64,000 nucleotides of DNA, from contig NZ_JBAJNO010000008.1 in the NCBI RefSeq assembly GCF_036880985.1, positions 1,054,001-1,118,000 of the forward strand. Reading direction: 5' to 3'. Position 1 is the stretch's first letter. Each line of letters opens with the position of its first letter. The DNA is from Limibacter armeniacum. GTDB taxonomy: Bacteria > Bacteroidota > Bacteroidia > Cytophagales > Flammeovirgaceae. The position numbers and the translations under genes are program-made. Shown piece by piece: positions 1-64,000 of this stretch. The notes below the pieces were generated by a model. It was not told where the DNA came from, did no database searches, and worked only from the letters and a program-made list of their open reading frames with translations.

Positions 1-96
1 AGATACCAACTACTGTATATTCATAAGCTAGCTGACCAATGGAGTATTGAGGATGTGACTCCAAAGGTCAGGTATGAGGTGTGTTACCATTTGTGA
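1..96 (+). CDS. 3' end of an unidentified protein (partial)
   Basis: Frame 1 is open from the first base to a TGA at 94-96 and reads as a plausible acidic/aromatic protein C-terminus of 31 residues (ending ...RYEVCYHL). The gene begins outside the window. Too little is present to name a family. It converges on the minus-strand gene that ends at 136. Confidence 0.35.
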   Translation, partial: RYQLLYIHKLADQWSIEDVTPKVRYEVCYHL

Positions 97-135
97 TTAA
101 CTTAGCCTTAATTTAGAGGTGAAGTCAGTCTAATT

Positions 136-1710
136 TTAAGGATACCATTTCAGAACAAATGCTTTAGCATTATCATAACATATTTTTTGAACTGCACTTT
201 TTACGTCTTGAGTATTTGTCAGTCCAAATAGTTGATTATGCTGGGTTGATATCCGCTCCTTTTCAATTATTTCAATCAGATCCAGTTTCAAATCTTTATA
301 TTCTAATGCATCAGGATATGGGTTTACAGGGTCTATGTAGCCACCAAAATCGGATCCTAATGTAATGTGATCCCAAATCTTTGTTTTATCAAGCAGGTTG
401 ACCTGTGGGTTGCTTGAGGTATATATGGCTTTGACTGCTGCTCTAATTGTGCTCCAAATACAGTCGATTGTATTTTTTCCTCCTGCTGTTTTTTGCTTAG
501 CAGGTACCCCCAAAATTCTTTGATCCAATGAAATACCCAACAAGCCTTCTGTCAGAAAGATCATTTCAATATCCTCGTTGCAGACATTGATATTCCAGGC
601 ATAGAATCCATTAGAGAAGTAATCATCACTCTCCTTGTCTGTATGGTCAATCAACTCATTCAGTGTTTTCCTGCCACTGTATCCGCAATGACTGGCAATT
701 ACAGGTATAATAGTGCCTTTCTCGAAGCAAGGCATGACAATATGTTTGTAATATTCGAGCCTACTATTGGCACTCATATGTTTTACATCGATCAGGATGC
801 GGTACCCTTCACTAGGATCTGTATCATTATTTGTATCCAAAGCCAGTAGTTTACGGATGATTACCCATCCTGCTTTTGTGAATTTCCCATTAAACCCACT
901 GCCTTTCTGATCAAGAATTTTCGTACTAATGTCTGGGAAACTATGCGCATGCCCACATAGTCCGTTGTTAAAGTGATGAGCAAATGTTATGAAGAATACA
1001 GGGTACTCCCATTTTTTGATTTCATCAACCCTTTTTTTCCAATCTGTTAGATTACCTGCATCAGTACCTAGTGCATGCATACCTTCTATTGTGAGTATCA
1101 TTACGATTTTATCTTCCAATAGTAGTGCTTTAAGTTCAGTTCGATCGGAGGGTATCTGATATATTCCCTTAATATTTAGGAATTCTTCATTTTCTTGGAT
1201 CACTTTTCTTTTTCCTTTGAATATTCTTCTGACCCCACCCGGAATATATATTTTACTTTGAGTTGAAATCCCATTTTTACTGATAGCAAATTGATATTCC
1301 TCGTTCAATATTTTCCAATAATCATATTGCCCAGATTGAATATAGTTTACCATTGGCAATGGAACTTGCATAAATAGACTTTGGAATATATCCCTTATAG
1401 GGAGTCCTTCATCAGTAATCAATGCAGATAACATTTTCAAAGGGTTTTGTTTCTTTATCACTTGAGACTTGAAGAAACCTTTTTCGATTGGGTATAATGA
1501 ATTGAAGGTTAGTCGAACATTTCCGTTCCATAGTTTTACTAAGTCGCATTGGCCATAGGCAGAAGCCATTCTGGCACGGTCTCTTTTGTTTTTATTGTCA
1601 GCAAGAATTGTCCATGGGTGGTAAGTGCCTTGACGTAGATGTTTTTTTTTCTTTAGGTACATCCATAAAAAGGAGCGGGAATGATTATGGTTATGGAGAT
1701 CAGCAAACAT
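136..1710 (-). CDS. M19 (membrane dipeptidase)-like metal-dependent amidohydrolase
   Basis: A 524-aa protein without signal peptide. An N-terminal FADLHNHNH motif (residues 2-10) matches the first metal-binding HxH of amidohydrolase-fold enzymes. Further motifs fall in the M19 order: EGMHALG near 210, DVKHMS near 310, SHCGYS near 340 and a late GSDFGG like the GSDFDG of renal dipeptidases. Family knowledge therefore suggests a zinc-dependent peptidase or amidohydrolase; the substrate is unknown. It is longer than typical M19 enzymes (about 350-400 aa), with extra sequence between the first HxH and the second motif. It lies 9 bp downstream of the alpha/beta hydrolase gene and is probably cotranscribed with it. 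The ATG at 1710 gives the HxH at the usual distance from the start. Confidence 0.6.
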   Translation of the reverse strand: MFADLHNHNHSRSFLWMYLKKKKHLRQGTYHPWTILADNKNKRDRARMASAYGQCDLVKLWNGNVRLTFNSLYPIEKGFFKSQVIKKQNPLKMLSALITDEGLPIRDIFQSLFMQVPLPMVNYIQSGQYDYWKILNEEYQFAISKNGISTQSKIYIPGGVRRIFKGKRKVIQENEEFLNIKGIYQIPSDRTELKALLLEDKIVMILTIEGMHALGTDAGNLTDWKKRVDEIKKWEYPVFFITFAHHFNNGLCGHAHSFPDISTKILDQKGSGFNGKFTKAGWVIIRKLLALDTNNDTDPSEGYRILIDVKHMSANSRLEYYKHIVMPCFEKGTIIPVIASHCGYSGRKTLNELIDHTDKESDDYFSNGFYAWNINVCNEDIEMIFLTEGLLGISLDQRILGVPAKQKTAGGKNTIDCIWSTIRAAVKAIYTSSNPQVNLLDKTKIWDHITLGSDFGGYIDPVNPYPDALEYKDLKLDLIEIIEKERISTQHNQLFGLTNTQDVKSAVQKICYDNAKAFVLKWYP

Positions 1711-1719
1711 AGTATTTGA

Positions 1720-2790
1720 TTAAAATGTGTCTGAGAAAACAGAAACCTTTCCATTGAGTACATCCCTGATATCATTTACAACCAGAGAGTTATTGATGTA
1801 GTACCAATGGTTGATGATTCTGTCTTCAAGGTCATCCAATATATTGTCTTCTGGGTCTGGGATGTCTGTGACATTACATTGATAGACATCATCAGGTATA
1901 CTGAGTGTGTTTTTTGCTCCCCAGAGGCCAAGCCTGTTGAAGGCATTTTTAGTATTTTCGGAAACCATTAAAGCCTTGTCTCTCCTGTGATAATATACGT
2001 GAACCCTTGCGCATAAATCTATTATGTGGTTCATTGGTTTGGGAGGCTCCAAAGTGTCATAATCTACGTCAGCTCCGACAAGTATTCCCTCCTCAAACAG
2101 GTTTCTTATCGTCCAGCACTCAGCATTCAAATGTTCAAGCATAGATTCTATCACCCGATTACCCATAGAGTGACAAATCAGGTGTATTTTGGACATGCAA
2201 AAGTCCTTATTATTCTGTAGTAAAATCCTGAAGAAATCCCTGAGTTTCATGTAAGCTCTAGCCAATGCATACCCTGATAAGATGGCATCTCTTGCATCGT
2301 CTCTATATTGTAACAAGTTTTTTCTAGAAGGCCAAGCAAACAGAACAATATGCTTGATTGTACTATCCTTCGGCTTTACATATAAATTATGCAATTCAGA
2401 AAGTGTTTGAAGCGCTGTGACGAGGTCATTTTTGTAACCATGTACAAAAAACAAGATATCTTCTTTTTCTCCCCGTTTAGTTTTATGCTTTTTATAAAGT
2501 GTATTAAACATTTTATAGCTGGAAAGCTCTTCGGCTGCGCTAAGGTTTTGTTTTTCAGTATTGTTTCTTAAGGCTTCGTAGTCCAAGTCTGGGTACAAGC
2601 TGATTTCAAAGTCATTAATGTCTTTGTTATGATGCGTCTCTTCGAATGCAATCTCTCCAAAACGTAAATTGTCATGTGCAGACTCCCTTCCGTCTATCCT
2701 TAAAAACTCTTTTCCAACTTGGATATAGTTGTCTCTTCCTACGTCAGAAACTTCTCTGTTGGTAATCAGGTAATGGGTTACTTTAGCCAT
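1720..2790 (-). CDS. alpha/beta hydrolase, DUF900-like
   Basis: A 356-aa protein with an alpha/beta-hydrolase core. ILFFVHGYKN (about residues 113-122) supplies the HG oxyanion motif, FAWPS follows the second strand, and HLICHSMGNR (about 203-212) is the nucleophile elbow with Ser in a C-H-S-M-G context. This order and the WPS motif resemble DUF900/esterase-like hydrolases. No signal peptide is visible, so a cytoplasmic location is likely. The first 100 residues are not recognised. It ends 9 bp before the start of the M19-like gene, which suggests one transcript; the shared pathway is unknown. Confidence 0.65.
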   Translation of the reverse strand: MAKVTHYLITNREVSDVGRDNYIQVGKEFLRIDGRESAHDNLRFGEIAFEETHHNKDINDFEISLYPDLDYEALRNNTEKQNLSAAEELSSYKMFNTLYKKHKTKRGEKEDILFFVHGYKNDLVTALQTLSELHNLYVKPKDSTIKHIVLFAWPSRKNLLQYRDDARDAILSGYALARAYMKLRDFFRILLQNNKDFCMSKIHLICHSMGNRVIESMLEHLNAECWTIRNLFEEGILVGADVDYDTLEPPKPMNHIIDLCARVHVYYHRRDKALMVSENTKNAFNRLGLWGAKNTLSIPDDVYQCNVTDIPDPEDNILDDLEDRIINHWYYINNSLVVNDIRDVLNGKVSVFSDTF

Positions 2791-3172
2791 TTGAATAAAT
2801 AGTAGTTAGGTAAGTAATATGAAACATCCCTTTTTATTGATTGAGATAATGAGCCACTGGTCAGGTTGCTTACTATGCGTTCAGTATTAGGATAAATAGT
2901 ATTAATAGGTTCTTTTCATTTATGATTGGAAAGCGTGAAAATAATAAATGTAAAATTGGATAGATAAGCACTGTATCAGTAAAGTTTTAAGATAAAGAAT
3001 GTTCTTATAAAAAAGGGGGGAGTCTTATATCTGATAAGATATATTTGTTTTTTTGGATATCAACAGATACAGTTAGTTTTATTCTGGTCGTAATCATTTT
3101 GAGGAGACTAAATGAAGTTTGCCTAGCGGTTTATTTAGTTCGCATATGGCAAGTATTATATTCAAAGATGAA
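2791..3172. other. intergenic region, nothing identified
   Basis: About 380 bp of AT-rich DNA between two minus-strand genes. It should carry the promoter of the hydrolase pair, but no convincing promoter, RNA or repeat was recognised. Open frames here on the plus strand continue antisense into the 3173-7168 gene and look like shadows. Confidence 0.4.
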
Positions 3173-6100
3173 TCACGGTTGTTCACCTCCTTTCCTGAGC
3201 ACCCAGTTACTGATATTAATGATAGTCGGGATGATGGTAGAGACAGCAGCAAAAATAGCGGTGATGCGTGCTGCGGTTTCCTGCTCAGTCCAGAGCAAGC
3301 CAAAGAGAAATGTACCTATCAAGATCAGAATGATAGGTTGGACTTTTGTCCAGCTTCCTTTTTTGCGCTTGATGGTCTTTAATTTGGTCTTATCTTCTTC
3401 TGACATTGCCTTTAGGATAAACAGGCGGAAGCTTTGGCTGGGGAGTTCGAGCTTTTCGTTAAAATCAAGACTTAAAAAACCTTTATTGATCAATTCCTTG
3501 ATAACTTCTATGGCATTTATATTTACAATGCCATCTTCAGCAAAATCGTAGAGGATGTTTTTTTCTCTTAGTGAGAGTGTATTCCAGAGGTGTGAGAAAA
3601 AAAAGTAATTCTCTTCCATCTCATGGTGGATACGAGGATAGTCATCCTGATTGGCGTTCTGTACGTTTTTATTTTCGGCACTTGTGAATTTTTCTTTAGG
3701 TAGTTGTCTATAGCATTTCTTGTAGTCTTTAAGTATTGATATTAGTTCTGATAAAAATTCATTTGGGTAGCTGTCCTTGTTTTGTTTATTTTCATCCTTA
3801 TCTTTTTTCTCTTTGTTGTTATTGTCAATGTGATGAAGGTTCTTTTCAAGAAACCGTAAGCTGAATGGGGAATGAATTTCATTAATGTTATTATTTCTTA
3901 TGTTGTCAACAACTTCTTTAGAGATGTTTTTTGATGTGATCTTAATAACTGTACCATCTATTGGTTGACTTATTGATAAATAAGTGAGTTCAATTAATGG
4001 GTCAACGATTATTTTTTTGGTATAAGGTTGCTTTTGAGCGGTATTTATAGGTTTGTGAAGGAAATTTTTATGAGTAGGGGAGGGTAAAAAGAAAAGATGT
4101 GATATAATAAGGTTTGATAAACTGAATGAAATGAATAGTGAGGTTAAAAGGATGATGGTCAAAGATATGTAGAATTGCCACCCTAGCGTGTTTTTATCGA
4201 AGGTTATGGTTTTATCAAGGACTTGTTCTTTATTTTCAATACTAATTAATGCATTATTTGATGATATCTTGTATGTGTCTGATTCATTATTAATGTTAAA
4301 GCTATATAATGACGGCAAGATAGTACTTCTAATCCAGTCAATATGATGTCTCACAATATCAGGGTAAATATTGTTGATTTGTGGAATAGCATCATTATTC
4401 TTTTTAAGAGAATCAAAATGATATGTGTAGTTTACTATGTTATTTTTTAAGCCGTTTAATAGATTGGTTGAGTCATTATAGTTGAGAAGAATTGCTTCTT
4501 TTTCAATGTTATGGTGGTTGTGATTGATATCTTTTTGTAAAGTTAATAATTGATGTCTCATCCAAGCATCAACTTCATAATTGTAGGATGATTTATATAT
4601 ACAAAAAGAGGGGAGTATACTGACTGCAGTTAGCCAAAAAACTAATAATAAGGAAGTGTTAGCTCTCGATGTATTGTTATTGTAAAGATTTTTCCAAGGA
4701 GTCCTTTTATTAAAAGAAATTATGTAAACTATGATTGTGTATATGATAATATAAATAGTTTTAATTAAGTCACCTTTGTTATAAGATATGTGCTCTTCCC
4801 AAAATATTAAGTAGAAGATAGTTAAGATACTTATGGAGAATAAAGATAAATATAGTTGGATTCGGCTATTTTCTCTCTCTATTTTGTTATCAATTACTTT
4901 AATCAAACCTCTATATAAAATATTGATTGTAAGTATGGTGAAAACAGTATAAAAAATTAGAAAAATATGTGAGTTTATTACAATCAGTAAACACACTTCA
5001 AAAAATACTATGCCCACCATGAATGGAATAATTACGCCTAACTTATCATCATTTATTTTTATGCCACTAGGATGCAACCAGTCATAGGCAAATGACTGAA
5101 ATGGATTGGGAAGACTTCTGTTTTTAAGAAAGTTGGCAACTCCCATTAATAAGAGTAATACTGAGATGCTGACAAAATTCAAAAGGAGCGTGAAGGTGGA
5201 TGCCATAAAGCGGTTGACTTGATCAGCTACATTATCTTTTAGTGTGAGCAGGTACCAGTCAGTGTCATCAATATGTTGTAGATATGCTGTGTGACTTGTG
5301 TTTCTGTAGTTGAGATTAAGTGGGGTATTAGCTCCATTCTGAAGGGCTGATCGTAGAAATGGATCATTTCCTGTTTCTGCCAAGAAGTCTTCAGAGAGGT
5401 CGTTACGGTTATCTGAGTGAAATAAGGTTTTACCCTTTTTGTTTATTACTGCAAATTTATATCCATCCAACAAGATGGGGTGCTGAACTGATCGGAGTAT
5501 GGATGATAGGGCAATTACTGTGGTTTTGTTTAAATTTATTTTATTGATGGTGATATCAGTTTTATTTAAATTAATATCATCTTTTTTAAAAGGCATTGAA
5601 GTAATTACTTCTTTTTTATTATTACCATAAGATTTTACATAATCTATGTAATAACTTGAATTAGGATCACTTTTTTTAGTCCAATGCTCACCATCTCTTA
5701 TTTTTTTGAAGTAGTCTCTTTTTGAAAGGTCTGTTGTTTTATCAACAGCTACTTCTTTATTTATAAATATGTGTTCAGTCATACCCTGAGCATCTATTAG
5801 AATTAATTCTTGCGGATAGATCTCCTTTTCGATAAATGATGTATTACTCTTAGTTACATATCTACCACTTGCTTGTGGAAGACCTTTCTTCCATAAGTTC
5901 AGTGAAGTAATGAAAGATTCGTTTATCTCACTTTCTATACTTGTCTTGATTTCATTATTTAGCTTTTTCACTTCATCTTGTCCATTGTTCCACTCGTATA
6001 TAATGGCGGAAAAATGGAGTAATAATGTAACTGAAAGGCTAGTAACTGCAGCCAATGAGAGTAGGGATAAGTAAGCGTCAGTAAGGGTTACTTTTTCGTA

Positions 6101-7168
6101 TTCGTTAATTAGTATAAGCTTTAGGATGGGGAGAGAGAAAATCAATAGCAAGGAGAGTAGGATAATAACTAAGGCGGTATCCAAGGAACGCTTTCCTGCA
6201 GTCATTTTGAACTCATTGAGAGGGATGATTGCAGAAAGGTAATAGGTATTGTAGGCAAGATTGACAGGAACTGTGAGTATTTTTAAGTTATGATCGTTCT
6301 CGGAATAGTCAAGAATAGACATTCCTCCTTCTATCTTGAGTGCTGTAATTAGTGTGTCCAGTTTATTGGGCTGGAACTGGAGCTTATTGTTTTGCTGATA
6401 AAATAAAGTTGGAGGAATGCTTTTGCCTCTAGATTCTCCCAAGCAATTGCAGTTATTGATGGAGTCTAGCGTGTCAATACTGTATAGGAAAAGGTTACCG
6501 TGATTGAAGATATCGTTGATGGGTGGAGGAATAAAGTCTTTTAACTCAATATAGAATTTAGTGTCAGCTTTATTGCTTTCAATAGAGACTATAGCCTTGC
6601 CACTTTTGTTAATCCATAACCCTAAAGGACATTCTTTACCAGATATGTAAAACTGAACTGTAGGGTCATTATTTCCTTCTAGCGTAGCAATGTTTGATTT
6701 AAGTTCATTGAGTTTAGCTATGTAAAGAGCTTTATTGTCGTCTTTAAATTTTTCCAATAAAGAATCATCATTAACAATTTGTGTGTGTGTGTAGCCTTTT
6801 AATTTTTCTTTATTGTGCTCTTTTAAGCCATTTGCAAAGTCTTTTAATGTTGAAATTAAAATTTTAGCCTTATTATTTATAGTACATTTATCACATTTTT
6901 CTTTCTGTACAATTAAGGAATCTATTGCAGCTTTAGCTTCTTCAATTTCTTTACTTTTCTTGATTGAGTTAGCGGCATATGAATCCTGATAATACTGATG
7001 TTTTTCTTCGATGATACCTGCATAAGTATTTAGTACTCGAAGGCCTTCTTTTTCAAGGTCAGCTTCCCTTTCCTTTACATAGAAGAAATAGTAGAGTAGA
7101 GAAACTGTGATGATGGTTATAAGTAGGAGTAGGAAGGACGCTATTTTACCTGTGAACAGTTGTTTCAT
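3173..7168 (-). CDS. very large multi-pass membrane protein with Cache-like sensor region
   Basis: A 1331-aa protein starting with a transmembrane helix (residues about 8-28), followed by an extracytoplasmic helical segment and a Cx2C pair (KCDKC). A pair of helices lies around residues 330-385. A second extracytoplasmic region contains LSKRDYFKKIRDGEHW and later FAVINKKGKTLFHSD, which resemble the ligand-sensing dCache_1 fold of chemoreceptors and kinases. A block of several helices follows around 660-880, then another helix pair, a charged cytoplasmic region and two C-terminal helices. No kinase, GGDEF or HAMP domain is visible, so if it senses a ligand the output is not obvious. It is unusually long and very AT-rich. 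Naming it a sensor is inference. Confidence 0.5.
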   Translation of the reverse strand: MKQLFTGKIASFLLLLITIITVSLLYYFFYVKEREADLEKEGLRVLNTYAGIIEEKHQYYQDSYAANSIKKSKEIEEAKAAIDSLIVQKEKCDKCTINNKAKILISTLKDFANGLKEHNKEKLKGYTHTQIVNDDSLLEKFKDDNKALYIAKLNELKSNIATLEGNNDPTVQFYISGKECPLGLWINKSGKAIVSIESNKADTKFYIELKDFIPPPINDIFNHGNLFLYSIDTLDSINNCNCLGESRGKSIPPTLFYQQNNKLQFQPNKLDTLITALKIEGGMSILDYSENDHNLKILTVPVNLAYNTYYLSAIIPLNEFKMTAGKRSLDTALVIILLSLLLIFSLPILKLILINEYEKVTLTDAYLSLLSLAAVTSLSVTLLLHFSAIIYEWNNGQDEVKKLNNEIKTSIESEINESFITSLNLWKKGLPQASGRYVTKSNTSFIEKEIYPQELILIDAQGMTEHIFINKEVAVDKTTDLSKRDYFKKIRDGEHWTKKSDPNSSYYIDYVKSYGNNKKEVITSMPFKKDDINLNKTDITINKINLNKTTVIALSSILRSVQHPILLDGYKFAVINKKGKTLFHSDNRNDLSEDFLAETGNDPFLRSALQNGANTPLNLNYRNTSHTAYLQHIDDTDWYLLTLKDNVADQVNRFMASTFTLLLNFVSISVLLLLMGVANFLKNRSLPNPFQSFAYDWLHPSGIKINDDKLGVIIPFMVGIVFFEVCLLIVINSHIFLIFYTVFTILTINILYRGLIKVIDNKIERENSRIQLYLSLFSISILTIFYLIFWEEHISYNKGDLIKTIYIIIYTIIVYIISFNKRTPWKNLYNNNTSRANTSLLLVFWLTAVSILPSFCIYKSSYNYEVDAWMRHQLLTLQKDINHNHHNIEKEAILLNYNDSTNLLNGLKNNIVNYTYHFDSLKKNNDAIPQINNIYPDIVRHHIDWIRSTILPSLYSFNINNESDTYKISSNNALISIENKEQVLDKTITFDKNTLGWQFYISLTIILLTSLFISFSLSNLIISHLFFLPSPTHKNFLHKPINTAQKQPYTKKIIVDPLIELTYLSISQPIDGTVIKITSKNISKEVVDNIRNNNINEIHSPFSLRFLEKNLHHIDNNNKEKKDKDENKQNKDSYPNEFLSELISILKDYKKCYRQLPKEKFTSAENKNVQNANQDDYPRIHHEMEENYFFFSHLWNTLSLREKNILYDFAEDGIVNINAIEVIKELINKGFLSLDFNEKLELPSQSFRLFILKAMSEEDKTKLKTIKRKKGSWTKVQPIILILIGTFLFGLLWTEQETAARITAIFAAVSTIIPTIINISNWVLRKGGEQP

Positions 7169-7357
7169 AGCATTAAATAGATAGTGAAAAAGTCTTACTG
7201 AAGTTTAAACAATATTGCTAAACAGATAATTCAAATTTCGTTTGTGTTAATATTGAGATTGAACTGTGATATTGTTTTTTAGTAATCTATCATACTGGTG
7301 GGAGAAATAGCCTTATACAGGCTACCTAGGATGGGGGTGTTACTGGAGTGTCGGCGT

Positions 7358-7469
7358 GGGAGCCGCTGGCAGTAGGCGAATGGGAGCGGCAGACCGAAAG
7401 AGCTTTTTGAGGGTAGATTGGCTGCCGAAACCCGCCGGATGACAGGGGCTGGAAGGGTTGGCAGTGGGG
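7358..7469. repeat. GC-rich dispersed repeat, copy 1
   Basis: A GC-rich block of about 110 bp in AT-rich surroundings. Its left part (GCTGGCAGTAGGCGAATGGG) and right part (starting GGCTGCCGAAACCCGCCGG) recur at 12231-12424. The right part can fold: CTGCC..AACCC pairs with GGGTT..GGCAG. The middle differs between the copies. Short open frames across it lack support. Confidence 0.7.
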
Positions 7470-7580
7470 TGGGTTTCATATGCCATTGGTTCTCTTAAGT
7501 AGCGTCTTTTAGTTACTTCCAATTCCACAAGACTTTATGTTCCATCCAAGGGTATAAATAACTAGAGTTGATCAAGTATT

Positions 7581-7616
7581 GAAAACCTCCCATACATATA
7601 TGATTGGGAGGTTTTC
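7581..7616 (-). terminator. hairpin terminator after the PepSY gene
   Basis: Perfect 11-bp arms GAAAACCTCCC and GGGAGGTTTTC with a 14-base loop, 16 bp beyond the stop codon of the minus-strand PepSY gene. Read on the minus strand the T-rich right arm serves as the U tract. Confidence 0.65.
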
Positions 7617-7631
7617 AAAACCATTCTAATA

Positions 7632-9080
7632 TCAAGCAGTTAGTAATGTTTTTTTCTTCTTCTGTTTTGGTTGTTTAAGCAGCATCAACATGCCTAGCAG
7701 TGCTACCAGAAAGTTGCCCAATGCAAAAGTGACCATAATGCTATCACGGACTGCCTTGCCAGCAAAGTCAAGGAAATGGTACTTGTGGAAATAACCAAAT
7801 ATAAAACCTGACAGTGCTTCACTGTCCACAACTTTGGCGGCAAGCTTGCCTGTTGAGGACTCAATGTAGAGGCGTTCGTTTCCGTCAGTCTTATACTGGA
7901 CTTTATAGACAGGCAGTCGCTTGTTGACAAATCCATATTCTCCACCAAACTTTGTAATCAGGGATGTCTCTACGACCTCATCTTGAGGATGTCCACTGTA
8001 CAGGTTTGCCAAGTATATGGCATATTGCCTGTCGCCGTCAGCCAGCGTATCTCCTGTGGCAAGGTTTGTATAGGTAATGGATTTTCCATTCTTGCCAAGG
8101 TGGAACTGCTGTATATAAGGTTGTCCTCTAAAATCCGCTAATGACAGGTTTTCCAATGTATCTGTAGCTTTGTCAAGAGCTTCCAATACTGAAAATTGGA
8201 GGTTGTTTATTGGATAAACCTGCTCATTGTTGTAGCTGCTCCTATCGTCTGGTGTGTATTTGGGTAGCATATGCATGGAAGCACTGAAGGCAAATAACAT
8301 CAGGGCAAATGACATGGCTATACCCAATCCTCGGTGAAGTCTTCGGGTGACAGGTACCCTTTTCGCCTTTTGTTTGTTACGGATCGATTGCCACATAATG
8401 GTATACACATATACCCCACTGGCTGCTGCTAAAAATGCTGAAAGGACAAAAAACAGCATGATGGTTATGCGGATGGCTGGGTGAATATCCAAGAAACTCC
8501 AGCTATGGGCATTGCGGAAGAAGGCTGACCAGCCAGCACTTGCGTTATTGACGCTGGTACCCAGTCTGTCTGATGAAGTATCTACATATAACCGCAATCC
8601 ATCTGCCCGGTCAAAAGCTACCCTATAGGCGGGAAGCAGCCTGAAGATTTCCGCATATTCATTGTCATGGCTTACTACAGTTGTTACGGTTGTTATATTT
8701 CCGGCGTCCTTACCTGTAAACTGCCTAGCCAATTGTTTGGCATAGTGTACATCACCGTCTTTCAGTTCTGTACCATCAGAGGCATTGAAGTACATCAGGG
8801 GTGCAATTGCAGTTGTCTTTACTTGGTAATAGACTTCACTGTCAAGGGTCACAAACCTGAAGTTGATCAGTGTGGGAATTTGGTGCAATTGCAAAATACT
8901 ATCCAGTTCCAGCTTTACCTTGGTCTTGTCCAGCGGCAGTGGCTTCAGGAATGAGCGCTCAATTTTCGGTTTGAAGTTGGACATCAAGGGGTGCATGACC
9001 CCGCTAATGGTCCAGAAAAGCACAGGCACCAAGGCGATAATACTGAGCTTGCGGTGCCATTGGTATATTTTATTTTTCAT
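7632..9080 (-). CDS. PepSY-associated transmembrane protein
   Basis: The ATG at 9080 gives MKNKIYQWHRKLS, the standard start of PepSY_TM proteins; an upstream frame to 9119 adds 13 unlikely residues. A first helix (about 13-33) is followed by a periplasmic PepSY-like stretch, two helices in the middle (about 205-230 and 255-275), a second periplasmic repeat, and a C-terminal helix before a Lys-rich tail. The W-H-R motif and the central RRLHRGLG are typical of the family. Members accompany TonB-dependent receptors and are thought to act in siderophore or ferric-iron reduction at the inner membrane. The gene lies 65 bp downstream of the TonB receptor and is probably in the same operon. Confidence 0.85.
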   Translation of the reverse strand: MKNKIYQWHRKLSIIALVPVLFWTISGVMHPLMSNFKPKIERSFLKPLPLDKTKVKLELDSILQLHQIPTLINFRFVTLDSEVYYQVKTTAIAPLMYFNASDGTELKDGDVHYAKQLARQFTGKDAGNITTVTTVVSHDNEYAEIFRLLPAYRVAFDRADGLRLYVDTSSDRLGTSVNNASAGWSAFFRNAHSWSFLDIHPAIRITIMLFFVLSAFLAAASGVYVYTIMWQSIRNKQKAKRVPVTRRLHRGLGIAMSFALMLFAFSASMHMLPKYTPDDRSSYNNEQVYPINNLQFSVLEALDKATDTLENLSLADFRGQPYIQQFHLGKNGKSITYTNLATGDTLADGDRQYAIYLANLYSGHPQDEVVETSLITKFGGEYGFVNKRLPVYKVQYKTDGNERLYIESSTGKLAAKVVDSEALSGFIFGYFHKYHFLDFAGKAVRDSIMVTFALGNFLVALLGMLMLLKQPKQKKKKTLLTA

Positions 9081-9145
9081 GGTTTTGTATCTGAATGCTG
9101 AAAGATTAAAAGCAGCCAAGACATGGAGCCTTGGCTACCTGTTAG

Positions 9146-11425
9146 CTAGAACTGGTATCCTATACCAAGCTGGAAAGTACGTGGCGCACCCACTGTGTAG
9201 GTTTGGCCCCATGCGCTTTTACTTGCTTTGGTCGAGTACATTTCATCCGTTAGGTTTATGGTATTGATCCATGTGTCAAACCTTTTGTAGGTGTATCCCA
9301 ACCTCAGGTTGAAAACATCAAAACCATTATACATTTCAGTATTGGCCGCGTCCATATAATAGGCACCTACATGTTGCCATTCCAGTGAGGTTCGGAACCC
9401 TTTGAGGAAAACAGGCTTGTAACCCAGTTCCATGTTGGCGATAAATGAAGGGGCAGCATCCATCCTGTTGCCTGCAAAGTCCGTTTTTCCATCATTCATT
9501 TCCATAAACTTGTGAATGGCGTTGGTGCCACTTACCCTTAAGGATACCCCTTTGACAGGGTACATTCTCAATGTGTATTCAATTCCCCTGTGGAGGGTTT
9601 TTCCCGCATTTTGGTTAATGGAAGAACCATCTTCCTGTGAGACTGAGATAATCTCATCTGTACCGTCCATCTGATAGACACTCACTTCCAGATAGCCAAG
9701 ATTGGCAGGCAATGAAGTCCAGCCGCCTGCCTCATAGTTGAAATAAACTGATGGGGCAAGTGATGGTACTTTTACACCTCTGTACAGTTCGGATACTTGT
9801 GGTGGCACAAATCCGATGCTGTAGTTGGCGTAGGCACCGAAGCCATTTCCGAAGTCATATGTCAAACCCAGCTTAGGCGTAAATGCCTGAAAACTGTTGA
9901 CTGCATCCGGAGCACCAGAGAAGGCAGTGGCATCAAGCTGGTTGTTGTAATCATAGCGAAAGCTGTCATAACGCATGGCTGCCACTACCTGTAACCTTTC
10001 AGTCGGTTTTAGCTCCAGTTGGGCATAGATGGCAGCATTCAGCAGGTCTGTGTTATAACGGGTCAGCAGGGAATCCGAAGTGGCGTAGTTGATATAACGC
10101 CCTTGCTCATCACGGTCAATGGCAATGAACTCTGCCCAATTGCTGGAAGGGCTGTAATCGAGGCTAACTCCTGTACGGAGCGTCATGTTCATGGGTGCGA
10201 AAGACTGGTTATGCTGTACCAAAGCACCATAGCTTTGGAAGCTGCTTTCGTTGATTTCGCCAGTCGCGACAGCAGGATTGGTCCAGTTGTTTTTGACATA
10301 GTAACTCGGAATCTGTCCCATGGTGTTGTTACGGTAGAAAACCCGCCCAACCGTATGGCTTTTCTTATTCCAGTGGTGTGTCAGTTTCAGTTGCGTACGG
10401 AAAAGCTGAAGCTCACGCTGCGTGAAGGTGTGGAGGCTTTCAAACTTCTGTTCGAAAAAAGAGGCACTGTCTACGGAGCTACCCATATCGGAACGGTAAT
10501 CCATCAGGGAAGTGGTAGACTCCAACTTGGTGTTTTCGTTGAACCTGTAATCCAGATTGACGGTGAAGGCTGCCTTGTGGAAGTCACTGTAATCCAGATA
10601 ACCGTTTTTGCGCTGAGCATAATAGCCACCAATATTGACACCGAGCTTCTCAGTAATAGGAGTTCCAAAGCGGAAATCTGTACGGCGATAACCATAGTTG
10701 TCTCCTTGCAGACTGATTTTTCCACTGGTTTTGGCTGGCGTACGATAGGTGATAAAGTTGATTGCTCCACCTACTGCCTCACTTCCGTAAAGGGAAGATG
10801 CCGGACCCCGGATGATCTCAATATTTTGCACCATAGCCATGTTCATTTCCATCAGGGCATTGTGGTTGAAGATACCTGTAGGGCGTACCGGCAGTCCGTC
10901 TTCCAGATACAGGAATAGGCTTTTGTAGGAAATCGGTTGGCGAATACTCATGGTATGCTGTTCGTTCCCAAGGTCAACCATCAGTACCCCTGTAGCCTTG
11001 TTAAGCACCTGATCAAGTGAGGTGGCTTTTGTCTCTTCCAACAGTTTGGTAGAGAGCGTGGAGATGGCAATTGGGGTATCGGTTCGCAACTGCGCATCAC
11101 GGCTGGCTGATACCACCACCTGATTTAGGATGGTATTGGTCGCGGTAAGGGTAATCAACATTGCCTCGGCAGCTGAAACGACTTTGGTTTGGTAACCGAC
11201 AAATGATACTGACAGCAACTCAGAAGGGGATGCCGTAATGCTGAAATTCCCTTTTAGGTCTGTTACGGTACCCCTATTGGTATTGGAAACCCTCAAGGTT
11301 ACGCCTGTAAGTGGTTCCTGTGTGTCGGCATCTGTCACTGTGCCACTGATGACTTGCTGTGCAGCAATCGGCTGAATGAATAGTGTATAAAAGAGTATTG
11401 CTATTAAAAATTGAATATGTTTCAT
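9146..11425 (-). CDS. TonB-dependent receptor, probable iron/siderophore transport
   Basis: The ATG at 11425 gives a clean signal peptide (MKHIQFLIAILFYTLFIQPIAAQ). A carboxypeptidase-like regulatory domain follows (VISGTVTDADTQEPLTGVTL, roughly residues 25-105), then a plug domain with IEIIRGPASSLYGSEAVGGAINF and a 22-strand-type barrel ending in an aromatic residue (LGIGYQF). These are hallmarks of a Bacteroidota outer-membrane TonB receptor. The companions, a PepSY membrane protein downstream and a small Cys-motif protein upstream, point to iron or another metal chelate; the substrate is inferred. A palindrome at 11593-11611 lies upstream and could be the regulator site. Confidence 0.9.
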   Translation of the reverse strand: MKHIQFLIAILFYTLFIQPIAAQQVISGTVTDADTQEPLTGVTLRVSNTNRGTVTDLKGNFSITASPSELLSVSFVGYQTKVVSAAEAMLITLTATNTILNQVVVSASRDAQLRTDTPIAISTLSTKLLEETKATSLDQVLNKATGVLMVDLGNEQHTMSIRQPISYKSLFLYLEDGLPVRPTGIFNHNALMEMNMAMVQNIEIIRGPASSLYGSEAVGGAINFITYRTPAKTSGKISLQGDNYGYRRTDFRFGTPITEKLGVNIGGYYAQRKNGYLDYSDFHKAAFTVNLDYRFNENTKLESTTSLMDYRSDMGSSVDSASFFEQKFESLHTFTQRELQLFRTQLKLTHHWNKKSHTVGRVFYRNNTMGQIPSYYVKNNWTNPAVATGEINESSFQSYGALVQHNQSFAPMNMTLRTGVSLDYSPSSNWAEFIAIDRDEQGRYINYATSDSLLTRYNTDLLNAAIYAQLELKPTERLQVVAAMRYDSFRYDYNNQLDATAFSGAPDAVNSFQAFTPKLGLTYDFGNGFGAYANYSIGFVPPQVSELYRGVKVPSLAPSVYFNYEAGGWTSLPANLGYLEVSVYQMDGTDEIISVSQEDGSSINQNAGKTLHRGIEYTLRMYPVKGVSLRVSGTNAIHKFMEMNDGKTDFAGNRMDAAPSFIANMELGYKPVFLKGFRTSLEWQHVGAYYMDAANTEMYNGFDVFNLRLGYTYKRFDTWINTINLTDEMYSTKASKSAWGQTYTVGAPRTFQLGIGYQF

Positions 11426-11592
11426 TTTCCTGAATGAATTGAGACTAGGACATACCTTTTCCATTTGGACATAGGATATCCATGGCTGCTTTTGGAAGCA
11501 GGTCTCACTTGTGATAAAAACTTTTGGATGGATGTGCTACTGAATTATACAGCAGCGACGCAGACTGACAAAGCGTCAATACACAGAGACGT

Positions 11593-11611
11593 GCCTTATT
11601 GAGAATAAGGC
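11593..11611. promoter_or_regulatory. palindrome upstream of the TonB receptor, possible metal-regulator operator
   Basis: Perfect 8-bp arms GCCTTATT and AATAAGGC around GAG, about 170 bp upstream of the receptor start and just beyond the stop of the Cys-motif gene. Its central TTATTGAGAATAA is compatible with a Fur-type inverted repeat. It could also be part of a terminator, although no T-run follows it on the minus strand. Confidence 0.35.
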
Positions 11612-11673
11612 ATAAGGAGTTTGGGTACATGGGGTAAACCCCTGTACAAATCTGTCAGTTGCGAAAAGGTAAT

Positions 11674-12081
11674 TCAGGAAAGTATTCGAGGAGGTTGCAG
11701 GATATCTGCAAAATAGCTGGAGCGGATTACTTCATCATAGGTGAAGTAGTCAGGCTTGGAGTAGGATGCAAAGGTGTCCGTGAAAGGCTCGTCCGTTAGC
11801 TGATAGTCAGGAAAGGCAAGGAAAACCACCATGGTGGATGTCTCCTGTTTCTTTTGCTGCTCTTCAGCTTGTTTTGCCTTATTCAACTGCTTTTTGAGGT
11901 AACACTTACCTGCGCAGGCTAGCTCTACTCTGTTGCGGTTGACACAAAGTACCTCTGCGATGTACTCCTTCCTGAGTTCATAATCCGCAAAAATGAGTGA
12001 CATGGCAAAGGCATTCACCAGCATCAGCAGTGAAAGCAAGCCTATGGCAGCTCTTCTTACATGGATTTTCACGTCTTTCAT
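11674..12081 (-). CDS. small Cys-motif protein of TonB/iron loci
   Basis: A 135-aa protein with an N-terminal hydrophobic segment (residues about 11-31), then CVNRNRVELACAGKCYLKKQL, a C-x9-C-x3-C arrangement with the GKCYL signature. Similar small proteins often precede TonB receptor genes in Bacteroidota metal-uptake loci; their role is not established. The following Gln/Lys-rich stretch is probably helical. The gene precedes the receptor on the same strand with about 250 bp between them, a gap that contains the 11593 palindrome. Confidence 0.6.
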   Translation of the reverse strand: MKDVKIHVRRAAIGLLSLLMLVNAFAMSLIFADYELRKEYIAEVLCVNRNRVELACAGKCYLKKQLNKAKQAEEQQKKQETSTMVVFLAFPDYQLTDEPFTDTFASYSKPDYFTYDEVIRSSYFADILQPPRILS

Positions 12082-12230
12082 TGAAGAAGGAGTTTGACAA
12101 TAATTAAAAACGGGGCGAAGATAAGGGATTAGGTCTACAAGTCAAGCGGCAGTATCAGGAATTGTTTGGGACTTAATGGAGGTACTGAAGCAAGAACTTC
12201 AACTATCACTGAAGCTATAGCGTTGAAATT

Positions 12231-12424
12231 GGAGCTGCTGGCAGTAGGCGAATGGGGGCAGCAGCCCTGGTCGGTCACACCTGGTCGGTCACACCTGGTC
12301 GGTCACACCTGGTCGGTCACACCTGGTCGGTCACACCTGGTCGGTCACACCAAAGTGGATTTTGTGGGTAAGGTGGCTGCCGAAACCCGCCGGATGACAG
12401 CGGCTGGAAGGGTTGGCAGTGGGG
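12231..12424. repeat. GC-rich dispersed repeat, copy 2
   Basis: Same outer segments as 7358-7469 (GGCAGTAGGCGAATGGG at the left, GGCTGCCGAAACCCGCCGG to GGGTTGGCAGTGGGG at the right), but the centre is replaced by a tandem array and an unrelated stretch. Conservation of the flanks with an exchangeable middle suggests a mobile or structured non-coding element. Confidence 0.7.
12266..12349. repeat. tandem repeat, 6 x 14 bp (CCTGGTCGGTCACA)
   Basis: Six consecutive identical copies of the 14-bp unit CCTGGTCGGTCACA, inside dispersed-repeat copy 2. No spacers, so not a CRISPR. The unit length is not a multiple of three, and the 88-aa frame over it (12166-12432) is not considered coding. Copy number is likely to vary by slippage. 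Confidence 0.9.
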
Positions 12425-12596
12425 GCATGTAAGGTTGGGAATGATATTCTACCGCTGGTGTAAGGTATGTCTTTATAACAGGCAATGGATTTGTGTATCT
12501 TTTGTATGGCGCTTAGCTGTAAGAGGCTAATGCCGTTAACCTAATTTTGATGCTTGGGATACATGCGTGGTATCTCAATATTAACAACGTACAGCC

Positions 12597-12881
12597 ATGT
12601 CAGTTAACTTACAGAAAATCGATTTGCAGAATGTGATTACCACCTTGGGGATTATGTCTTTTTTGGTGACAATACAGGTACAGGTTTCTTCCAACCAGGC
12701 TACCAGTGCAACGCAGCAGGCGACGCTTTCGGAGGTGACGGAGAAGGTGAGTGTGCTGAAGGCGGAGATGGTGTCTCGGGAGGTGGTGGACTTGAAGCTT
12801 CAGAATATTGAGCAGAAGCAGGAAAGTACCATTTCGGAGATTAGGGAGCTGAAGGAGATGATAGAAAGGATGAGGAGGTAG
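12597..12881 (+). CDS. small coiled-coil protein with N-terminal hydrophobic segment
   Basis: A 94-aa protein. Residues about 12-30 are hydrophobic (VITTLGIMSFLVTIQVQV), a likely membrane anchor. The rest is a heptad-like coiled coil rich in Glu, Lys and Gln (VTEKVSVLKAEM, IEQKQESTISEIRELKEMIERM). The last 25 codons recur as isolated fragments at 13976-14051 and 15615-15690, so this is the only intact copy of a partly duplicated unit. Function unknown. No homologue was recognised. Confidence 0.55.
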   Translation: MSVNLQKIDLQNVITTLGIMSFLVTIQVQVSSNQATSATQQATLSEVTEKVSVLKAEMVSREVVDLKLQNIEQKQESTISEIRELKEMIERMRR

Positions 12882-13072
12882 CTAGTATATGGATTAGTTA
12901 CTGCTTTAATGTCTGTGGGGGGCTTATGCCTTGTCAAATAAATACAGTAAAATGATTTATAACACTTAGTATCTGTTTACTCAATCTTGGGATAGTACTA
13001 TCTTATGAGGGGTTGAGCTTGAACAAACGATAGCTGGGTTATTGTGTAAAATGTAGATAAGATACTTAAGTG

Positions 13073-13738
13073 ATGGAATGTAAAATATGTAAAGAAGAAA
13101 TTAAGCAAGGAGCAAAAAAATGTAATCATTGTGACTCATTTCAGGATTACAGAAGGTATGTAAATACTAGTACAACCTTTCTTTCCTTAATGGTAGCACT
13201 TGTAACTATTTTGTCATTTGGTATTCCGTATGTATTAAAAACATTAGAGAATCCAGATTCAGATATAAAAATGCATTTAATTGGTCATAATCCTCTAACT
13301 AATGAGATTGATATTTATTGTGTAAATGAAGGGGATCGCCCTGGTCTTGTACACGGAGCTAACTTTGAGTTTGATTGCGATGATAAAACTTACTTTATAA
13401 CATTAAGAAGGGAGTTTGCCAAAGTTGATAACAAGGATATTGCAAAAAAAGAAAAGGAAAAAGAGCGAGACTTATATGAGCTTTATCCTTTTAAGACGGT
13501 GCTAATTAGATACCAACCATCAATACATACACCGCCATTAAACAAAAATAATTTAAAAGAGAAGTTCACCTATGAAGATCATAAAAAAAATAAGATAAAG
13601 AATATTTCATTGAATGTAATTACTACGAGTTTTAAAGGGGAAAGATTAAGTAAGGAAGTGATTAATGATTCTCAAAATATAGATTCTCTGTTATTTAGCG
13701 TATTAAAAGAATTACCAAAGCTTATTACAAAAAAGTGA
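13073..13738 (+). CDS. zinc-ribbon, single-pass membrane protein of unknown function
   Basis: From the ATG at 13073 the protein begins MECKICKEEIKQGAKKCNHC, a C-x2-C...C-x2-C zinc ribbon (residues 3-20). A helix follows at about 33-55 and then a polar domain of about 165 residues. Such ribbon-plus-helix proteins are common accessory genes; no function is established. It is AT-rich compared with the flanks and sits alone between two copies of the coiled-coil tail repeat, which suggests inserted cargo. The GTG three bases upstream adds only one residue and is less likely. Confidence 0.55.
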   Translation: MECKICKEEIKQGAKKCNHCDSFQDYRRYVNTSTTFLSLMVALVTILSFGIPYVLKTLENPDSDIKMHLIGHNPLTNEIDIYCVNEGDRPGLVHGANFEFDCDDKTYFITLRREFAKVDNKDIAKKEKEKERDLYELYPFKTVLIRYQPSIHTPPLNKNNLKEKFTYEDHKKNKIKNISLNVITTSFKGERLSKEVINDSQNIDSLLFSVLKELPKLITKK

Positions 13739-13867
13739 AATGTTTAAATATACTTCTTGTGTTAACCGTAGAAGCTATGCAGAAAACCTTACGTTTGGTG
13801 AGGAAGTGGCAAATAATGAGAAAGAATTGTAACTGAAAGGGGATTATTTAGAGGAAACAATAGTGAT

Positions 13868-14051
13868 ATACCACTGAGCCAGACCTAATAGGTTTGGCTT
13901 TTTTTGTGACCAATTGTGCCTAAATGTCTGAACCTTGATCTTAAAGATCTAAAGGATTTGGAGGATGAGGGTGTGTATTGAGCAGAAGCAGGAAAGTACC
14001 ATTTCTGAGATTAGGGAGCTGAAGGAGATGATAGAAAGGATGAGGAGGTAG
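13868..14051 (+). repeat. terminator plus coiled-coil-tail repeat, copy B
   Basis: A unit of about 185 bp shared with 15507-15690: a hairpin terminator, about 85 bp of conserved non-coding sequence (TGTGACCAATTGTGCCTAAA...), then 75 bp identical or nearly so to the 3' end of the coiled-coil gene at 12807-12881, including its stop codon. The fragment lacks a start codon and is a gene remnant. Confidence 0.8.
13877..13905 (+). terminator. rho-independent terminator
   Basis: Stem AGCCAGACC/GGTTTGGCT with a 5-base loop followed by a run of T. It lies about 140 bp after the zinc-ribbon gene, and near-identical hairpins occur at 15514 and 33858. Confidence 0.8.
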
Positions 14052-14332
14052 TGGTTTTGGGTTGGAATATGGTTATTGAACACTAAGGGGGTAGTTATAT
14101 TCTAATATTGTCTGTGAGCGTGTTAGATTCACCCCACCCTTCTATTATAAAATGACAGAAATTAACCGAACTTAGTGAGTAAAACAAAAATAAAAGAAGT
14201 TTCTACACGCCTCAACCGAGTTACTTGAAACGGAAACATAAAACCGATACTTTAGTAGATATTTAAAAGGCTAGAGGCATATGCCATATTTGGTCGTTAC
14301 ATAACATAATAAACAAACACACATCACAATTA
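14052..14332. other. intergenic leader of the serine hydrolase gene
   Basis: About 280 bp of AT-rich DNA between repeat copy B and the hydrolase start. No clear promoter, attC-like hairpin or RNA was identified. Confidence 0.3.
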
Positions 14333-15424
14333 ATGAAAAAACGAATTTCACTATTATTATTTCTTGTAGGTTTAGTTCAATTATCAAGCGCCCAACAAAC
14401 GAACAAATCGATTTTTGATAAGACAGATGCCTACATAGAAGAGACGATTGACAGCTTGCAAATCGTTGGTCTGAACTACGCAATCCTTATCAACAATGAA
14501 ATTGTTCACACGAAATCCTTCGGTTTGGCAAACGCTCAGCTGAAAGTTCCAATGACAATTGACAATTCTTTTCCAGTTGCCTCAATTTCTAAATTATTTA
14601 GTTCAATTGCACTTCACAAATTATTGAGTGCAAACAATAGGGATGTTAATGAAACAGTAGCTGATTTTCTGCCTGATAGAAAAGACTTGCCAGAATCCTG
14701 GCGAAAAGCTACCCTTAAACAATTATTGTCACATACTTCAGGCATTCCAGACCAAATTGATTACCAAATTTTTTTAGCACCAGAAAGTGAAAAAGCTGTT
14801 ATAGATGCTTTAAAGGACAAACCATTTAGTTCTGAACCAGGAACTGAATCGAAATACAATGCCACAGGATTTTTAATAGTTCGCGCGATCATAGAAAAGT
14901 TAGCCAACCAAGACTTTGTATCACTGATGCAAGAAGAATATTTTGACAAATATGAGTTAGGTTCGGCTAAATACGGTGGATTTAAAAAAGTCATTCCCAA
15001 TAGGGTTACCTGCTACCAAAATATCAATGACAATTTAGAAATGTTCCCTTTAAACTATTCACCTCCTATGTTTGCAGGTGCAGGCTTGAATATCTCTATA
15101 ATCGATTTAGCAAAATGGTTTCAGGTACTTCAAGATGAACAAATATTAAAAAAAGAACAGCTCGAAAAAATTTGGACACCAATCAAACTAAACGATGAAA
15201 GGGATGGAAGTTTTGGGTTAGGCTGGGAGTCATATATCCTTCAAGGTGGATATAGAATGGTTGGTCATGGCGGTGCAGGAATTTCATCCTTTAGGCATTA
15301 TTGGAATCAACAAAATAATCAAAATATTACAGTGGTTTTATTGACTAATGGAGCCTATGACTGGAAGATAAGACCTAATCAAATAAACTCAGCAATTGTA
15401 AGCTTAATACTTGAAAATCAATAA
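14333..15424 (+). CDS. secreted serine hydrolase of the beta-lactamase (class C/PBP4*) family
   Basis: A 363-aa protein with a signal peptide (MKKRISLLLFLVGLVQLSSAQ). The three catalytic boxes of the family are visible: SISK (about residues 84-87) as S-x-x-K, YNATG (about 173-177) as Y-x-N, and HGGAG (about 312-316) in place of K-T-G. This is the pattern of the broad beta-lactamase/D-aminopeptidase/esterase group, so calling it an antibiotic resistance enzyme is not justified. It lies between repeat copies B and C, is more AT-rich than chromosomal neighbours, and is probably acquired cargo. Confidence 0.85.
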   Translation: MKKRISLLLFLVGLVQLSSAQQTNKSIFDKTDAYIEETIDSLQIVGLNYAILINNEIVHTKSFGLANAQLKVPMTIDNSFPVASISKLFSSIALHKLLSANNRDVNETVADFLPDRKDLPESWRKATLKQLLSHTSGIPDQIDYQIFLAPESEKAVIDALKDKPFSSEPGTESKYNATGFLIVRAIIEKLANQDFVSLMQEEYFDKYELGSAKYGGFKKVIPNRVTCYQNINDNLEMFPLNYSPPMFAGAGLNISIIDLAKWFQVLQDEQILKKEQLEKIWTPIKLNDERDGSFGLGWESYILQGGYRMVGHGGAGISSFRHYWNQQNNQNITVVLLTNGAYDWKIRPNQINSAIVSLILENQ

Positions 15425-15506
15425 ACTATAGATTTAAATCATTCGGGAATCCCTGCGTTTTGGTGTAGAGGAGGTAAGGCATTACAGCCACAAGGAAGTT
15501 ATAAAG

Positions 15507-15690
15507 CTTTGATAAGCCAGACCCTGATGGGTTTGGCTTTTTTTGTGACCAATTGTGCCTAAATGTCTGAACCTTGATCTTAAAGATTTAAAGGATTGGG
15601 AGGATGAGGGAGAGTGTTGAGCAAAAGCAGGAAAGTACCATTTCGGAAATTAGGGAGCTGAAGGAGATGATAGAAAGGATGAGGAGGTAG
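15507..15690 (+). repeat. terminator plus coiled-coil-tail repeat, copy C
   Basis: Second partial copy of the unit seen at 13868-14051, again ending with the 3' tail of the coiled-coil gene and its TAG. Upstream of it a stretch starting CCTGCGTTTTGGTG (about 15447) is also found at the far end of the cassette array (about 33790), tying the two ends of the island together. Confidence 0.8.
15514..15545 (+). terminator. rho-independent terminator
   Basis: Stem AAGCCAGACCC/GGGTTTGGCTT with a 4-base loop and a following T run, about 90 bp downstream of the serine hydrolase stop. Confidence 0.85.
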
Positions 15691-15738
15691 TGTATAGGCT
15701 AATGCCTTCTTTAAGGCATATAGGTAGGTTTCTCTTTT

Positions 15739-16131
15739 TTAGCTGTTACCGGCTTTCATATACGCTTGCCACTGTACCAGTACGTATTTATTTCGGTCAT
15801 GTTCGGTGATTTTCAGAAAGCCATACTCAAAAACAAAGAGGTACACCTCCCCTTTTGCATTTTTCCAGTAATGGGTAAAGAAATTAGGGTCAAACCCTTT
15901 AGCCAATAGCGCCTCACAACGTACTGTTGCCTTTCCTGCCTTGTTGTATTCTTTCAGGATCCTTCGGTTCTGTCTTAACTGCTGACTTACCTGATGGTAG
16001 AAATCGGGGGCATCTTCCTTTGTTTTCTGATAGTGATAGACACTTTTGCAGTAATTGTCGCAGAATTTCTTGCCAGCTCTGCCTGTAAGCGATTTACCAC
16101 AGGATAGGCAATGTTTTTCGATGTGATCCAT
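15739..16131 (-). CDS. small zinc-finger protein divergent from the recombinase
   Basis: A 130-aa protein with an N-terminal zinc-ribbon: HCLSCGKSLTGRAGKKFCDNYCK (residues 8-30), a C-x2-C...C-x3-C arrangement. The remainder is basic and helical (QLRQNRRILKEYNKAGKATVRCEALLAKGF) and ends in an aromatic-rich segment. The family is widespread in Bacteroidota, but I know no demonstrated function. It is transcribed divergently from the tyrosine recombinase across a 90-bp gap holding a perfect inverted repeat. A role as DNA-binding regulator or recombination cofactor is inference from position. Confidence 0.6.
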   Translation of the reverse strand: MDHIEKHCLSCGKSLTGRAGKKFCDNYCKSVYHYQKTKEDAPDFYHQVSQQLRQNRRILKEYNKAGKATVRCEALLAKGFDPNFFTHYWKNAKGEVYLFVFEYGFLKITEHDRNKYVLVQWQAYMKAGNS

Positions 16132-16146
16132 AAATGGTTTTAGAAT

Positions 16147-16193
16147 GCTAACCGTTGATTATACGTATATTAAACGTTTAATCAACGGTTAGC
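16147..16193. repeat. perfect inverted repeat between zinc-finger gene and recombinase
   Basis: Arms GCTAACCGTTGATTA (16147-16161) and TAATCAACGGTTAGC (16179-16193), 15/15 matched, with a 17-bp spacer. It lies 15 bp from one start codon and 28 bp from the other. The arms contain ACCGTTG and GGTTAGC, which echo the CCGTT-R boxes of the attC-like sites downstream. It may be a recombinase binding or crossover site, a shared operator, or both. Confidence 0.75.
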
Positions 16194-16220
16194 CTATTAT
16201 GGTTTTGTATCTTATCAGGT

Positions 16221-17344
16221 ATGAAAACACGCCAAATTACGCTCAAGCATCTGCTGATAGCGGGCAGAAAGTATATCGGGTTGCAGTTCTACCCGGACAA
16301 GGTGGTACAGGCACTTGTCAAGGAGCTGCCCAGTCCGAGGTGGAGCGAGCAGTACCGGATGGTATTTATTCCCAACACCAAGGAAAATGTGCAACTGATA
16401 TTTCGGAGGTTTAAGGGAGTGGCTTGGGTGAATGGGCAGTATTTTTTCCGTACAGGAGGAGCCAAAAAGGGAAATCCGTTTCCTGATATGGAGGCATACC
16501 GGCATCGCAAGCTCAGCGAAGGATACCGTCCATGTCCTGAATCCTATCTGGAAAAACTTGAGTTGAAGCGGTATGCCATGAACACGGTCAGGACCTATGT
16601 AGGCTGTTTTGAGGCATTTATCAACCATTTTAAGGACAGGGAACTGCTAGAGATCAATGAACTGGAAATCAGGACTTATCTCCAGCAGCTGATTCGTGAA
16701 GGGAAATCCGACTCAACTGTCAATCAGGCACTCAATAGCATTAAGTTCTACTATGAAGTTGTGGAGGGTATGCCCAACCGATTTTACGAAATCGAACGGC
16801 CACACAAGAAAGAGCGACTGCCGGAGGTATTAAGCCAAGAGCAGGTACTGTCCATGATCAGGAAAACAAGGAACCTGAAGCACCGCTACATCATTAGCCT
16901 GCTTTACTCGGCAGGATTAAGAAGGGGGAGCTGCTGAACCTTGAACCACGTGATATAGAAAGTGATCGGATGCTGATCAGGGTAAGGGAAGGCAAGGGAG
17001 GAAAAGACCGTTACACCATTCTTTCGGAAAAGCTATTATTGGAACTGAGAGCCTATTATAAAGAACACAGACCCAAAAAGTACTTGTTTGAGGGTGAGCA
17101 GGGAGGACAGTACAGTACCACAAGTGTCGCCAGGATTGTCAGCCGAGCTGCCAAGTGGGCAGGAATCCAAAAAAGAGTGACGCCCCATATGCTTCGCCAC
17201 TCATTTGCCACACATCTATTGGAAAATGGGACAGACCTACGATACATTCAGGCGCTGCTGGGACATAACTCAAGCCAAACAACAGAAATTTATACGCATG
17301 TGGCAACAAAAAATTTGAACAAAATCAAGAATCCGCTAGATTAA
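16221..17344 (+). pseudogene. tyrosine recombinase (integron-integrase-like), interrupted by a -1 frameshift
   Basis: Two frames, 16221-16937 and 16970-17344, join into one recombinase of about 374 aa if a -1 shift is made at the G-run 16924-16928. After GGG at 16926-16928, re-reading one G gives GAG-CTG-CTG (ELL), the expected continuation of AGLRRG. The N-terminus carries an extra arm-like domain, then a SAM-like core-binding domain (YLEKLELKRYAMNTVRTYVGC, about 110-130). The catalytic set is complete: Arg in SAGLRRG, Lys in GKGGKDR, HMLRH, and LLGHN...TTEIYTHV with the Tyr. It ends NPLD, reminiscent of the SPLD end of IntI. The extra IntI-specific segment between the Lys strand and the HxxR box seems absent. 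Either a one-base deletion, a sequencing error, or programmed frameshifting. It directly precedes the cassette array. Confidence 0.8.
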
Positions 17345-17352
17345 AGGAGTTT

Positions 17353-17443
17353 TTGACACAGTGCGTATATCAACCATGGTGCTTTTACCCCCTGATTTTA
17401 CGGAATATATACCACTGTGCACTATATACAATTGTTATGGCCA
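17353..17443 (+). repeat. recombinase-proximal attachment site (attI candidate or attC)
   Basis: Directly after the recombinase stop. ACAGTGCGTATAT (about 17357-17369) pairs with ATATATACCACTGT (about 17405-17418), with one bulge, and a further GTATAT/ATATAC element lies just before GTTATGGCCA at 17434-17443, which is the 5' end of cassette 1. Position next to the recombinase and the GTT box make it the candidate integration site. It is more hairpin-like than classical attI sites, so it may be an attC whose cassette gene was lost. Confidence 0.55.
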
Positions 17444-17884
17444 ATGAAAAACAAACCGTACAGCTTAGATCAAGGAATTCTAATTGAAAATAAAGGGGTG
17501 ATTATTCCTTGGCAAACAAGGTTTAAAAAAATTGACAATTTTGGACAACCAGATATAATTAATTCAGAACAACGATCTGACGCAGTATGGAAGGAAGTTC
17601 AAATTTTTAATGGCATTTCAGTAGACTTAGTAGCAATTTTTTGGCACTCGATTTTTGGACGAAATAAGTTAAACAGCGTGCATGCCTATTTTGATGAATG
17701 CACCTTCGAAACGTTTAAAGATCACTTTGCCAAAAAATATAACCAAGAAGGAAAATTGAGGAATAAGAATAGACTAGAATATTATTATTTCTGGAAAAGA
17801 GATCAGTGCAAAATTGTTCTAGGTAAAGGAGATCGGTTTGGTACATATTACTATCTGAGAATTAAGAAATGTAAGTGGCCATAA
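17444..17884 (+). CDS. cassette 1 protein, unknown
   Basis: The ATG at 17444 overlaps the R' box; a GTG at 17417 lies inside the attachment hairpin and is unlikely. The product is 146 aa, soluble, with an aromatic-rich C-terminal half (LEYYYFWKRDQ, FGTYYYLRIKKCKW). No family recognised. Cassette 1 spans about 17434-18002. Its first ten bases, GTTATGGCCA, are the exact reverse complement of TGGCCATAAC at 17876-17885, and the stop codon lies inside that R'' box. Being closest to the recombinase it should be the most recent acquisition if the array follows integron logic. Confidence 0.6.
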   Translation: MKNKPYSLDQGILIENKGVIIPWQTRFKKIDNFGQPDIINSEQRSDAVWKEVQIFNGISVDLVAIFWHSIFGRNKLNSVHAYFDECTFETFKDHFAKKYNQEGKLRNKNRLEYYYFWKRDQCKIVLGKGDRFGTYYYLRIKKCKWP

Positions 17885-18012
17885 CAACACCTACACCCCA
17901 TCCGGCAACTACGCATCAAAAAACGAAACTTGTTTTAAGAACTAAACCTTAACTTCGAAAAATAGACACAGGTAAAACGCCGCACGGTGTGTAGCCTGAA
18001 CCGTTAGCACCA
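17876..18012 (+). repeat. attC-like site 1 (between cassettes 1 and 2)
   Basis: R'' TGGCCATAAC at 17876-17885. The L'' arm around CACCTACACCCCATCCGGC pairs imperfectly with GCCGCACGGTGTGTAGCC near 17977-17995. R' is CCGTTAGCACC, with GTT at 18003. Length about 135 bp. Confidence 0.8.
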
Positions 18013-18020
18013 ATTAAAAA

Positions 18021-18773
18021 ATGACAGACAAGAGAAAATTAGACGAGGGACAAATTTGGACTATGGTTATGACAGTCTTACCTGTTGTAATGTTGATGAA
18101 TGCAGGAAATGAACTGACAGATGATAGTGGAATACGAGTATTATATGCGGGAGTTTTTGGTGGTATCGGTGGATTAATTGGATTTACAATAAACTACTTG
18201 ACAAAAGATAAAAGCAGACTCATTAAAATCTTAGCATCTCTATCAATTTTAATAATCTGCGGATTGACAATATACATTCTATCATCTAAACCGACTGACA
18301 AAGAGATTTTAAATCAAGAATGGGAAACGCAAAAAATTGGAAAAATAGAATTCGATTACCCTACCAAATTAAAATTACAATCAAGCGAAATTCCTGAATC
18401 TGTAAATTGGTTTTACAGTGAATTGAAACTATACTCTGATGGAGGAAATGATAGAGTAGCTTCGTTTTTAAAGACAAAAATCTTAGTTGACACTCTATCA
18501 ATTGAAAATGCTTATTCATACCAATTGGAAGGAATGCTGAAAAAAATGCAAGTAGACATTGAAAATGTGGAGTTGGAAGTATTTTTAGCTGATGAAGAAG
18601 AAATATCTTCTATGTTCTCGTATGACCTCAATGGAAAACAAGTGAATGGATACGGTTTCATGTACATGTATGAAAACTCCTTAGAGTCGATTTGGCTAAT
18701 GCCTATTATTCAAGGTTTTTCAAAAGACTTTATCGAAGAATTTGAAGCTGGGATAATATCAGAATATGAATAA
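18021..18773 (+). CDS. cassette 2 protein, three-helix membrane protein
   Basis: A 250-aa protein with three predicted membrane helices (about residues 13-28, 45-62 and 70-90) followed by a soluble domain of about 155 residues starting IEFDYPTKLKLQ, which resembles PsbP/lipoprotein-type exported domains only loosely. Function unknown. The cassette starts GTTAGCACCA (18003-18012) and ends TGGTGCTAAC (18780-18789), a perfect 10-base inverted match. The ATG lies 8 bp after the box, so the leader is very short and the gene probably depends on upstream transcription. Confidence 0.65.
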   Translation: MTDKRKLDEGQIWTMVMTVLPVVMLMNAGNELTDDSGIRVLYAGVFGGIGGLIGFTINYLTKDKSRLIKILASLSILIICGLTIYILSSKPTDKEILNQEWETQKIGKIEFDYPTKLKLQSSEIPESVNWFYSELKLYSDGGNDRVASFLKTKILVDTLSIENAYSYQLEGMLKKMQVDIENVELEVFLADEEEISSMFSYDLNGKQVNGYGFMYMYENSLESIWLMPIIQGFSKDFIEEFEAGIISEYE

Positions 18774-18779
18774 AAAAAC

Positions 18780-18914
18780 TGGTGCTAACAAAAACTATAA
18801 GCAAGCGGGGCGACAGAGAAAAATGAAACATTAAAGCTATTAACTAACTTTAGGCTCGGCCGACAGGAAAGTGCTTCTAAAGCCTACCTGCTTATAGTAA
18901 AACCGTTGGCGGTA
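18780..18914 (+). repeat. attC-like site 2 (between cassettes 2 and 3)
   Basis: R'' TGGTGCTAAC at 18780-18789. L'' ACTATAAGCAAGCGGGG pairs with the arm CCTACCTGCTTATAGT near 18882-18897. R' is CCGTTGGCGG with GTT at 18905. Confidence 0.85.
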
Positions 18915-18942
18915 ATACGCTGGGACAAATGGAGCGAAAGAT

Positions 18943-19338
18943 ATGAGAATCATTTTATTCTATTTAGGTCAAGCATTGTTGGGACTTGCGTTCTATGAGT
19001 TGGCGTACATGGCAACTTTGAGGTTAGACTTTTTTGAATGGGGAAACTCACAGAATGATGGACTTTATCTCCTGTTCGTTCCAATGGTTCTATTGCCGAT
19101 TATTTTGGTCGCGTCAATTGTAAAGTACTTCGTGACTAAAAAAATGAATGTGGAAAACATTTATAAATGGAGCTTTCTTGTCACAATTGGTTCGATAGTA
19201 ATCTCCACGTTTCTGGCGGTGATTGACGCACTTTGGCTGACACTGGTAATCTCACTTCTGACGATATTAACTATTATCATTGAAACAATTATCCTCTCTC
19301 GACAACTCTTGACAAAAGGACTTAAGGTTAAGACTTAA
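18943..19338 (+). CDS. cassette 3 protein, four-helix small membrane protein
   Basis: A 131-aa, very hydrophobic protein with about four transmembrane segments (roughly residues 3-24, 40-62, 75-95 and 98-118). GGAGCGAAAG upstream of the ATG is a reasonable ribosome binding site. No family recognised. The cassette is bounded by GTTGGCGGTA (18905-18914) and its exact reverse complement TACCGCCAAC (19350-19359). Confidence 0.65.
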   Translation: MRIILFYLGQALLGLAFYELAYMATLRLDFFEWGNSQNDGLYLLFVPMVLLPIILVASIVKYFVTKKMNVENIYKWSFLVTIGSIVISTFLAVIDALWLTLVISLLTILTIIIETIILSRQLLTKGLKVKT

Positions 19339-19349
19339 TGGACGTGTAC

Positions 19350-19444
19350 TACCGCCAACAAAATGTATAATCCATGGCGCTGATAAAGAGGACATTTTTT
19401 TATTTTTGCTCAACGCTACGGATTATACATAAACGTTAGCGATA
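19350..19444 (+). repeat. attC-like site 3 (between cassettes 3 and 4)
   Basis: R'' TACCGCCAAC at 19350-19359. L'' ATGTATAATCCATGGCGC pairs with GCTACGGATTATACAT near 19416-19430. R' is ACGTTAGCGATA with GTT at 19435. About 95 bp, among the most symmetrical sites of the array. Confidence 0.85.
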
Positions 19445-19449
19445 ATAAT

Positions 19450-20571
19450 ATGAAATTTGAATTTAACGGTGAATGGAACTTTTCCATTGAACTCCCACTC
19501 CTTGGTCAGACATTAACTTTTGAAAAAAGAACGGTTTCAAATGACATTCCTGTTACAATAAATGATTCTCATGATTTAGAGCCAGACCCTGAACAAGAGA
19601 AAATAAATGCCATTGAATTCATCATTGAAAACGAAGTACAGCTCTTGGAGGAGTTTCATAATCAAATTAAAGATGAAATTTTCCCTCTTCATAAAACTTA
19701 TATTGACGACGAAGAGATTTTTTTTCCAAAATTCAACTCTGCAAACGAATTAGGTAAAGTTTTAGGTTTAAATCAGATTACAATACTAGGCTTTGAAAAA
19801 GATAACTATGCCTATACTCAATTCGACTTCAACTTTAGTGCTGATCCAGAACATGGAATTTCTTTCATTCTTCACAAAAACCGTTTAGTTGAGCATGAAG
19901 AGATTGGTTCAGTTGGATACGATAATGTCTATAAAGAACTAGGGATTAATCCCAATGAACATCACGAAGGGTGGCATCAACAATACCTAAACCGTGAAAT
20001 AAAACTTCATGAACCTTTAGCGAAATATGGAAAACTTAAACCTTGGCAAGCTGAAATCAATTCGGAATTTATTAGTTCACTAATAAAGGATAAAAATAAT
20101 GAACGTTTTATTGAGCTGATTGAATCAAATAAAATTGACTTAAGCCTGATTCAGTATGACAAGAACCTATTAGAAATAGCAGTTGTTTATAAAAACCTTC
20201 CGATAGTCAAATACTTGGTTGAACACAATCTGCCGTTTAGAAATTCGATCTCTTATTGTCGATCAAATGACATACAATTCTTAAAACAACTTGTAGATCT
20301 TGGTTTAGACATTAATCAACCTGCTATCTACGATCGATCTCTTGCAATGCATGAGATTTATGAAATTATGCAAGGACATTTTCATAAGCGTGAAAACATT
20401 GACGAAATAATAGAACAAAGAGTTTCTACTTTAAAGGAGTTACTTCAACTAGGAGCTTCTTTGGACAATTGTGATTCAGATAAATCAAATTACATTGAGT
20501 GTCTTGAAAAACAATATGCTAAACACTTCATCGAGAAAACTGGTATTATTGAACTTATAGAAGCTATTTAA
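19450..20571 (+). CDS. cassette 4 protein, DUF6985-like domain plus ankyrin-like repeats
   Basis: A 373-aa soluble protein. The middle region with FNFSADPEHGISFILHKNRLVE and EEIGSVGYDN (about residues 136-165) resembles DUF6985, a domain often seen near polymorphic toxin immunity genes. The C-terminal third has ankyrin-like repeats (NLLEIAVVYKNLPIVKYLVEHNLPF, FLKQLVDLGLDINQP, LKELLQLGASLDN). A role in immunity or protein binding is inference. Cassette ends: GTTAGCGATA (19435-19444) and ATCGCTAAC (20575-20583), nine of nine matching. Confidence 0.6.
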   Translation: MKFEFNGEWNFSIELPLLGQTLTFEKRTVSNDIPVTINDSHDLEPDPEQEKINAIEFIIENEVQLLEEFHNQIKDEIFPLHKTYIDDEEIFFPKFNSANELGKVLGLNQITILGFEKDNYAYTQFDFNFSADPEHGISFILHKNRLVEHEEIGSVGYDNVYKELGINPNEHHEGWHQQYLNREIKLHEPLAKYGKLKPWQAEINSEFISSLIKDKNNERFIELIESNKIDLSLIQYDKNLLEIAVVYKNLPIVKYLVEHNLPFRNSISYCRSNDIQFLKQLVDLGLDINQPAIYDRSLAMHEIYEIMQGHFHKRENIDEIIEQRVSTLKELLQLGASLDNCDSDKSNYIECLEKQYAKHFIEKTGIIELIEAI

Positions 20572-20574
20572 AAC

Positions 20575-20777
20575 ATCGCTAACAAGGGCTATGACACCAT
20601 GTCGTGTCAGTGGGTCACGATAGGTTTGTGGTCACTTACTTAGTCCGCGAATTCTTCGAATTCGCCTAGTGTAAAAAAAGAAAATACTATGCGAATTAAA
20701 AGAATTCGCTACTTAGATAAACGAAACGAAATACGAACTGAAACACGCCACGGTGCATAGCCATAGCGTTGTATGCC
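20575..20777 (+). repeat. attC-like site 4 (between cassettes 4 and 5)
   Basis: R'' ATCGCTAAC at 20575-20583. L'' GGCTATGACACCATGTCGTG pairs with CACGCCACGGTGCATAGCC near 20744-20762. The loop is long (about 140 bp) and contains its own GAATTC-rich palindrome near 20648. R' is GCGTTGTATGCC with GTT at 20768. Confidence 0.8.
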
Positions 20778-20888
20778 ATGCTGAAAAAAGGCCAACCGCA
20801 CAAATAGCACATTTGGTTTTTGCCGACACACAAGCAAACGCTGAAAACCAAAAGAGCTATTTCTTGCCGGCACTAATCATATATTGTA

Positions 20889-23800
20889 ATGACCGAAAGA
20901 CAAATAGAAATACACAAAGGGCTAAAAGCTATTGGACCTGAGATAGCACAATTTTACTTAGACGGAATACAATTAATTGACTCTAGTTTAGGAACTAAAT
21001 CTAATCTATTAGCTCATATTCTCAGAGAGATTGATGGTGGTTTACGAGATGTATTTGAGCAAAAACATTTAAAGAAAGAGTTTCAGAAAAAATTAAAAAA
21101 TGAAGACCTTGTAAAGGTATTTGACCAATTTAAGGAAGACTACAAGAATTTTGATTACTTAGGTGACATCACTTTCGAAGACTTTAAAGAAGCTAAAGGA
21201 CACATTTCTTCAATTCTGGTATCCTTTGGTTTCAGTTTTGACCACCCTCTATCAGCTCAATATATTAAAGTTGTGCGATGGCTAGCGAAATACGCGCATA
21301 GGAGTGGTTCTTATAACGAGCCTAGAAATCCTAAAGATATTATTAATCTATGGTATGAATTTGAGGATGTTTTATCAAAATTGATCGGAAACTACTATGC
21401 ACTAGCTGATAGAATAGACTCAATTTTATCACTTGAAGAGCCAACATCAGAAGTACTCAAGACGTTACCAAATCTGTTAAATACAGAATCTAGATTCATC
21501 TATTTTTTCAATGGCCTTAAATCACCTAAGTGGCTAATCCCTTTAGAAAATGAAAAATATTTTGATGGCTCAAAAAATCCTGAGCCTGTCGAATCCGAAG
21601 ATAATCCTGGCTTCTATTCAATGCCCTATTGGGGTGTGCTAACTTACCTTGAGGAGATTGCAAATCAAAATTTAAATACTCCCGAAAAAGAAACTACAGA
21701 ATCCCTTATTAGAATAATTGATAGCATTTGCCTTTACAGAAACTCAGAAGATCAAAGAATAGAAAACTACCGAACAGACTATACGGTACTAAAGCTTATT
21801 TGTACGCTCCCAAAAGAATATATTGATGATAGGCACTTTGAGTTTATCAAAGTTGGTTTATTAAGTAAATGGGATGGGTTAATAGGCCATAGTTACAATG
21901 AGTTTCTGGAGAGACTGATTTCTATAGGTAGAAATGACTTGTTGTTAAAGGGGGTAGAATTACTGTTAACCCATAAAATTGTCGAAGGAACTTTTGAAAA
22001 AGTTCATTCAATATTCAGAAGTTATGAACTTCAAAGGATTCTATCTGATTTCAAAGAAAGATTAATTTCCATACTCGGGTTTGATTTATTAGACCTAGGC
22101 CTACAAAAAATAATTGAAGTCATTGAGCTTGACAAAACTGCCTTTAATAACATTTCTATTCCCGCAATTGAGAACCACGAACAAACATCATTTCCTGATA
22201 AGTACGATTGTCAATTAGTCTACCTTGTTCGAGATACACTTGAGAAACTAGATTCAAAAGATCTAATTGAAACTTTAAAGGAATTTCTTGCCAAAGAACA
22301 CCCAGTCTTTAAAAGGATCGCAATTCATACAATTCGTGTTAGATATTCCGAGTTTAAAGTTCTTTTCTGGGATTTAAAAGAAAACCCCTTAAGCTTACCA
22401 CTCACCAAACATGAGGTTTATGAATTACTCAAGGAGCATTCAACAGAATTCACTGCTGATGAAATTACTCAAATAATCGATTGGATTAATTCTAAAGAAT
22501 ATTATATCCCTGAAGAGTTTGAAGATGATAAAGACAAGGTTGAAAGGTCCATTGCTTATCGAAAAAAGGAATGGCTGACTTCACTTATGCCAAGTGAATC
22601 AGAAATTGTGTCTGAAATGATAAAAGAGTTAGACAAAATAAATGATGCGGATGTTGACCATCCAGGATTTGATTCTTGGCACTCTAGCCTTTCTGGATCT
22701 GTTTCCCCACTAACAATGGAAGATATACTGAAACAGAGCATAGAGGATACAGTCACATTTTATCATGAATTTAATAAACAAGATCATGATTTCATGGGTC
22801 CATCAGTAGATGGATTAATTGACATGCTGACACTGACAGTCCGCAAAAATCCTAGAAAGTATATTGTGGATTGCAAACCACTTATTGAAGCTCCCTCGCA
22901 GATAATTTACGCATGGATAAGAGGATTGGGAGAAAGCTGGAGAGATGAAAAGGAGAAATTTGACAGTACAGAAGCATTTGAGACCATACTCCATATTATC
23001 CAAAAGAAAGAGTTTTGGGAATCACATAATTCTGATGATAATTATAGTCGTTGGTTTATTTCAAGCTTACTTAGCTTTATTGAGGATGGTTTAAGAGATG
23101 ACAATCATGCTTTTGATGCAGACCTGCTTCCAATAATAAAAGAAATTCTATTCACAATTCTTGAAAATGATGCCCACCCAGTTTTTGACTACTCAGATTT
23201 GTCCATGACAGTACTGAATAATTCAAAGGGAAAAATCTACATGACCCTTTTTCAGTATTCTCTAAGATTGGCTCGCTTGGAAGCAAAAGACAATGACCGT
23301 TGGGAAAGTGACATCAAAAAGTTAATTACTCAAAAAATAGAATTGAATGACGAGGATCCTTTACTTTTTTATGTGATCGGGCAGTTTTTACCAAATATCC
23401 ACTTCCTTGACGAAAATTGGATGTTTGAAAATTTCCATAAGCTCTTCCCAATCGAGAACGAAACCAATTGGTCATCAGCTATGAGTGGTTATTTTTTCCA
23501 TCATAGACGGCCAAATAGAGTTTACTTTAGATTTTTTCTAGAAGGCTCACATCTTTTAAAAGCCATATCAAATGACATTGTAAAAGGTGAATCAAAAAAC
23601 AGCTTGATTCAACAAATTTGTACAGCTTACTTATATGACTTTGAATCAATTGATATTGATAAAGAAGTGATTCAAGCATTGATTAATTCTAAAAATGAAA
23701 GTGTTCTATCAAGTTTAATATTCTTCTTTTGGAGTCCTAGATTCCCATTTGAGAAAAAGGTCATTCACAAAATCAAACCATTTTGGGTTGAGCTTTTTAA

Positions 23801-24185
23801 CAATGCGATTAAAATGGAGGATGAAAAAGTAGATTCTTATATACTCTCCGGTTGTTGCAAATGGCTATATAGTGTCGAACAAATAGATGAGGAAGTATTT
23901 GAAATTTTGTCTAAATCTGTTGCTTATCTAAATCAACGTGATCGATATTCAGTTATAGAATCTCTATCAAAGCATATTAACAATTACCCCGAAAAAGTTG
24001 GGTTAATTTTAATCGAGTTATTCAAGAAAGAGGTGAGTTATGATATTTCAAGAGGAAAGCTTCATGAAATGGTAGAGAATCTTTATGATAAAGGGCATAA
24101 AGAAATTGGTGATAAAATTTGTCTTCTACATGGTGAAAATGGCTTTCACTTTTTAAGAAGTTTATACATTAAATACAATACATGA
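20889..24185 (+). CDS. cassette 5 protein, giant helical-repeat protein, unknown
   Basis: A 1098-aa protein, extraordinarily large for a cassette gene. No signal peptide or membrane helix. Near residue 200 it has FFNGLKSPKWLIPLENEKYFD followed by MPYWGVLTYLEEIA, a pattern like the PxWxxPLxxxGFF...PxWPxxxYL motif of large HEAT/ARM-like proteins often seen in defence neighbourhoods. The remainder is alpha-helical repeat-like with no recognisable nuclease, NTPase or protease motif. The N-terminus MTERQIEIHKGLKAIGPEIAQF is distinctive. A defence role is a guess from the motif. The cassette runs from GTTGTATGCC (20768-20777) to GGCATACAAC (24302-24311), a perfect match. Confidence 0.6.
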   Translation: MTERQIEIHKGLKAIGPEIAQFYLDGIQLIDSSLGTKSNLLAHILREIDGGLRDVFEQKHLKKEFQKKLKNEDLVKVFDQFKEDYKNFDYLGDITFEDFKEAKGHISSILVSFGFSFDHPLSAQYIKVVRWLAKYAHRSGSYNEPRNPKDIINLWYEFEDVLSKLIGNYYALADRIDSILSLEEPTSEVLKTLPNLLNTESRFIYFFNGLKSPKWLIPLENEKYFDGSKNPEPVESEDNPGFYSMPYWGVLTYLEEIANQNLNTPEKETTESLIRIIDSICLYRNSEDQRIENYRTDYTVLKLICTLPKEYIDDRHFEFIKVGLLSKWDGLIGHSYNEFLERLISIGRNDLLLKGVELLLTHKIVEGTFEKVHSIFRSYELQRILSDFKERLISILGFDLLDLGLQKIIEVIELDKTAFNNISIPAIENHEQTSFPDKYDCQLVYLVRDTLEKLDSKDLIETLKEFLAKEHPVFKRIAIHTIRVRYSEFKVLFWDLKENPLSLPLTKHEVYELLKEHSTEFTADEITQIIDWINSKEYYIPEEFEDDKDKVERSIAYRKKEWLTSLMPSESEIVSEMIKELDKINDADVDHPGFDSWHSSLSGSVSPLTMEDILKQSIEDTVTFYHEFNKQDHDFMGPSVDGLIDMLTLTVRKNPRKYIVDCKPLIEAPSQIIYAWIRGLGESWRDEKEKFDSTEAFETILHIIQKKEFWESHNSDDNYSRWFISSLLSFIEDGLRDDNHAFDADLLPIIKEILFTILENDAHPVFDYSDLSMTVLNNSKGKIYMTLFQYSLRLARLEAKDNDRWESDIKKLITQKIELNDEDPLLFYVIGQFLPNIHFLDENWMFENFHKLFPIENETNWSSAMSGYFFHHRRPNRVYFRFFLEGSHLLKAISNDIVKGESKNSLIQQICTAYLYDFESIDIDKEVIQALINSKNESVLSSLIFFFWSPRFPFEKKVIHKIKPFWVELFNNAIKMEDEKVDSYILSGCCKWLYSVEQIDEEVFEILSKSVAYLNQRDRYSVIESLSKHINNYPEKVGLILIELFKKEVSYDISRGKLHEMVENLYDKGHKEIGDKICLLHGENGFHFLRSLYIKYNT

Positions 24186-24209
24186 TTACTGAAATAGCAG
24201 TCATACACC

Positions 24210-24278
24210 TTGGCAAGTCGCTTAAAGCAGCCGCGCCAGCCAAAACTTGCCAAAGAGTATATCTGCCCCAACGTTGAC
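24210..24278 (+). repeat. degenerate attC-like hairpin inside cassette 5
   Basis: Downstream of the large gene, TTGGCAAGT (24210-24218) pairs with ACTTGCCAA (24245-24253), followed by ACGTTGACA with GTT at 24272. It lies before the true R'' of this cassette, so it may be an old site trapped by fusion of two cassettes. Confidence 0.4.
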
Positions 24279-24301
24279 AGAAAAGAAAATGAAAAAGCAC
24301 G

Positions 24302-24437
24302 GGCATACAACATTGGCTATACGTAATGCGGGCGAAAGTGCTGATATGAAATTAATTATATTAAACAAACTTTACGACAAACGGACAGTGAAGTGCCTCG
24401 AAATCCCGCACTACGCATAGCCGAGACCGTTATGGGC
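24302..24437 (+). repeat. attC-like site 5 (between cassettes 5 and 6)
   Basis: R'' GGCATACAAC at 24302-24311. L'' GGCTATACGTAATGCGGG pairs with CCCGCACTACGCATAGCC (24405-24422), almost perfectly. R' is ACCGTTATGGGC with GTT at 24429. Confidence 0.85.
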
Positions 24438-24456
24438 AAACCAAAGACAACAAAGA

Positions 24457-25392
24457 ATGACAGAAGAAAGTAAATTATTAGAGGAGGCACAAAAGCATTA
24501 TCATAGAGAAAATGGACAACATGAAGCAATTCGCCTTTATAAAATACTTTTGGAAAAATATCCCAACAACATTACAGGATGGAGTGATTTGGCTTCAATG
24601 CAATACGATATCTTAGATTTTGATAATGCAATAAGGTCTTCTCATAAAATGCTTTCTCTAGACCCAGAAAATGCATGGAATACAGAGATGTTTTTAACTA
24701 AACTAAAGTTGTTGAGGAAATTTAAATTTGCCGCTCCCAATCTTTACTTGGACGAAGAAACAAGAGAAGCACATGAAATTAAAGAGCTAGAAGGAGAATT
24801 TAGCTTATTCGAACAGATTGAAAAATATTCCATCAAACTACTTGATTTATACAAGGACAATTTAAAAAAGGTTTATGAGCTAAATTTAACATTCTCCTTT
24901 ACCCTAATTGAATATGGCAAATATCAAGAAGGATTATCATGTTTAAACAAAGCTTTGGAATTAAAAGATTATCGCGTTTTAAAGAGAAGAAACCCATTAC
25001 CTAATATTTATAATTGGATGTCTACCGCATACTTAGGTCTAAAGGATTATAAGAATGCATTGAAGCATCTTGACATGGCTTTCGAAAATGGACTAGATGA
25101 ATATGTTTATTTGAAAAAGGCTGAAATTTATAAAGAGATGGGAGATTTGGAAATGCATAACCAAGTAATTGAAGACTTCATTAAAATCGTTGATGACAAA
25201 ATAAGAACTAAACCTGAAACGGCATATATATCGCAAAAAATAAATGCAATTTTAAAATTAGGAAATATTTTACGAGCAGAAGAAGCACTTAATGACTTTG
25301 AGGTTTTAAAGCCGTTTGATGAACGAACTCTAAAAATAATTGCAGAGAAAAAAGCTTTGATTAATAATAAAAAAGCTCATAACAATGTATAA
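24457..25392 (+). CDS. cassette 6 protein, tetratricopeptide-repeat protein
   Basis: A 311-aa soluble TPR protein. Repeats are visible at about residues 8-40 (YHRENGQHEAIRLYKILLEKYPNN), 42-75 and 185-215 (WMSTAYLGLKDYKNALKHLDMAF), with further degenerate copies. TPR arrays mediate protein-protein interaction; the partner is unknown. The gene overlaps its own R'' box: GCTCATAAC (25375-25383) encodes part of the final residues, and the stop lies at 25390. The 5' box is GTTATGGGC (24429-24437), so eight of nine bases match. Confidence 0.75.
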   Translation: MTEESKLLEEAQKHYHRENGQHEAIRLYKILLEKYPNNITGWSDLASMQYDILDFDNAIRSSHKMLSLDPENAWNTEMFLTKLKLLRKFKFAAPNLYLDEETREAHEIKELEGEFSLFEQIEKYSIKLLDLYKDNLKKVYELNLTFSFTLIEYGKYQEGLSCLNKALELKDYRVLKRRNPLPNIYNWMSTAYLGLKDYKNALKHLDMAFENGLDEYVYLKKAEIYKEMGDLEMHNQVIEDFIKIVDDKIRTKPETAYISQKINAILKLGNILRAEEALNDFEVLKPFDERTLKIIAEKKALINNKKAHNNV

Positions 25393-25508
25393 AAATATTA
25401 GCCGGGACAGTAGGTTTATCAAGGGTTTAGCCCGCTTTAATTTTCTTGTAATTTGACAGGAAAGTGCCACGAAGTTGGCTACTATTCTTATACTCACCGT
25501 TGGCGGTC
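25375..25508 (+). repeat. attC-like site 6 (between cassettes 6 and 7)
   Basis: R'' GCTCATAAC at 25375-25383, within the end of the TPR gene. L'' GTATAAAAATATTAGCC pairs with GGCTACTATTCTTATAC near 25477-25493. R' is ACCGTTGGCGGTC with GTT at 25499. Confidence 0.8.
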
Positions 25509-25516
25509 ATTACAAA

Positions 25517-26260
25517 ATGAGAAATAACTTAATTATATTATTAATCGGACTATTATTCTTTCAATGCCAAGAAGTTAAGAAGGGAGAAGTAGAAGATGCT
25601 GGCGTAATCGAAGAGTCAATTGATTTTGACACAACTAATATTGTTGAATCAAATACAAATCTGCCTACCCCAGAAGTTCTAATTGATAGTTTGAAAATTG
25701 CTAAAAGTGGTGAGTATAAAATAATTCTTAAACAGATTCGAACACCTGACAGTGTTTATGTTGAATTTGAATTATATAAAAAGGAGAATTTAGGATGGAA
25801 GCACCTTCAATATTTCAGTATTGAAAAAGACGGAATTACAAGTCTTGATGCTGAATTTATAGACTTTAACAACGACAATTATAATGATTTGACCTTTAAA
25901 AGAGGTGTCGCAGCAAGGGGTGCAAATGAATTAAGAAGTCTCTTCGTCTTCGATAAGGAAAAGGAAAAATTAATCCACATTACGAATTCCAATAATTATC
26001 CGAACCTCAGATACAATGCAGAACTTGACTGCATAGATGCTTGGTTAATATATGGTGGAAGCTCTACAGTATTTTTAAAACTAGAAGCAGACACATTGAG
26101 AGAATTTGCAGGTGTCAGTTTGCTGGACACAAGAGATGTTTACACCCTTGACAGAAATGGCAACAAGAAGATGCTGAGTCAAGATGTAATAAAAGATTCT
26201 GTTGTTTACAGAAGGTATTCAAACTATAATCCCTTGAAAGTAAACGAAGAGTATGAATAA
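25517..26260 (+). CDS. cassette 7 protein, putative lipoprotein
   Basis: The ATG at 25517, 10 bp after the R' box, gives MRNNLIILLIGLLFFQC, a lipoprotein signal with Cys at residue 17; an upstream frame from 25475 runs through the attC and is rejected. The mature 230-aa domain contains FIDFNNDNYNDLTF, an FG-GAP/XAC2610-like acidic loop, and WLIYGGSSTVFLKLE. It is probably membrane-anchored and faces the periplasm or surface. Specific function unknown. Cassette ends share the seven bases GTTGGCG/CGCCAAC (25499-25505 and 26269-26275). Confidence 0.65.
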   Translation: MRNNLIILLIGLLFFQCQEVKKGEVEDAGVIEESIDFDTTNIVESNTNLPTPEVLIDSLKIAKSGEYKIILKQIRTPDSVYVEFELYKKENLGWKHLQYFSIEKDGITSLDAEFIDFNNDNYNDLTFKRGVAARGANELRSLFVFDKEKEKLIHITNSNNYPNLRYNAELDCIDAWLIYGGSSTVFLKLEADTLREFAGVSLLDTRDVYTLDRNGNKKMLSQDVIKDSVVYRRYSNYNPLKVNEEYE

Positions 26261-26268
26261 AAACGAAT

Positions 26269-26331
26269 CGCCAACAAGGTGTATAGTGCATCCCCTTCGG
26301 AATACGCACCATACACAAACCGTTGTACTGC
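26269..26331 (+). repeat. attC-like site 7 (between cassettes 7 and 8)
   Basis: A compact 63-bp site: R'' CGCCAAC, L'' GGTGTATAGTGCAT, loop with CCTTCGG, L' ACGCACCATACAC, R' ACCGTTGTAC with GTT at 26322. It is nearly identical in the arms and loop to site 13 at 33716-33778. Confidence 0.85.
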
Positions 26332-26413
26332 ATATGGGAGTAAAACGTAGATAAAGAAATCCAAGTCAAATCTAACCAAACAATGAATTCAAATTAAAAA
26401 TCACGAACAATCA

Positions 26414-26746
26414 ATGAAGTGGGAATTATCAAGAATTTACTATGCATTCGAGAAGCTCAGTAACTTAAATTGGGATACAAGCAACGATTTGAAGTGGGGT
26501 TTTACTTTTTTTGCTAAAAGCAAAACAACTTTGAATAAAATATTTGATGAATTGGTCGACTACAACTACCACATAGACAAATTTGAAAAAAGAGAAGATT
26601 TAGATTTATGGATGTTGCACGTAACTAAAATCGAAACACTACTGCCTGACAAACTTCACCGTCGAAACTTAGCATTCGAACAATTGGCCAATTCATTCGA
26701 CGAATCGGATTACGATGGGTGGAGTGTTGAAAAAACTGAGAACTAA
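26414..26746 (+). CDS. cassette 8 protein, RraB-like (regulator of ribonuclease E family)
   Basis: A 110-aa protein. The WGFTFFAKSK segment, LWMLHVTKIETLLPDKLHRRN (about residues 64-85) and the terminal YDGWSVEK match the RraB fold, in which F/LHVEK and YDG(W/F)xV are typical. RraB inhibits RNase E in gammaproteobacteria; single-domain relatives are frequent in Bacteroidota accessory DNA without known targets. Cassette ends are GTTGTACTGC (26322-26331) and GCAGCACAAC (26773-26782), nine of ten matching. The leader between box and ATG is about 80 bp. Confidence 0.7.
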   Translation: MKWELSRIYYAFEKLSNLNWDTSNDLKWGFTFFAKSKTTLNKIFDELVDYNYHIDKFEKREDLDLWMLHVTKIETLLPDKLHRRNLAFEQLANSFDESDYDGWSVEKTEN

Positions 26747-26772
26747 CAATTATTAGAATACTGAAAAAATAC

Positions 26773-26857
26773 GCAGCACAACAATGGCTAGCAGCAATAG
26801 TCGCTTAGGCCTACACACAAACCAAAACTACAGCTGCTAGCCTCGCCGTTAGTGGCA
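26773..26857 (+). repeat. attC-like site 8 (between cassettes 8 and 9)
   Basis: R'' GCAGCACAAC at 26773-26782. L'' GGCTAGCAGC pairs with GCTGCTAGCC near 26833-26842. R' is GCCGTTAGTGGCA with GTT at 26848. Confidence 0.85.
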
Positions 26858-26860
26858 ATT

Positions 26861-27376
26861 ATGGAAATGAGTAAATTCAGAATATTATATAAAGCTATAA
26901 TTGTGATTTTAGCTTTAAATCAATCTTGCATAACACCTAGCACTGATGAAATTCAAAAAATTGATAAGCCAGACTATTTAAAAATTAAGAGTTTTGGAAT
27001 AGGTGAAACAGGACAAATTATTTATCAGTTCTATCAGAAATATGGTTTTACAGATTTAGAGGAACAACTTATTTTAATTACTAAACCTGAAAAGATTGAT
27101 TTTTTGACTTCTGATTTACCTTTAAATTTGACGGATTTACAAAATCTTGAAAAGATAGATGTACGTAAATTTAAACGAGATACATCAATCATTTATGAAG
27201 TCGAAAAATATATACATTCTGATATGAGGCTTGAATCCGAAGAGTTTGATTCATCTAAAAATAAATCAGTTTTCCATGTAAAAGGAAAATATAAGTTTGT
27301 TCAAACTGATTCTGTTGAAACTCTTTGGTTGTTTGATAAACAAACAGGACTGATGTATATTGAATCGAAGAAATGA
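26861..27376 (+). CDS. cassette 9 protein, putative lipoprotein
   Basis: The ATG at 26861 gives MEMSKFRILYKAIIVILALNQSC, a lipoprotein-type signal with the Cys around residue 23; ATG 26867 would also work, while the GTG at 26852 lies in the R' box. The mature domain of about 150 residues is not recognised (GETGQIIYQFYQKYGF, VFHVKGKYKFV). The cassette has perfect ten-base ends: GTTAGTGGCA (26848-26857) and TGCCACTAAC (27380-27389). Confidence 0.6.
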   Translation: MEMSKFRILYKAIIVILALNQSCITPSTDEIQKIDKPDYLKIKSFGIGETGQIIYQFYQKYGFTDLEEQLILITKPEKIDFLTSDLPLNLTDLQNLEKIDVRKFKRDTSIIYEVEKYIHSDMRLESEEFDSSKNKSVFHVKGKYKFVQTDSVETLWLFDKQTGLMYIESKK

Positions 27377-27379
27377 AAA

Positions 27380-27543
27380 TGCCACTAACAAAGGCTAAAA
27401 AAGCATAGCGTTATTAGTAAAATTGGTAGGTTATTGCGTGTAAGCATACCCGCTACAAATTAAATGAATTTCAAAGGCGTGGCTATTTAGCAGACGGAAA
27501 GGTAATTTCTTCGAAATGCTTTTTAGTCGAGCCGTTGTGGTTT
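27380..27543 (+). repeat. attC-like site 9 (between cassettes 9 and 10)
   Basis: R'' TGCCACTAAC at 27380-27389. L'' GGCTAAAAAAGCATAGCG pairs imperfectly with CGAAATGCTTTTTAG. R' is GCCGTTGTGG with GTT at 27534. Loop of about 100 bp. Confidence 0.75.
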
Positions 27544-27738
27544 AGTAAAGTATTCATGATAAAGTTAAAGCTCTTCATATTTGTATGTATAATCTTTCAA
27601 TCCATTACAGTTTTAGGACAAGGGAATGAAAAAATCAATCAAGATGTATGCGAACCTCATTTAGATACTCTAACAAATATGAATGTTTACTTTGTTGTGG
27701 AAAATCCACCAGTACCAAATGGAGGAATGGTAAGCCTA

Positions 27739-29017
27739 CACTCTACGGTACAGTTTTAATAACAAAGTGAGTTAAGGGTGTAATGCTGGATTACAGGATA
27801 TTTGCAGGTTATTTAAGGGCTGATTGGGGCAAGAAAAAGCAAAGGTCTAACTTTGCCGTTCGCCAAAACCACAAGCCAGACCTTTACCTTTATGTTGACT
27901 GCAAATATACTTGAAATCCTCTGCGGTTTCCAAATCGTCAAAGGCAAACCAAGCAAACAGGTACTAGCCAAGCTAATTACGGCCTTGGTGGAAGATGAAA
28001 ATGTGCAATTTCATCAGATAGCCAAAAACTTGCCATCCAAGGCGCAAAAAGCTTCTCGGACCAAGCAAGTCAAACGCTTTATGTCAGGAGCTGTGTTCAA
28101 TTATCAGGCCCTGATGGCATGGTTGTTTTCCTGCCTGCCATCCGGAAAGATCACCCTCTGCATTGACCGAACCAACTGGCAGTCCAGAAAGCAGGCAGTG
28201 AATATTCTGGCCGTGACAGCCTACAGTCATGGCGTGGGTTTCCCACTGGCTTTTCGGCTACTGGACAAAAAAGGAAACAGCCACCAGCAGGAGCGTATTG
28301 ATTTGCTGAAGGAAGTGCTTCAGATTGTACCTCCCGAGCGGATCGGGAAAGTGATTGCAGACCGGGAGTTTATCGGCAAAAAGTGGCTTCGGTTTATGAC
28401 CATGCAAGGGATTGTCTTCTGCGTTCGGATTCCATCACACCACAAAATCAGCATCGATGGTGTGGAGAAAACAGGAGAGGTATGGAGCAAAGAAGGCTTT
28501 CGCTGTACTGACCGAAGAGCGACGATCTATGGAATGGACCTGACTCTTTCCATGCAGATGACCAAGGATAAAAACGGGCGAAAGGACTACCTGATCGTAG
28601 TCTCAAACCTGATGAAAAGAGGCTTGCTGTCAAGCTATAGAAAACGGTGGAGCATCGAGGTGTTCTTCCAGTCGCTCAAAGGGCGGGGATTCAACCTGGA
28701 AGCCACTCACCTGACCAAATTGGATCGGCTTGAAAGACTTTTTGCTGTGGTGTGTATGGCCTTTGCTGTTTGTCACTTATTTGGCGTGGCTTTCCATGAA
28801 AAAGTACAAAACATAAAAGTAAAGAACCACGGTTACAGGGAGAACAGCTATTTCAGAAAGGGAAAAGATCTGTTGCAGGAACATTTCTGTACGAGATCCC
28901 GCCAAGTAGGTAATGAGATCAAAGGACTTTGGAAGAAGTTTTGGAGGGGAATTAGTCCCAAAACACCATCTGAAAAACTGGTTTTTAGTTGGTTATAAAA
29001 AAGTGTACCGTAGAGTG
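27739..29017 (+). mobile_element. IS4-family insertion sequence
   Basis: A 1279-bp element with terminal inverted repeats CACTCTACGGTACA (27739-27752) and TGTACCGTAGAGTG (29004-29017), extending a few bases inward with one mismatch. It carries one DDE transposase and interrupts the cassette 10 gene. No target duplication can be seen at the junctions. Confidence 0.85.
27853..28998 (+). CDS. IS4-family DDE transposase
   Basis: A 381-aa transposase. Catalytic residues are visible as CIDRTNW (first Asp, about residue 98), IADREFIG (second Asp, about 171) and the YREK signature Y-x2-R-x3-E-x6-K in YRKRWSIEVFFQSLK (about 257-271), which places it in the IS4 family. The start is TTG at 27853 (LPFAKTTSQ...); an ATG 39 bp further is the alternative. 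It appears intact and may still be active. Confidence 0.9.
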   Translation: MPFAKTTSQTFTFMLTANILEILCGFQIVKGKPSKQVLAKLITALVEDENVQFHQIAKNLPSKAQKASRTKQVKRFMSGAVFNYQALMAWLFSCLPSGKITLCIDRTNWQSRKQAVNILAVTAYSHGVGFPLAFRLLDKKGNSHQQERIDLLKEVLQIVPPERIGKVIADREFIGKKWLRFMTMQGIVFCVRIPSHHKISIDGVEKTGEVWSKEGFRCTDRRATIYGMDLTLSMQMTKDKNGRKDYLIVVSNLMKRGLLSSYRKRWSIEVFFQSLKGRGFNLEATHLTKLDRLERLFAVVCMAFAVCHLFGVAFHEKVQNIKVKNHGYRENSYFRKGKDLLQEHFCTRSRQVGNEIKGLWKKFWRGISPKTPSEKLVFSWL

Positions 29018-29266
29018 GCACTCAATAACCTGAATTCTTTTTTGTCGGGTTATAAATTTGAACATAAAAACTCCATTGATACAATTGAAGTAATTAAAAC
29101 GGTAAGAAATGGAGAGGCAGTCGTTCAACATGTTATTTCAATGGGAACTGATGGGATAACTATAAAAGGAAATTTGGAAAATGAGGGAAACAATAAAACC
29201 TTTGAATTTTGATCACCTGATAGAGGAAGTGAAAATCACAATCTGATTGAGTTACTTTTTCATTTA

Positions 29267-29617
29267 ATGTTTGCCTATGTTTCTGAGCCTAAAACTGAAA
29301 ATTATTTGGAACAACTTGAGCAGTATTTTGATTTTCGATTAGGCTTAAAAAAACTGAGTAATGATCCATTGACTTATAAATTGTACGGATCAATTTCAGT
29401 AGACGAAGCAGATGAATTATATGATTTTTTTGATTCTCTCCCTATTGATAAGGTCGTTCTGATTGATATGTCAAACTTTAATGGAATGGGGACAATGTTT
29501 GATGAAGATTTTCTTGAATTATCTGAATCTCATAAAAAAGTCACTTGGATTAATTGTTCTAAGGGAGCTAAAGATACTCTTGAGCGCTCAGGTATAAAAA
29601 GTAAAAGAATTAAATAA
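29267..29617 (+). CDS. small protein, possibly STAS-like, in the damaged part of the array
   Basis: A 116-aa soluble protein. YKLYGSISVDEADELYDFF followed by DKVVLIDMSNFNGMGTMF and KKVTWINCSKGAKDTLERSGI has the beta-alpha-beta spacing of STAS-type domains; this is a weak structural impression. It lies between the split cassette 10 gene and the IS110 element. No attC-like site separates it from either, so it either belongs to cassette 10 or lost its boundaries by rearrangement. Confidence 0.5.
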   Translation: MFAYVSEPKTENYLEQLEQYFDFRLGLKKLSNDPLTYKLYGSISVDEADELYDFFDSLPIDKVVLIDMSNFNGMGTMFDEDFLELSESHKKVTWINCSKGAKDTLERSGIKSKRIK

Positions 29618-29879
29618 ATATTCATATAATTGCACATCATATAAAAGTACAATTTCTTTATTTACTTGGGGTATGTTCAGCAGGGAAGAGTAAGGGCTCA
29701 AATACTAAGTATACATTTTGTAATACAGTGCGCAAGGGACTCCCTTCCCTGTATATTCTTTCAGAACCTGAACAGTACCTAAGGACACAGGCTTATACCT
29801 GTGATCCAGCATCAAAAATGAGTAAAGGTGAGCAAAGAATAGGAACATTTCAGATGTATAATACCAAACTCTCTCTACT
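29618..29879. other. left flank of the IS110-family element
   Basis: About 260 bp without a gene. The left end of the IS110 element should lie here, but the family usually lacks clear terminal inverted repeats and no boundary could be fixed. No attC-like hairpin was recognised. Confidence 0.4.
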
Positions 29880-30944
29880 ATGGCGGTTAAGTATTCCCTC
29901 GGTATCGACATGTCCAAACAAAACTTCAAGGTATGTTTCCTATCCAAGTATCTTGATGGACATTGCAAGGTGAAAGGCAGCAAAGGATTTGAAAACTCTT
30001 TGGCAGGCTTTACCAGATTCAAGGAGTGGTATGAGCAGCGGCAAAGGGAAAAGTTACCTTGCAGTTTTGTACTGGAGGCAACCGGCAACTACCATGAGCA
30101 GCTGGCTTGGTTTCTTTTTAGAGAAGGGCAGACTGTTCATGTAGTATTGGCCAACCGGGCGAAAAACTACCTGAAGAGTTTGGGGTTGAAGAGTAAAAAT
30201 GATCACATCGATGCAAAGGGATTAGCCCAAATGGGGGCAGATCAGCAACTATCGGTTTGGCAGCCATTGTCTGAAAACCTGTATGTGCTTCGAAGCATGA
30301 CCCGTTACCATGAGGACCTGTGCAAAGTACTGGTACAATTCAAGAACCAGTCCAAGCAACTGACATACAGCATGTACCCACTCCGAGAAGTTGCTGAGGG
30401 GCTTCAAGTTGCATTGGAGGCAATAGAAAAACAGCTTCAGGAAATAGAGCAACAGATCGGGTTATTGATTGAAAAAGATGAGGCTTTGCGTAAAAAAGTA
30501 GCATACATGACTTCAGTCAAGGGAGTCGGTCTGATGACAGCTGCTGTAGTAGTGGCTGAGACCAATGGGTTTTCACTGGTTCATAACGGAAAGCAACTCA
30601 CTAGTTATGCCGGCTATGATGTGCGGGAAAACCAGTCAGGTCAGCGGCGGGGTACTACTAGTATCTCCAAGAAAGGGAACAGTCATATACGCCGGATCAT
30701 GCACATGGCCGCTTTGAATGTAGTGCGCTATAAAGTGGGAAATTTCAGCAACCTTCAGCAACGGGTCTATGAGCGCTCGGGCTATAAAATGAAAGGCTAT
30801 GTGGCTGTACAGTCCAAGCTTTTGAGATTACTCTATACTTTATGGAAAACAGAGCAATGTTTTGAACCTAGGTGGTCAGAAAAGAATACAAAAGGTCTAA
30901 TCAATGAAACTAAAAGTCAGGAAAGAGATATGAATCGCTCTTAA
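29880..30944 (+). CDS. IS110-family (DEDD) transposase
   Basis: A 354-aa transposase. The N-terminal RuvC-like DEDD domain shows GIDMSKQNF (Asp, about residue 9), LEATGNYH (Glu, about 63) and KNDHIDAKGLAQ (two Asp, about 103-106). The C-terminal Transposase_20 part has MTSVKGVGLMTAAVVVAE and ...LTSYAGYDVRENQSG with the conserved Ser region GNSHIRR. These are the defining features of IS110. The family uses a structured non-coding (bridge) RNA to choose targets in characterised members, and one subgroup inserts into integron attC sites. The element sits beside an orphan attC-like site here. It appears intact. Confidence 0.92.
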   Translation: MAVKYSLGIDMSKQNFKVCFLSKYLDGHCKVKGSKGFENSLAGFTRFKEWYEQRQREKLPCSFVLEATGNYHEQLAWFLFREGQTVHVVLANRAKNYLKSLGLKSKNDHIDAKGLAQMGADQQLSVWQPLSENLYVLRSMTRYHEDLCKVLVQFKNQSKQLTYSMYPLREVAEGLQVALEAIEKQLQEIEQQIGLLIEKDEALRKKVAYMTSVKGVGLMTAAVVVAETNGFSLVHNGKQLTSYAGYDVRENQSGQRRGTTSISKKGNSHIRRIMHMAALNVVRYKVGNFSNLQQRVYERSGYKMKGYVAVQSKLLRLLYTLWKTEQCFEPRWSEKNTKGLINETKSQERDMNRS

Positions 30945-31153
30945 GGGCGGGAAATGACAGCGTGTGAGTGAAACGAGCTAAGCGAAAATTTCCGCCTGAA
31001 AAGGCGATACTAGTCTGCTTTTGCCAAATAAAAAGTAGCCACACGATGGTGGCTACACGGGGTAGATACAGAAAATGTTTTTCTATGATCTCCTCTCAAA
31101 GAGCAATCTACAAAAAATACAAAAATTTTTCTTGCATTTAATCACAGTACCTT
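30945..31153. other. right flank of the IS110 element with a hairpin
   Basis: Contains GTAGCCAC/GTGGCTAC (31035-31042 and 31049-31056), a strong 8-bp hairpin with a 6-base loop, possibly a terminator or part of the IS end or its guide RNA. The exact right end of the element is not determined. Confidence 0.4.
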
Positions 31154-31238
31154 GTGCTAACATTATATATGAATTCATAATCGCGCAAACTAAAAACTCA
31201 GTATGAAGCTAGGATTCATACACTTAGCATTGGTAGTG
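31154..31238 (+). repeat. degenerate attC-like site (before cassette 11)
   Basis: Orphan R'' GTGCTAAC at 31154-31161. An arm around TATATGAATTC pairs partly with GGATTCATACAC (31212-31223). The R' position reads ATTGGTAGTG instead of GTT. No cassette start complementary to GTGCTAAC (expected GTTAGCAC) exists upstream in the IS region, so the 5' part of this cassette was probably deleted. Confidence 0.45.
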
Positions 31239-31258
31239 ATTTGCCTTCGGAGAAAATT

Positions 31259-32506
31259 ATGAGGAAAATAGGATTAATCTTTACTATAGTTATCTCAATT
31301 TTAGTTTTGAGAATTAATTTTAAGCTTCACTCGGAGAATCATTCATTGAGTGAGACAAAGAAGGATATATTATTACAATTGGATTTTCTTGAGACAGAAT
31401 TGAAAGAGAAGAATCTTGGCGTTAGAATGCAAAGGATTTTTCCAGAAGGTTTCGTTTTCGTAAATGCATTATATGGATTGGCATGGTGTGAATTAGCAAT
31501 AGCAGATTCAGAAGATAAGGTGTTGAAGCAAAAGGCAATAAGTGAGGCTATTTATGCCTTTGATAATATTGATTCTGATCAGGCAAAGTGGACTTTCCCA
31601 AATCATTTACCATTAGAATATGGAGTCTTTTATAACGGTTGGAGAAACTATCTACTTTCTAAGATTTTTTGTGTAGACAAAGAATTTGAAAACCATAAAT
31701 ACTATTTAAAAAAATTCCTACAACAAAGTGACTTAATAGAGAATGCCATTAGCTCTTCTCAAACACCATATTTAGAGTCATATAGAGGTCAATCTTGGCC
31801 TGCTGATTCTTATGTTGCAATGGCTTCATTAGCAAATTATTCGAGGACTTTTGGAACTCGTTATGATAAAATGATTAGCCTGTGGTTAGAAAATGTAACT
31901 GAAAGGTTAGACGCTAAAACAGGCATGATTCCGCATAAAACGAACTCTAAGACAGGGATATCTACTCAAGGAGCTCGTGGATGTTCAATGATCTTAATGC
32001 TTAGAATGCTTGGTGAAATTGATACTAAAATTGCAAGAGAACAATATGGGTTGTTTTCTAATAATTTTATAACTGAGATACTTGGACTACCTGTAATTAG
32101 AGAATACCCGAAAGGGCAAACCGGTTTTGGAGATATCGATTCAGGACCTGTGATTTTTGGAGTAGGTTTTTCTGCTACTATAGTTGGGATAGGAACTTTC
32201 GCAATGTTTGATCAATATGACCTATCACAGCGACAATATAAGACCGTACACTCCTTTGGACTTGACAGGAAAACAAAGAAAAATAAGAAATATTTATTGG
32301 GAACATTACCTATGGCAGACGCATTTATAGCTTGGGGCAGAGCTACAGAGTTAAACTTTAGACCTGACTCGAATAAATCCAATAGAAAATTATGGCGATT
32401 TAAATTTCATGCTATTTCAGGACTGATTGTAATAGTGTTATGGACTATTTACTATAGGAGATGGATTTGGAGACATATAAAAACTACCATCAACACACGG
32501 TCATAA
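31259..32506 (+). CDS. cassette 11 protein, unknown, N- and C-terminal membrane helices
   Basis: The ATG at 31259 gives a 415-aa protein with a signal-anchor (MRKIGLIFTIVISILVLRI). A helical domain follows, with QSWPADSYVAMASLANY (about 190), MIPHKTN, TQGARGCSMILMLRML and DSGPVIFGVGFSATIVGIG (about 305-325), features reminiscent of alpha/alpha-barrel proteins of the linalool dehydratase-like type. A helix lies at the C-terminus (about 385-400). Function unknown. The end of the gene overlaps the R'' box ACCATCAAC (32486-32494). Confidence 0.6.
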   Translation: MRKIGLIFTIVISILVLRINFKLHSENHSLSETKKDILLQLDFLETELKEKNLGVRMQRIFPEGFVFVNALYGLAWCELAIADSEDKVLKQKAISEAIYAFDNIDSDQAKWTFPNHLPLEYGVFYNGWRNYLLSKIFCVDKEFENHKYYLKKFLQQSDLIENAISSSQTPYLESYRGQSWPADSYVAMASLANYSRTFGTRYDKMISLWLENVTERLDAKTGMIPHKTNSKTGISTQGARGCSMILMLRMLGEIDTKIAREQYGLFSNNFITEILGLPVIREYPKGQTGFGDIDSGPVIFGVGFSATIVGIGTFAMFDQYDLSQRQYKTVHSFGLDRKTKKNKKYLLGTLPMADAFIAWGRATELNFRPDSNKSNRKLWRFKFHAISGLIVIVLWTIYYRRWIWRHIKTTINTRS

Positions 32507-32626
32507 AACATTGCGCGGGAAGAGGTATATTTGAGCAACATAACAATTAATCAGCGTTCTTGCACGGGGATAGCACAGAGGCATGGAATTGCGCAACGAT
32601 TTTATACCGTGGGAACGTAGGTAATT
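32486..32626 (+). repeat. attC-like site 11 (between cassettes 11 and 12)
   Basis: R'' ACCATCAAC at 32486-32494, then CACGGTCATAAAACATTGCGC pairs with GCGCAACGATTTTATACCGTG (about 32590-32610), a strong long stem. The R' position reads AACGTAGGTAATT (about 32614-32626), missing the canonical GTT. The stem is good but the crossover box is eroded. Confidence 0.65.
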
Positions 32627-32641
32627 AAAAACAAATACAAA

Positions 32642-32932
32642 ATGAACTCTGATTTCGTTTGGATATTCAACAACTCGATGGACTCAATATCTGGAGGTGT
32701 GTTCAGGTCTAAAGATATAGCTGAAAAGTGGATTAAGGAGAACTCATTAAATGGAATTTTGACAAAATATCCATTGGATCAAGGTGTTCTTGATTGGGCG
32801 ATAGAAAATGACCTTGTTGGAATGAGACCTGAAACTCTGGAAAATGTTAAAAATAATCCTAAAAGAGTTGGAGAATTTACTTCCGCTTCTATGGAACACT
32901 TTCATTATGAAGGCGGAGAAATAATAAAATAA
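32642..32932 (+). CDS. cassette 12 protein, DUF7710-like
   Basis: A 96-aa protein. FVWIFNNSMDSISGGVFRSKDIAEKWI, LNGILTKYPLDQGVLDWAIEN and the end FTSASMEHFHYEGG follow the conserved order of DUF7710 proteins (VWxF...SGVF...AxxWI...LsGxLTxYPxdxGvxdWAi...FtSAsxeHxHYE). This small family is common in accessory DNA and has no known biochemical role. R'' of the cassette is AACTACAAC at 32938-32946. Confidence 0.7.
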   Translation: MNSDFVWIFNNSMDSISGGVFRSKDIAEKWIKENSLNGILTKYPLDQGVLDWAIENDLVGMRPETLENVKNNPKRVGEFTSASMEHFHYEGGEIIK

Positions 32933-32937
32933 AAACG

Positions 32938-33012
32938 AACTACAACAATGGCTAAAATGCATGCCCAACCAACCTAACCGTTGCACGACATCTTAGCCGG
33001 AACGTTATGGGC
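32938..33012 (+). repeat. attC-like site 12 (between cassettes 12 and 13)
   Basis: R'' AACTACAAC at 32938-32946. L'' GGCTAAAATGCATGC pairs with GCACGACATCTTAGCC near 32983-32998. R' is AACGTTATGGGC with GTT at 33004. Confidence 0.75.
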
Positions 33013-33023
33013 AATTAGAATAA

Positions 33024-33710
33024 ATGGACGCAGCAGAATTTAAAAAATTAGTAGCAAAACACTTTTCACCAAGGATAAGAGAACATGGCTGGAAAGGCTC
33101 AGGATTTCACTTTCGGAAAAATCAAGACAACCATGTAGTTGAAATCTTTGGCCTACAAGGAAGTTGGTTTGGTGGCTCAGTATGTTGCGAAACAGCAATT
33201 CATTTTGACTTTATTCCAGATTTAGCAGGTAAATCATTTAATAAAGCGACATACGCAAGTTGTATTATCAGAGAACGACTATCGCCAAAAGGTGAAGGTG
33301 ACCATCATTGGACATTCAGAGATAATGAAGAAGATAATGTAAATTCAATAAATCAAATCTGGGATGCATTTGAGATATATGGTCAAAGATTTTATAAGGA
33401 CTTCAACAACTTTCCAGAGCCTTTTTTATCAATCGCACCAGAAGATTTCGATCAAACTAGCTTCTTAGAATTTGGCAAGAAAAAAAGAGTCAAAATCTTG
33501 GATAAGTATTACGTCCATAATGAAATCCACCTGACTTGGTTACTTAAGGAGATAAATAGCTTTATTGGTAAAAGTGACTTGGCTATTAAGTTTGGAGAGC
33601 TTGGAATGAAAATGACATACGACCATGCAAATGAAATGGCAAAATCTACTAAGGGAAAAGTGGACCAAGCTTACGTTGACAAGAATAAGGAATTATTTAA
33701 GATGAAGTGA
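33024..33710 (+). CDS. cassette 13 protein, DUF4304-like
   Basis: A 228-aa soluble protein. The N-terminal LVAKHFSPRIREHGWKGSGFHFRKNQDNHVVEIFGLQGS and the following FGGSVCCETAIHFDFIPD match the DUF4304 pattern (large C-terminal lysine-rich half). Function unknown; members cluster with accessory and immunity-like genes. Last cassette of the array. The start box GTTATGGGC (33004-33012) matches its R'' AATAAC (33717-33722) only over the first five bases, so its boundaries are eroded. Confidence 0.65.
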   Translation: MDAAEFKKLVAKHFSPRIREHGWKGSGFHFRKNQDNHVVEIFGLQGSWFGGSVCCETAIHFDFIPDLAGKSFNKATYASCIIRERLSPKGEGDHHWTFRDNEEDNVNSINQIWDAFEIYGQRFYKDFNNFPEPFLSIAPEDFDQTSFLEFGKKKRVKILDKYYVHNEIHLTWLLKEINSFIGKSDLAIKFGELGMKMTYDHANEMAKSTKGKVDQAYVDKNKELFKMK

Positions 33711-33715
33711 AAAAT

Positions 33716-33778
33716 CAATAACAAGGTGTATAGTGCATGCCTTTCGGGGTTACGCCATACACAAGACCGTTATAAGCC
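33716..33778 (+). repeat. attC-like site 13, distal end of the array
   Basis: R'' TCAATAAC, L'' GGTGTATAGTGCAT, loop CCTTTCGG, L' ACGCCATACAC, R' ACCGTTATAAGCC with GTT at 33769. Arms and loop match site 7 (26269-26331) almost base for base. Beyond it no further cassette follows. Confidence 0.8.
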
Positions 33779-33789
33779 AATTGGAAAGT

Positions 33790-33815
33790 CCTGCGTTTTG
33801 GTGGAGAGGTGGCAA
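33790..33815 (+). repeat. island-end repeat shared with 15447-15470
   Basis: The stretch beginning CCTGCGTTTTGGTG is shared with the sequence after the serine hydrolase gene, and both lead into the same kind of terminator. It marks the junction between array and chromosome. Confidence 0.6.
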
Positions 33816-33857
33816 GCAAGGAGATAAGGAAGTTATTTAAAGGAAACAATAAAGATT

Positions 33858-33888
33858 AGCCAGACCCTGATGGATTTGGCTTTTTGTG
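33858..33888 (+). terminator. terminator at the array end
   Basis: AGCCAGA...TTTGGCT stem followed by T run, same family as the hairpins at 13877 and 15514. It ends plus-strand transcription from the cassettes. Confidence 0.75.
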
Positions 33889-34047
33889 TCTGCTCTATAA
33901 CCTTGAAAGGTTAATATTAACAGCAAAAAGAAAAGGCTCCCATAGGGAACCTTATCTTACCACATACTAACCATATATAAACACATATAACATAAACTGC
34001 AATTTTAAACTGTCGCCTCTTCCGTTCTGCACTAATCAGTTTCTCAC

Positions 34048-35205
34048 TTAGGCAACTTTCAGTTTCTTCATCAGTTCGTGTAGGTTGTCGTCTTCAACAA
34101 CTGAAACAACATCCGCTACTTTAAGGAATTCTTCATAAGCAACGTTCAAAGTTTCAGTTTGAAGCTCAAAGCCTAGGGCTTTCAGCTTATGGTGAAGCGC
34201 AGCTCTACCACTTCTGGCAGTCAGGACAATCGAAGATGCATTGACTCCTACTTCTGCTGGATCAATGATTTCATAGTTGTCCCTGTTTTTGATAAAGCCA
34301 TCCTGATGGATGCCTGATGAGTGGGCAAATGCATTGCTACCCACAATGGCTTTGTTTGGCTGTACCGGCATATGCATCGTCTGTGATACAAGCTGGCTGA
34401 TTCCAAACAAATGCTGAGACTTGATATCTGTATAATAGTCAAGCCATTTATGCTTGCGCAGTGCCATTACTACTTCTTCCAATGAAGTGTTACCGGCACG
34501 TTCTCCGATACCGTTGATGGTACACTCAATCTGTCTTGCACCGTTTTGTACACCTGTGATGGAGTTGGCTGTAGCCATACCCAAGTCGTTATGACAGTGA
34601 GTGGAAATAATGGCTTTATCAATACCTTTTACATTCTCCTTCAGGTATTTGATCTTTTGGCCATATTCCTCTGGAATACAATAGCCTGTAGTGTCTGGAA
34701 TGTTAACTACAGTAGCACCAGCCGCAATTACGGCTTCAATTACTTGCGCAAGGTATTCGTTGTCAGTTCTGCCTGCATCTTCTGCATAGAACTCAACATC
34801 TTCTACATATTTCTTTGCGAGTTTCACTGCCCAAACGCCTCTTTCGATTACCTGCTCGCGAGTCAGGTGCAATTTTGTGAAAACATGCTGGTCTGAAGTA
34901 CCAAGTCCGGTATGGATTCTTGGCCTTTTTGCTTTCTTGAGTGCCTCTGCAGCACAAATGATATCTTTTTCAACCGCACGGCTTAGTCCACATACGGTTA
35001 CGTCTTTTACAGTTTCGGCTATTCTGCTGACGGACTCAAAATCACCAGGGCTAGAAATAGGGAAGCCCGCTTCAATGATGTCCACACCGAGCTCTTCAAG
35101 TGACTTTGCGATGATCAGTTTTTCTTCAGTATTCAGTCTGCATCCAGGGACTTGTTCTCCATCCCTAAGGGTCGTATCGAAAATGAAAACTTTGTTATCG
35201 CTCAT
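34048..35205 (-). CDS. leuA: 2-isopropylmalate synthase, short form
   Basis: The ATG at 35205 gives 385 aa; an upstream TTG at 35214 is less likely. The enzyme condenses acetyl-CoA with 2-oxoisovalerate, the first committed step of leucine synthesis. [12 protein letters not shown] (residues about 11-22), HCHNDLG (about 203-209, metal-binding His) and GERAGN (about 236) are the HMGL-like TIM-barrel motifs; SSGIHQDG is present as well. The protein stops soon after the catalytic barrel and lacks the C-terminal LeuA dimer/leucine-feedback domain of the 500-aa enzymes, as is usual for many Bacteroidota. A homocitrate or citramalate synthase function cannot be excluded. It stands alone, just beyond the accessory island. 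Confidence 0.85.
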
Positions 35206-35408
35206 AGTGATCAAAGGTTCTTTAGTTTCTTTTAAAAAGTTTTATAAAAAGCTCGAATGGTTGTCGTTTAATTTTTTTTAAAGAAATAAGTCAGAAAATT
35301 ATTTTGAAAATCAAAAAAATGGCTTTTTACGGTTTCTAATGTTTTGGTTTGATTGACTTATGCTTAATTTTAGGGTATTGAGTGATGTTTGACTGATTTA
35401 TTAATACG

Positions 35409-36995
35409 ATGTCTAAGGAGAAATCAGAGAGTCTGTTTTTATTAATTAAAAGCTTGTCTAAGTCGGAAAAGCGGTATTTCAAGCTTTTTGTGTCGCAGCA
35501 GGACAGCAAGGCTACGGACAAAAAATTTGTGCGATTATTTGATGTAATTGACGGTATGGAGGTGTATGATGAAACGAGAATTTCAGTACATGCACCTGAG
35601 CTGAAGGCTTCGCAGTTGCCTAATCAGAAAGCCCATCTTTACAAGCGTATTCTTCAGGCTCTCCGTCAATATGAGCGTGGTAAGCTGACCGATATTGACA
35701 TCCGTGAAATGATAGACTATGCCGAGCTGCTTTTTAACAGAAGCTTGTATGACCAGTGTGTGGAGGTATTGAAAAAGGCCCGTAGAAAAGCAGAACAACA
35801 TGATAACCTTGAACTGTTACTTGAAATCTATAAATGGGAGAAGATTGTGCTCTCCATGACCCTGAGTAAGAATAATGAGGACAGGGTGAACAAGATTGTA
35901 AAAGGGGTTGAAACAACGAACAACCGGATCAATAACATCAACAGGTTTACGAACCTTACAGTAAAATTGAATTCACTGTACCTGAAGATGGGATATGTAA
36001 AAAACCGGAAAGACCATGAGGCTGTTAGCAAGTTGTTTCACGATGAGATGGTACCTTATGACGAACGCAGACTTTCATTTACAGAAAAACTCAACCTGTA
36101 TGTCCTGTATGTCGGGTATTATTTCTTTATACAGGATGTGGACAAGGCTTATATGTACGCATATAAGCTGGTGAATATGTTTGATGAAAAAGACCTGCTG
36201 ATGTTGCCAAGGTTGGATATGTACATTCGTGGCTTGAACTCACTGATGATCGCTCAGTACAAGCTGAATAAGTACCGTGAGTTTGTAGAGACTCGAAACA
36301 AACTTAAACGACTGAATAAGCTGCCATCCTCTTTGCTCAATGACAATATCAGGATCAAACTGTTCAAGTATTCCTATGTACATGAGTTTAACAGGCTGTT
36401 TATGCTGGGCAACTTTAAAGAAGGGGTGGAGCGTTTTGAACGGATCGAGCCACATATTGACTTCTTTGTTGAAAAGCTGGATAAGCACTCAAGAATGATC
36501 CTCTTTTATAAGATTGCATGTCTTTATGTGGGTGACAGTAATTACAGGGGGGCTGTATATTGGCTAAACCGTATTATCAATACGGAGTATGTGGAGAATG
36601 ATATGAGAGAGGATATCCACAGCTTTGCCCGTATCCTGAGTTTGATATGTCATTATGAGCTGGAGAATATTGATGTAATGGAATATTTGGTACGTTCTAC
36701 ATACCGATTCCTTTACAAGAAAGGCAACCTGTATTTGGTTCACTTGTACATTCTTCACTTTCTGAAGAAACTGAACAAGGAGATGACTCCTAAAGAACTG
36801 ATGCATGAGTTTGTCAAGCTTCGGGAACAACTGTTGCCCTTGGAAGATGACCCTTATGAAAGAAGGCCTTTTATCTATTTTGATATTATCTCATGGTTGC
36901 AAAGCAAGATATCAGGGCAACCTGTAGAAGAAATTATTCAGGCAAAAGCAAAGAAAAGGATAGGAAAGGATTATCCTGTTTTAAGGCAAGGGTGA
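35409..36995 (+). CDS. conserved Bacteroidota helical (TPR-like) protein, unknown
   Basis: A 528-aa soluble, charged protein. Starts MSKEKSESLFLLIKSLSKSEKRYFKLF, a conserved N-terminus of hypothetical proteins from Cytophagales. The rest is helical with degenerate TPR-like units (AELLFNRSLYDQCVEVLKKARRKAEQ, LYLKMGYVKNRKDHEAVSKLF). No catalytic motif. It is followed by a strong terminator. Monocistronic; likely a housekeeping scaffold protein, but this is inference. Confidence 0.75.
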   Translation: MSKEKSESLFLLIKSLSKSEKRYFKLFVSQQDSKATDKKFVRLFDVIDGMEVYDETRISVHAPELKASQLPNQKAHLYKRILQALRQYERGKLTDIDIREMIDYAELLFNRSLYDQCVEVLKKARRKAEQHDNLELLLEIYKWEKIVLSMTLSKNNEDRVNKIVKGVETTNNRINNINRFTNLTVKLNSLYLKMGYVKNRKDHEAVSKLFHDEMVPYDERRLSFTEKLNLYVLYVGYYFFIQDVDKAYMYAYKLVNMFDEKDLLMLPRLDMYIRGLNSLMIAQYKLNKYREFVETRNKLKRLNKLPSSLLNDNIRIKLFKYSYVHEFNRLFMLGNFKEGVERFERIEPHIDFFVEKLDKHSRMILFYKIACLYVGDSNYRGAVYWLNRIINTEYVENDMREDIHSFARILSLICHYELENIDVMEYLVRSTYRFLYKKGNLYLVHLYILHFLKKLNKEMTPKELMHEFVKLREQLLPLEDDPYERRPFIYFDIISWLQSKISGQPVEEIIQAKAKKRIGKDYPVLRQG

Positions 36996-37000
36996 AAATA

Positions 37001-37038
37001 AAAAGCCACTTCATTGATTTGAAGTGGCTTTTCATTTT
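37001..37038. terminator. bidirectional terminator
   Basis: Stem AAAAGCCACTTC (37001-37012) / GAAGTGGCTTTT (37021-37032), 8-base loop, T-rich on both sides. It serves the plus-strand gene ending at 36995 and the minus-strand gene ending at 37056. Confidence 0.85.
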
Positions 37039-37055
37039 TATAAAGGCATGATAAA

Positions 37056-37967
37056 TCAGTCATTTCTTTTTCTCCATCTACCGATTTCAATCTCAGTAGT
37101 TGTGCTGTTGTCGCCAGTTTCTACAGTTAATGTAGCTACCTTGTCACATTCACCTGTACCGAAATCCAAGGTGATGCTTCTATCACCTGCCTGAATGTGT
37201 TTTGAACCACTTACAGGAATCCATAATAGTTTGCTTGCAATGTCACAAGAAAGAGTGGTAACAACTGGAGCATCTTCCGAAATGGTAGTAGTGTAAGCCG
37301 TTCCATTTCTGTTTGTGCCAGTAGCACTACCAGTAAGTGTTCTTTCTCCTCCAAGCGAGTGTGTCATGCTCCACTCTGCTTCTCTGGTAACTTCAGTGCC
37401 ATCTTCAAAAGTAATTTTTCCGCCTGTCAATACAGCCGTGTGGACAAATTGACCTTCAGCTACCTTTTCAGATGTTCTGGTACGGGTACCTTCAATTTTG
37501 GTTCCGTTTACCTCATAACCATCAAGTGAAATAGTGTACTGGCCAGCAAAAGCATTGTCCTCTCCACCTAATGTGAATGTGTGCGTCAAGGTTACAATGC
37601 CTTTTCTTACCCTGTCTCCACTTTCATTGGAGCATCCTTCAGTACCGAAATCAAGTGTAACCGTTTTGGTATAAACCAGTTGGTTGTCTTTGAACTCTGA
37701 GTCTTCAGAAGCCGTGATACTGACACAGGCATCGATGCCTTCTACAGTAGCAACCCTTCCGTTGCTGTTTGCAGAAGCCTCATAGACCTGAATGGCTTCT
37801 TCTTCAGCAAGGTCAAATTCCATATCTGCATTGGCGTCGTCATTTGCAAGGTTCTTGTCTTCAGCTGTGATTTCAGGTTGTGCACCATTTTCTTCACTAT
37901 TGTCACAAGCAGTAAAAAGGGTTATTGCAACAGCAACTGAAAGTACTTTTAATAGTGTCTTTTTCAT
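37056..37967 (-). CDS. secreted lipoprotein, unknown
   Basis: A 303-aa protein with a lipoprotein signal (MKKTLLKVLSVAVAITLFTAC, Cys 21) followed by an acidic linker. The mature part contains two similar beta-rich segments (VTLDFGTEGCSNESGDRVRKGIVTLTHT and ITLDFGTGECDKVATLTVETGD), suggesting an internal duplication. Each has a DFGTxxC motif, and the cysteines may form disulfides. No family was recognised beyond general Bacteroidota surface lipoproteins. Confidence 0.75.
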   Translation of the reverse strand: MKKTLLKVLSVAVAITLFTACDNSEENGAQPEITAEDKNLANDDANADMEFDLAEEEAIQVYEASANSNGRVATVEGIDACVSITASEDSEFKDNQLVYTKTVTLDFGTEGCSNESGDRVRKGIVTLTHTFTLGGEDNAFAGQYTISLDGYEVNGTKIEGTRTRTSEKVAEGQFVHTAVLTGGKITFEDGTEVTREAEWSMTHSLGGERTLTGSATGTNRNGTAYTTTISEDAPVVTTLSCDIASKLLWIPVSGSKHIQAGDRSITLDFGTGECDKVATLTVETGDNSTTTEIEIGRWRKRND

Positions 37968-38265
37968 GTGATGAAAAAAGTTTAATTAATATTATTGAAT
38001 AAGTTGAACTAATTAAACTAATACAATTACTGTACTAGTTTTGAAGCTATTTGCCACTTAGACTGTTATTGGTTGGGAAGGTTTAAATTGGTATGAAAAA
38101 AAATGATTTGCCTTTTTGCAAGTAGTAATGAAACATTTTCAATACAGTTGGGGTAAAATTAAGAACCGGTATATATACAGTAGACGACCTGTGTATTTGC
38201 CTTACTTACATTAAATAGTGATATTAATATCTTTACAGTGTCAAATTAACTAACGAAATAATTTT
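37968..38265. other. divergent intergenic region
   Basis: About 300 bp AT-rich DNA between divergent genes; it must hold two promoters, but no confident consensus was found. Confidence 0.4.
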
Positions 38266-39183
38266 ATGATACAAGATTCATACTTGCCATCGAGCTTGAC
38301 AGACTACCTGCCATTTGATGTCGCTTCAAAGCTCTCGGAACTGCCGGAAGAAGCACAGATGGAGTTTACTTATGAGATGAGTAGGCAGGAAAAAAACTTA
38401 CCTTTGGCCTACTTCCTTCATTTTATGATAATGGGTTCTTACGGGTACCAAAATAAGTGGCTACTTCAGCTGTTATTCTGGGTGACCTTTGGTGGGTTAG
38501 GTGTTTGGTGGCTAGCGTTATGGTTTCTGATTCCTGGGCAGATCAGGAGAACCAATCGGAAAAATGCCTATAAGGTAATCAGGAGGTTGATGTTGAAGTA
38601 TAATCCGAAGAGAAGGTTTAGCGGACATAAAGAACCAAAGGTGGATACAAGGCAACTTGTCAAGCCAAGACCTCTTAATATAGATGTAAACCCTGCTGAC
38701 CTTACGATTAATAACCTGAAAAAGGGTTATATGGTAGACCACCGTATGAGAACATGGAAAGTTGTGGATGAACATCAGCTAGACTGGCATAATGGTGTGA
38801 CAGACCGTGAGTTCCATTTGGTAAGTGATACGGATTCTCTCTATATCTATTTGCTTAATGATAAAGCGCATCAGACAGTGCTGACCATGACTAAGGTGAA
38901 TATTTTCCAGTTGGATGAAAACCTTGAAAGACAATTGGCAACGCTTAACAGGCCTTCCAATGTATTGTCATTTAACGGGGAGCAGTACTTTAGGGAGTCT
39001 GAGCTGAAAGGTTACCTGTTTGAAGGTTTTGATGGGGATCAAGTAAGGCAGTGGTTCTATTACAGTGCTGACCGCAAGAAAGTAATCAAGATACTTCATG
39101 TTGGAAGAGGAGGTTCGTTGGTAGCTACAGTAGGACAGGTAGTAGGAGAGGAGGAGTTTATCGATATTTTGCCAAACAGCTAA
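38266..39183 (+). CDS. membrane protein with TM2-like region and DUF4178-like domain
   Basis: A 305-aa protein. LAYFLHFMIMGSYGYQNKWLLQLLFWVTFGGLGVWWLALWFL (residues about 48-88) is a TM2-like pair of helices with the usual YF...G..G...W pattern. The C-terminal half, from LTINNLKKGYMVDHRMRTWKVVDEHQLDW, resembles DUF4178, a beta-rich domain with an initial GDxV-like turn. Function unknown; an envelope location is likely. A terminator follows. Confidence 0.65.
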   Translation: MIQDSYLPSSLTDYLPFDVASKLSELPEEAQMEFTYEMSRQEKNLPLAYFLHFMIMGSYGYQNKWLLQLLFWVTFGGLGVWWLALWFLIPGQIRRTNRKNAYKVIRRLMLKYNPKRRFSGHKEPKVDTRQLVKPRPLNIDVNPADLTINNLKKGYMVDHRMRTWKVVDEHQLDWHNGVTDREFHLVSDTDSLYIYLLNDKAHQTVLTMTKVNIFQLDENLERQLATLNRPSNVLSFNGEQYFRESELKGYLFEGFDGDQVRQWFYYSADRKKVIKILHVGRGGSLVATVGQVVGEEEFIDILPNS

Positions 39184-39203
39184 TTATCGTTGATAAAAAA
39201 GGA

Positions 39204-39236
39204 AAGGAAACCGCATGCAGTGGTTTCCTTTTTTTA
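39204..39236. terminator. terminator between convergent genes
   Basis: Stem AAGGAAACC (39204-39212) / GGTTTCCTT (39222-39230) followed by T run. It can serve the gene ending at 39183 and the convergent Hpt gene. Confidence 0.85.
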
Positions 39237-39242
39237 TGCTTT

Positions 39243-39590
39243 TCAAAGCGTAGCTAATTTAGAGTTGAGTTCTTCAATAAGCTGTGCACAGAGTATTTCT
39301 AACTCTATAAAGTTGTTTGGTATTGATTCGACGTTTTCAAGGTGTTTGGTATTTTGCTCTATGGCTAACACCTTACTTCGAATTTGCTCACATGCCACAA
39401 AGTTGATGGATGACTTGAGGCTGTGTAAGTGATGATGTGCATTTTGCCAGTCTTTAGCTTCGATGTATTTTTTAGCTAATGAAAGGTCTTCAGGGGCTTT
39501 TTCGATAAAAAGCTCAATCATTTCCTTCAGTAGCGTATAGTTGTTGTTTCCAAACTTGAGTATATATGAAAAATCAGATAGTTGTTGCAT
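39243..39590 (-). CDS. histidine phosphotransfer (Hpt) protein
   Basis: A 115-aa all-helical protein. AHHHLHSLKSSINFVACEQIR (about residues 50-70) is the Hpt signature in which the His before L-K-S is phosphorylated. Hpt proteins relay phosphate between hybrid kinases and response regulators. It lies 37 bp downstream of the sigma-54 response regulator, same strand, so the two probably form a relay pair. No cognate kinase is in the window. Confidence 0.8.
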   Translation of the reverse strand: MQQLSDFSYILKFGNNNYTLLKEMIELFIEKAPEDLSLAKKYIEAKDWQNAHHHLHSLKSSINFVACEQIRSKVLAIEQNTKHLENVESIPNNFIELEILCAQLIEELNSKLATL

Positions 39591-39627
39591 GTAGAAAAAG
39601 TAAAGTTCTGGATTGAAGAATTATGTT

Positions 39628-41016
39628 TTAATCATTGGGTATAGATTCCATTTCTTTTAAATAACGGTAAATAGTAGACTTTCCAACCTGAAGAATGTCA
39701 GCTACCTGAATGACATTGTTGTTGTATTTGTCCATTAGCATTTTGACAATGGCGAAGGTATACTCCCTCATGGTCATTTCTTTTTGAAGTAGCTGGTCAT
39801 CTTGGTTGATGCTGTTAAACTGTATGTCTTCTGCTGTGATCTCACCACCACCACTCATAACTGCTGCCAATTCAATAACTGCTTTTAGCTCCCTGATGTT
39901 GCCCGGGAAGTGATAATGCATCAGTTTGGTTTGGGCATCTTTGGAGAGCGTAAGGTTTTCCATACGGTTTTCTTCAGCAAACTGCTTGATCAGGTGTTGG
40001 CTGATGAGTAATATATCGCTGCCACGCTCACGAAGAGGCGGAAGGTAAATCGGTAAACCTAACAGGCGGTAGTAAAGGTCTTCTCTGAAGTTGCCATTTT
40101 TCACTTCCTGTACCAAGTCACGGTGTGTAGCAGTAATGATCCTTACATCCAACTTGATAGGTGCATTGCTACCAATTCGAGATACTTCTCTTTCCTGAAT
40201 GACCCTAAGCAGTTTTGCTTGGAGATTGATATCCATTTCTCCAATTTCATCCAAGAAAATAGTGCCTTTGTTGGCTTCTTCGAACTTACCGATTCGTCTT
40301 GACATGGCGCCGGTAAAGGCACCTTTCTCATGACCGAAAAGTTCACTTTCGAGAAGAGGTTCAGGAATGGCTGCAATATTGACAGCGATAAAAGGACCAT
40401 TTTTTCTGGACGAGTTAAAGTGGATAGCTTTTGCTACAACCTCTTTACCGGTACCAGTTTCTCCGGTGATCGAAACAGTAATGTTGTTGTTGACAGTCTT
40501 TTGCAGCATGCTGAAGATTTTTTGCATAGGCTGGCTGATACCAATAATGGTTTTGCTGAACTCGTACTTGTCCTGAAGTTTTTCTCTTAGTGTCTCTACC
40601 TCTTGAGCAAGTTCAATATTCTGTTTCGCATTATTGATGCTATTCAGTAACCTTTCACGAAGATCTTCATCATCTTTGGATATATAGTCAAATACCCCAA
40701 TCTTAAAAAGGTCAACAGCAGCTTTCACATCACTCTGTCCTGAGATAATAATTACAGGCATCCTTGGATGCATCTGTTTGATGCGCTTCAATACCAATTC
40801 TCCTGTTACATCAGGCAGGGTATAGTCCAGTGTAATAATGGAGGGTTTCTCATCCAATGCATCAATCAGCTCCCGACCTGTAGAAAAAAGGCGGACATCA
40901 TGAGTAGGGTCCAAAGTAAGCAGGTATTCCAACATTTTTGAAAATACCGGATTATCTTCAGCCGCAAATATTTTGACAGAGCTATGATTGGATAATGAAC
41001 TATTATTGGACTTCAT
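39628..41016 (-). CDS. sigma-54-dependent response regulator (NtrC family)
   Basis: A 462-aa protein with three domains: receiver (about 10-130, phospho-acceptor Asp in ITLDYTLPD), AAA+ central domain (about 155-390, Walker A GETGTGKE, GAFTGA loop contacting sigma-54, Walker B DEIGEMD), and a Fis-type HTH (NNVIQVADILQVGKSTIYRYL, about 435-455). It activates transcription from RpoN promoters on phosphorylation. The receiver starts FAAEDNPVFSKML. The regulon is unknown. It is probably cotranscribed with the Hpt gene. Confidence 0.93.
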   Translation of the reverse strand: MKSNNSSLSNHSSVKIFAAEDNPVFSKMLEYLLTLDPTHDVRLFSTGRELIDALDEKPSIITLDYTLPDVTGELVLKRIKQMHPRMPVIIISGQSDVKAAVDLFKIGVFDYISKDDEDLRERLLNSINNAKQNIELAQEVETLREKLQDKYEFSKTIIGISQPMQKIFSMLQKTVNNNITVSITGETGTGKEVVAKAIHFNSSRKNGPFIAVNIAAIPEPLLESELFGHEKGAFTGAMSRRIGKFEEANKGTIFLDEIGEMDINLQAKLLRVIQEREVSRIGSNAPIKLDVRIITATHRDLVQEVKNGNFREDLYYRLLGLPIYLPPLRERGSDILLISQHLIKQFAEENRMENLTLSKDAQTKLMHYHFPGNIRELKAVIELAAVMSGGGEITAEDIQFNSINQDDQLLQKEMTMREYTFAIVKMLMDKYNNNVIQVADILQVGKSTIYRYLKEMESIPND

Positions 41017-41163
41017 GTGGTTGTGTAAATCCTGTTGATGATCGTATCACTTTATATAAAAGTGGAAATAATTTTGAATTCTGTCAATCAAAACCTTTAA
41101 TCAGGCAATAAAGTGTCTCTTTAGAATAAAGGTTTTGACTGTACAGTTCTCAGAAGCTCGGTT

Positions 41164-41895
41164 TTATTGACAGTATTTTGCCAGTGCATCGGCAGCTTCA
41201 TTTACACCAAGGTTATTGGCTTTTCTAAGCAGTGAACAGATTTCTTCATCCGGATCACCCTTCAGTCCTGATTTGGACAGGGCTAAGTAGTAGTAAGCCT
41301 CACCATATTCTTTGTCTAAGGCAATGGCTTTTTCGAGGTCAGCTACAGCGTTGTTGAAATCCAGCTTAACCATTTTAAGTCTTGCTCTATGCAGGAATAC
41401 CAGTTTGTCTTTCCCATTTGACAGTTCTTCCGCTTTGTTGAAGTCTTCCATAGCTTCGTTTGCATCACCATCTGCTACTTCTGCTAAAGCTTTATTTAGG
41501 AATGCCTCATATTGGGAGTTGTCAATCGTAATGGCACTGCGGTAATCTTCAATGGCAGCCTTATGGTTACTTAGTTTGCGCTGTACGTTTCCTCTGTTGT
41601 AGTAGTATTTGTACTGAGTGGAATCTAAGTCGATAGCCTCCGTGAAAGTATTTAGCGCTTTGCTGTTTTCATCTAACAGGAAATAAGCCACGCCTTTTAC
41701 ATTCATAGCATCGTGATTGTTCGCATCAATCTTCAGAGCTTCGTCAGTCAGTGAAATGGCTTCTCTGTATTTTCCAAGATCCATTTTGGCTTTCGCTTGC
41801 TGCGTATAGTCCTCAGATGAGGTAGATTGGCAACTTGTAAGTGCGACGCCTGTAAGCGAAAAAAATGTCAGTGCTTTATAGATCAGTTTTTTCAT
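41164..41895 (-). CDS. TPR lipoprotein
   Basis: The ATG at 41895 gives MKKLIYKALTFFSLTGVALTSC, a lipoprotein signal; the 20-residue upstream extension in frame is rejected. About five tetratricopeptide repeats fill the mature protein (for example YREAISLTDEALKIDANNHDAMNVKGVAYF, YYNRGNVQRKLSNHKAAIEDYRSAITID, AVADLEKAIALDKEYGEAYYYLALSKSG). It is probably an envelope scaffold for protein interactions. It lies upstream of the regulator gene on the same strand with a 147-bp gap, so separate transcription is possible. Confidence 0.8.
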   Translation of the reverse strand: MKKLIYKALTFFSLTGVALTSCQSTSSEDYTQQAKAKMDLGKYREAISLTDEALKIDANNHDAMNVKGVAYFLLDENSKALNTFTEAIDLDSTQYKYYYNRGNVQRKLSNHKAAIEDYRSAITIDNSQYEAFLNKALAEVADGDANEAMEDFNKAEELSNGKDKLVFLHRARLKMVKLDFNNAVADLEKAIALDKEYGEAYYYLALSKSGLKGDPDEEICSLLRKANNLGVNEAADALAKYCQ

Positions 41896-42150
41896 GCTGA
41901 GTTTATGTTTATCAAAGGTGCAATGCGGCAAACTTGTTAGCCACTTATACACCAAAAGTGAATGGTTATATCCGATTTTGAATGTGGTAGTTTGCGATTT
42001 TTGTCTCTAACACACTTTCTATAAGTGATTGCAAATTTAATATTTCTTTTGAATAGGCAGCCGTTTATTGAATCTCAAAATAAGAAGCCACAAAAAAAGA
42101 ACGACTCCAAATGCCTGAAGTCGTTAGGTGTATATCAAAAATACGGAAGA

Positions 42151-43059
42151 CTACTTGGTCTTACTTTTATGAGTAAGGTTACGGAGTAGTTTTTCTATCA
42201 TAGGCTCGAGTGACTTATTTGGATTGATAGCTGTGTTGCCAGTTACCAGATTTGACGTGATGATACCAGCCGACATTGCATTGTGCCCAAGCAGACGTGA
42301 AATGGCATAGAAAGCAGAAGTTTCCATGTCCATGGCAGAAATCCAGAAGTTTTCCTTGTTGAATCTTGCCAACTCTGTCTGTAAATGTGGAAAACTTACC
42401 TTGTACCGGAGCTGCCTTCCTTGGGGAGCATAATACCCTGGCATCGTTACAATGTTGCCTTTCTGAATTCCAGTTCCAGCCTTTTGAAGCAAACTCTCAT
42501 CACCAAAGGAACAGTAAGGTGTTTCGGGTAGTGCTACTTCTGATTTGAGCAGGTTGCAGATGTTCTTTTCCTTGTCGCTCATTTCCCACTCATAAAACTT
42601 CATCAGGTTGTCCAGCCCTATGGCATATTCATTGACGAAGTGACTGCCTACAGGGATGTCTTCCTGAAGGCTAGTAAGTGTACCGATACGGATCAGGTTT
42701 AGCTTTCTTAATGAGTCACGCTGTCTCTTAGTCTCTAGGTTGGTGTTGACCAAGGTATCTAACTCATTTAGCAGGATTTCAATATTGTCAATACCCATAC
42801 CTGTTGAAATGACAGTGATGGGAGTACCTTTGTAAAGTCCTGTATGCGTAGCGAATTCCCTGCGAACCACTTCGTGCTCAACCCTGTCAAACAGGTTGCT
42901 GACCAAGTGTACATTTCCCAGATCACTCACTGTAATTACTGTATCAGCTACCTGTTCCGGATGCAGGTTCAAATGCAGAATACTTTTGTCGTGATTCAGC
43001 ACCAATGAAGTATCGTTGAATTCAGGTTCAGATGTTTTTTTCTTGCTGAATAGAGACAT
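42151..43059 (-). CDS. nucleoside phosphorylase (uridine phosphorylase-like)
   Basis: A 302-aa member of the PNP/UDP family. Motifs: VSDLGNVHLVSNLFD near residue 45, the glycine-rich TVISTGMGIDNIEILLNEL (about 85-103, phosphate binding), RIGTLTSLQEDIPVGS (about 130-145), and MDMETSAFYAISRLLGH (about 235-251), where M-E-T contacts the ribose. Family enzymes cleave nucleosides to base plus (deoxy)ribose 1-phosphate. Uridine is the likely substrate, but not proven. Single gene. Confidence 0.8.
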   Translation of the reverse strand: MSLFSKKKTSEPEFNDTSLVLNHDKSILHLNLHPEQVADTVITVSDLGNVHLVSNLFDRVEHEVVRREFATHTGLYKGTPITVISTGMGIDNIEILLNELDTLVNTNLETKRQRDSLRKLNLIRIGTLTSLQEDIPVGSHFVNEYAIGLDNLMKFYEWEMSDKEKNICNLLKSEVALPETPYCSFGDESLLQKAGTGIQKGNIVTMPGYYAPQGRQLRYKVSFPHLQTELARFNKENFWISAMDMETSAFYAISRLLGHNAMSAGIITSNLVTGNTAINPNKSLEPMIEKLLRNLTHKSKTK

Positions 43060-43448
43060 GATTGGTGAAAAAGTTTGGTTTAAAGATAAATAGTTTTGGA
43101 TTAGCTAGCTAAAACGCTTTTTGGAATAGTTGTTATCACCAAAAAAGCTGCCTATTGTTTTAAAAATAGCACTTTTCCAATAATTATTTAATTAACGATT
43201 AAATTCTTAATAAATATATCTGTTTCGTAATATGTCTTGAAATAGACCAAGAACCTGTGTATATTTTTAATTAGGATTAAACACTTTCATTACATCATAC
43301 AGATTAGCTACATAATCTTTCTGATTGGGCGTGTAAGTGTTTTGTCTGAAAACCCAAAGCACACATAAACAACACAGGAGTGATAAGTCAATACTATCAC
43401 GAGATCACTCCCAAAATAATTGCACGAACAGTATAAATAAACCAAATA
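43060..43448. other. divergent intergenic region
   Basis: About 390 bp between divergent genes with AT-rich stretches (TTATTTAATTAACGATTAAA). It probably holds both promoters; no clear site was identified. Confidence 0.4.
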
Positions 43449-43796
43449 ATGAAGACAATTGAACAATTTAGCCTACGGAATATCGTCCTGATTGAAAGAT
43501 ACTTGAATGATTCAATGAATCCGAAGGAAAAAAGAGAGTTTCTTGTCCGACTGAGTGTAGATGATGAATTGAGGGAAGATTTTGACATGGTCGTGGATGC
43601 ATTTTTCCAAGGAGAAGAGCAAGCAACCGAAGATGAAAACTCATTTTGGTTTAAAATCAAGCAGGCTCGACAGAAAAGTATCGTCCTGAGTAAAGCTGAT
43701 ATTGCCCGCGATATAGTAGGGTATGGAATGTTTGCAGTTGGCGTAGCAGGAGCACTTGTATTGATATGTAGTGTAGTGGTCTCCGTGATTTCATAA
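43449..43796 (+). CDS. small single-pass membrane protein, anti-sigma-like organisation
   Basis: A 115-aa protein: a cytoplasmic N-terminal helical part (IERYLNDSMNPKEKREFLVRLSVDDELREDF), which resembles the N-terminal region of Bacteroidota anti-sigma or tetratricopeptide regulators (xxxYLxGxLxxxExxxFExxLxxDxEL), followed by a single helix at about 88-112. No sigma factor lies beside it. Function unknown. A terminator follows. Confidence 0.6.
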   Translation: MKTIEQFSLRNIVLIERYLNDSMNPKEKREFLVRLSVDDELREDFDMVVDAFFQGEEQATEDENSFWFKIKQARQKSIVLSKADIARDIVGYGMFAVGVAGALVLICSVVVSVIS

Positions 43797-43926
43797 GTGT
43801 GTTGAAAAGTAATTTCTCAGTTGCTGCTAACGATTACCTTTATCAGGTTTTACTCCCTTAAAAAATTAGTAACAAATACAACTATTTACCCTTTCAGCGA
43901 AAATTTGCCCAATGGGCATAAAAAAG

Positions 43927-43956
43927 GCTACCTTAAAAATAAGGTAGCTTTTTTTT
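43927..43956 (+). terminator. rho-independent terminator
   Basis: Stem GCTACCTT (43927-43934) / AAGGTAGC (43941-43948) followed by eight T. Confidence 0.85.
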
Positions 43957-44077
43957 GAAAACGAAAAATTAAATGTCTGATTGACAGCGTTAAGCACCTT
44001 TATATGAATAATAAGAGGTGATTAGAATTCTATTCTTAGGAATATATTGCAAACATAATTAAACAGATTTATAACTC

Positions 44078-44095
44078 AAAGCGAAATTTCGCTTT
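44078..44095. promoter_or_regulatory. perfect palindrome AAAGCGAAATTTCGCTTT, possible operator
   Basis: An 18-bp perfect palindrome about 290 bp upstream of the XRE regulator gene, in a gene-free stretch (43797-44381). An XRE-type dimer could bind such a site. Role not shown. Confidence 0.35.
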
Positions 44096-44381
44096 ATGGC
44101 GTAATTTTGCTCAATACGTAATGGAAATTAGTATTTAAGTGATATTTTTACAGAAAAACCAAGTATCAGCATTGCTGAGATAAGATGCTCGCTGGAATGA
44201 GAGCAAAGCGGCAAAACCTGTTTTTTTACCACTGAAAACAAGCTAAGCCAATCTAATGGTCAACTTACTGTACTAACCAAGCTGGTCACGTCTTATTCCG
44301 GAAAAATCTAATTTGTGCTATTTCAGCAATTTTTTATCAGCTGTGACTGGCAGTATCAACACGCATAATACCAACAAACAA

Positions 44382-45878
44382 GTGATAAGGGAGGAAAATA
44401 TACGTTTGATTTTAGGGCTGAAGGTAAGGATGAAGCGACAGGAGTTGCAGATGTCCTTGTCTGAACTGGCTAAAAAGGCAGATATGTCCGTATCATACCT
44501 GAATGAGATTGAGAAAGGGAAAAAGTACCCGAAAAGAAGCAAGATTCTGGCATTGTCAGGGGCATTGGGTGTTTCATATGATCAATTAGTATCATTGAAA
44601 ATTTCCAAAAAACTTGGTGCGCTATCAGATCTGCTGACGTCTGATATCTTACATGAGCTTCCGCTTGACGTTTTCGGTATTGAGCCTAGAAACCTGATAG
44701 AGCTAATGTCTGATGCACCGGCTAAACTGAGTGCATTTGTCAATACTATTGTGGAGATCTCTCGAAACTATGCCTTGACAGTGGAGAGTCTTTACTTCTC
44801 TGTGCTAAGGTCTTATCAGGAGATGCACGACAACTATTTTGAAGAGATTGAGCGTTTGGCCGACTCTTTCCGAGAGGAGTTTCTAAGTGGAGAGCGGAGT
44901 AAGGGTGAAGTGCTGCGTGAGTATCTTCAAAAGGAATGTGGTTATGCAATTGATGAGGAAAAGCTAGGACAAGAGGAAGTCTTGAACAGTTTCCGCTCAG
45001 TGCTGAAAGAAGAAGGAGGGAAAAAGCTGCTGCTTGTCAACAAGAACCTGAATGAAAGGCAGCGTTGCTTTATTTTTACTCGTGAGATTGCTTACCACCT
45101 AATGGAGCTGGAAGAACGTTCCAATACATATTCATGGTTGAAGGTAGCTTCTTTTGATGTATTGCTAAACGATTATAAGGCTACTTATTTCGCAGGAGCT
45201 GTGGCGTTACCGGAAGCAATGCTGGTTGAGGACTTGAATGAAATTCTCAATGCAGATGAATTCAGGGCTGAGACTTTTGTTGAAAAGATGAGGTTTAGAA
45301 AAGCCTCTCCAGAAACCTATATTCACAGGTTGACGAGTATGTTGCCGAAAAACTTTGAGTTGAATAAGCTGTTTTTCCTGAGACTGGACCATATGCCTGG
45401 TGAAAATCAGTACCTTTTGACCAAAGAATTGCATCTTGATGGGTTACACAGCCCTCATGGTACAGTTTTGAGTGAACATTATTGCAGAAGGTGGGTTTCT
45501 CTTAAAGTGTTTCAACAACTTGAAGAGCATCTTGCACAAGGAGGTGACTCAAATGCTGTGGTTTGTTCAGCTCAGATTTCAAGATATATTACTTCAGGGA
45601 AAGAGTATTTTTGTATCAGTATAGCAAGGCCTACGCCTTCACCTTCTACTGAAAAAACGCATACTAGTATCACGATAGGGTTCTTGATGAATGATGCCTT
45701 TAAGCAACGATTCAAGTTCTGGAGATCGGAGAAATTGAAAGTGGAGTTTGTAAACGAAACATGCGAACGTTGTCCTGCTTCCGACTGTTCGGTCAGGGCG
45801 GCAAAACCATCTGTGCTCGAACGGCAAAAGAAAGAGACAGAATTGAATAAGGCACTTACCTCATTGATGGCTGAATAA
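44382..45878 (+). CDS. XRE-family regulator with DUF2083/ImmA-IrrE-like region
   Basis: The GTG at 44382 gives VIREENIRLILGLKVRMKRQ, the usual start of this family; a TTG at 44313 would add 23 odd residues. HTH: MSLSELAKKADMSVSYLNEIEKGKKYPKRSKILALSGALGV. A middle segment (RQRCFIFTREIAYHLMEL, about 230-250) resembles the IrrE/ImmA-like module but without an intact HExxH. The C-terminus carries CERCPASDCSVRAAKP, a Cys cluster as in ScfR/MccR-like acyl-CoA-responsive regulators (DUF2083). These control carbon metabolism such as glyoxylate or methylcitrate genes in other bacteria; here the target is unknown. Confidence 0.8.
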   Translation: MIREENIRLILGLKVRMKRQELQMSLSELAKKADMSVSYLNEIEKGKKYPKRSKILALSGALGVSYDQLVSLKISKKLGALSDLLTSDILHELPLDVFGIEPRNLIELMSDAPAKLSAFVNTIVEISRNYALTVESLYFSVLRSYQEMHDNYFEEIERLADSFREEFLSGERSKGEVLREYLQKECGYAIDEEKLGQEEVLNSFRSVLKEEGGKKLLLVNKNLNERQRCFIFTREIAYHLMELEERSNTYSWLKVASFDVLLNDYKATYFAGAVALPEAMLVEDLNEILNADEFRAETFVEKMRFRKASPETYIHRLTSMLPKNFELNKLFFLRLDHMPGENQYLLTKELHLDGLHSPHGTVLSEHYCRRWVSLKVFQQLEEHLAQGGDSNAVVCSAQISRYITSGKEYFCISIARPTPSPSTEKTHTSITIGFLMNDAFKQRFKFWRSEKLKVEFVNETCERCPASDCSVRAAKPSVLERQKKETELNKALTSLMAE

Positions 45879-45960
45879 ATCAGAATCAGGCAGCAAAAGG
45901 TGTTTTTTGTTGCCTGATTTGTATTATTGTGGTGAGAATGTAACTGACTGGCTGGTGTAT

Positions 45961-48633
45961 ATGCGCTTTTTTGACCAACATATCCTAAAGATATTACTCA
46001 TATTTTTTATCTGGATCGCAGGATTCACTTTTTCCTTTGGGCAAAAAGCTGATCAGCAGCTTTATACCTTTCGGATGATTGAAGAATCATATCCGGCTCT
46101 AATTGACACGCTTTCCAAAGTTGCCAACCTCAACTTCATTTATAGTGATGATAATATTCCATTGATCACCAGAGTTACCATTGACTTGCGGAATGAGCCT
46201 ATTACTGCTGCATTGGATGAAATGTTCGATGGGCGTTTTCTTGCCTATGAGTTAGACGGTCAGGATGTGATGATCAAGGTCGTTAGGCAGCCTTTTGATT
46301 CAAGGGCAGGGCAAAAGTTGAAAAGATACACCATTAGTGGGACTATCTTTGATGAAGAGACCGGAGAAGAACTGATTGGAACCACGATCTATATTAAAGA
46401 CCTTTTGAGTGGTACGGTGGCGAATGACCACGGTTTTTATTCCTTGTCATTACCTGAAGGTAACTATACATTGGTTTTCAGTACTGTTGGTTACGGAAAG
46501 CGAGAGTTGACAATCAACTTACTGGAAAACCGAGGGATCAGCCAGTATTTGACGCCTGAACAGCAGGAGTTGAAGGAAGTAGTGGTCATTGGAAGCGACG
46601 AAGTGAACGGGGAAGACTTACAACGTTTGCACAGTTCAACGAGAATAAACCCACTTTCAGTCCGTCAGATGCCCATGCTTTTAGGTGAGGCTGATGTAGT
46701 AAGGGCTCTCCAAATGATGCCAGGTGTACAAACTCAATCCGAAGGAGCTGCGGGTTTTTCTATCAGGGGAGGTGGTACAGATCAGAACCTTGTCTTGGTG
46801 GACGATACACCTATCTATAATGTATCTCACTTATTAGGGCTATACTCTATTTTCAATTCGGATGCATTAAAGGATGTGGAGCTTTACAAGTCGGGTATTC
46901 CACCTAAATATGGTGGAAGGCTATCCTCAGTGCTGGATGTACGACTGAAAGAAGGAAACAAGAATAAGTTTAGTGTAGCTGGTGGAATAGGCACTATTGC
47001 TGGCAGGGTTATGCTGGAAGGTCCTCTTGTTCAGAATAAATCATCTTACATTCTTTCTGCAAGAAGAACTTATCTGGATTTGTTGTTTCCGGGAGGTGGT
47101 TATAATAGTGGCAATTCAGCAACCAATGTGTTGAATTTCTATGATATAAATTTCAAGGTAACACATACATTGGGCAAAAATGATAAGCTAAACCTGTCGT
47201 TCTACTCCGGCAGAGACAAGTTTGGTATCCGTGATATCCAAACGAGTGACTGGGGAAATAATTCATTATCACTGAGGTGGCGTAAGGTGATAAATCCTAA
47301 GCTTTTCAGTAATACAAACTTGTGGTATACAGACTATAAGGCAACGTCACTCCTGAATTATGTAGAAGACTATGGTTACCAAACGACTTACAGCCTTCAG
47401 GATGCTGGAATCACTCAGGACTTTACCTACTTCATTGCGCCTAAGTTTACATTTGATTTTGGAGCGGATATCACTTTCCATTATTACACATTTGGTGAAA
47501 TTACGCCCGTATCAGAAAATACCTTGCTCGAAGCAGAAGATGCCCGCCCAGTCAGGGCATTGGAATCAGCATTTTATGCTAATCTTGAACATGAATTGAC
47601 TCCAAAGTTACGTGTGAGGTATGGCTTGAGGTATTCCCGTTTTGATTCTTTCTCCAAGAGAAGAGAGTACATTTATGATACTGAAGATATCGTAGCGCCA
47701 GGAACATCTGAAGCGAATATTGTAGATACCTTATTCAATGCGAATTCCAGCGAGATTATCAATACCCATCAAGGATTTGAACCTCGACTGGCAATGAATT
47801 ACCTGATTGATGACAACAATTCTTTCAAGGTAGCTTATGACAGGACAAGGCAGTACTTGCATCAACTAGCGGTGTCTTCAATACCAACTCCGACATCAGG
47901 TTTCTGGATTCCGGCAGATAAGTATATTCCTCCTCAAATAGGGAATCAGACATCTTTTGCTTACACACGATTGTTGAACAATAAGTCGCTGGAATTGACC
48001 TTGGGTGGATATTATAAGAATATGGATAACCAGATTGACTTTAAACCAAACTCTGGTTCCACAATTACAGACCATGTAGAGACAGATGTACTGATTGGAG
48101 AAGGAGAAGCTTATGGATTGGAATTCTTGCTTCGAAAACAGAAAGGTAAGTTTACTGGGTGGACCAGTTATACATGGTCTTCAGCAACGAGACAGATTGA
48201 AGGGATTAATGAAGGGGTAGCCTACCCAACCAACTTTGACCGGACCCATAATTTCTCTCTGGTCATGGATTACAAAATAAGTGAACAGCTTAACTTAACT
48301 GCCAGTTGGTCATTTGCTTCTGGTTTGGCTTATACATTCCCTGTCGGAAAGTATGGTGTAGGGGATTTTCAAGTGCCTGTTTATTCAGGTCGAAATGGTT
48401 TCAGATTACCAGCAACTCACCATTTGGATCTTTCCTGCACGATTTTCAGAAAGATGTCACCGGACAAAAAGAATGAAAGTAACTTCAACTTTTCGATCTA
48501 CAATGTATATGCACGCAAAAATACCTTTGCTTATGTATTTAGACAAAGTGTAGAAGACCCGACAAGAACAGAAGTCGTAAAGCTTTACTTGTTTAGTATA
48601 TTGCCGGCATTCTCATACAATTTCAGATTCTAG
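45961..48633 (+). CDS. TonB-dependent receptor with STN and carboxypeptidase-like domains
   Basis: The ATG at 45961 leads into a signal peptide (ILLIFFIWIAGFTFSFGQ). An STN domain (about 35-105, LIDTLSKVANLNFIYSDDN) is followed by a carboxypeptidase-like domain (ISGTIFDEETGEELIGTTIYI), a plug (MMPGVQTQSEGAAGFSIRGG) and a beta-barrel ending in YNFRF. The STN domain is typical of receptors that signal through an anti-sigma factor, although no FecR-type gene is adjacent. The DUF4249 lipoprotein gene starts 10 bp downstream, the usual pair in Bacteroidota. Substrate unknown. Confidence 0.92.
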   Translation: MRFFDQHILKILLIFFIWIAGFTFSFGQKADQQLYTFRMIEESYPALIDTLSKVANLNFIYSDDNIPLITRVTIDLRNEPITAALDEMFDGRFLAYELDGQDVMIKVVRQPFDSRAGQKLKRYTISGTIFDEETGEELIGTTIYIKDLLSGTVANDHGFYSLSLPEGNYTLVFSTVGYGKRELTINLLENRGISQYLTPEQQELKEVVVIGSDEVNGEDLQRLHSSTRINPLSVRQMPMLLGEADVVRALQMMPGVQTQSEGAAGFSIRGGGTDQNLVLVDDTPIYNVSHLLGLYSIFNSDALKDVELYKSGIPPKYGGRLSSVLDVRLKEGNKNKFSVAGGIGTIAGRVMLEGPLVQNKSSYILSARRTYLDLLFPGGGYNSGNSATNVLNFYDINFKVTHTLGKNDKLNLSFYSGRDKFGIRDIQTSDWGNNSLSLRWRKVINPKLFSNTNLWYTDYKATSLLNYVEDYGYQTTYSLQDAGITQDFTYFIAPKFTFDFGADITFHYYTFGEITPVSENTLLEAEDARPVRALESAFYANLEHELTPKLRVRYGLRYSRFDSFSKRREYIYDTEDIVAPGTSEANIVDTLFNANSSEIINTHQGFEPRLAMNYLIDDNNSFKVAYDRTRQYLHQLAVSSIPTPTSGFWIPADKYIPPQIGNQTSFAYTRLLNNKSLELTLGGYYKNMDNQIDFKPNSGSTITDHVETDVLIGEGEAYGLEFLLRKQKGKFTGWTSYTWSSATRQIEGINEGVAYPTNFDRTHNFSLVMDYKISEQLNLTASWSFASGLAYTFPVGKYGVGDFQVPVYSGRNGFRLPATHHLDLSCTIFRKMSPDKKNESNFNFSIYNVYARKNTFAYVFRQSVEDPTRTEVVKLYLFSILPAFSYNFRF

Positions 48634-48643
48634 CTTGATACAG

Positions 48644-49492
48644 ATGAAAAACCTGTTGTTCTATATCCTTTTACTATCCACTTTGTCAGTTTTTTGTTCC
48701 TGTGAAAAACTGGTAAACCCAGACCTGATTACAATTGATCCGGTGGTGGTAGTGGATGCGCAAATAGGAAATGATACTTCTTACGTTCGTCTTACGCGAA
48801 CTACAGCTTTTTCATCTGCTGAACCAATACCAGTTATTCAGGAGGCGTCAGTACGTTTGAAGGAAGATGGGAAAGATGTAGAATATCTTTTCAGGGAACA
48901 GTTTCCCGGTTGGTATATTCCAATTTCCAAAAACTTTGAACCTGTACCGGGTAGGAGCTATATATTAAGTGCCGTGACCGAAGGTGTTTCTTATGTAGCA
49001 ACGTCACAGATGCAACCTCAGCCAGTCTTGGATACCGTGATGGTTAATTTTGTTGAAGATGGTAGAGATGATTTCAGAGATGAAGGGTATTATATCTCTC
49101 TGCTTTTTCAGGATACGCCTATCAGGTCTGACTACTATCGGGTGGAAGCATTTTTAAATGGTTTTAACCTAAGCTTATTGCCTGATGTAGGTATCATGTT
49201 AGAGAGTGATAATGGAAAGGATGGAAGGCTACTGGTGTATGAAATTCCTTATGCATTCTCTGATGGCGATAGTGTATCTGTAAAATTAAGGTCGTTGTCT
49301 GAAGACTCTTTTGAGTATTACAATAGTCTGAAACTCCTTTCAGATGCGGGAAGCCCCTCGCAGGCAGTTCCTGAGAACCCTCCTTCCAATGTGAAAGCTG
49401 ATGCGGATGATATCAAGGCGTTAGGGTTGTTTTCAGCAGAAAATACCACCAGTATTGAAGTAGTTATTGGCGGTGTTGACGAAGAAGAGTAG
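48644..49492 (+). CDS. DUF4249 outer-membrane lipoprotein
   Basis: The ATG at 48644 gives MKNLLFYILLLSTLSVFCSC, a lipoprotein signal with Cys 20. CEKLVNPDLITIDPVVVVDAQI and later SYILSAVTEGVSYVATSQMQPQPVLDTV follow the DUF4249 pattern. Such proteins accompany TonB receptors of this type and probably act as a substrate-binding lid, by analogy with SusD. The 3' end overlaps the convergent gene 49464-50180 by 29 bp. Confidence 0.85.
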   Translation: MKNLLFYILLLSTLSVFCSCEKLVNPDLITIDPVVVVDAQIGNDTSYVRLTRTTAFSSAEPIPVIQEASVRLKEDGKDVEYLFREQFPGWYIPISKNFEPVPGRSYILSAVTEGVSYVATSQMQPQPVLDTVMVNFVEDGRDDFRDEGYYISLLFQDTPIRSDYYRVEAFLNGFNLSLLPDVGIMLESDNGKDGRLLVYEIPYAFSDGDSVSVKLRSLSEDSFEYYNSLKLLSDAGSPSQAVPENPPSNVKADADDIKALGLFSAENTTSIEVVIGGVDEEE

Positions 49493-50180
49493 GCTGGTGC
49501 TTCTTCTTCCTTTGTTTATTCATGAAATAGGATAATCCCCATCTTGCTGTATTGTAAAAAAGCTGAGAGGCTGTAGGTTTTAGGTATTCTTTTGATAACC
49601 ACCATGAAATAGCGCTGACACCTGTGCTCACCATACCACTTTCCGCAGAAAGGTTTGTCAGTAATGCATAAGAGGGAGGAAGGAGATGGGCACCTATTAG
49701 CATAGTATCCAATACACGATCCCAACTGTTGCTGGTACTTTGAAAAATACTGACAAAATCCTGAAGCTTTTTGAAATGGATTTTTTGGAACGACGTATAA
49801 GCTTCTCTAAATGCCGCATCTCCCCAATGTTTTTTATAGTCTGGCAGAAGGTTAATGATGTCGGCATCAGGTTGAATAAGCGTCGAGAATGTAAACACTT
49901 CAGCGGTAGCCCTGTCATTTTTATAAGAGAAGGCAGTCTCGATTTCATAACAGCCCTCAGTCATCATGGTTCGGATAATACGATAGCCACGCAAAGGAAC
50001 AGGAAACCGGTTTTTCAGTTCTCCCATTACTTTTACTTCACCAATACGTTCCTGAAAGGATTGCCATTGCATTTTGAAAAAGGCAGGAGAGGTATTGCGC
50101 ATTTGCCTTTTTGCATTTGAAATACCTTTAACCTTGGTCAGAGTAAAGGTTTTTAATGATTGCCACTTTCGCTTCTCCAT
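49464..50180 (-). CDS. unknown soluble protein, last gene of a three-gene cluster
   Basis: A 238-aa protein without signal peptide; basic N- and C-termini (MEKRKWQSLKTF, NKQRKKKHQPTLLRQ). The middle has a weakly hydrophobic helix (TMLIGAHLLPPSYALLTNL). No family was recognised. It lies 8 bp downstream of the 50189-51043 gene and overlaps the DUF4249 gene tail to tail. Probably cotranscribed with its two upstream neighbours. Confidence 0.6.
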   Translation of the reverse strand: MEKRKWQSLKTFTLTKVKGISNAKRQMRNTSPAFFKMQWQSFQERIGEVKVMGELKNRFPVPLRGYRIIRTMMTEGCYEIETAFSYKNDRATAEVFTFSTLIQPDADIINLLPDYKKHWGDAAFREAYTSFQKIHFKKLQDFVSIFQSTSNSWDRVLDTMLIGAHLLPPSYALLTNLSAESGMVSTGVSAISWWLSKEYLKPTASQLFYNTARWGLSYFMNKQRKKKHQPTLLRQHRQ

Positions 50181-50188
50181 TGACCCAC

Positions 50189-51043
50189 TTAGTTTTTGCC
50201 AAATAGTTGACCCAATGCTTTGCCTGCCAATTGAGACACAGTTTTAAAGAGTGTGCTCCATTGCTTGGTAGCCTCATTAGTAGCGTCATTATGCAGGTTC
50301 AAAGCAATGCTTCTGATGTCCTCAGGTAAACTGATAAAGTGATTGGTCATGTAATTGGTGACATCCCCGTCAATCTGAATGACTGTTTGCAGCAATATTT
50401 GCTGTGTGCCGATTTCCCAAGCTTTTCGGATTACGGTGATGTTGTCAGGAGCAAGATCCATGTCTTCCACCTTGTTGATGTCCCTTAAAGAAAGATCGTT
50501 GTTCCACAAGTGAGAAGAAAGCTGAGAGGTAAACGGCAACAGTTCATTGGAGGTCTCGGCAGGCAGTGTAGCCTGTGAGGAAAACCCTTCTTGAGCCAGT
50601 TCTATCTGTTCACTGAAACGTTTGCGGCGAATTTTGAATATACCAATAATGTTACTGCTTTGGCTTTCGATTCGGGCTAGCAGTCTGATCCTTTTTTTAA
50701 GGACATCTTTTGCATTGTCGTCTTGAAGCATGGGCACGACACCTTCATAGTATTGCTTGCCAGCAGCAGCTTGCTGCTTAATTTCTACAAATGAATACTC
50801 ACCGGCACCTTCCCAGCGGAGGAGTGTCTTGGGTCTACCATCTTTGGCTTGTTGTGGAGGACGACCATCCGCTTTTTGGCAAAGTCCATATTCTATCAAC
50901 AGGTGTCTGTATTCGTTGGCAATTTCAAGTAGTGCTACCCTTTTATTGGAAGGCATCTTGGCTCCAGTCGTATTTTCCTTGATGATCGTGTTGACTTCAA
51001 GGTTGAGTAGTTCTCCAGCTAAATTCTTCAGGTATTGGTCCAT
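50189..51043 (-). CDS. unknown protein, middle gene of the cluster
   Basis: The ATG at 51043 (MDQYLKNLAGELLNLEVNTII) is preferred to an in-frame TTG at 51073. The product is 284 aa. Its N-terminus resembles that of the next gene (NLVNLEVKTIV). A later VIQIDGDVTNYMTNHF has a counterpart there too (LIQGDVTTHVSEGL). No catalytic motif and no membrane helix. Function unknown; the shared elements suggest a common fold and a joint complex. Confidence 0.6.
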   Translation of the reverse strand: MDQYLKNLAGELLNLEVNTIIKENTTGAKMPSNKRVALLEIANEYRHLLIEYGLCQKADGRPPQQAKDGRPKTLLRWEGAGEYSFVEIKQQAAAGKQYYEGVVPMLQDDNAKDVLKKRIRLLARIESQSSNIIGIFKIRRKRFSEQIELAQEGFSSQATLPAETSNELLPFTSQLSSHLWNNDLSLRDINKVEDMDLAPDNITVIRKAWEIGTQQILLQTVIQIDGDVTNYMTNHFISLPEDIRSIALNLHNDATNEATKQWSTLFKTVSQLAGKALGQLFGKN

Positions 51044-51136
51044 CTTGCAGGGGGGTAAGCGCAAGACCTCCAAGGTCTAGGCCAAGGAGGTCTTGAGGTT
51101 GTATCTTATCTTTTTCTTCTTGGTATGAAGTATTGG

Positions 51137-51559
51137 TTAGATCGCGTCATAACTAGGCCAGTAAGGGCTGTTGCTGTCCTGTTTCTGTGCTGTGATAGGC
51201 TTGTTCTCTTTCAGGTTTTGAGCATTCTGATAAAGCTCAAATAGTGAATAAAGGGCCTTCACATTTCCTTCAATGATCATATGTCCCTGCTCCTCTTTTC
51301 TAGAGTGAAACTCTCTTAACCAAGTGTATTTATCGTCAATAAGTCCTTCACTGACATGCGTCGTTACATCTCCCTGAATCAGGTTCATGGAACTGCTGAT
51401 CACTTTTACATCTGCCTCTTCTTTTCTTGTAACATTATTGCCATCCACCTCATAGTCACTGACAATTGTTTTGACTTCAAGGTTAACAAGGTTGCTGATG
51501 TGTTTCTCTATATTATTAAGGAAATCAGAAAACAGGTTCTGTTCTTTTTGTTCAGACAT
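51137..51559 (-). CDS. unknown protein, first gene of the cluster
   Basis: A 140-aa acidic, helical protein. FLNNIEKHISNLVNLEVKTIVSDYEV and NLIQGDVTTHVSEGLIDD mirror parts of the product of 50189-51043. The 93-bp gap to that gene contains a possible separate start, but an operon is likely. No family recognised. Confidence 0.6.
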   Translation of the reverse strand: MSEQKEQNLFSDFLNNIEKHISNLVNLEVKTIVSDYEVDGNNVTRKEEADVKVISSSMNLIQGDVTTHVSEGLIDDKYTWLREFHSRKEEQGHMIIEGNVKALYSLFELYQNAQNLKENKPITAQKQDSNSPYWPSYDAI

Positions 51560-51669
51560 ATCTATGTATGGGGTTTATGTTTCTAGCTTTATCGTTCCTG
51601 TATTCAATTTTAATGATTGAAAATGAATTTTACACAAAAAATACCCGCTATTTTTAAATTCAGTGTTGC

Positions 51670-52731
51670 CTACCTGTTTACCAATCGGTAATTGCCTTTG
51701 ATCGGGAAGTGATCAGAATAGGGTACTTGAAGAGTGTTGAAATTGTTGGTTTGTAGCCCTTTACTGTAAAACTGGTTGTCTAATCTAAGGAAGAAAAGCT
51801 TAGAGTGGTTCAGGGTGAAGCCAAGGCCAATTCCTTTTTCTTCAAAAGCATTTTTTAGGATTGACCTGATTCTCTGATAGGGATAACTGAAAGGTGTATC
51901 ATTGAAATCTCCACAAAGGATTGTGCGGTAAGGGCTTTCCTGTATAAACTTATATAGGATATTGACTTGTTCAGCCCTTCTGGATTGACTTTTTCGGTAC
52001 TTGGTTAGCATTCGCCAAGCTTTCATAAAAATACCCGCATGTTGAATGTTGCGGTCCTCGCTAAACACCATTGAGTGTAGGTGAGTATTTATGATTCTGA
52101 CTGTTTCTTTACCTATCTGAACATCTGCATAAATAGCTCCATTGGATGTGCCTTTTGTATAGGGTAGTTGGATCTTTCCTGTGTTGGTGATGGGAAATCG
52201 GCTGAAGATGGCGAGACCAAATTGATCGCCCATATGGTTGGTGGTAATCGGTACTGCATGAGCGTTGTAACCATTTTTTTGAAGTCTTTCAATTGTTCTG
52301 AATAGCCCTTCTGGTTGGTTTTTCCCATTTCGATCCTGATTGTAAAACTCTTGAAAACATTTGATATCGCTTTGATCGTTCTCTAGAAACTGTAGAATAG
52401 CTTCACTTTCCTGAAAGTCATTGTTTAGGTGCTTGTAAACATTGAAAACCTGAACGTTGTAACTCAATACAGAGAGGTCAGTCTTTTTGGTAGATGGTAC
52501 TCCAGTGCCAACAAAGGCATTGATGAAGTGTGCTCCATAAGTAAGCATCAGGATAGAAGGGATGGCTTTTTGCCATTTGCGGTTGAAAATCCACCATGTA
52601 GCAAGTCCGCTCTGAAGCAGTACAACAGCAGGTAGTGCGAGCGTCAGCCAAGTACTGAACGGGACGTTTTCAGGAGATATCTGAGCGGAGAGAATAGCCA
52701 GCGCAGAAATGACAATAGTAAACCAATACAT
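51670..52731 (-). CDS. endonuclease/exonuclease/phosphatase-family protein, membrane-anchored
   Basis: A 353-aa protein. The N-terminal region of about 75 residues has three helices, then an EEP domain. LSVLSYNVQVFN (about 88-99) carries the Asn, CFQEFYN (about 124-130) the metal-binding Glu, INTHLHSM, CGDFNDTPFSYPY (about 268-280) the Asp-Asn pair, and SDHFPI (about 340) the terminal Asp-His. Family members hydrolyse phosphodiesters of nucleic acids, lipids or inositol phosphates; with this topology the active site probably faces the periplasm. Substrate unknown. Confidence 0.85.
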   Translation of the reverse strand: MYWFTIVISALAILSAQISPENVPFSTWLTLALPAVVLLQSGLATWWIFNRKWQKAIPSILMLTYGAHFINAFVGTGVPSTKKTDLSVLSYNVQVFNVYKHLNNDFQESEAILQFLENDQSDIKCFQEFYNQDRNGKNQPEGLFRTIERLQKNGYNAHAVPITTNHMGDQFGLAIFSRFPITNTGKIQLPYTKGTSNGAIYADVQIGKETVRIINTHLHSMVFSEDRNIQHAGIFMKAWRMLTKYRKSQSRRAEQVNILYKFIQESPYRTILCGDFNDTPFSYPYQRIRSILKNAFEEKGIGLGFTLNHSKLFFLRLDNQFYSKGLQTNNFNTLQVPYSDHFPIKGNYRLVNR

Positions 52732-52764
52732 GTGTGCAGGAGAGTAAGTGTGACAATAGGAGTG

Positions 52765-52986
52765 TCAATATCCTTGATTTTCTTTGTTAAAAAGTGATTT
52801 CAGAGGGGCAAACCAAAAATATTTAACTTTAGTAACAAAATTCCATAGCAGTTTTTTTAATGATCCTTTAGCTTTGCAGGCTTCGTTATAAGTTAGCATC
52901 CATTGCTGCTGATAACTATCATAAGATTCTAGGGTTGTGCCAAACAGTTTATAAATCATTTTGTCTAAGATGGAACTGTAATGCAT
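52765..52986 (-). CDS. small unknown protein
   Basis: A 73-aa frame with aromatic and basic residues (SYDSYQQQWMLTYNEACKAKGSLKKLLWNFVTKVKYFWF). It lies 33 bp upstream of the EEP gene on the same strand, so it may be its operon partner. No homologue recognised; it could be a chance frame. Confidence 0.4.
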   Translation of the reverse strand: MHYSSILDKMIYKLFGTTLESYDSYQQQWMLTYNEACKAKGSLKKLLWNFVTKVKYFWFAPLKSLFNKENQGY

Positions 52987-53076
52987 ATCCCGTATCTTTA
53001 ATAATAAGAATACATCATGAGGGTGTGTTCACTACAAAACCACAAAATAGCAGTACTTCTGTAAATACGAACCATA

Positions 53077-53604
53077 ATGAAAATCTGGAATAAAGAATTT
53101 GTACCTTTTATTAGTAAGGAAGAGATAGCGAAGCGTGTAAAGGAACTGGGTGAGCAGATCACGGATGTATATAAGGGGGAGGAGCTAGTCATTATTGGCG
53201 TTCTGAATGGATCCTTTATGTTTACATCAGACTTGGCTAAAGAAATTGCCATGCCTGCTGAGGTACAGTTTGTGCGCTATGCGTCTTATGAAGCCACTGA
53301 AAGTACAGGAGTAGTCAGAGAGCTTATCGGTTTTACAGACAATGTAAAAGGTAAGCATGTACTGATTGTAGAAGACATTGTTGACAGTGGTCGTACAATG
53401 AAGAAGTTACTGGAAGAAGTAAACCAATTTGAGCCAGCTTCAGTGAAAGTAGTTTCCTTGCTGTTTAAGCCGGAGGCTTTGAAGGTTGATGTTCAAGTGG
53501 ATTATGTTGGTTTTGAGATTGATCCAAGGTTTGTTGTTGGATATGGCTTGGACTATGACGGATTAGGTAGAAATATTGAAGAGATCCTTGTGCTCAAATC
53601 ATAA
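53077..53604 (+). CDS. hpt: hypoxanthine phosphoribosyltransferase
   Basis: A 175-aa type I phosphoribosyltransferase. VLIVEDIVDSGRTMKKLL (about residues 94-111) is the PRPP-binding loop; FVRYASYEATESTGVV gives the flexible loop SY, and VDYVGFEIDPRFVVGYGLDYDG (about 149-170) the purine-binding region with the terminal aromatic and DYDG typical of HPRT. It salvages hypoxanthine (and guanine) to IMP/GMP. A strong terminator follows. Monocistronic. Confidence 0.92.
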   Translation: MKIWNKEFVPFISKEEIAKRVKELGEQITDVYKGEELVIIGVLNGSFMFTSDLAKEIAMPAEVQFVRYASYEATESTGVVRELIGFTDNVKGKHVLIVEDIVDSGRTMKKLLEEVNQFEPASVKVVSLLFKPEALKVDVQVDYVGFEIDPRFVVGYGLDYDGLGRNIEEILVLKS

Positions 53605-53635
53605 GGCTTGAAACAGGATAGAATCAAGGATATAG

Positions 53636-53672
53636 AAGCTTCGCAGACAATTAGGTCTGCGAAGCTTTTTTG
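53636..53672 (+). terminator. rho-independent terminator after hpt
   Basis: Perfect 13-bp stem AAGCTTCGCAGAC / GTCTGCGAAGCTT (53636-53648 and 53655-53667), 6-base loop, then a T run. Confidence 0.92.
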
Positions 53673-53860
53673 TTAATTAGATCATTTCTGTAGTATTTTA
53701 CGACCTTGCCTTTCTTGATATTGCCATTTTTGGGAAGAGTTGAGTTGATAGTAAATGTTGCAATATTATTAGGCTGTGGAAAGACATTTTTGGCTTAAAC
53801 CTGTTACACAATTTGTTACTGTTGGTAACATGTGTGTACAGCTAAAAATATTGATGAGAA

Positions 53861-54511
53861 GTGGAACTATCAGAATTAAGAAGGCTGGTCAACAGCGGAG
53901 AGGGAACTCATATTGAGTTTAAGAAAAAAGTGGCAGATCCACTGAAAATCACAAAAGAGGTAGTGGCTTTTGCCAATGCTACAGGTGGGTACCTGATTGT
54001 AGGGGTCAGTGATGATGGGAAAATAGATGGCGTGAGGGAACCTGAAGGAGAGCTCTATATTCTGGAGGAAGAAATCCGAAAGCGTTGCAAGCCATCAGTT
54101 CACTATACTGTTCATAAGGTTCCGTTGAATAGAAACATTCATGTACTGGTATTGGAGATAAAAGAGAGTACTCAAAAACCCGTGTTTTTGGCATATAACC
54201 TCAAGACAGGTAGGGGAAAGGCTTATATCAGAGTTGCTGACAAAAGTGTACAGATGAGTAAGGTTGTCAGGAATATCCTGAAAGAAAGCAGGAGAGAGTT
54301 GATACAGGGATTCAGTTACGGAGTCAATGAGCAGTGGGTATTGAGGTACTTGGACGAGCATGAGAGGGTTACGCTGAAAGAGTTTTCAGAGAAGGCCAAG
54401 ATCTCACAGGAAGACGCTGAGGCGGTACTGGTGAGTTTGACGGTTTCAAATGTGTTGGAAGTTTTGCCAAGTGAAGTGCAGGATATCTTCCGTCTGAAAC
54501 CGAATGCATAA
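53861..54511 (+). CDS. AlbA_2 (Schlafen-like) DNA-binding-domain protein
   Basis: A 216-aa protein starting at GTG 53861. GEGTHIEFKKKV (about 13-24), VAFANATGGYLIVGVSDDGKIDGV (about 36-59) are the AlbA_2 signature (ExK, N-x-xGGxLxxGVxDxG). A C-terminal winged-helix-like stretch follows (VTLKEFSEKAKISQEDAEAVLVSLTVSNVL). Members act as DNA-binding or regulatory proteins. It precedes the DnaA-box cluster by about 50 bp. Confidence 0.8.
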   Translation: MELSELRRLVNSGEGTHIEFKKKVADPLKITKEVVAFANATGGYLIVGVSDDGKIDGVREPEGELYILEEEIRKRCKPSVHYTVHKVPLNRNIHVLVLEIKESTQKPVFLAYNLKTGRGKAYIRVADKSVQMSKVVRNILKESRRELIQGFSYGVNEQWVLRYLDEHERVTLKEFSEKAKISQEDAEAVLVSLTVSNVLEVLPSEVQDIFRLKPNA

Positions 54512-54540
54512 AAATCTTCTTTTTTGGTTTAAAAGAAGTA

Positions 54541-54790
54541 CAATTTATTATACAGATATTTATGTTGATAACGCTGTGAATAATGTTGATAACTAGGTTG
54601 TTAACAGTGGAGAAGCATGTTACTTTTCTTTGTTGATAACTTTATGATATATTAAATCTATAGCGTTGAATATGCGATTAAAGGCAGTTAGAGGTGTTTT
54701 TTCATAGTTATCAACAACTTACTCACACTGTTGGTAACTTTTTGTGAAACATTGTGGAACATGTTGATAAATTAACTACAATAATCTATT
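54541..54790. other. oriC: cluster of DnaA-box-like sequences, candidate replication origin
   Basis: A gene-free AT-rich stretch with TGTTGATAA at 54563, 54584, 54631 and 54762, the reverse TTATCAACA at 54708, TGTTGGTAA at 54729, and TGTGAATAA at 54575 (the reverse complement of TTATTCACA, a full consensus DnaA box). TGTTGATAA is one mismatch from the consensus. Seven boxes in about 210 bp next to an AT-rich tract (54641-54660) is the layout of a bacterial oriC. DnaA gene not in the window, which is normal in this phylum. A DnaA-regulated promoter is the alternative. Confidence 0.5.
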
Positions 54791-55036
54791 GAATTGTTAA
54801 TGAAAATTGGAATAACAATCTGTTTGTTGGGTTCTTAAAGGGAGGGCTACAGAACAGGTCAAATGGAAAAGCAACTACGATAATTGGAGACATGCTTTCC
54901 TTTTTACGATTATTTAGCTAAAATTGCTGCAAATATTAGGACTGTGTCCATAATCAGTAGCAGAATTTTAATATCCTGTTACTTATTAAATAGATCGGAA
55001 AAATATTTTTTTCAACAACCAAACATCATCCAAAAA

Positions 55037-55147
55037 ATGGAAGTTCTAGGTATCGCGGCTATCGCATTTATGGTGCCTCCTATGCTGGGCGCTATTGCTT
55101 ACGGAGTAATAAACTTTATGAAAGCAAAGAAAGAAATTGGCTTCTAA
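55037..55147 (+). CDS. very small membrane protein (36 aa)
   Basis: The ATG at 55037 gives a 36-residue peptide with one hydrophobic helix (LGIAAIAFMVPPMLGAIAYGVINFM) and a basic tail KAKKEIGF. The frame extends upstream to 54884 but that part looks non-coding. A terminator 23 bp downstream supports a real transcript. Function unknown. Confidence 0.5.
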   Translation: MEVLGIAAIAFMVPPMLGAIAYGVINFMKAKKEIGF

Positions 55148-55169
55148 TTAAAGATTAGTCAAACAAAAA

Positions 55170-55220
55170 AGCAGTAACCTTCAAGCTGAAAAGCATCAAG
55201 GTTACTGCTTATTTTTTGTC
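55170..55220. terminator. bidirectional terminator
   Basis: Perfect 12-bp stem AGCAGTAACCTT (55170-55181) / AAGGTTACTGCT (55198-55209) with T-rich flanks, between the small plus-strand gene and the convergent pullulanase gene. Confidence 0.9.
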
Positions 55221-55230
55221 TTATAAATGC

Positions 55231-57237
55231 TTATTTGACCATTACCAGTGCTGTTCTTCCCGGAACAGTGATGTTACCACCTTCCAAACGTCTAACTCCT
55301 GTAGGATCGGCTTTCTTGTCATCCACAATCACCAACCAACGTCCTTTGGGAACATTCAGGTTTTGAGGGCCTTTGTTACCATTAAAGATGACCATGATTT
55401 GTTCTGCCTTATCTCCATTGGCATGTCCTTCTATGGTATAACCTACTGTCAAAGGGTTTTTGAAAGACATAAACTTCAAATGCTTTTGAATCATTTCAGC
55501 AGTAGGCATTCTGAAGGCAGGGTGTGCCTTGCGTACTGCGATCAGTCCCTTGTAGTAATCTACTACATCTTTGTTTTCAACTTTCCACTCCCAGCGAATG
55601 CGGTTGATAGAATCAGGACTGTTGTATGAATTTTCTACGCCGAATTTGGTTCTCATCATTTCAACACCTGCATGTAGGAATGGAATACCTTGAGAGGTTA
55701 ACACAATAGCGTTTGAAAGCTTATGCATTTTCTTGATTTCTTCTTCCGAAGCCTCCTCATTTGAAACCTTCAGCTTGTCATACAGTGTGTGGTTATCATG
55801 GCAGGATACGTAGTTGATGGTCTGAGCAGGTTCGTTAGCCCAAGGCTCTTTGGAGTAATTCACTGCTGCATAGTTGACATCAGGGTGCTGTGTAGAGGCA
55901 ACAATCCCGAACTTGACACTTTCAGCTGTACCTTCCTTGCCCGATACAAAGCCTTTGCCTTTCTCTTCAGACCAATGCCCCTTAATGGCATCACGCATAT
56001 CATCTGAAAAGGCTGCTACCTGACCCATTTGTGGCATATGTGCTTTGAGGGCACGTTTTTCTACAGGCAATGGACTGTCACTAGCGGTCCATCCTTCTCC
56101 ATATACATAAATACTTGGGTCAACTTCCTTGAGTGCCGCTGTAAGCTGATTCATGGTCTCAATGTCATGAATTCCCATTAGGTCAAAACGGAAACCATCC
56201 AAATGATATTCTTTTGCCCAATAGAGAACCGACTCAATCATGTACTTACGCATCATGGCTCTGTCTGAAGCAGTCTCATTGCCACAGGCAGAAGCATCTG
56301 AGTATTTGCCATCTTCCCAATGGCGATAGTAATACCCTGGTAATTCCTGATTGAAGTAAGCTCTGTCTCTATCAAAAGTATGGTTATAAACGACGTCCAG
56401 TACTACTCTTAGCCCTTTGTCATGCATAGCCTTGACCATTTGCTTAAACTCTTTGATTCTAACAGCACCATCAGCAGGGTCAGTAGAATAGGAGCCTTCA
56501 GGAACATTGTAATTTTGGGGGTCGTAGCCCCAGTTGTATTGTGGTTGGTCCAACTTGCTTTCGTCAATAGTCTTGTAATCGAAAGCTGGTAGAATATGGA
56601 CGTGAGTAACACCCATTTCTGCAATGTGATCCAAACCTGTAGAGACTCCTTCTGGACCTTTTAGGCCACTTTCTGCTAGCCCCAAAAACTTACCTGGATA
56701 TTGGCTTCCGGCATTTTCAGAAATGGTGATATCCCTTACATGCAACTCATATAAGATAATGTCATTGATATTCTTAAGTGGAGGTCGTGTATCATTTTCC
56801 CACCCTTCAGGGTTGGTGGATGCCATATCTACAATCATGCCTCTCAGACCATTGGTACCTACCGCTTTTGCATAGATTCCAGGTGTCTCATTGAGCCATT
56901 TACCTTCTGACTTTACCTCAAATGTATAGTACTTGCCTTTGAGGTCTTCATTTATGCTAAGACTCCAAACGTCCTGTTCCCCTTTTTCAAGTGTGTAGGT
57001 TTTAGTTGGCTTTCCGCCTAGGTCATTGTCATAAAGGTTTACCTTGACCTCTTCAGCAGCCGGTGACCATAATTTAAAAGCAGTGGCATCTGGGTGGTAT
57101 GTTATGCCAAGGTCTGTGCCTTTGTAAACAGGCATTTGGTCATAATCTTTGTATTGTGGCTTTTCAGCCTGTTGGCAGCCGCCTAAAATTGTTGATCCTA
57201 TTAGTATGGCACTAGTTAAAAGCTGTTTTTTGTTCAT
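55231..57237 (-). CDS. pulA: type I pullulanase lipoprotein
   Basis: A 668-aa enzyme with a lipoprotein signal (MNKKQLLTSAILIGSTILGGC, Cys 21). A CBM48-like N-terminal domain (about 45-140, AFKLWSPAAEEVKVNLYD) precedes the GH13_14 catalytic barrel. YNWGYDPQNYN is the pullulanase-specific motif, DVVYNHT (region I), GFRFDLMGI (nucleophile Asp), YGEGW (acid/base Glu) and NYVSCHDNHTLYD complete the set. It hydrolyses alpha-1,6 bonds of pullulan and branched glucans, probably at the cell surface. Single gene; a shared terminator lies past its end. Confidence 0.92.
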   Translation of the reverse strand: MNKKQLLTSAILIGSTILGGCQQAEKPQYKDYDQMPVYKGTDLGITYHPDATAFKLWSPAAEEVKVNLYDNDLGGKPTKTYTLEKGEQDVWSLSINEDLKGKYYTFEVKSEGKWLNETPGIYAKAVGTNGLRGMIVDMASTNPEGWENDTRPPLKNINDIILYELHVRDITISENAGSQYPGKFLGLAESGLKGPEGVSTGLDHIAEMGVTHVHILPAFDYKTIDESKLDQPQYNWGYDPQNYNVPEGSYSTDPADGAVRIKEFKQMVKAMHDKGLRVVLDVVYNHTFDRDRAYFNQELPGYYYRHWEDGKYSDASACGNETASDRAMMRKYMIESVLYWAKEYHLDGFRFDLMGIHDIETMNQLTAALKEVDPSIYVYGEGWTASDSPLPVEKRALKAHMPQMGQVAAFSDDMRDAIKGHWSEEKGKGFVSGKEGTAESVKFGIVASTQHPDVNYAAVNYSKEPWANEPAQTINYVSCHDNHTLYDKLKVSNEEASEEEIKKMHKLSNAIVLTSQGIPFLHAGVEMMRTKFGVENSYNSPDSINRIRWEWKVENKDVVDYYKGLIAVRKAHPAFRMPTAEMIQKHLKFMSFKNPLTVGYTIEGHANGDKAEQIMVIFNGNKGPQNLNVPKGRWLVIVDDKKADPTGVRRLEGGNITVPGRTALVMVK

Positions 57238-57350
57238 ATTCAGTGTGGTAACTGTTGATTGTTATTTTTTGTCATAAACAGGATACAAGATATAGGATTT
57301 TTTGAGGATTAATGTTGATATAACTCATTCCAAATAAGATCGACCATTAT

Positions 57351-58292
57351 TTATTCCCTTTTGTATAGAAATTTATAGGTCAACCCCAACTCGATGGTGA
57401 TGATGATGACTCTATTCACTTCTGAGATGCCTTGGTTGAAATAAGCAATAGCGTTCTCATTATTGGGGTCTCGAAATGAGGTCTCTTCCTCCTTATTTGG
57501 CAAAGTAATACGCTCAGCGAAAGCTTGGGCATCAGGTCCTGTTTTGGTGAAAAATGTAACCTCCTGTGTATTGGGAAAGCTGACTCTATTTATAATGTCA
57601 GAAAAGAAGATACTGCCATACATAGCAAACTTACGGTTGATGTTCCAAACAATTCCTCCCATCAAACCTAGGGAAACCTTATCTACATGTTGCTTGAAAG
57701 GAACCTCTACAATCTCTGAGGAAGTGATTCCTGGAGCTGTAGTGGCATAACCATATTGGGCATTTCGGAGACTGTTTAGGTAAGCATCCCCTCCGAATGT
57801 GGACACGTTTAAAAAAGGTTCAATTTCTGTCCTGCGCTGATTGTAGGAAACCACTAAACAGGTGTAGGGATAGATTTTCCTGAACCTTTCGAAGTTATAC
57901 CTGAATATCAAGCTATAAGTGTTTACCAAATAAATGATGTTTTCTTCAGGAGCGGTAGTGAAAACTATGGCACCTTCATCAATTGCTAGGTTATTGTTTT
58001 CATTCACAGTAAGAATAAAGTTACTGGCTTTTTGAACAGTGTATATATCCTTGTGCCTGTTTCGACCATATCTAAAACCCAAGGTGAAAGTTTCATTAAC
58101 GTTGTAGTGAAGTGAATATGACTGATTGAATTTCCTGTTGAAACTTAAACTGGGAGTGAGTGGAATGGAAATAGGAGAAATGGAAATTTCAAATAACTTG
58201 AGGTCCTGTGCTTTAGAGGTTGATGGTTTGAAATAAAAAAACAAGAGCAGCACAATGGGGTACAGTCTGAAAGCATATTTGTTATAGGCCAT
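57351..58292 (-). CDS. outer-membrane beta-barrel paralogue 4
   Basis: The ATG at 58292 gives a signal peptide ending near FKPSTSKAQ; the longer frame to 58343 begins inside the upstream gene. Mature protein about 285 aa: DLKLFEISISPISIPLTPSLSFNRKFNQSYSLHYNVNETFTLGFRYG and a late TGPDAQAFAERITLP plus RDPNNENAIAYFNQG, the same framework as the three genes upstream. Outer-membrane porin-like barrel by pattern of alternating residues and C-terminal YKFLYKRE. Function unknown. Confidence 0.7.
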   Translation of the reverse strand: MAYNKYAFRLYPIVLLLFFYFKPSTSKAQDLKLFEISISPISIPLTPSLSFNRKFNQSYSLHYNVNETFTLGFRYGRNRHKDIYTVQKASNFILTVNENNNLAIDEGAIVFTTAPEENIIYLVNTYSLIFRYNFERFRKIYPYTCLVVSYNQRRTEIEPFLNVSTFGGDAYLNSLRNAQYGYATTAPGITSSEIVEVPFKQHVDKVSLGLMGGIVWNINRKFAMYGSIFFSDIINRVSFPNTQEVTFFTKTGPDAQAFAERITLPNKEEETSFRDPNNENAIAYFNQGISEVNRVIIITIELGLTYKFLYKRE

Positions 58293-58324
58293 GTCAAAAT
58301 GGGTAATAGATAGGAGGTTTAGGT

Positions 58325-59269
58325 TTATTTTTTGAAAAAGCACTTGAAGATAAATGATACTTCAAAGGTGATGACAGCTCTTGTGACCTCTTCTGAAGTG
58401 CTTTGTCCAAGGTAGGCAATTACATTGCTTGTGTTAGGGTCTTTGAATATTTGATCATCTTGTAAGTTAGGCAGCGTGATCAGCTCGGCTACAGTCTGTG
58501 CATCAGGTCCAGTCTTACGGATAAACTGTACTTCTTCTGTATTGGGTAACCCAATCCTGTTGATGAAATCTACAACAGTAAAAGCAGCATTGATGGAAAA
58601 TGTCCTGTTTATATTCCATTCAATGCCAGCTAAAACTCCAATGGACATGTTTCTGTGTGACATGTTAAAGGGGACAGGGACTATATCATCTCTACTGGTA
58701 AAGTCTGGGGGGCTGGAGAAGTCAAATCCTTCACTTGCATTTGACAGGTCTAGCAGGTATTGTTCATTGCCAAAGTTTGAAACACTAGAGAACTTTTTTA
58801 TGCGTGTAGATCTATAATTATAGGAAATAGGAATCGCAACAAATGGATTAATTGTTCTGAACTTAGCAAAATTGTATCTAAACAGGAGGCTAAACGACTC
58901 GATAGAATAATTGATGTTTTGTTCAAGTGCTGTAGTTACAAACAGGTTGCCTAGGTCAATATTAAACTCTCCATTTGGTTCTTCAAGTAATACAAGATTT
59001 GAATTGTCTTGAGCAGTATATATATCACTGAATCTTGAAATGCTGTATCGTACTCCAATAGCAAAGTTTGAGTTGACATTGTAAAATAAGGCATAGGCTT
59101 GTTCCAACTCACGGTTAAAACTGATAATTGGAGCCAAAGGAATTACAAGAGGCGAGACCTGAATCTCAAATGTTTTGAGGTCTTGCGCTTTGAGTTCCTT
59201 TTTAGGTAAAATACAAAGTGAAATAAAGGTAACTAGGAATAAGTATAGAGTAGTGATTTGTTTTTCCAT
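58325..59269 (-). CDS. outer-membrane beta-barrel paralogue 3
   Basis: A 314-aa protein, signal peptide through KKELKAQ, mature start DLKTFEIQVSPLVIPLAPIISFNRELEQAYALFYNVNS. Shares TGPDAQTVAELITLPN and FKDPNTSNVIAYLGQ with its neighbours. Ends with FEVSFIFKCFFKK, a typical aromatic barrel end. It lies 32 bp upstream of paralogue 4. Confidence 0.7.
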   Translation of the reverse strand: MEKQITTLYLFLVTFISLCILPKKELKAQDLKTFEIQVSPLVIPLAPIISFNRELEQAYALFYNVNSNFAIGVRYSISRFSDIYTAQDNSNLVLLEEPNGEFNIDLGNLFVTTALEQNINYSIESFSLLFRYNFAKFRTINPFVAIPISYNYRSTRIKKFSSVSNFGNEQYLLDLSNASEGFDFSSPPDFTSRDDIVPVPFNMSHRNMSIGVLAGIEWNINRTFSINAAFTVVDFINRIGLPNTEEVQFIRKTGPDAQTVAELITLPNLQDDQIFKDPNTSNVIAYLGQSTSEEVTRAVITFEVSFIFKCFFKK

Positions 59270-59439
59270 ATCAGGGTTTTTTGGAAAAAAACCGGTTGAA
59301 ATACTTGGGTATTCTTGGATGTGGTAAGAAATGCTTGTGTAGCAGGATGTAAGTCTTCTGTAAAATACTAATTATTTTATCAATTCATGTTTTCAATGCT
59401 CAGGTTAAATCTCATTAAGCGGAACTTCAAATAATACAG

Positions 59440-60366
59440 TCATTTTTTGTAGAACAGTTTCATAATAAAAGAAAGCTCAATATAAACGATAGGAGATCGA
59501 ACTGGGGTACCAGAGCTTGAGCCTAAAAAAGCAATAACGTTTTTAGAGTTAGGGTCTTTGAATTGTCTGTTTTCTCTGGGATTGGGAAAAAGTACATTTT
59601 CAGCAAATTGTTGTGCATCAGGACCATTTTTAAAGACAAAAACGGTTTCATATATATTTGGAATAGTTACCCTGTTAATTAAGTCAATGGCTATAACCTG
59701 AAATTGTAAAGCAAATGACCTTGAGAAATTCCAATCTATACCAGCGACTAGACTTCCTGAAACATTATGTCTTGAAACCAAAAACTCATTGGTAACAAAT
59801 GGGTCAACAGTAAGAATTTCTTCTGGAGAGAAAACCCCTGTATTGTAACCTCGAGTGGCTTCTGAAAGGCTTTTGGCTCGTTGATCTACCCCAGTGCTTG
59901 TATCTTCCTCAAACTGTTTAATTTCAGTGTATCGATGGTTTAGAGATACAGCAAGGCCAACAAAAGGATTGAAATTTTTAAGTCGTGAAAAGTGGTACTT
60001 TAGTAAAAAACTATAGGAGTCAACATGGTAGTCAACATTGTCTTCAATAGAGAAGAATACAAGCGTTTTGGCTAAGTCTAATGTTCCATCAGTGTAATGT
60101 AGATCTGAAAATTCCTTTATAGTGTATTGGTCATTGAAACTATTGTTTTGGAATCTGAAGCCAATAGAGAACTTTCTAGAAAGGTTATAGTAAGCAGCGT
60201 AGCTTTGAGAGAGTTGTCTACTTGTTGCAATGAAAGGTTGAAAAGGCGTTCCTAATGGTGAAACAGCAATTTCCAATGCTTTCAGGTCTTGTGCTTTTGA
60301 TGAAGGTGAAAGCAAGGGAGCTAAAAACAGTAACCATACTATAAAAAGGACATTGTGCTTTTCCAT
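59440..60366 (-). CDS. outer-membrane beta-barrel paralogue 2
   Basis: A 308-aa protein with a signal peptide (SPSSKAQ) and mature start DLKALEIAVSPLGTPFQPFIATSRQLSQSYAAYYN. The NGPDAQQFAENVLFPN and FKDPNSKNVIAFLGSSSG motifs and the IELSFIMKLFYKK end are shared with paralogue 1. It lies 55 bp downstream of paralogue 1. Confidence 0.7.
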   Translation of the reverse strand: MEKHNVLFIVWLLFLAPLLSPSSKAQDLKALEIAVSPLGTPFQPFIATSRQLSQSYAAYYNLSRKFSIGFRFQNNSFNDQYTIKEFSDLHYTDGTLDLAKTLVFFSIEDNVDYHVDSYSFLLKYHFSRLKNFNPFVGLAVSLNHRYTEIKQFEEDTSTGVDQRAKSLSEATRGYNTGVFSPEEILTVDPFVTNEFLVSRHNVSGSLVAGIDWNFSRSFALQFQVIAIDLINRVTIPNIYETVFVFKNGPDAQQFAENVLFPNPRENRQFKDPNSKNVIAFLGSSSGTPVRSPIVYIELSFIMKLFYKK

Positions 60367-60421
60367 ATGCTTTGTGCTGTTAGGGTTTAAACTGTTTGCG
60401 TAATGGAAACTGGGCGTAGGG

Positions 60422-61354
60422 CTACTTCTTGTAAAAAGCCTTTATAATAAACGATACTTCAAAATAAATAATCGGAGCAGTGTTAGGTGATCCTGAGCTT
60501 GATCCAAAATAAGCAATGACCCTATTGTTGTCTGGATCCTTAAACAACCTATCCTCTCTTGGGTTCAGGAATGTAAGTCTCTCTGCAAAACCCTGTGCAT
60601 CTGGACCTGTTTTTAATACAAATATGGTTTCTTGTGCATTAGGTAGGGTAACCCTGTTGAACAGGTCAATCACCATGGTTTGGAACTCGATGGCAAAAGT
60701 ACGTGAAAGGTTCCAGTTGAGCCCCGCTACAAACCCAACAGAAGTATTGTGTTTTTGAATAAGGAAGTCAGTCTCATGAATCTCTTCATCAAAGAACTGT
60801 GGGTTCCTGTTTCCTGTATTGTATCCTATGGTTGCTTCAGAAAGGCTTCTGACCCTTTCATCAGTACCAAGGTCAGAGGCATCTCCAAATTCCTCAATTT
60901 GCGTAAAACGATGGTTGAAAGAGACTGCGATACCAAAGTAGGGGTTGAACCTCTGGAGTTTTGTGAAGTGGTAACGTAAGATAAGGCTGTATGACTCGAC
61001 ATTGTATTCGATATTCTCATCAAAACTGAAATCAAGAAAAGCGGCGCCGGCATCAAAGTTCTGGTCTGGTGTAAAGGTCAGGTTGGAGTACTGCTTAATC
61101 GTATAGAGATCATTGAAAGTGTTGTTTTGGAACCGTAGCCCTAGAGAGAACCTCTTGGAAATATTATAGAAAAGCGCAATGCTTTGAGAGAGATTCCTGT
61201 CAGTGGCAATAAAAGGAGAATAGGTAAGCCCTAATGGTGAAACGGCCAGCTCCAATGCACGTAAATCCTGTGCCTTTGCTGAATTCAAGGGGGGGGCAAT
61301 ATAGGCGAATAGCAGAAGTATAAATAAGATGAGATTATTTTTGTAATTTTCCAT
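60422..61354 (-). CDS. outer-membrane beta-barrel paralogue 1
   Basis: A 310-aa protein with signal peptide (PPLNSAKAQ) and mature start DLRALELAVSPLGLTYSPFIATDRNLSQSIALFYNISKRF. TGPDAQGFAERLTFLN and FKDPDNNRVIAYFGSSSG, then FEVSFIIKAFYKK. It is the first of four tandem genes on the minus strand; the high similarity of genes 1 and 2 points to recent duplication. No partner enzyme or transporter is adjacent. Confidence 0.7.
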   Translation of the reverse strand: MENYKNNLILFILLLFAYIAPPLNSAKAQDLRALELAVSPLGLTYSPFIATDRNLSQSIALFYNISKRFSLGLRFQNNTFNDLYTIKQYSNLTFTPDQNFDAGAAFLDFSFDENIEYNVESYSLILRYHFTKLQRFNPYFGIAVSFNHRFTQIEEFGDASDLGTDERVRSLSEATIGYNTGNRNPQFFDEEIHETDFLIQKHNTSVGFVAGLNWNLSRTFAIEFQTMVIDLFNRVTLPNAQETIFVLKTGPDAQGFAERLTFLNPREDRLFKDPDNNRVIAYFGSSSGSPNTAPIIYFEVSFIIKAFYKK

Positions 61355-61582
61355 GACAGGATTATTTGGAAAATAAGAATATAGTTGAAATATTTAGTAA
61401 GAGATTGGTAATATTCATATAGTCAGGAATTTTAAGTATTGTATTATTACTCGGTTGACTAATTCTTTAAGGAAAGGTTTAACTAAAATACTGATTATTT
61501 TTTCAATGCGCAGTAAGCAAAGGGGGTGGATATGAATTACCCATTGATAGCAATCATATTCTTTACCTAAATAATCACCGAC

Positions 61583-61993
61583 ATGATCCAAAGCGAAAAA
61601 GACTACATTAAACGTATTGTTGATCAGTTAGCCCTATTTTTAGCCAAGGCACTTAAACTTTCACAAGAAGGTAAACACATGGAAGCACTGGAGACTATTT
61701 CAATAAATATTGAAAAAGTATCTGACCTGAAAAAAGCAGAGATCGATGCCTTTTCAGCAAGAGAACTGCTGGAAGTGATGATCAGCAAAGGCTTTTTTCT
61801 GGAACAAGTAAATGCCGTGGCAGAGTTGCTTTTATATGAAGTACAGATCAAGGAAGAGATGACAGGGAAGTCTGACCGAGTCAAATTGGAGAAAATCCTA
61901 AAACTGATTGAATATATTGATCAGCAGGAAAAAAGCACATATTCATTCGACAGACAATTTAAAATAGAGGAAATCAGAAGGAAATTGAGATAA
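61583..61993 (+). CDS. small helical protein, DUF6483-like
   Basis: A 136-aa soluble protein. MIQSEKDYIKRIVDQLALFLAKALKLSQEGKHMEALETI resembles the start of DUF6483 proteins (xxDYIxRxIExxxxxLxxILxLxxxGxxxEAL). It is otherwise helical and charged, with no catalytic motif. A short hairpin with T run follows near 62018-62055. Confidence 0.6.
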   Translation: MIQSEKDYIKRIVDQLALFLAKALKLSQEGKHMEALETISINIEKVSDLKKAEIDAFSARELLEVMISKGFFLEQVNAVAELLLYEVQIKEEMTGKSDRVKLEKILKLIEYIDQQEKSTYSFDRQFKIEEIRRKLR

Positions 61994-62016
61994 TGATATG
62001 ACGATTATAACAATAT

Positions 62017-62056
62017 CCATGAGCCTCTGTATATCTTGATACGGAGGTTTTTTTAT
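62017..62056 (+). terminator. probable terminator
   Basis: AGCCTCTGTATA...TACGGAGG forms an imperfect hairpin followed by a T run (62049-62055), shortly after the stop of the 136-aa gene. Confidence 0.5.
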
Positions 62057-62168
62057 GAAATCTTGCCGAAATACAAAAATAAAGCGGAAATTTAGAGTGT
62101 ATTAAAATAGGAGAGTATCTCCTATCGCTATAAAAGATTAATTGTTGTATTCTTTCTAAACAAGAGTT

Positions 62169-62969
62169 ATGGATTTAGCAAGTATAGCCAGACAAGTTAA
62201 AGAACTCTCTCAGCAGGTTCGAACCTTTATTATGGGGGAATTCAATGGGTTTGACCGTGATCATGTGGAGTATAAAGGTATGAATGACATGGTCTCCTAT
62301 GTGGATAAGACTGCCGAGAAGATGTTGGTGGAAAAACTGAGTCAGATTGTACCGGAGGCTGGATTTATAGCAGAAGAAGGAACAGGGGAGAAGAAGGAAG
62401 GTGATTGGAACTGGATAGTGGATCCCCTTGATGGAACTACCAACTTTATACATGGTGTACCGACATTTGCCATTAGTATCGCCCTGATGGATGAAGAAAA
62501 CGTGGCTTTTGGGTTGGTGCATGAATTGAACTTGGACGAATGTTTCTATGCTTATCGTGGCGGAGGCGCTTACCTGAATGATAAGCCAATGATGGTGTCC
62601 AAGCAGACAAAGCTTAAGAAAGGGTTGGTAGCAACAGGCTTCCCATTTATTGACTTTGTCAAAATGCCTCAGTATATGGAGATCCTGACCGATATGATGA
62701 AACATTCACACGGTCTGAGAAGGATGGGATCAGCGGCTGTTGATATGGCTTATGTCGCAGCAGGCAGGTTCGAAGGCTTTTTTGAATATAACCTGAAACC
62801 TTGGGATGTAGCAGCAGGAGTAATTCTGGTAGAGGAAGCTGGAGGGAATGTCACAGACTTCAAGGGTGGAACGGATCATATATTTGGTAAGGAAATGTTG
62901 GCAGCAGCACCCGGTGTACATGCCGATATGCTGAAAGTGATTCAACACTGGTGGTTTGACAAAGAATAG
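62169..62969 (+). CDS. inositol monophosphatase family protein
   Basis: A 266-aa enzyme of the IMPase/SuhB group. EEGTGEK (about 67-73) provides the first metal Glu, WIVDPLDGTTNFIHG (about 86-100) the DPLDGTTN metal loop, and GSAAVDMAYVAAGRFEGFFEYNLKPWDVAAGVILVEEAGG (about 188-228) the C-terminal signature with WDxAAG. It needs Mg2+ and dephosphorylates inositol phosphates or related sugars; in vivo substrate unknown (3'-phosphoadenosine phosphatase CysQ is a relative). Single gene. Confidence 0.9.
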   Translation: MDLASIARQVKELSQQVRTFIMGEFNGFDRDHVEYKGMNDMVSYVDKTAEKMLVEKLSQIVPEAGFIAEEGTGEKKEGDWNWIVDPLDGTTNFIHGVPTFAISIALMDEENVAFGLVHELNLDECFYAYRGGGAYLNDKPMMVSKQTKLKKGLVATGFPFIDFVKMPQYMEILTDMMKHSHGLRRMGSAAVDMAYVAAGRFEGFFEYNLKPWDVAAGVILVEEAGGNVTDFKGGTDHIFGKEMLAAAPGVHADMLKVIQHWWFDKE

Positions 62970-63080
62970 CCCCTGCTAGAATCCTTAAGCGCCTATGCAT
63001 TTTTGCACCTTCAATAATTATTCTGGAAATTGCGTGGCGGATAGAGAATATCCGTTTAGTACTAACAAAACAACATCACG

Positions 63081-64000
63081 ATGCAAGACCTCGCAGTAGA
63101 CATCAAAATCACACAAACAGAGCAGTCAAGACTGCCACAGATCGATTTCAACGATATTCCGTTCGGAAAGCATTATTCAGACCACATGTTTGTGGCTGAT
63201 TACAAGGATGGAAAATGGCAAGACCTTCGAATCGTCCCTTACAGTGATTTTTCACTGAGCCCCACAACATCCGCACTGCATTATGGTCAGGCAATCTTTG
63301 AAGGACTGAAAGCTTTCAGAAATGAGAAAAATCCAAAGGAGGTATTGGTATTCAGACCTGAAGACAATGCGCTTCGTTTGAATGAGTCGGCAAAACGTAT
63401 GTGTATGCCGGAGCTTCCTACAGAAATCTTTATGCAAGGATTGCATAAACTACTTGATCTTGACAGAAAATGGGTACCTGATACACAAGGTAGCTCACTG
63501 TACATCAGACCGTTTATGTTTGCAACTGATGCCTTTTTGGGTATGAGACCATCCAATACTTATACTTTTGCTATTGTAACAGGACCTGCAGGAGTTTACT
63601 ACAGTAAGCCTGTAAACGTAAAAGTGGAGAAAGAGTACTCTCGTACATGTGCTGGAGGAACTGGTTTTGCTAAAGTGGCTGGTAACTACGCAGCTTCACT
63701 GTTGCCTGCTAAACTAGCAGCAGAACAAGGCTACGACCAGCTGTTATGGACAGACTCTAGTGAGCACAAGTACATCGAGGAGTCAGGAACAATGAACGTG
63801 ATGTTCCAGATTAATGATACGATTGTCACAGCACCTACTGTACCTGTAGAAGACACAATCCTGAGAAGTATTACACGTCTGAGTGTACTGGAAATTCTTG
63901 AGGGTATGGGCTTGAAAGTAGAGGAAAGAAGAGTGTCTGTAGCAGAAATCATTGAGGCTGCCAAAAACGGAACATTGAAAGATGCATTCGGTACTGGTAC
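63081..64000 (+). CDS. ilvE: branched-chain amino acid aminotransferase (partial, 3' end outside window)
   Basis: The ATG at 63081 starts an uninterrupted frame to the window edge (306 codons present of about 355). LHYGQAIFEGLKAFRN (about 70-85) and YIRPFMFATDAFLGMRPS are class IV PLP transaminase motifs, and GGTGFAKVAGNYAAS (about 192-206) holds the PLP-binding Lys of BCAT type II enzymes. Later EESGTMNVMF matches the substrate/cofactor region. It transfers amino groups between branched-chain amino acids and 2-oxoglutarate. It is about 28 kb from leuA, so the branched-chain pathway is not clustered here. Confidence 0.92.
   Translation, partial: MQDLAVDIKITQTEQSRLPQIDFNDIPFGKHYSDHMFVADYKDGKWQDLRIVPYSDFSLSPTTSALHYGQAIFEGLKAFRNEKNPKEVLVFRPEDNALRLNESAKRMCMPELPTEIFMQGLHKLLDLDRKWVPDTQGSSLYIRPFMFATDAFLGMRPSNTYTFAIVTGPAGVYYSKPVNVKVEKEYSRTCAGGTGFAKVAGNYAASLLPAKLAAEQGYDQLLWTDSSEHKYIEESGTMNVMFQINDTIVTAPTVPVEDTILRSITRLSVLEILEGMGLKVEERRVSVAEIIEAAKNGTLKDAFGTG

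Follow-up and report, generated by a model that had tools for sequence, protein, structure and literature searches.

Surveys of integrons rely on the additional domain of their integrase, IntI, together with models of the attC sites (PMC9024848, PMC9668308, PMC2426708). The additional domain is held to have let integrases act on folded single strands, and intermediates are said to be lacking (PMC7790495); in the accessible text of another source, the insertion is called essential for integron function (PMC8138268). The Bacteroidota are listed among the phyla with integrons (PMC8618304), and a complete integron has been named in Salinibacter ruber (PMC9024848).

Here, we analyze a window of 64,000 nucleotides from Limibacter armeniacum and compare it with the loci of related recombinases. 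From the sequence, we put at roughly 80% the probability that it carries an integron-like cassette platform of the class Bacteroidia, run by a tyrosine recombinase that is Xer-like and has no IntI additional domain. The open-access literature yielded no recognisable description of such a system, and the available portions of PMC8352920 and PMC8565304 contain nothing on one.

The cassette array and its matched ends

The array lies downstream of a tyrosine recombinase gene (16221..17344, plus strand) in which a frameshift near 16930 leaves frames of 238 and 124 aa. The divergent gene 15739..16131 on the minus strand encodes a protein of 130 aa, Cys-rich at its N-terminus and with a DUF2116 treble-clef match below the cut-off, which is kept beside the recombinase in relatives. 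An attI-like stretch (17345..17434) extends from the recombinase stop to the first GTT; from there on cassettes alternate with attC-like sites, each running from AAC to the next GTT, and all of these elements are on the plus strand. Cassette 1 (17434..17885) is followed by site 1 (17883..18005), cassette 2 (18003..18789) by site 2 (18787..18907), cassette 3 (18905..19359) by site 3 (19357..19437), and cassette 4 (19435..20583), which encodes a DUF6985 protein with a weak ankyrin match, by site 4 (20581..20770). Cassette 5 (20768..24311) is 3.5 kb long and encodes a 1098-aa protein with no Pfam match at E 0.01; its site 5 (24309..24431) has, by eye, both inner A.C mismatches. Then come cassette 6 (24429..25383; a TPR protein) and site 6 (25381..25501), cassette 7 (25499..26275) and site 7 (26273..26324), cassette 8 (26322..26782; an RraB-family protein) and site 8 (26780..26850), and cassette 9 (26848..27389) with site 9 (27387..27536).

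The array had been delimited as 17434-27389; its nine cassettes are confirmed, but it continues beyond that point. A tenth cassette starts at 27534 and extends to about 27770 (the right limit is approximate), with no end that matches it ahead of a transposase gene. Past the transposase genes, again on the plus strand, lie a further attC-like site (32944..33006), by eye close to site 3 of the second array of the same genome (L009), a last cassette (33004..33722), which is degraded or hybrid since its own ends match at only 6/10 positions, and a last attC-like site (33720..33771), followed by a right flank common to the L009 array. On the left, window positions 15492-17448 align with L009 at 98.3% identity and the alignment stops 14 nt into the first cassette; the platform, attI-like stretch included, is common to both arrays up to the first cassette start. 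An Rfam scan of the window gave 0 matches and a tRNA scan none.

In the nine consecutive cassettes of 17434-27389 the start is the reverse complement of the cassette's own far end, and not of the neighbouring box, at 8-10 of 10 nt. Counted over GTT+7 from the G that opens each cassette at the coordinates above, cassettes 1-9 match their own ends at 10, 10, 10, 9, 10, 8, 8, 9 and 10 of 10 positions (the first 7 contiguous in cassette 7), and the match counts of the preliminary description survive this recount. It had proposed scoring matches within cassettes against those across the junction: at the seven positions outside GTT, the score is 6.33/7 for the own match, as against 2.12 for the next cassette's start and 2.44 for all non-own pairs. 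Shuffling of the boxes, the other control that it proposed, reached the observed own-match sum in 0/200000 permutations. The corresponding values are 6.80, 2.11 and 2.08 in the second array of the genome (10 cassettes) and 6.73, 3.00 and 2.66 in the 11 cassettes of locus L042 in genome G267, with 0/200000 permutations in each. The cassettes in these tests had been picked by own match, and the comparison was therefore repeated with intervals set only by the inner hairpin arms. Blind to the R box in this way, an own match of at least 6/7 was found in 44/72 intervals (17 loci) against 5/292 non-own pairs; 28 intervals missed this mark, including 5/5 of L048 and 5/6 of L272.

As in integrons, then, the R'' of a cassette is complementary to its own R'. 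This complementarity had been offered as direct evidence of movement; it is, rather, an expected property of any integron cassette, because a cassette's own attC is the site present in the circular molecule (PMC2674596). The limits of the unit appear in two exact duplicates. In L042 an 843-bp cassette is present twice; identity starts at the G of GTT, the preceding base differing, and runs through the next GTT, 223 nt beyond AAC, where it stops. L048 likewise has two copies of a 722-bp cassette, identity again stopping right after the next GTT, and on its left side two more bases before GTT also agree. These duplicates uphold one part of the earlier proposal, that units can form circles with matched joined ends and are inserted at GTT; its other part, a cut between G and TT, was borrowed from IntI integrons, and the data locate the crossover within or beside the GTT triplet. 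Among 236 cassettes in 37 arrays, the longest ORF is on the array strand in 200 and on the opposite strand in 13, with none of at least 60 aa in 23, the predominance of one direction that characterizes integron arrays.

Site architecture and strand asymmetry

The R box has 10 matched bp and then, at position 11, a conserved mismatch, with A at the start and C at the end in 150/234 cases and a Watson-Crick pair in only 10/234; pairing is back at positions 12 and 13 (181/234 and 172/234). The box thus does not stop at 10 nt; it comprises 10 bp, an A.C mismatch and 2-3 further bp. The 7-bp integron core GTTRRRY is not general here: GTTR alone is nearly so, position 4 being A/G in 121/134.

Inner arms folded with their own partner reach -13.7 kcal/mol, as against -6.3 with permuted partners (195 sites, RNA parameters), and their pairing is maintained although the sequence varies. 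Both inner positions are A.C in 40/109 ungapped sites (19 loci), and in 80 long sites A.C outnumbers C.A by 39 to 0 at the first inner position and by 41 to 4 at the second. The A.C pattern is frequent among the sites, without being universal. Top-strand A.C mismatches become G.T wobbles on the bottom strand; with DNA parameters the more stable hairpin is formed by the bottom strand in 169 of 196 sites, by the top strand in 24, with 3 ties (random stretches as control, 78 v 118), in a test that takes in sites possibly mis-delimited and in which the top strand is favoured in 5/37 loci. Paired inner arms and a distinguished bottom strand are thus found here as in a folded attC. Extrahelical bases are absent from 96 of 195 sites, 19 have a 3' bulge and 45 are poorly paired in the inner arm; the one-base bulge on the 5' arm that would be expected of a canonical attC is present in 35. 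Under a 7-mer rule, canonical IntI loci gave chains indistinguishable from noise, with A.C outside the five commonest pairs at position 11, and Bacteroidia loci gave A.C there in 120/393, a comparison on which we do not rely; when a plasmid integron was sought by DNA search to serve as a cleaner control, no record reached 80% coverage.

The same recombinase might instead work on double-stranded palindromic sites in the Xer/dif manner, the hairpin being a by-product of inverted binding sites. The enzyme is nearest to Xer/XerA, XerCD is described as having no adaptations for single-stranded substrates (PMC4792948), and the A.C positions could mark two half-sites. We nonetheless consider this unlikely. 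Each site of the array brings together R halves of different cassettes, which are mostly unmatched, and a duplex site would therefore be asymmetric; circularisation restores the pairing, and for 186/196 sites the bottom strand folds more stably in the circular form than in the array. Moreover, the AAC-to-GTT distance ranges from the 30s to the 230s of nt, which a duplex site would accommodate with difficulty, and the persistence of pairing in varying arms also counts against it.

The recombinase and its distribution

An intact 374-aa copy of the recombinase stands beside the second array (G000:C9, L009:6522-7646); the pairing of recombinase and array is thus present twice in this genome. Residues R234, K259, H323, R326, H349 and Y358, which we take to be the catalytic ones, are invariant in a 13-row alignment. 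The distance from GLRxxE to HxLRH is 96-97 residues in 16/16 array recombinases measured, versus 138 in all 18 measurable of 20 IntI, and the ~42-residue additional domain, with its I2 helix, is absent from all 16. Alignment with VchIntIA (2A3V) falls into two stretches, with 64 residues omitted where the query has 21, and the best TIGR02249 place in the genome scores 114.9 bits against a cut-off of 265. In a quick tree, 10 IntI formed one branch (SH-aLRT 100) without any of 16 array recombinases, which by this quick method lie outside the IntI clade; nor are they one clade, the label needing 7 changes and L091 (10 cassettes) and L112 (3 cassettes) falling outside the main group. The closest solved relative by sequence is Xer/XerA (4a8e); by fold, 5hxy gives Z 25.5 (262 aligned, rmsd 12.8) and IntI 2a3v Z 21.5 (258 aligned, rmsd 4.3). 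Sequence and fold thus both show the Xer/XerA similarity, the two broken pieces scoring below curated cut-offs. The NCBI model NF040815 is titled 'tyrosine recombinase/integron integrase', the annotation also given to a relative on a Chryseobacterium plasmid. A phage search with the recombinase gave no match at 1e-40; a scan of viral contigs retained 80 relatives with identities of 30-47%. The preliminary description had missed two points: the recombinase is something other than an integron integrase, and the same architecture recurs across Bacteroidota.

The recombinase is extended at its N-terminus by a further domain, about 100 residues long. For P0001 and 5 further members, Pfam held nothing beyond chance save one partial overlap at E 0.22, and PDB sequences gave no match below E 0.05. 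Fold matches are weak (Foldseek E 0.14 at best; highest VIA Z 6.5, to XPB, with 57 residues aligned at rmsd 2.2); the predicted fold bears a faint likeness to the N-terminal domains of archaeal XPB and to the HARP domain of SMARCAL1, which we treat only as a lead. Of 28 array-positive loci whose upstream sequence spans at least 600 bp, 19 have the divergent zinc-finger-like gene, and several of the 9 in which it was not found have <1 kb there; its protein found nothing near a cut-off in NCBIfam.

At least 3 cassettes lie within 8 kb downstream of the recombinase in 22 of 31 homologs (full-length, at least 40% identity, at least 2.5 kb downstream) and at least 2 in 25/31, as compared with at least 3 in 1/9 upstream flanks of at least 2.5 kb. 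The array starts 45-161 bp after the recombinase match in 17/22 and 0.76-3.9 kb after it in the other 5; of the 9/31 homologs with <3 cassettes, 6 have none. Shuffling gave a chain of at least 3 in at least one of ten shuffles for 11/31 loci, and short chains alone are therefore weak. Other homologs, with a shorter match or lower identity, had at least 3 cassettes in 10/42. Loose chaining (8/10 own-end match) produced 416 chains in five rounds of shuffled sequence, and stricter rules were adopted, under which 20 rounds gave 182 chains of 2, 8 of 3, 1 of 4 and 3 of 5; the arrays of L075 and L087, found by the 8-kb count, are absent under a slightly stricter, differently bounded rule. Four plasmids, with chains of 3, 2, 2 (4.9 kb away) and 3 after the recombinase versus 0, 2, 2 and 2 upstream, add little, and a plasmid search with cassette 1 gave no match.

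The distribution also bears on whether these are ordinary integron cassettes, served by a canonical IntI in trans or since lost, with the Xer-like recombinase a bystander. Arrays without IntI (CALINs) occur frequently, with cassettes that may be moved in trans (PMC9668308), the R''-L''-L'-R' architecture and bottom-strand preference are common to attC (PMC2727003), and IntI exceeds the curated cut-off in 105/395 sampled genomes of the phylum. It does so, however, in just 1/395 sampled genomes of the class Bacteroidia and nowhere in this genome, a near absence from the class despite the integrons reported in Bacteroidota; this, the array 3' of this very recombinase in 22/31 homologs, and an R box and mismatch grammar unlike GTTRRRY make the proposal very improbable. 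It is hardly credible that terminator symmetry, shared boxes or homologous duplication produced the end matching as an artefact: cassettes 3 and 7 do have the common start GTTGGCGGT and some cassettes recur within an array, but the matched ends are up to 3.5 kb apart, the boxes differ, and both the permutations (0/200000) and the R-box-blind repeat (44/72 v 5/292) argue against it.

Proposed operation and known systems

Under the integron-like platform that we favour, the recombinase, transcribed toward the array, would join the attC-like hairpin of a cassette to the attI-like site that directly follows the recombinase stop codon, and the same enzyme would excise cassettes between neighbouring hairpins. 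Each cassette carries both halves of its own R box, fully paired only in the circle, which would restore the site with its 10 bp, conserved mismatch and 2-3 more bp. By analogy with integrons, the substrate is probably the folded bottom strand; strand choice would depend largely on the top-strand A.C (G.T on the bottom), replacing the I2 helix and obligatory extrahelical bases. An enzyme without the part that defines IntI points to a separate version of this gene-capturing system in a large bacterial group. More speculatively, this could be a second kind of integron in the class Bacteroidia, independent of IntI or older, in which hairpin and strand are read via conserved A.C/G.T mismatches; the reader could be the N-terminal domain, together with a zinc-finger partner, instead of an I2 helix docking extrahelical bases. 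If true, cassettes would be shuffled on folded single strands without need of I2. A widespread Bacteroidia cassette system without the additional domain would mean that IntI/attC surveys have missed a large mobile-gene reservoir, and would open the origin of integron integrases to direct test.

Among known systems, the integration of CTX phage by XerCD offers a parallel, in that the stem of the phage site, without extrahelical bases, mimics duplex DNA and the enzymes have no I2-like domain (PMC4792948); there, however, host enzymes are borrowed and neither cassettes nor an array are involved. Xer and archaeal XerA are the closest solved relatives by sequence and fold, but here there are cassette arrays and an N-terminal extension of about 100 residues. 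Treponema integrons are treated, in the available account, as intI systems, whereas here no IntI passes the cut-off. In a described subgroup of integron-like tyrosine recombinases, the accessible text ties neither arrays nor sites to the members without the insertion (PMC8138268). From integrons themselves the platform differs in its recombinase, which is placed outside the IntI clade and is devoid of the additional domain, in an R box of 10 bp with a conserved A.C mismatch versus the 7-bp GTTRRRY, in the absence of a single extrahelical base from about half of the sites, and in its extra N-terminal domain, divergent accessory gene and recombinase on the cassette strand. With integrons it shares tandem cassettes whose ORFs mostly point one way, AAC...GTT sites that have both inner and outer arms, complementarity of a cassette's own ends, GTT boundaries, a favoured bottom strand and a predicted attI-like stretch beside a tyrosine recombinase.

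Matched cassette ends and the limits of the mobile unit

The preliminary description held that each cassette of the window begins with the reverse complement of its own far end, and all nine of these cassettes are indeed present, with 8–10 of 10 matches over the GTT and the seven bases that follow it. At these seven variable positions the mean match is 6.33/7 to the cassette's own end, as opposed to 2.12 to the next cassette and 2.44 to all the others; when the boxes were shuffled, none of 200000 permutations equaled the observed own-end matching. Simple terminator symmetry can be dismissed as the origin of this matching, since as much as 3.5 kb separates the two ends of a cassette and the boxes vary from cassette to cassette. 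Intervals were also bounded by the inner hairpin arms alone, and hence blind to the R box (the cassette-end sequence beginning GTT). Own matches of at least 6/7 were then found in 44/72 intervals versus 5/292 non-own pairs; the 28 intervals that this test misses include all five of L048, an array locus in another genome (G090). In contrast to cassettes 1–9, the last window cassette (33004-33722) has ends that match at only 6/10 positions, perhaps through hybrid origin or decay.

The matched ends were originally presented as direct evidence of movement. They do mark the units as cassettes, but alone they are no proof of movement since, according to the available text of PMC2674596, the attC proper to an integron cassette is that of its circular form, and own-end pairing is thus expected in integrons. 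Duplicated cassettes are the better evidence. In L042, an array locus of a further genome (G267), an 843-bp cassette is present in two copies of 100% identity, and the identity runs from the G of GTT, the preceding base being different, to just past the next GTT. A 722-bp cassette of L048 is duplicated and bounded likewise, except for two extra matching bases at the left. By these limits the mobile unit ends at GTT; the exact phosphate is unreadable from duplicates.

Site structure and strand preference

The inner arms, which form the inner stem of the attC-like hairpin site, pair with their own partner at -13.7 kcal/mol versus -6.3 kcal/mol with a permuted partner (RNA parameters). Since the own-partner pairing is strong despite differing sequences, it is under selection. 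Site lengths cluster across genera in the 50s, 110s, 180s, and 220s of nt (195 sites). The outer box is paired over 10 bp, mismatched at position 11 and then paired again for two to three positions; position 11 is A.C in 150/234 cases and Watson–Crick in 10/234. The frequent layout of the inner box is 6 bp, A.C, 4 bp, A.C, and stem, with both A.C positions occurring in 40/109 ungapped sites (19 loci). In a set of 80 long sites, A.C outnumbers C.A by 39 to 0 at the first inner position and by 41 to 4 at the second. Each top-strand A.C mismatch corresponds to a bottom-strand G.T wobble, so the bottom strand folds more stably: for circle-form sites the stabler fold is that of the bottom strand in 169/196, of the top strand in 24, with 3 ties, and random stretches from the same loci gave 78 versus 118. 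The top strand was favored in 5/37 loci.

For the canonical attC, the text available in PMC2727003 says that the R''-L'' arm has an extrahelical base which sets the strand, and that of PMC7790495 has extrahelical bases docked by the I2 helix (additional domain) of the integron integrase IntI. Among the 195 sites studied here, 96 lack a bulge, 35 show a 5' bulge and 19 a 3' bulge, and 45 are poorly paired. By inference, the loss of I2 and the loss of an extrahelical base common to all sites would be mutually compatible.

The recombinase, its platform and their distribution

The window array is preceded by a frameshifted tyrosine recombinase gene (16221-17344), of which an intact copy (374 aa) lies at L009, the genome's second array locus, followed by ten own-matched cassettes. 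The two platforms, each consisting of an accessory gene, the recombinase, and an attI-like stretch (~90 nt from the recombinase stop codon to the first GTT), share 98.3% identity over 1958 nt, up to a point 14 nt inside the first cassette. Judged by its sequence and fold, the recombinase is Xer-like. In 16 recombinases from the 37 arrays collected, 96 or 97 residues separate GLRxxE from HxLRH versus 138 in IntI (18 measurable of 20), and the IntI additional domain is thus missing from these 16; the alignment with VchIntIA, a solved IntI, is interrupted at this same interval. In a quick tree, ten IntI form a single branch (support 100) that holds 0/16 array recombinases; the latter are not monophyletic (7 changes needed). 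No IntI above the curated cut-off was found in the Limibacter armeniacum genome; such an IntI is absent from 394/395 genomes of the class and present in 105/395 of the phylum. For the extra N-terminal domain (~100 residues), Pfam gave no convincing hit in the members examined. Its model (mean pLDDT 77.6) gave archaeal XPB as the top Foldseek match and SMARCAL1 HARP at rank 10, all weak (E 0.14 and worse), and Z at most 6.5 in VIA, so that this resemblance is a lead and no finding.

The divergent accessory gene encodes ~130 residues with a Cys-rich start and a DUF2116 treble-clef match under its cut-off. It lies upstream of the recombinase in 19/28 array loci whose upstream sequence extends 600 bp or more, in 24/91 other recombinase loci and in 2/32 of these others where the match starts beyond residue 95. 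Between the two genes, both platforms carry an imperfect 47-bp palindrome (89%; window 16147-16193), which may be a regulatory site. Intergenic repeats of ~80–200 bp, 93–95% identical, lie near the platforms (window 12802-12881, 13877-14053, and 15515-15692; L009 908-989, 3721-3868, and 5799-6002). A terminator-like sequence (~74% identity) occurs on both sides of the window platform (15452-15546 and 33790-33889) and again at the end of the L009 array (17762-17873). Two transposase-like genes (27853-28998 and 29880-30944) break the window array after cassette 9; the second is probably IS110-like.

Relatives of the recombinase occur at E 1e-60 or better in 104/291 genomes of the order, many as partial matches only, and at 1e-80 in 35/395 genomes of the class. 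For 31 full-length homologs (identity of 40% or more and a minimum of 2.5 kb of downstream sequence), the 8 kb downstream contained at least three cassettes in 22 and at least two in 25, the array starting 45–161 bp away in 17/22 arrays. The comparison sets gave 1/9 for upstream flanks and 10/42 for other tyrosine recombinases. A chain of three was reached by at least one of ten shuffles in 11/31 loci, so short chains alone are weak evidence. Longer arrays occur, among other hosts, in Winogradskyella ursingii (5 cassettes), Seonamhaeicola aphaedonensis (6), Aequorivita sinensis (6), Arundinibacter roseus (6), and Algibacter onchidii (10) and, by the downstream-chain count alone, in Rufibacter sp. 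SYSU D00344 (13) and Flavobacterium enshiense (9). In total, the 37 arrays collected hold 236 cassettes; of the 198 sites lying between cassettes, 195 are unique. Eight draft contigs (L043, L046, L047, L051, L054, L057, L063, and L065) end less than 2 kb past the recombinase, as expected if arrays assemble poorly, and arrays may be undercounted. On the plasmid of Chryseobacterium sp. SNU WT5 (L306; 16720-18036 and 11104 on), a group II intron reverse transcriptase lies just beyond a stretch where three cassette-like units occur together with long repeats that are nearly identical.

Relation to integrons

Bacteroidota are among the phyla listed with integrons in the accessible text of PMC8618304. 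The IntI insertion is incompletely conserved within an integron-like recombinase subgroup, as far as the available portion of PMC8138268 goes, and the name of NCBI model NF040815 includes "integron integrase"; recombinases of the present sort may thus already be filed loosely near integrons. A search of the open-access literature found no description of a cassette system whose recombinase lacks the additional domain, though earlier publication is possible. The integron-type signature first noted in the window is real, and by the sequence tests the system appears to work like an integron. Its recombinase, however, does not pass the test that defines an integron integrase, and the grammar of its sites is different. 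It is therefore best described, at the level of sequence, as an integron-like system of the Bacteroidia that would be run by an IntI-less recombinase.
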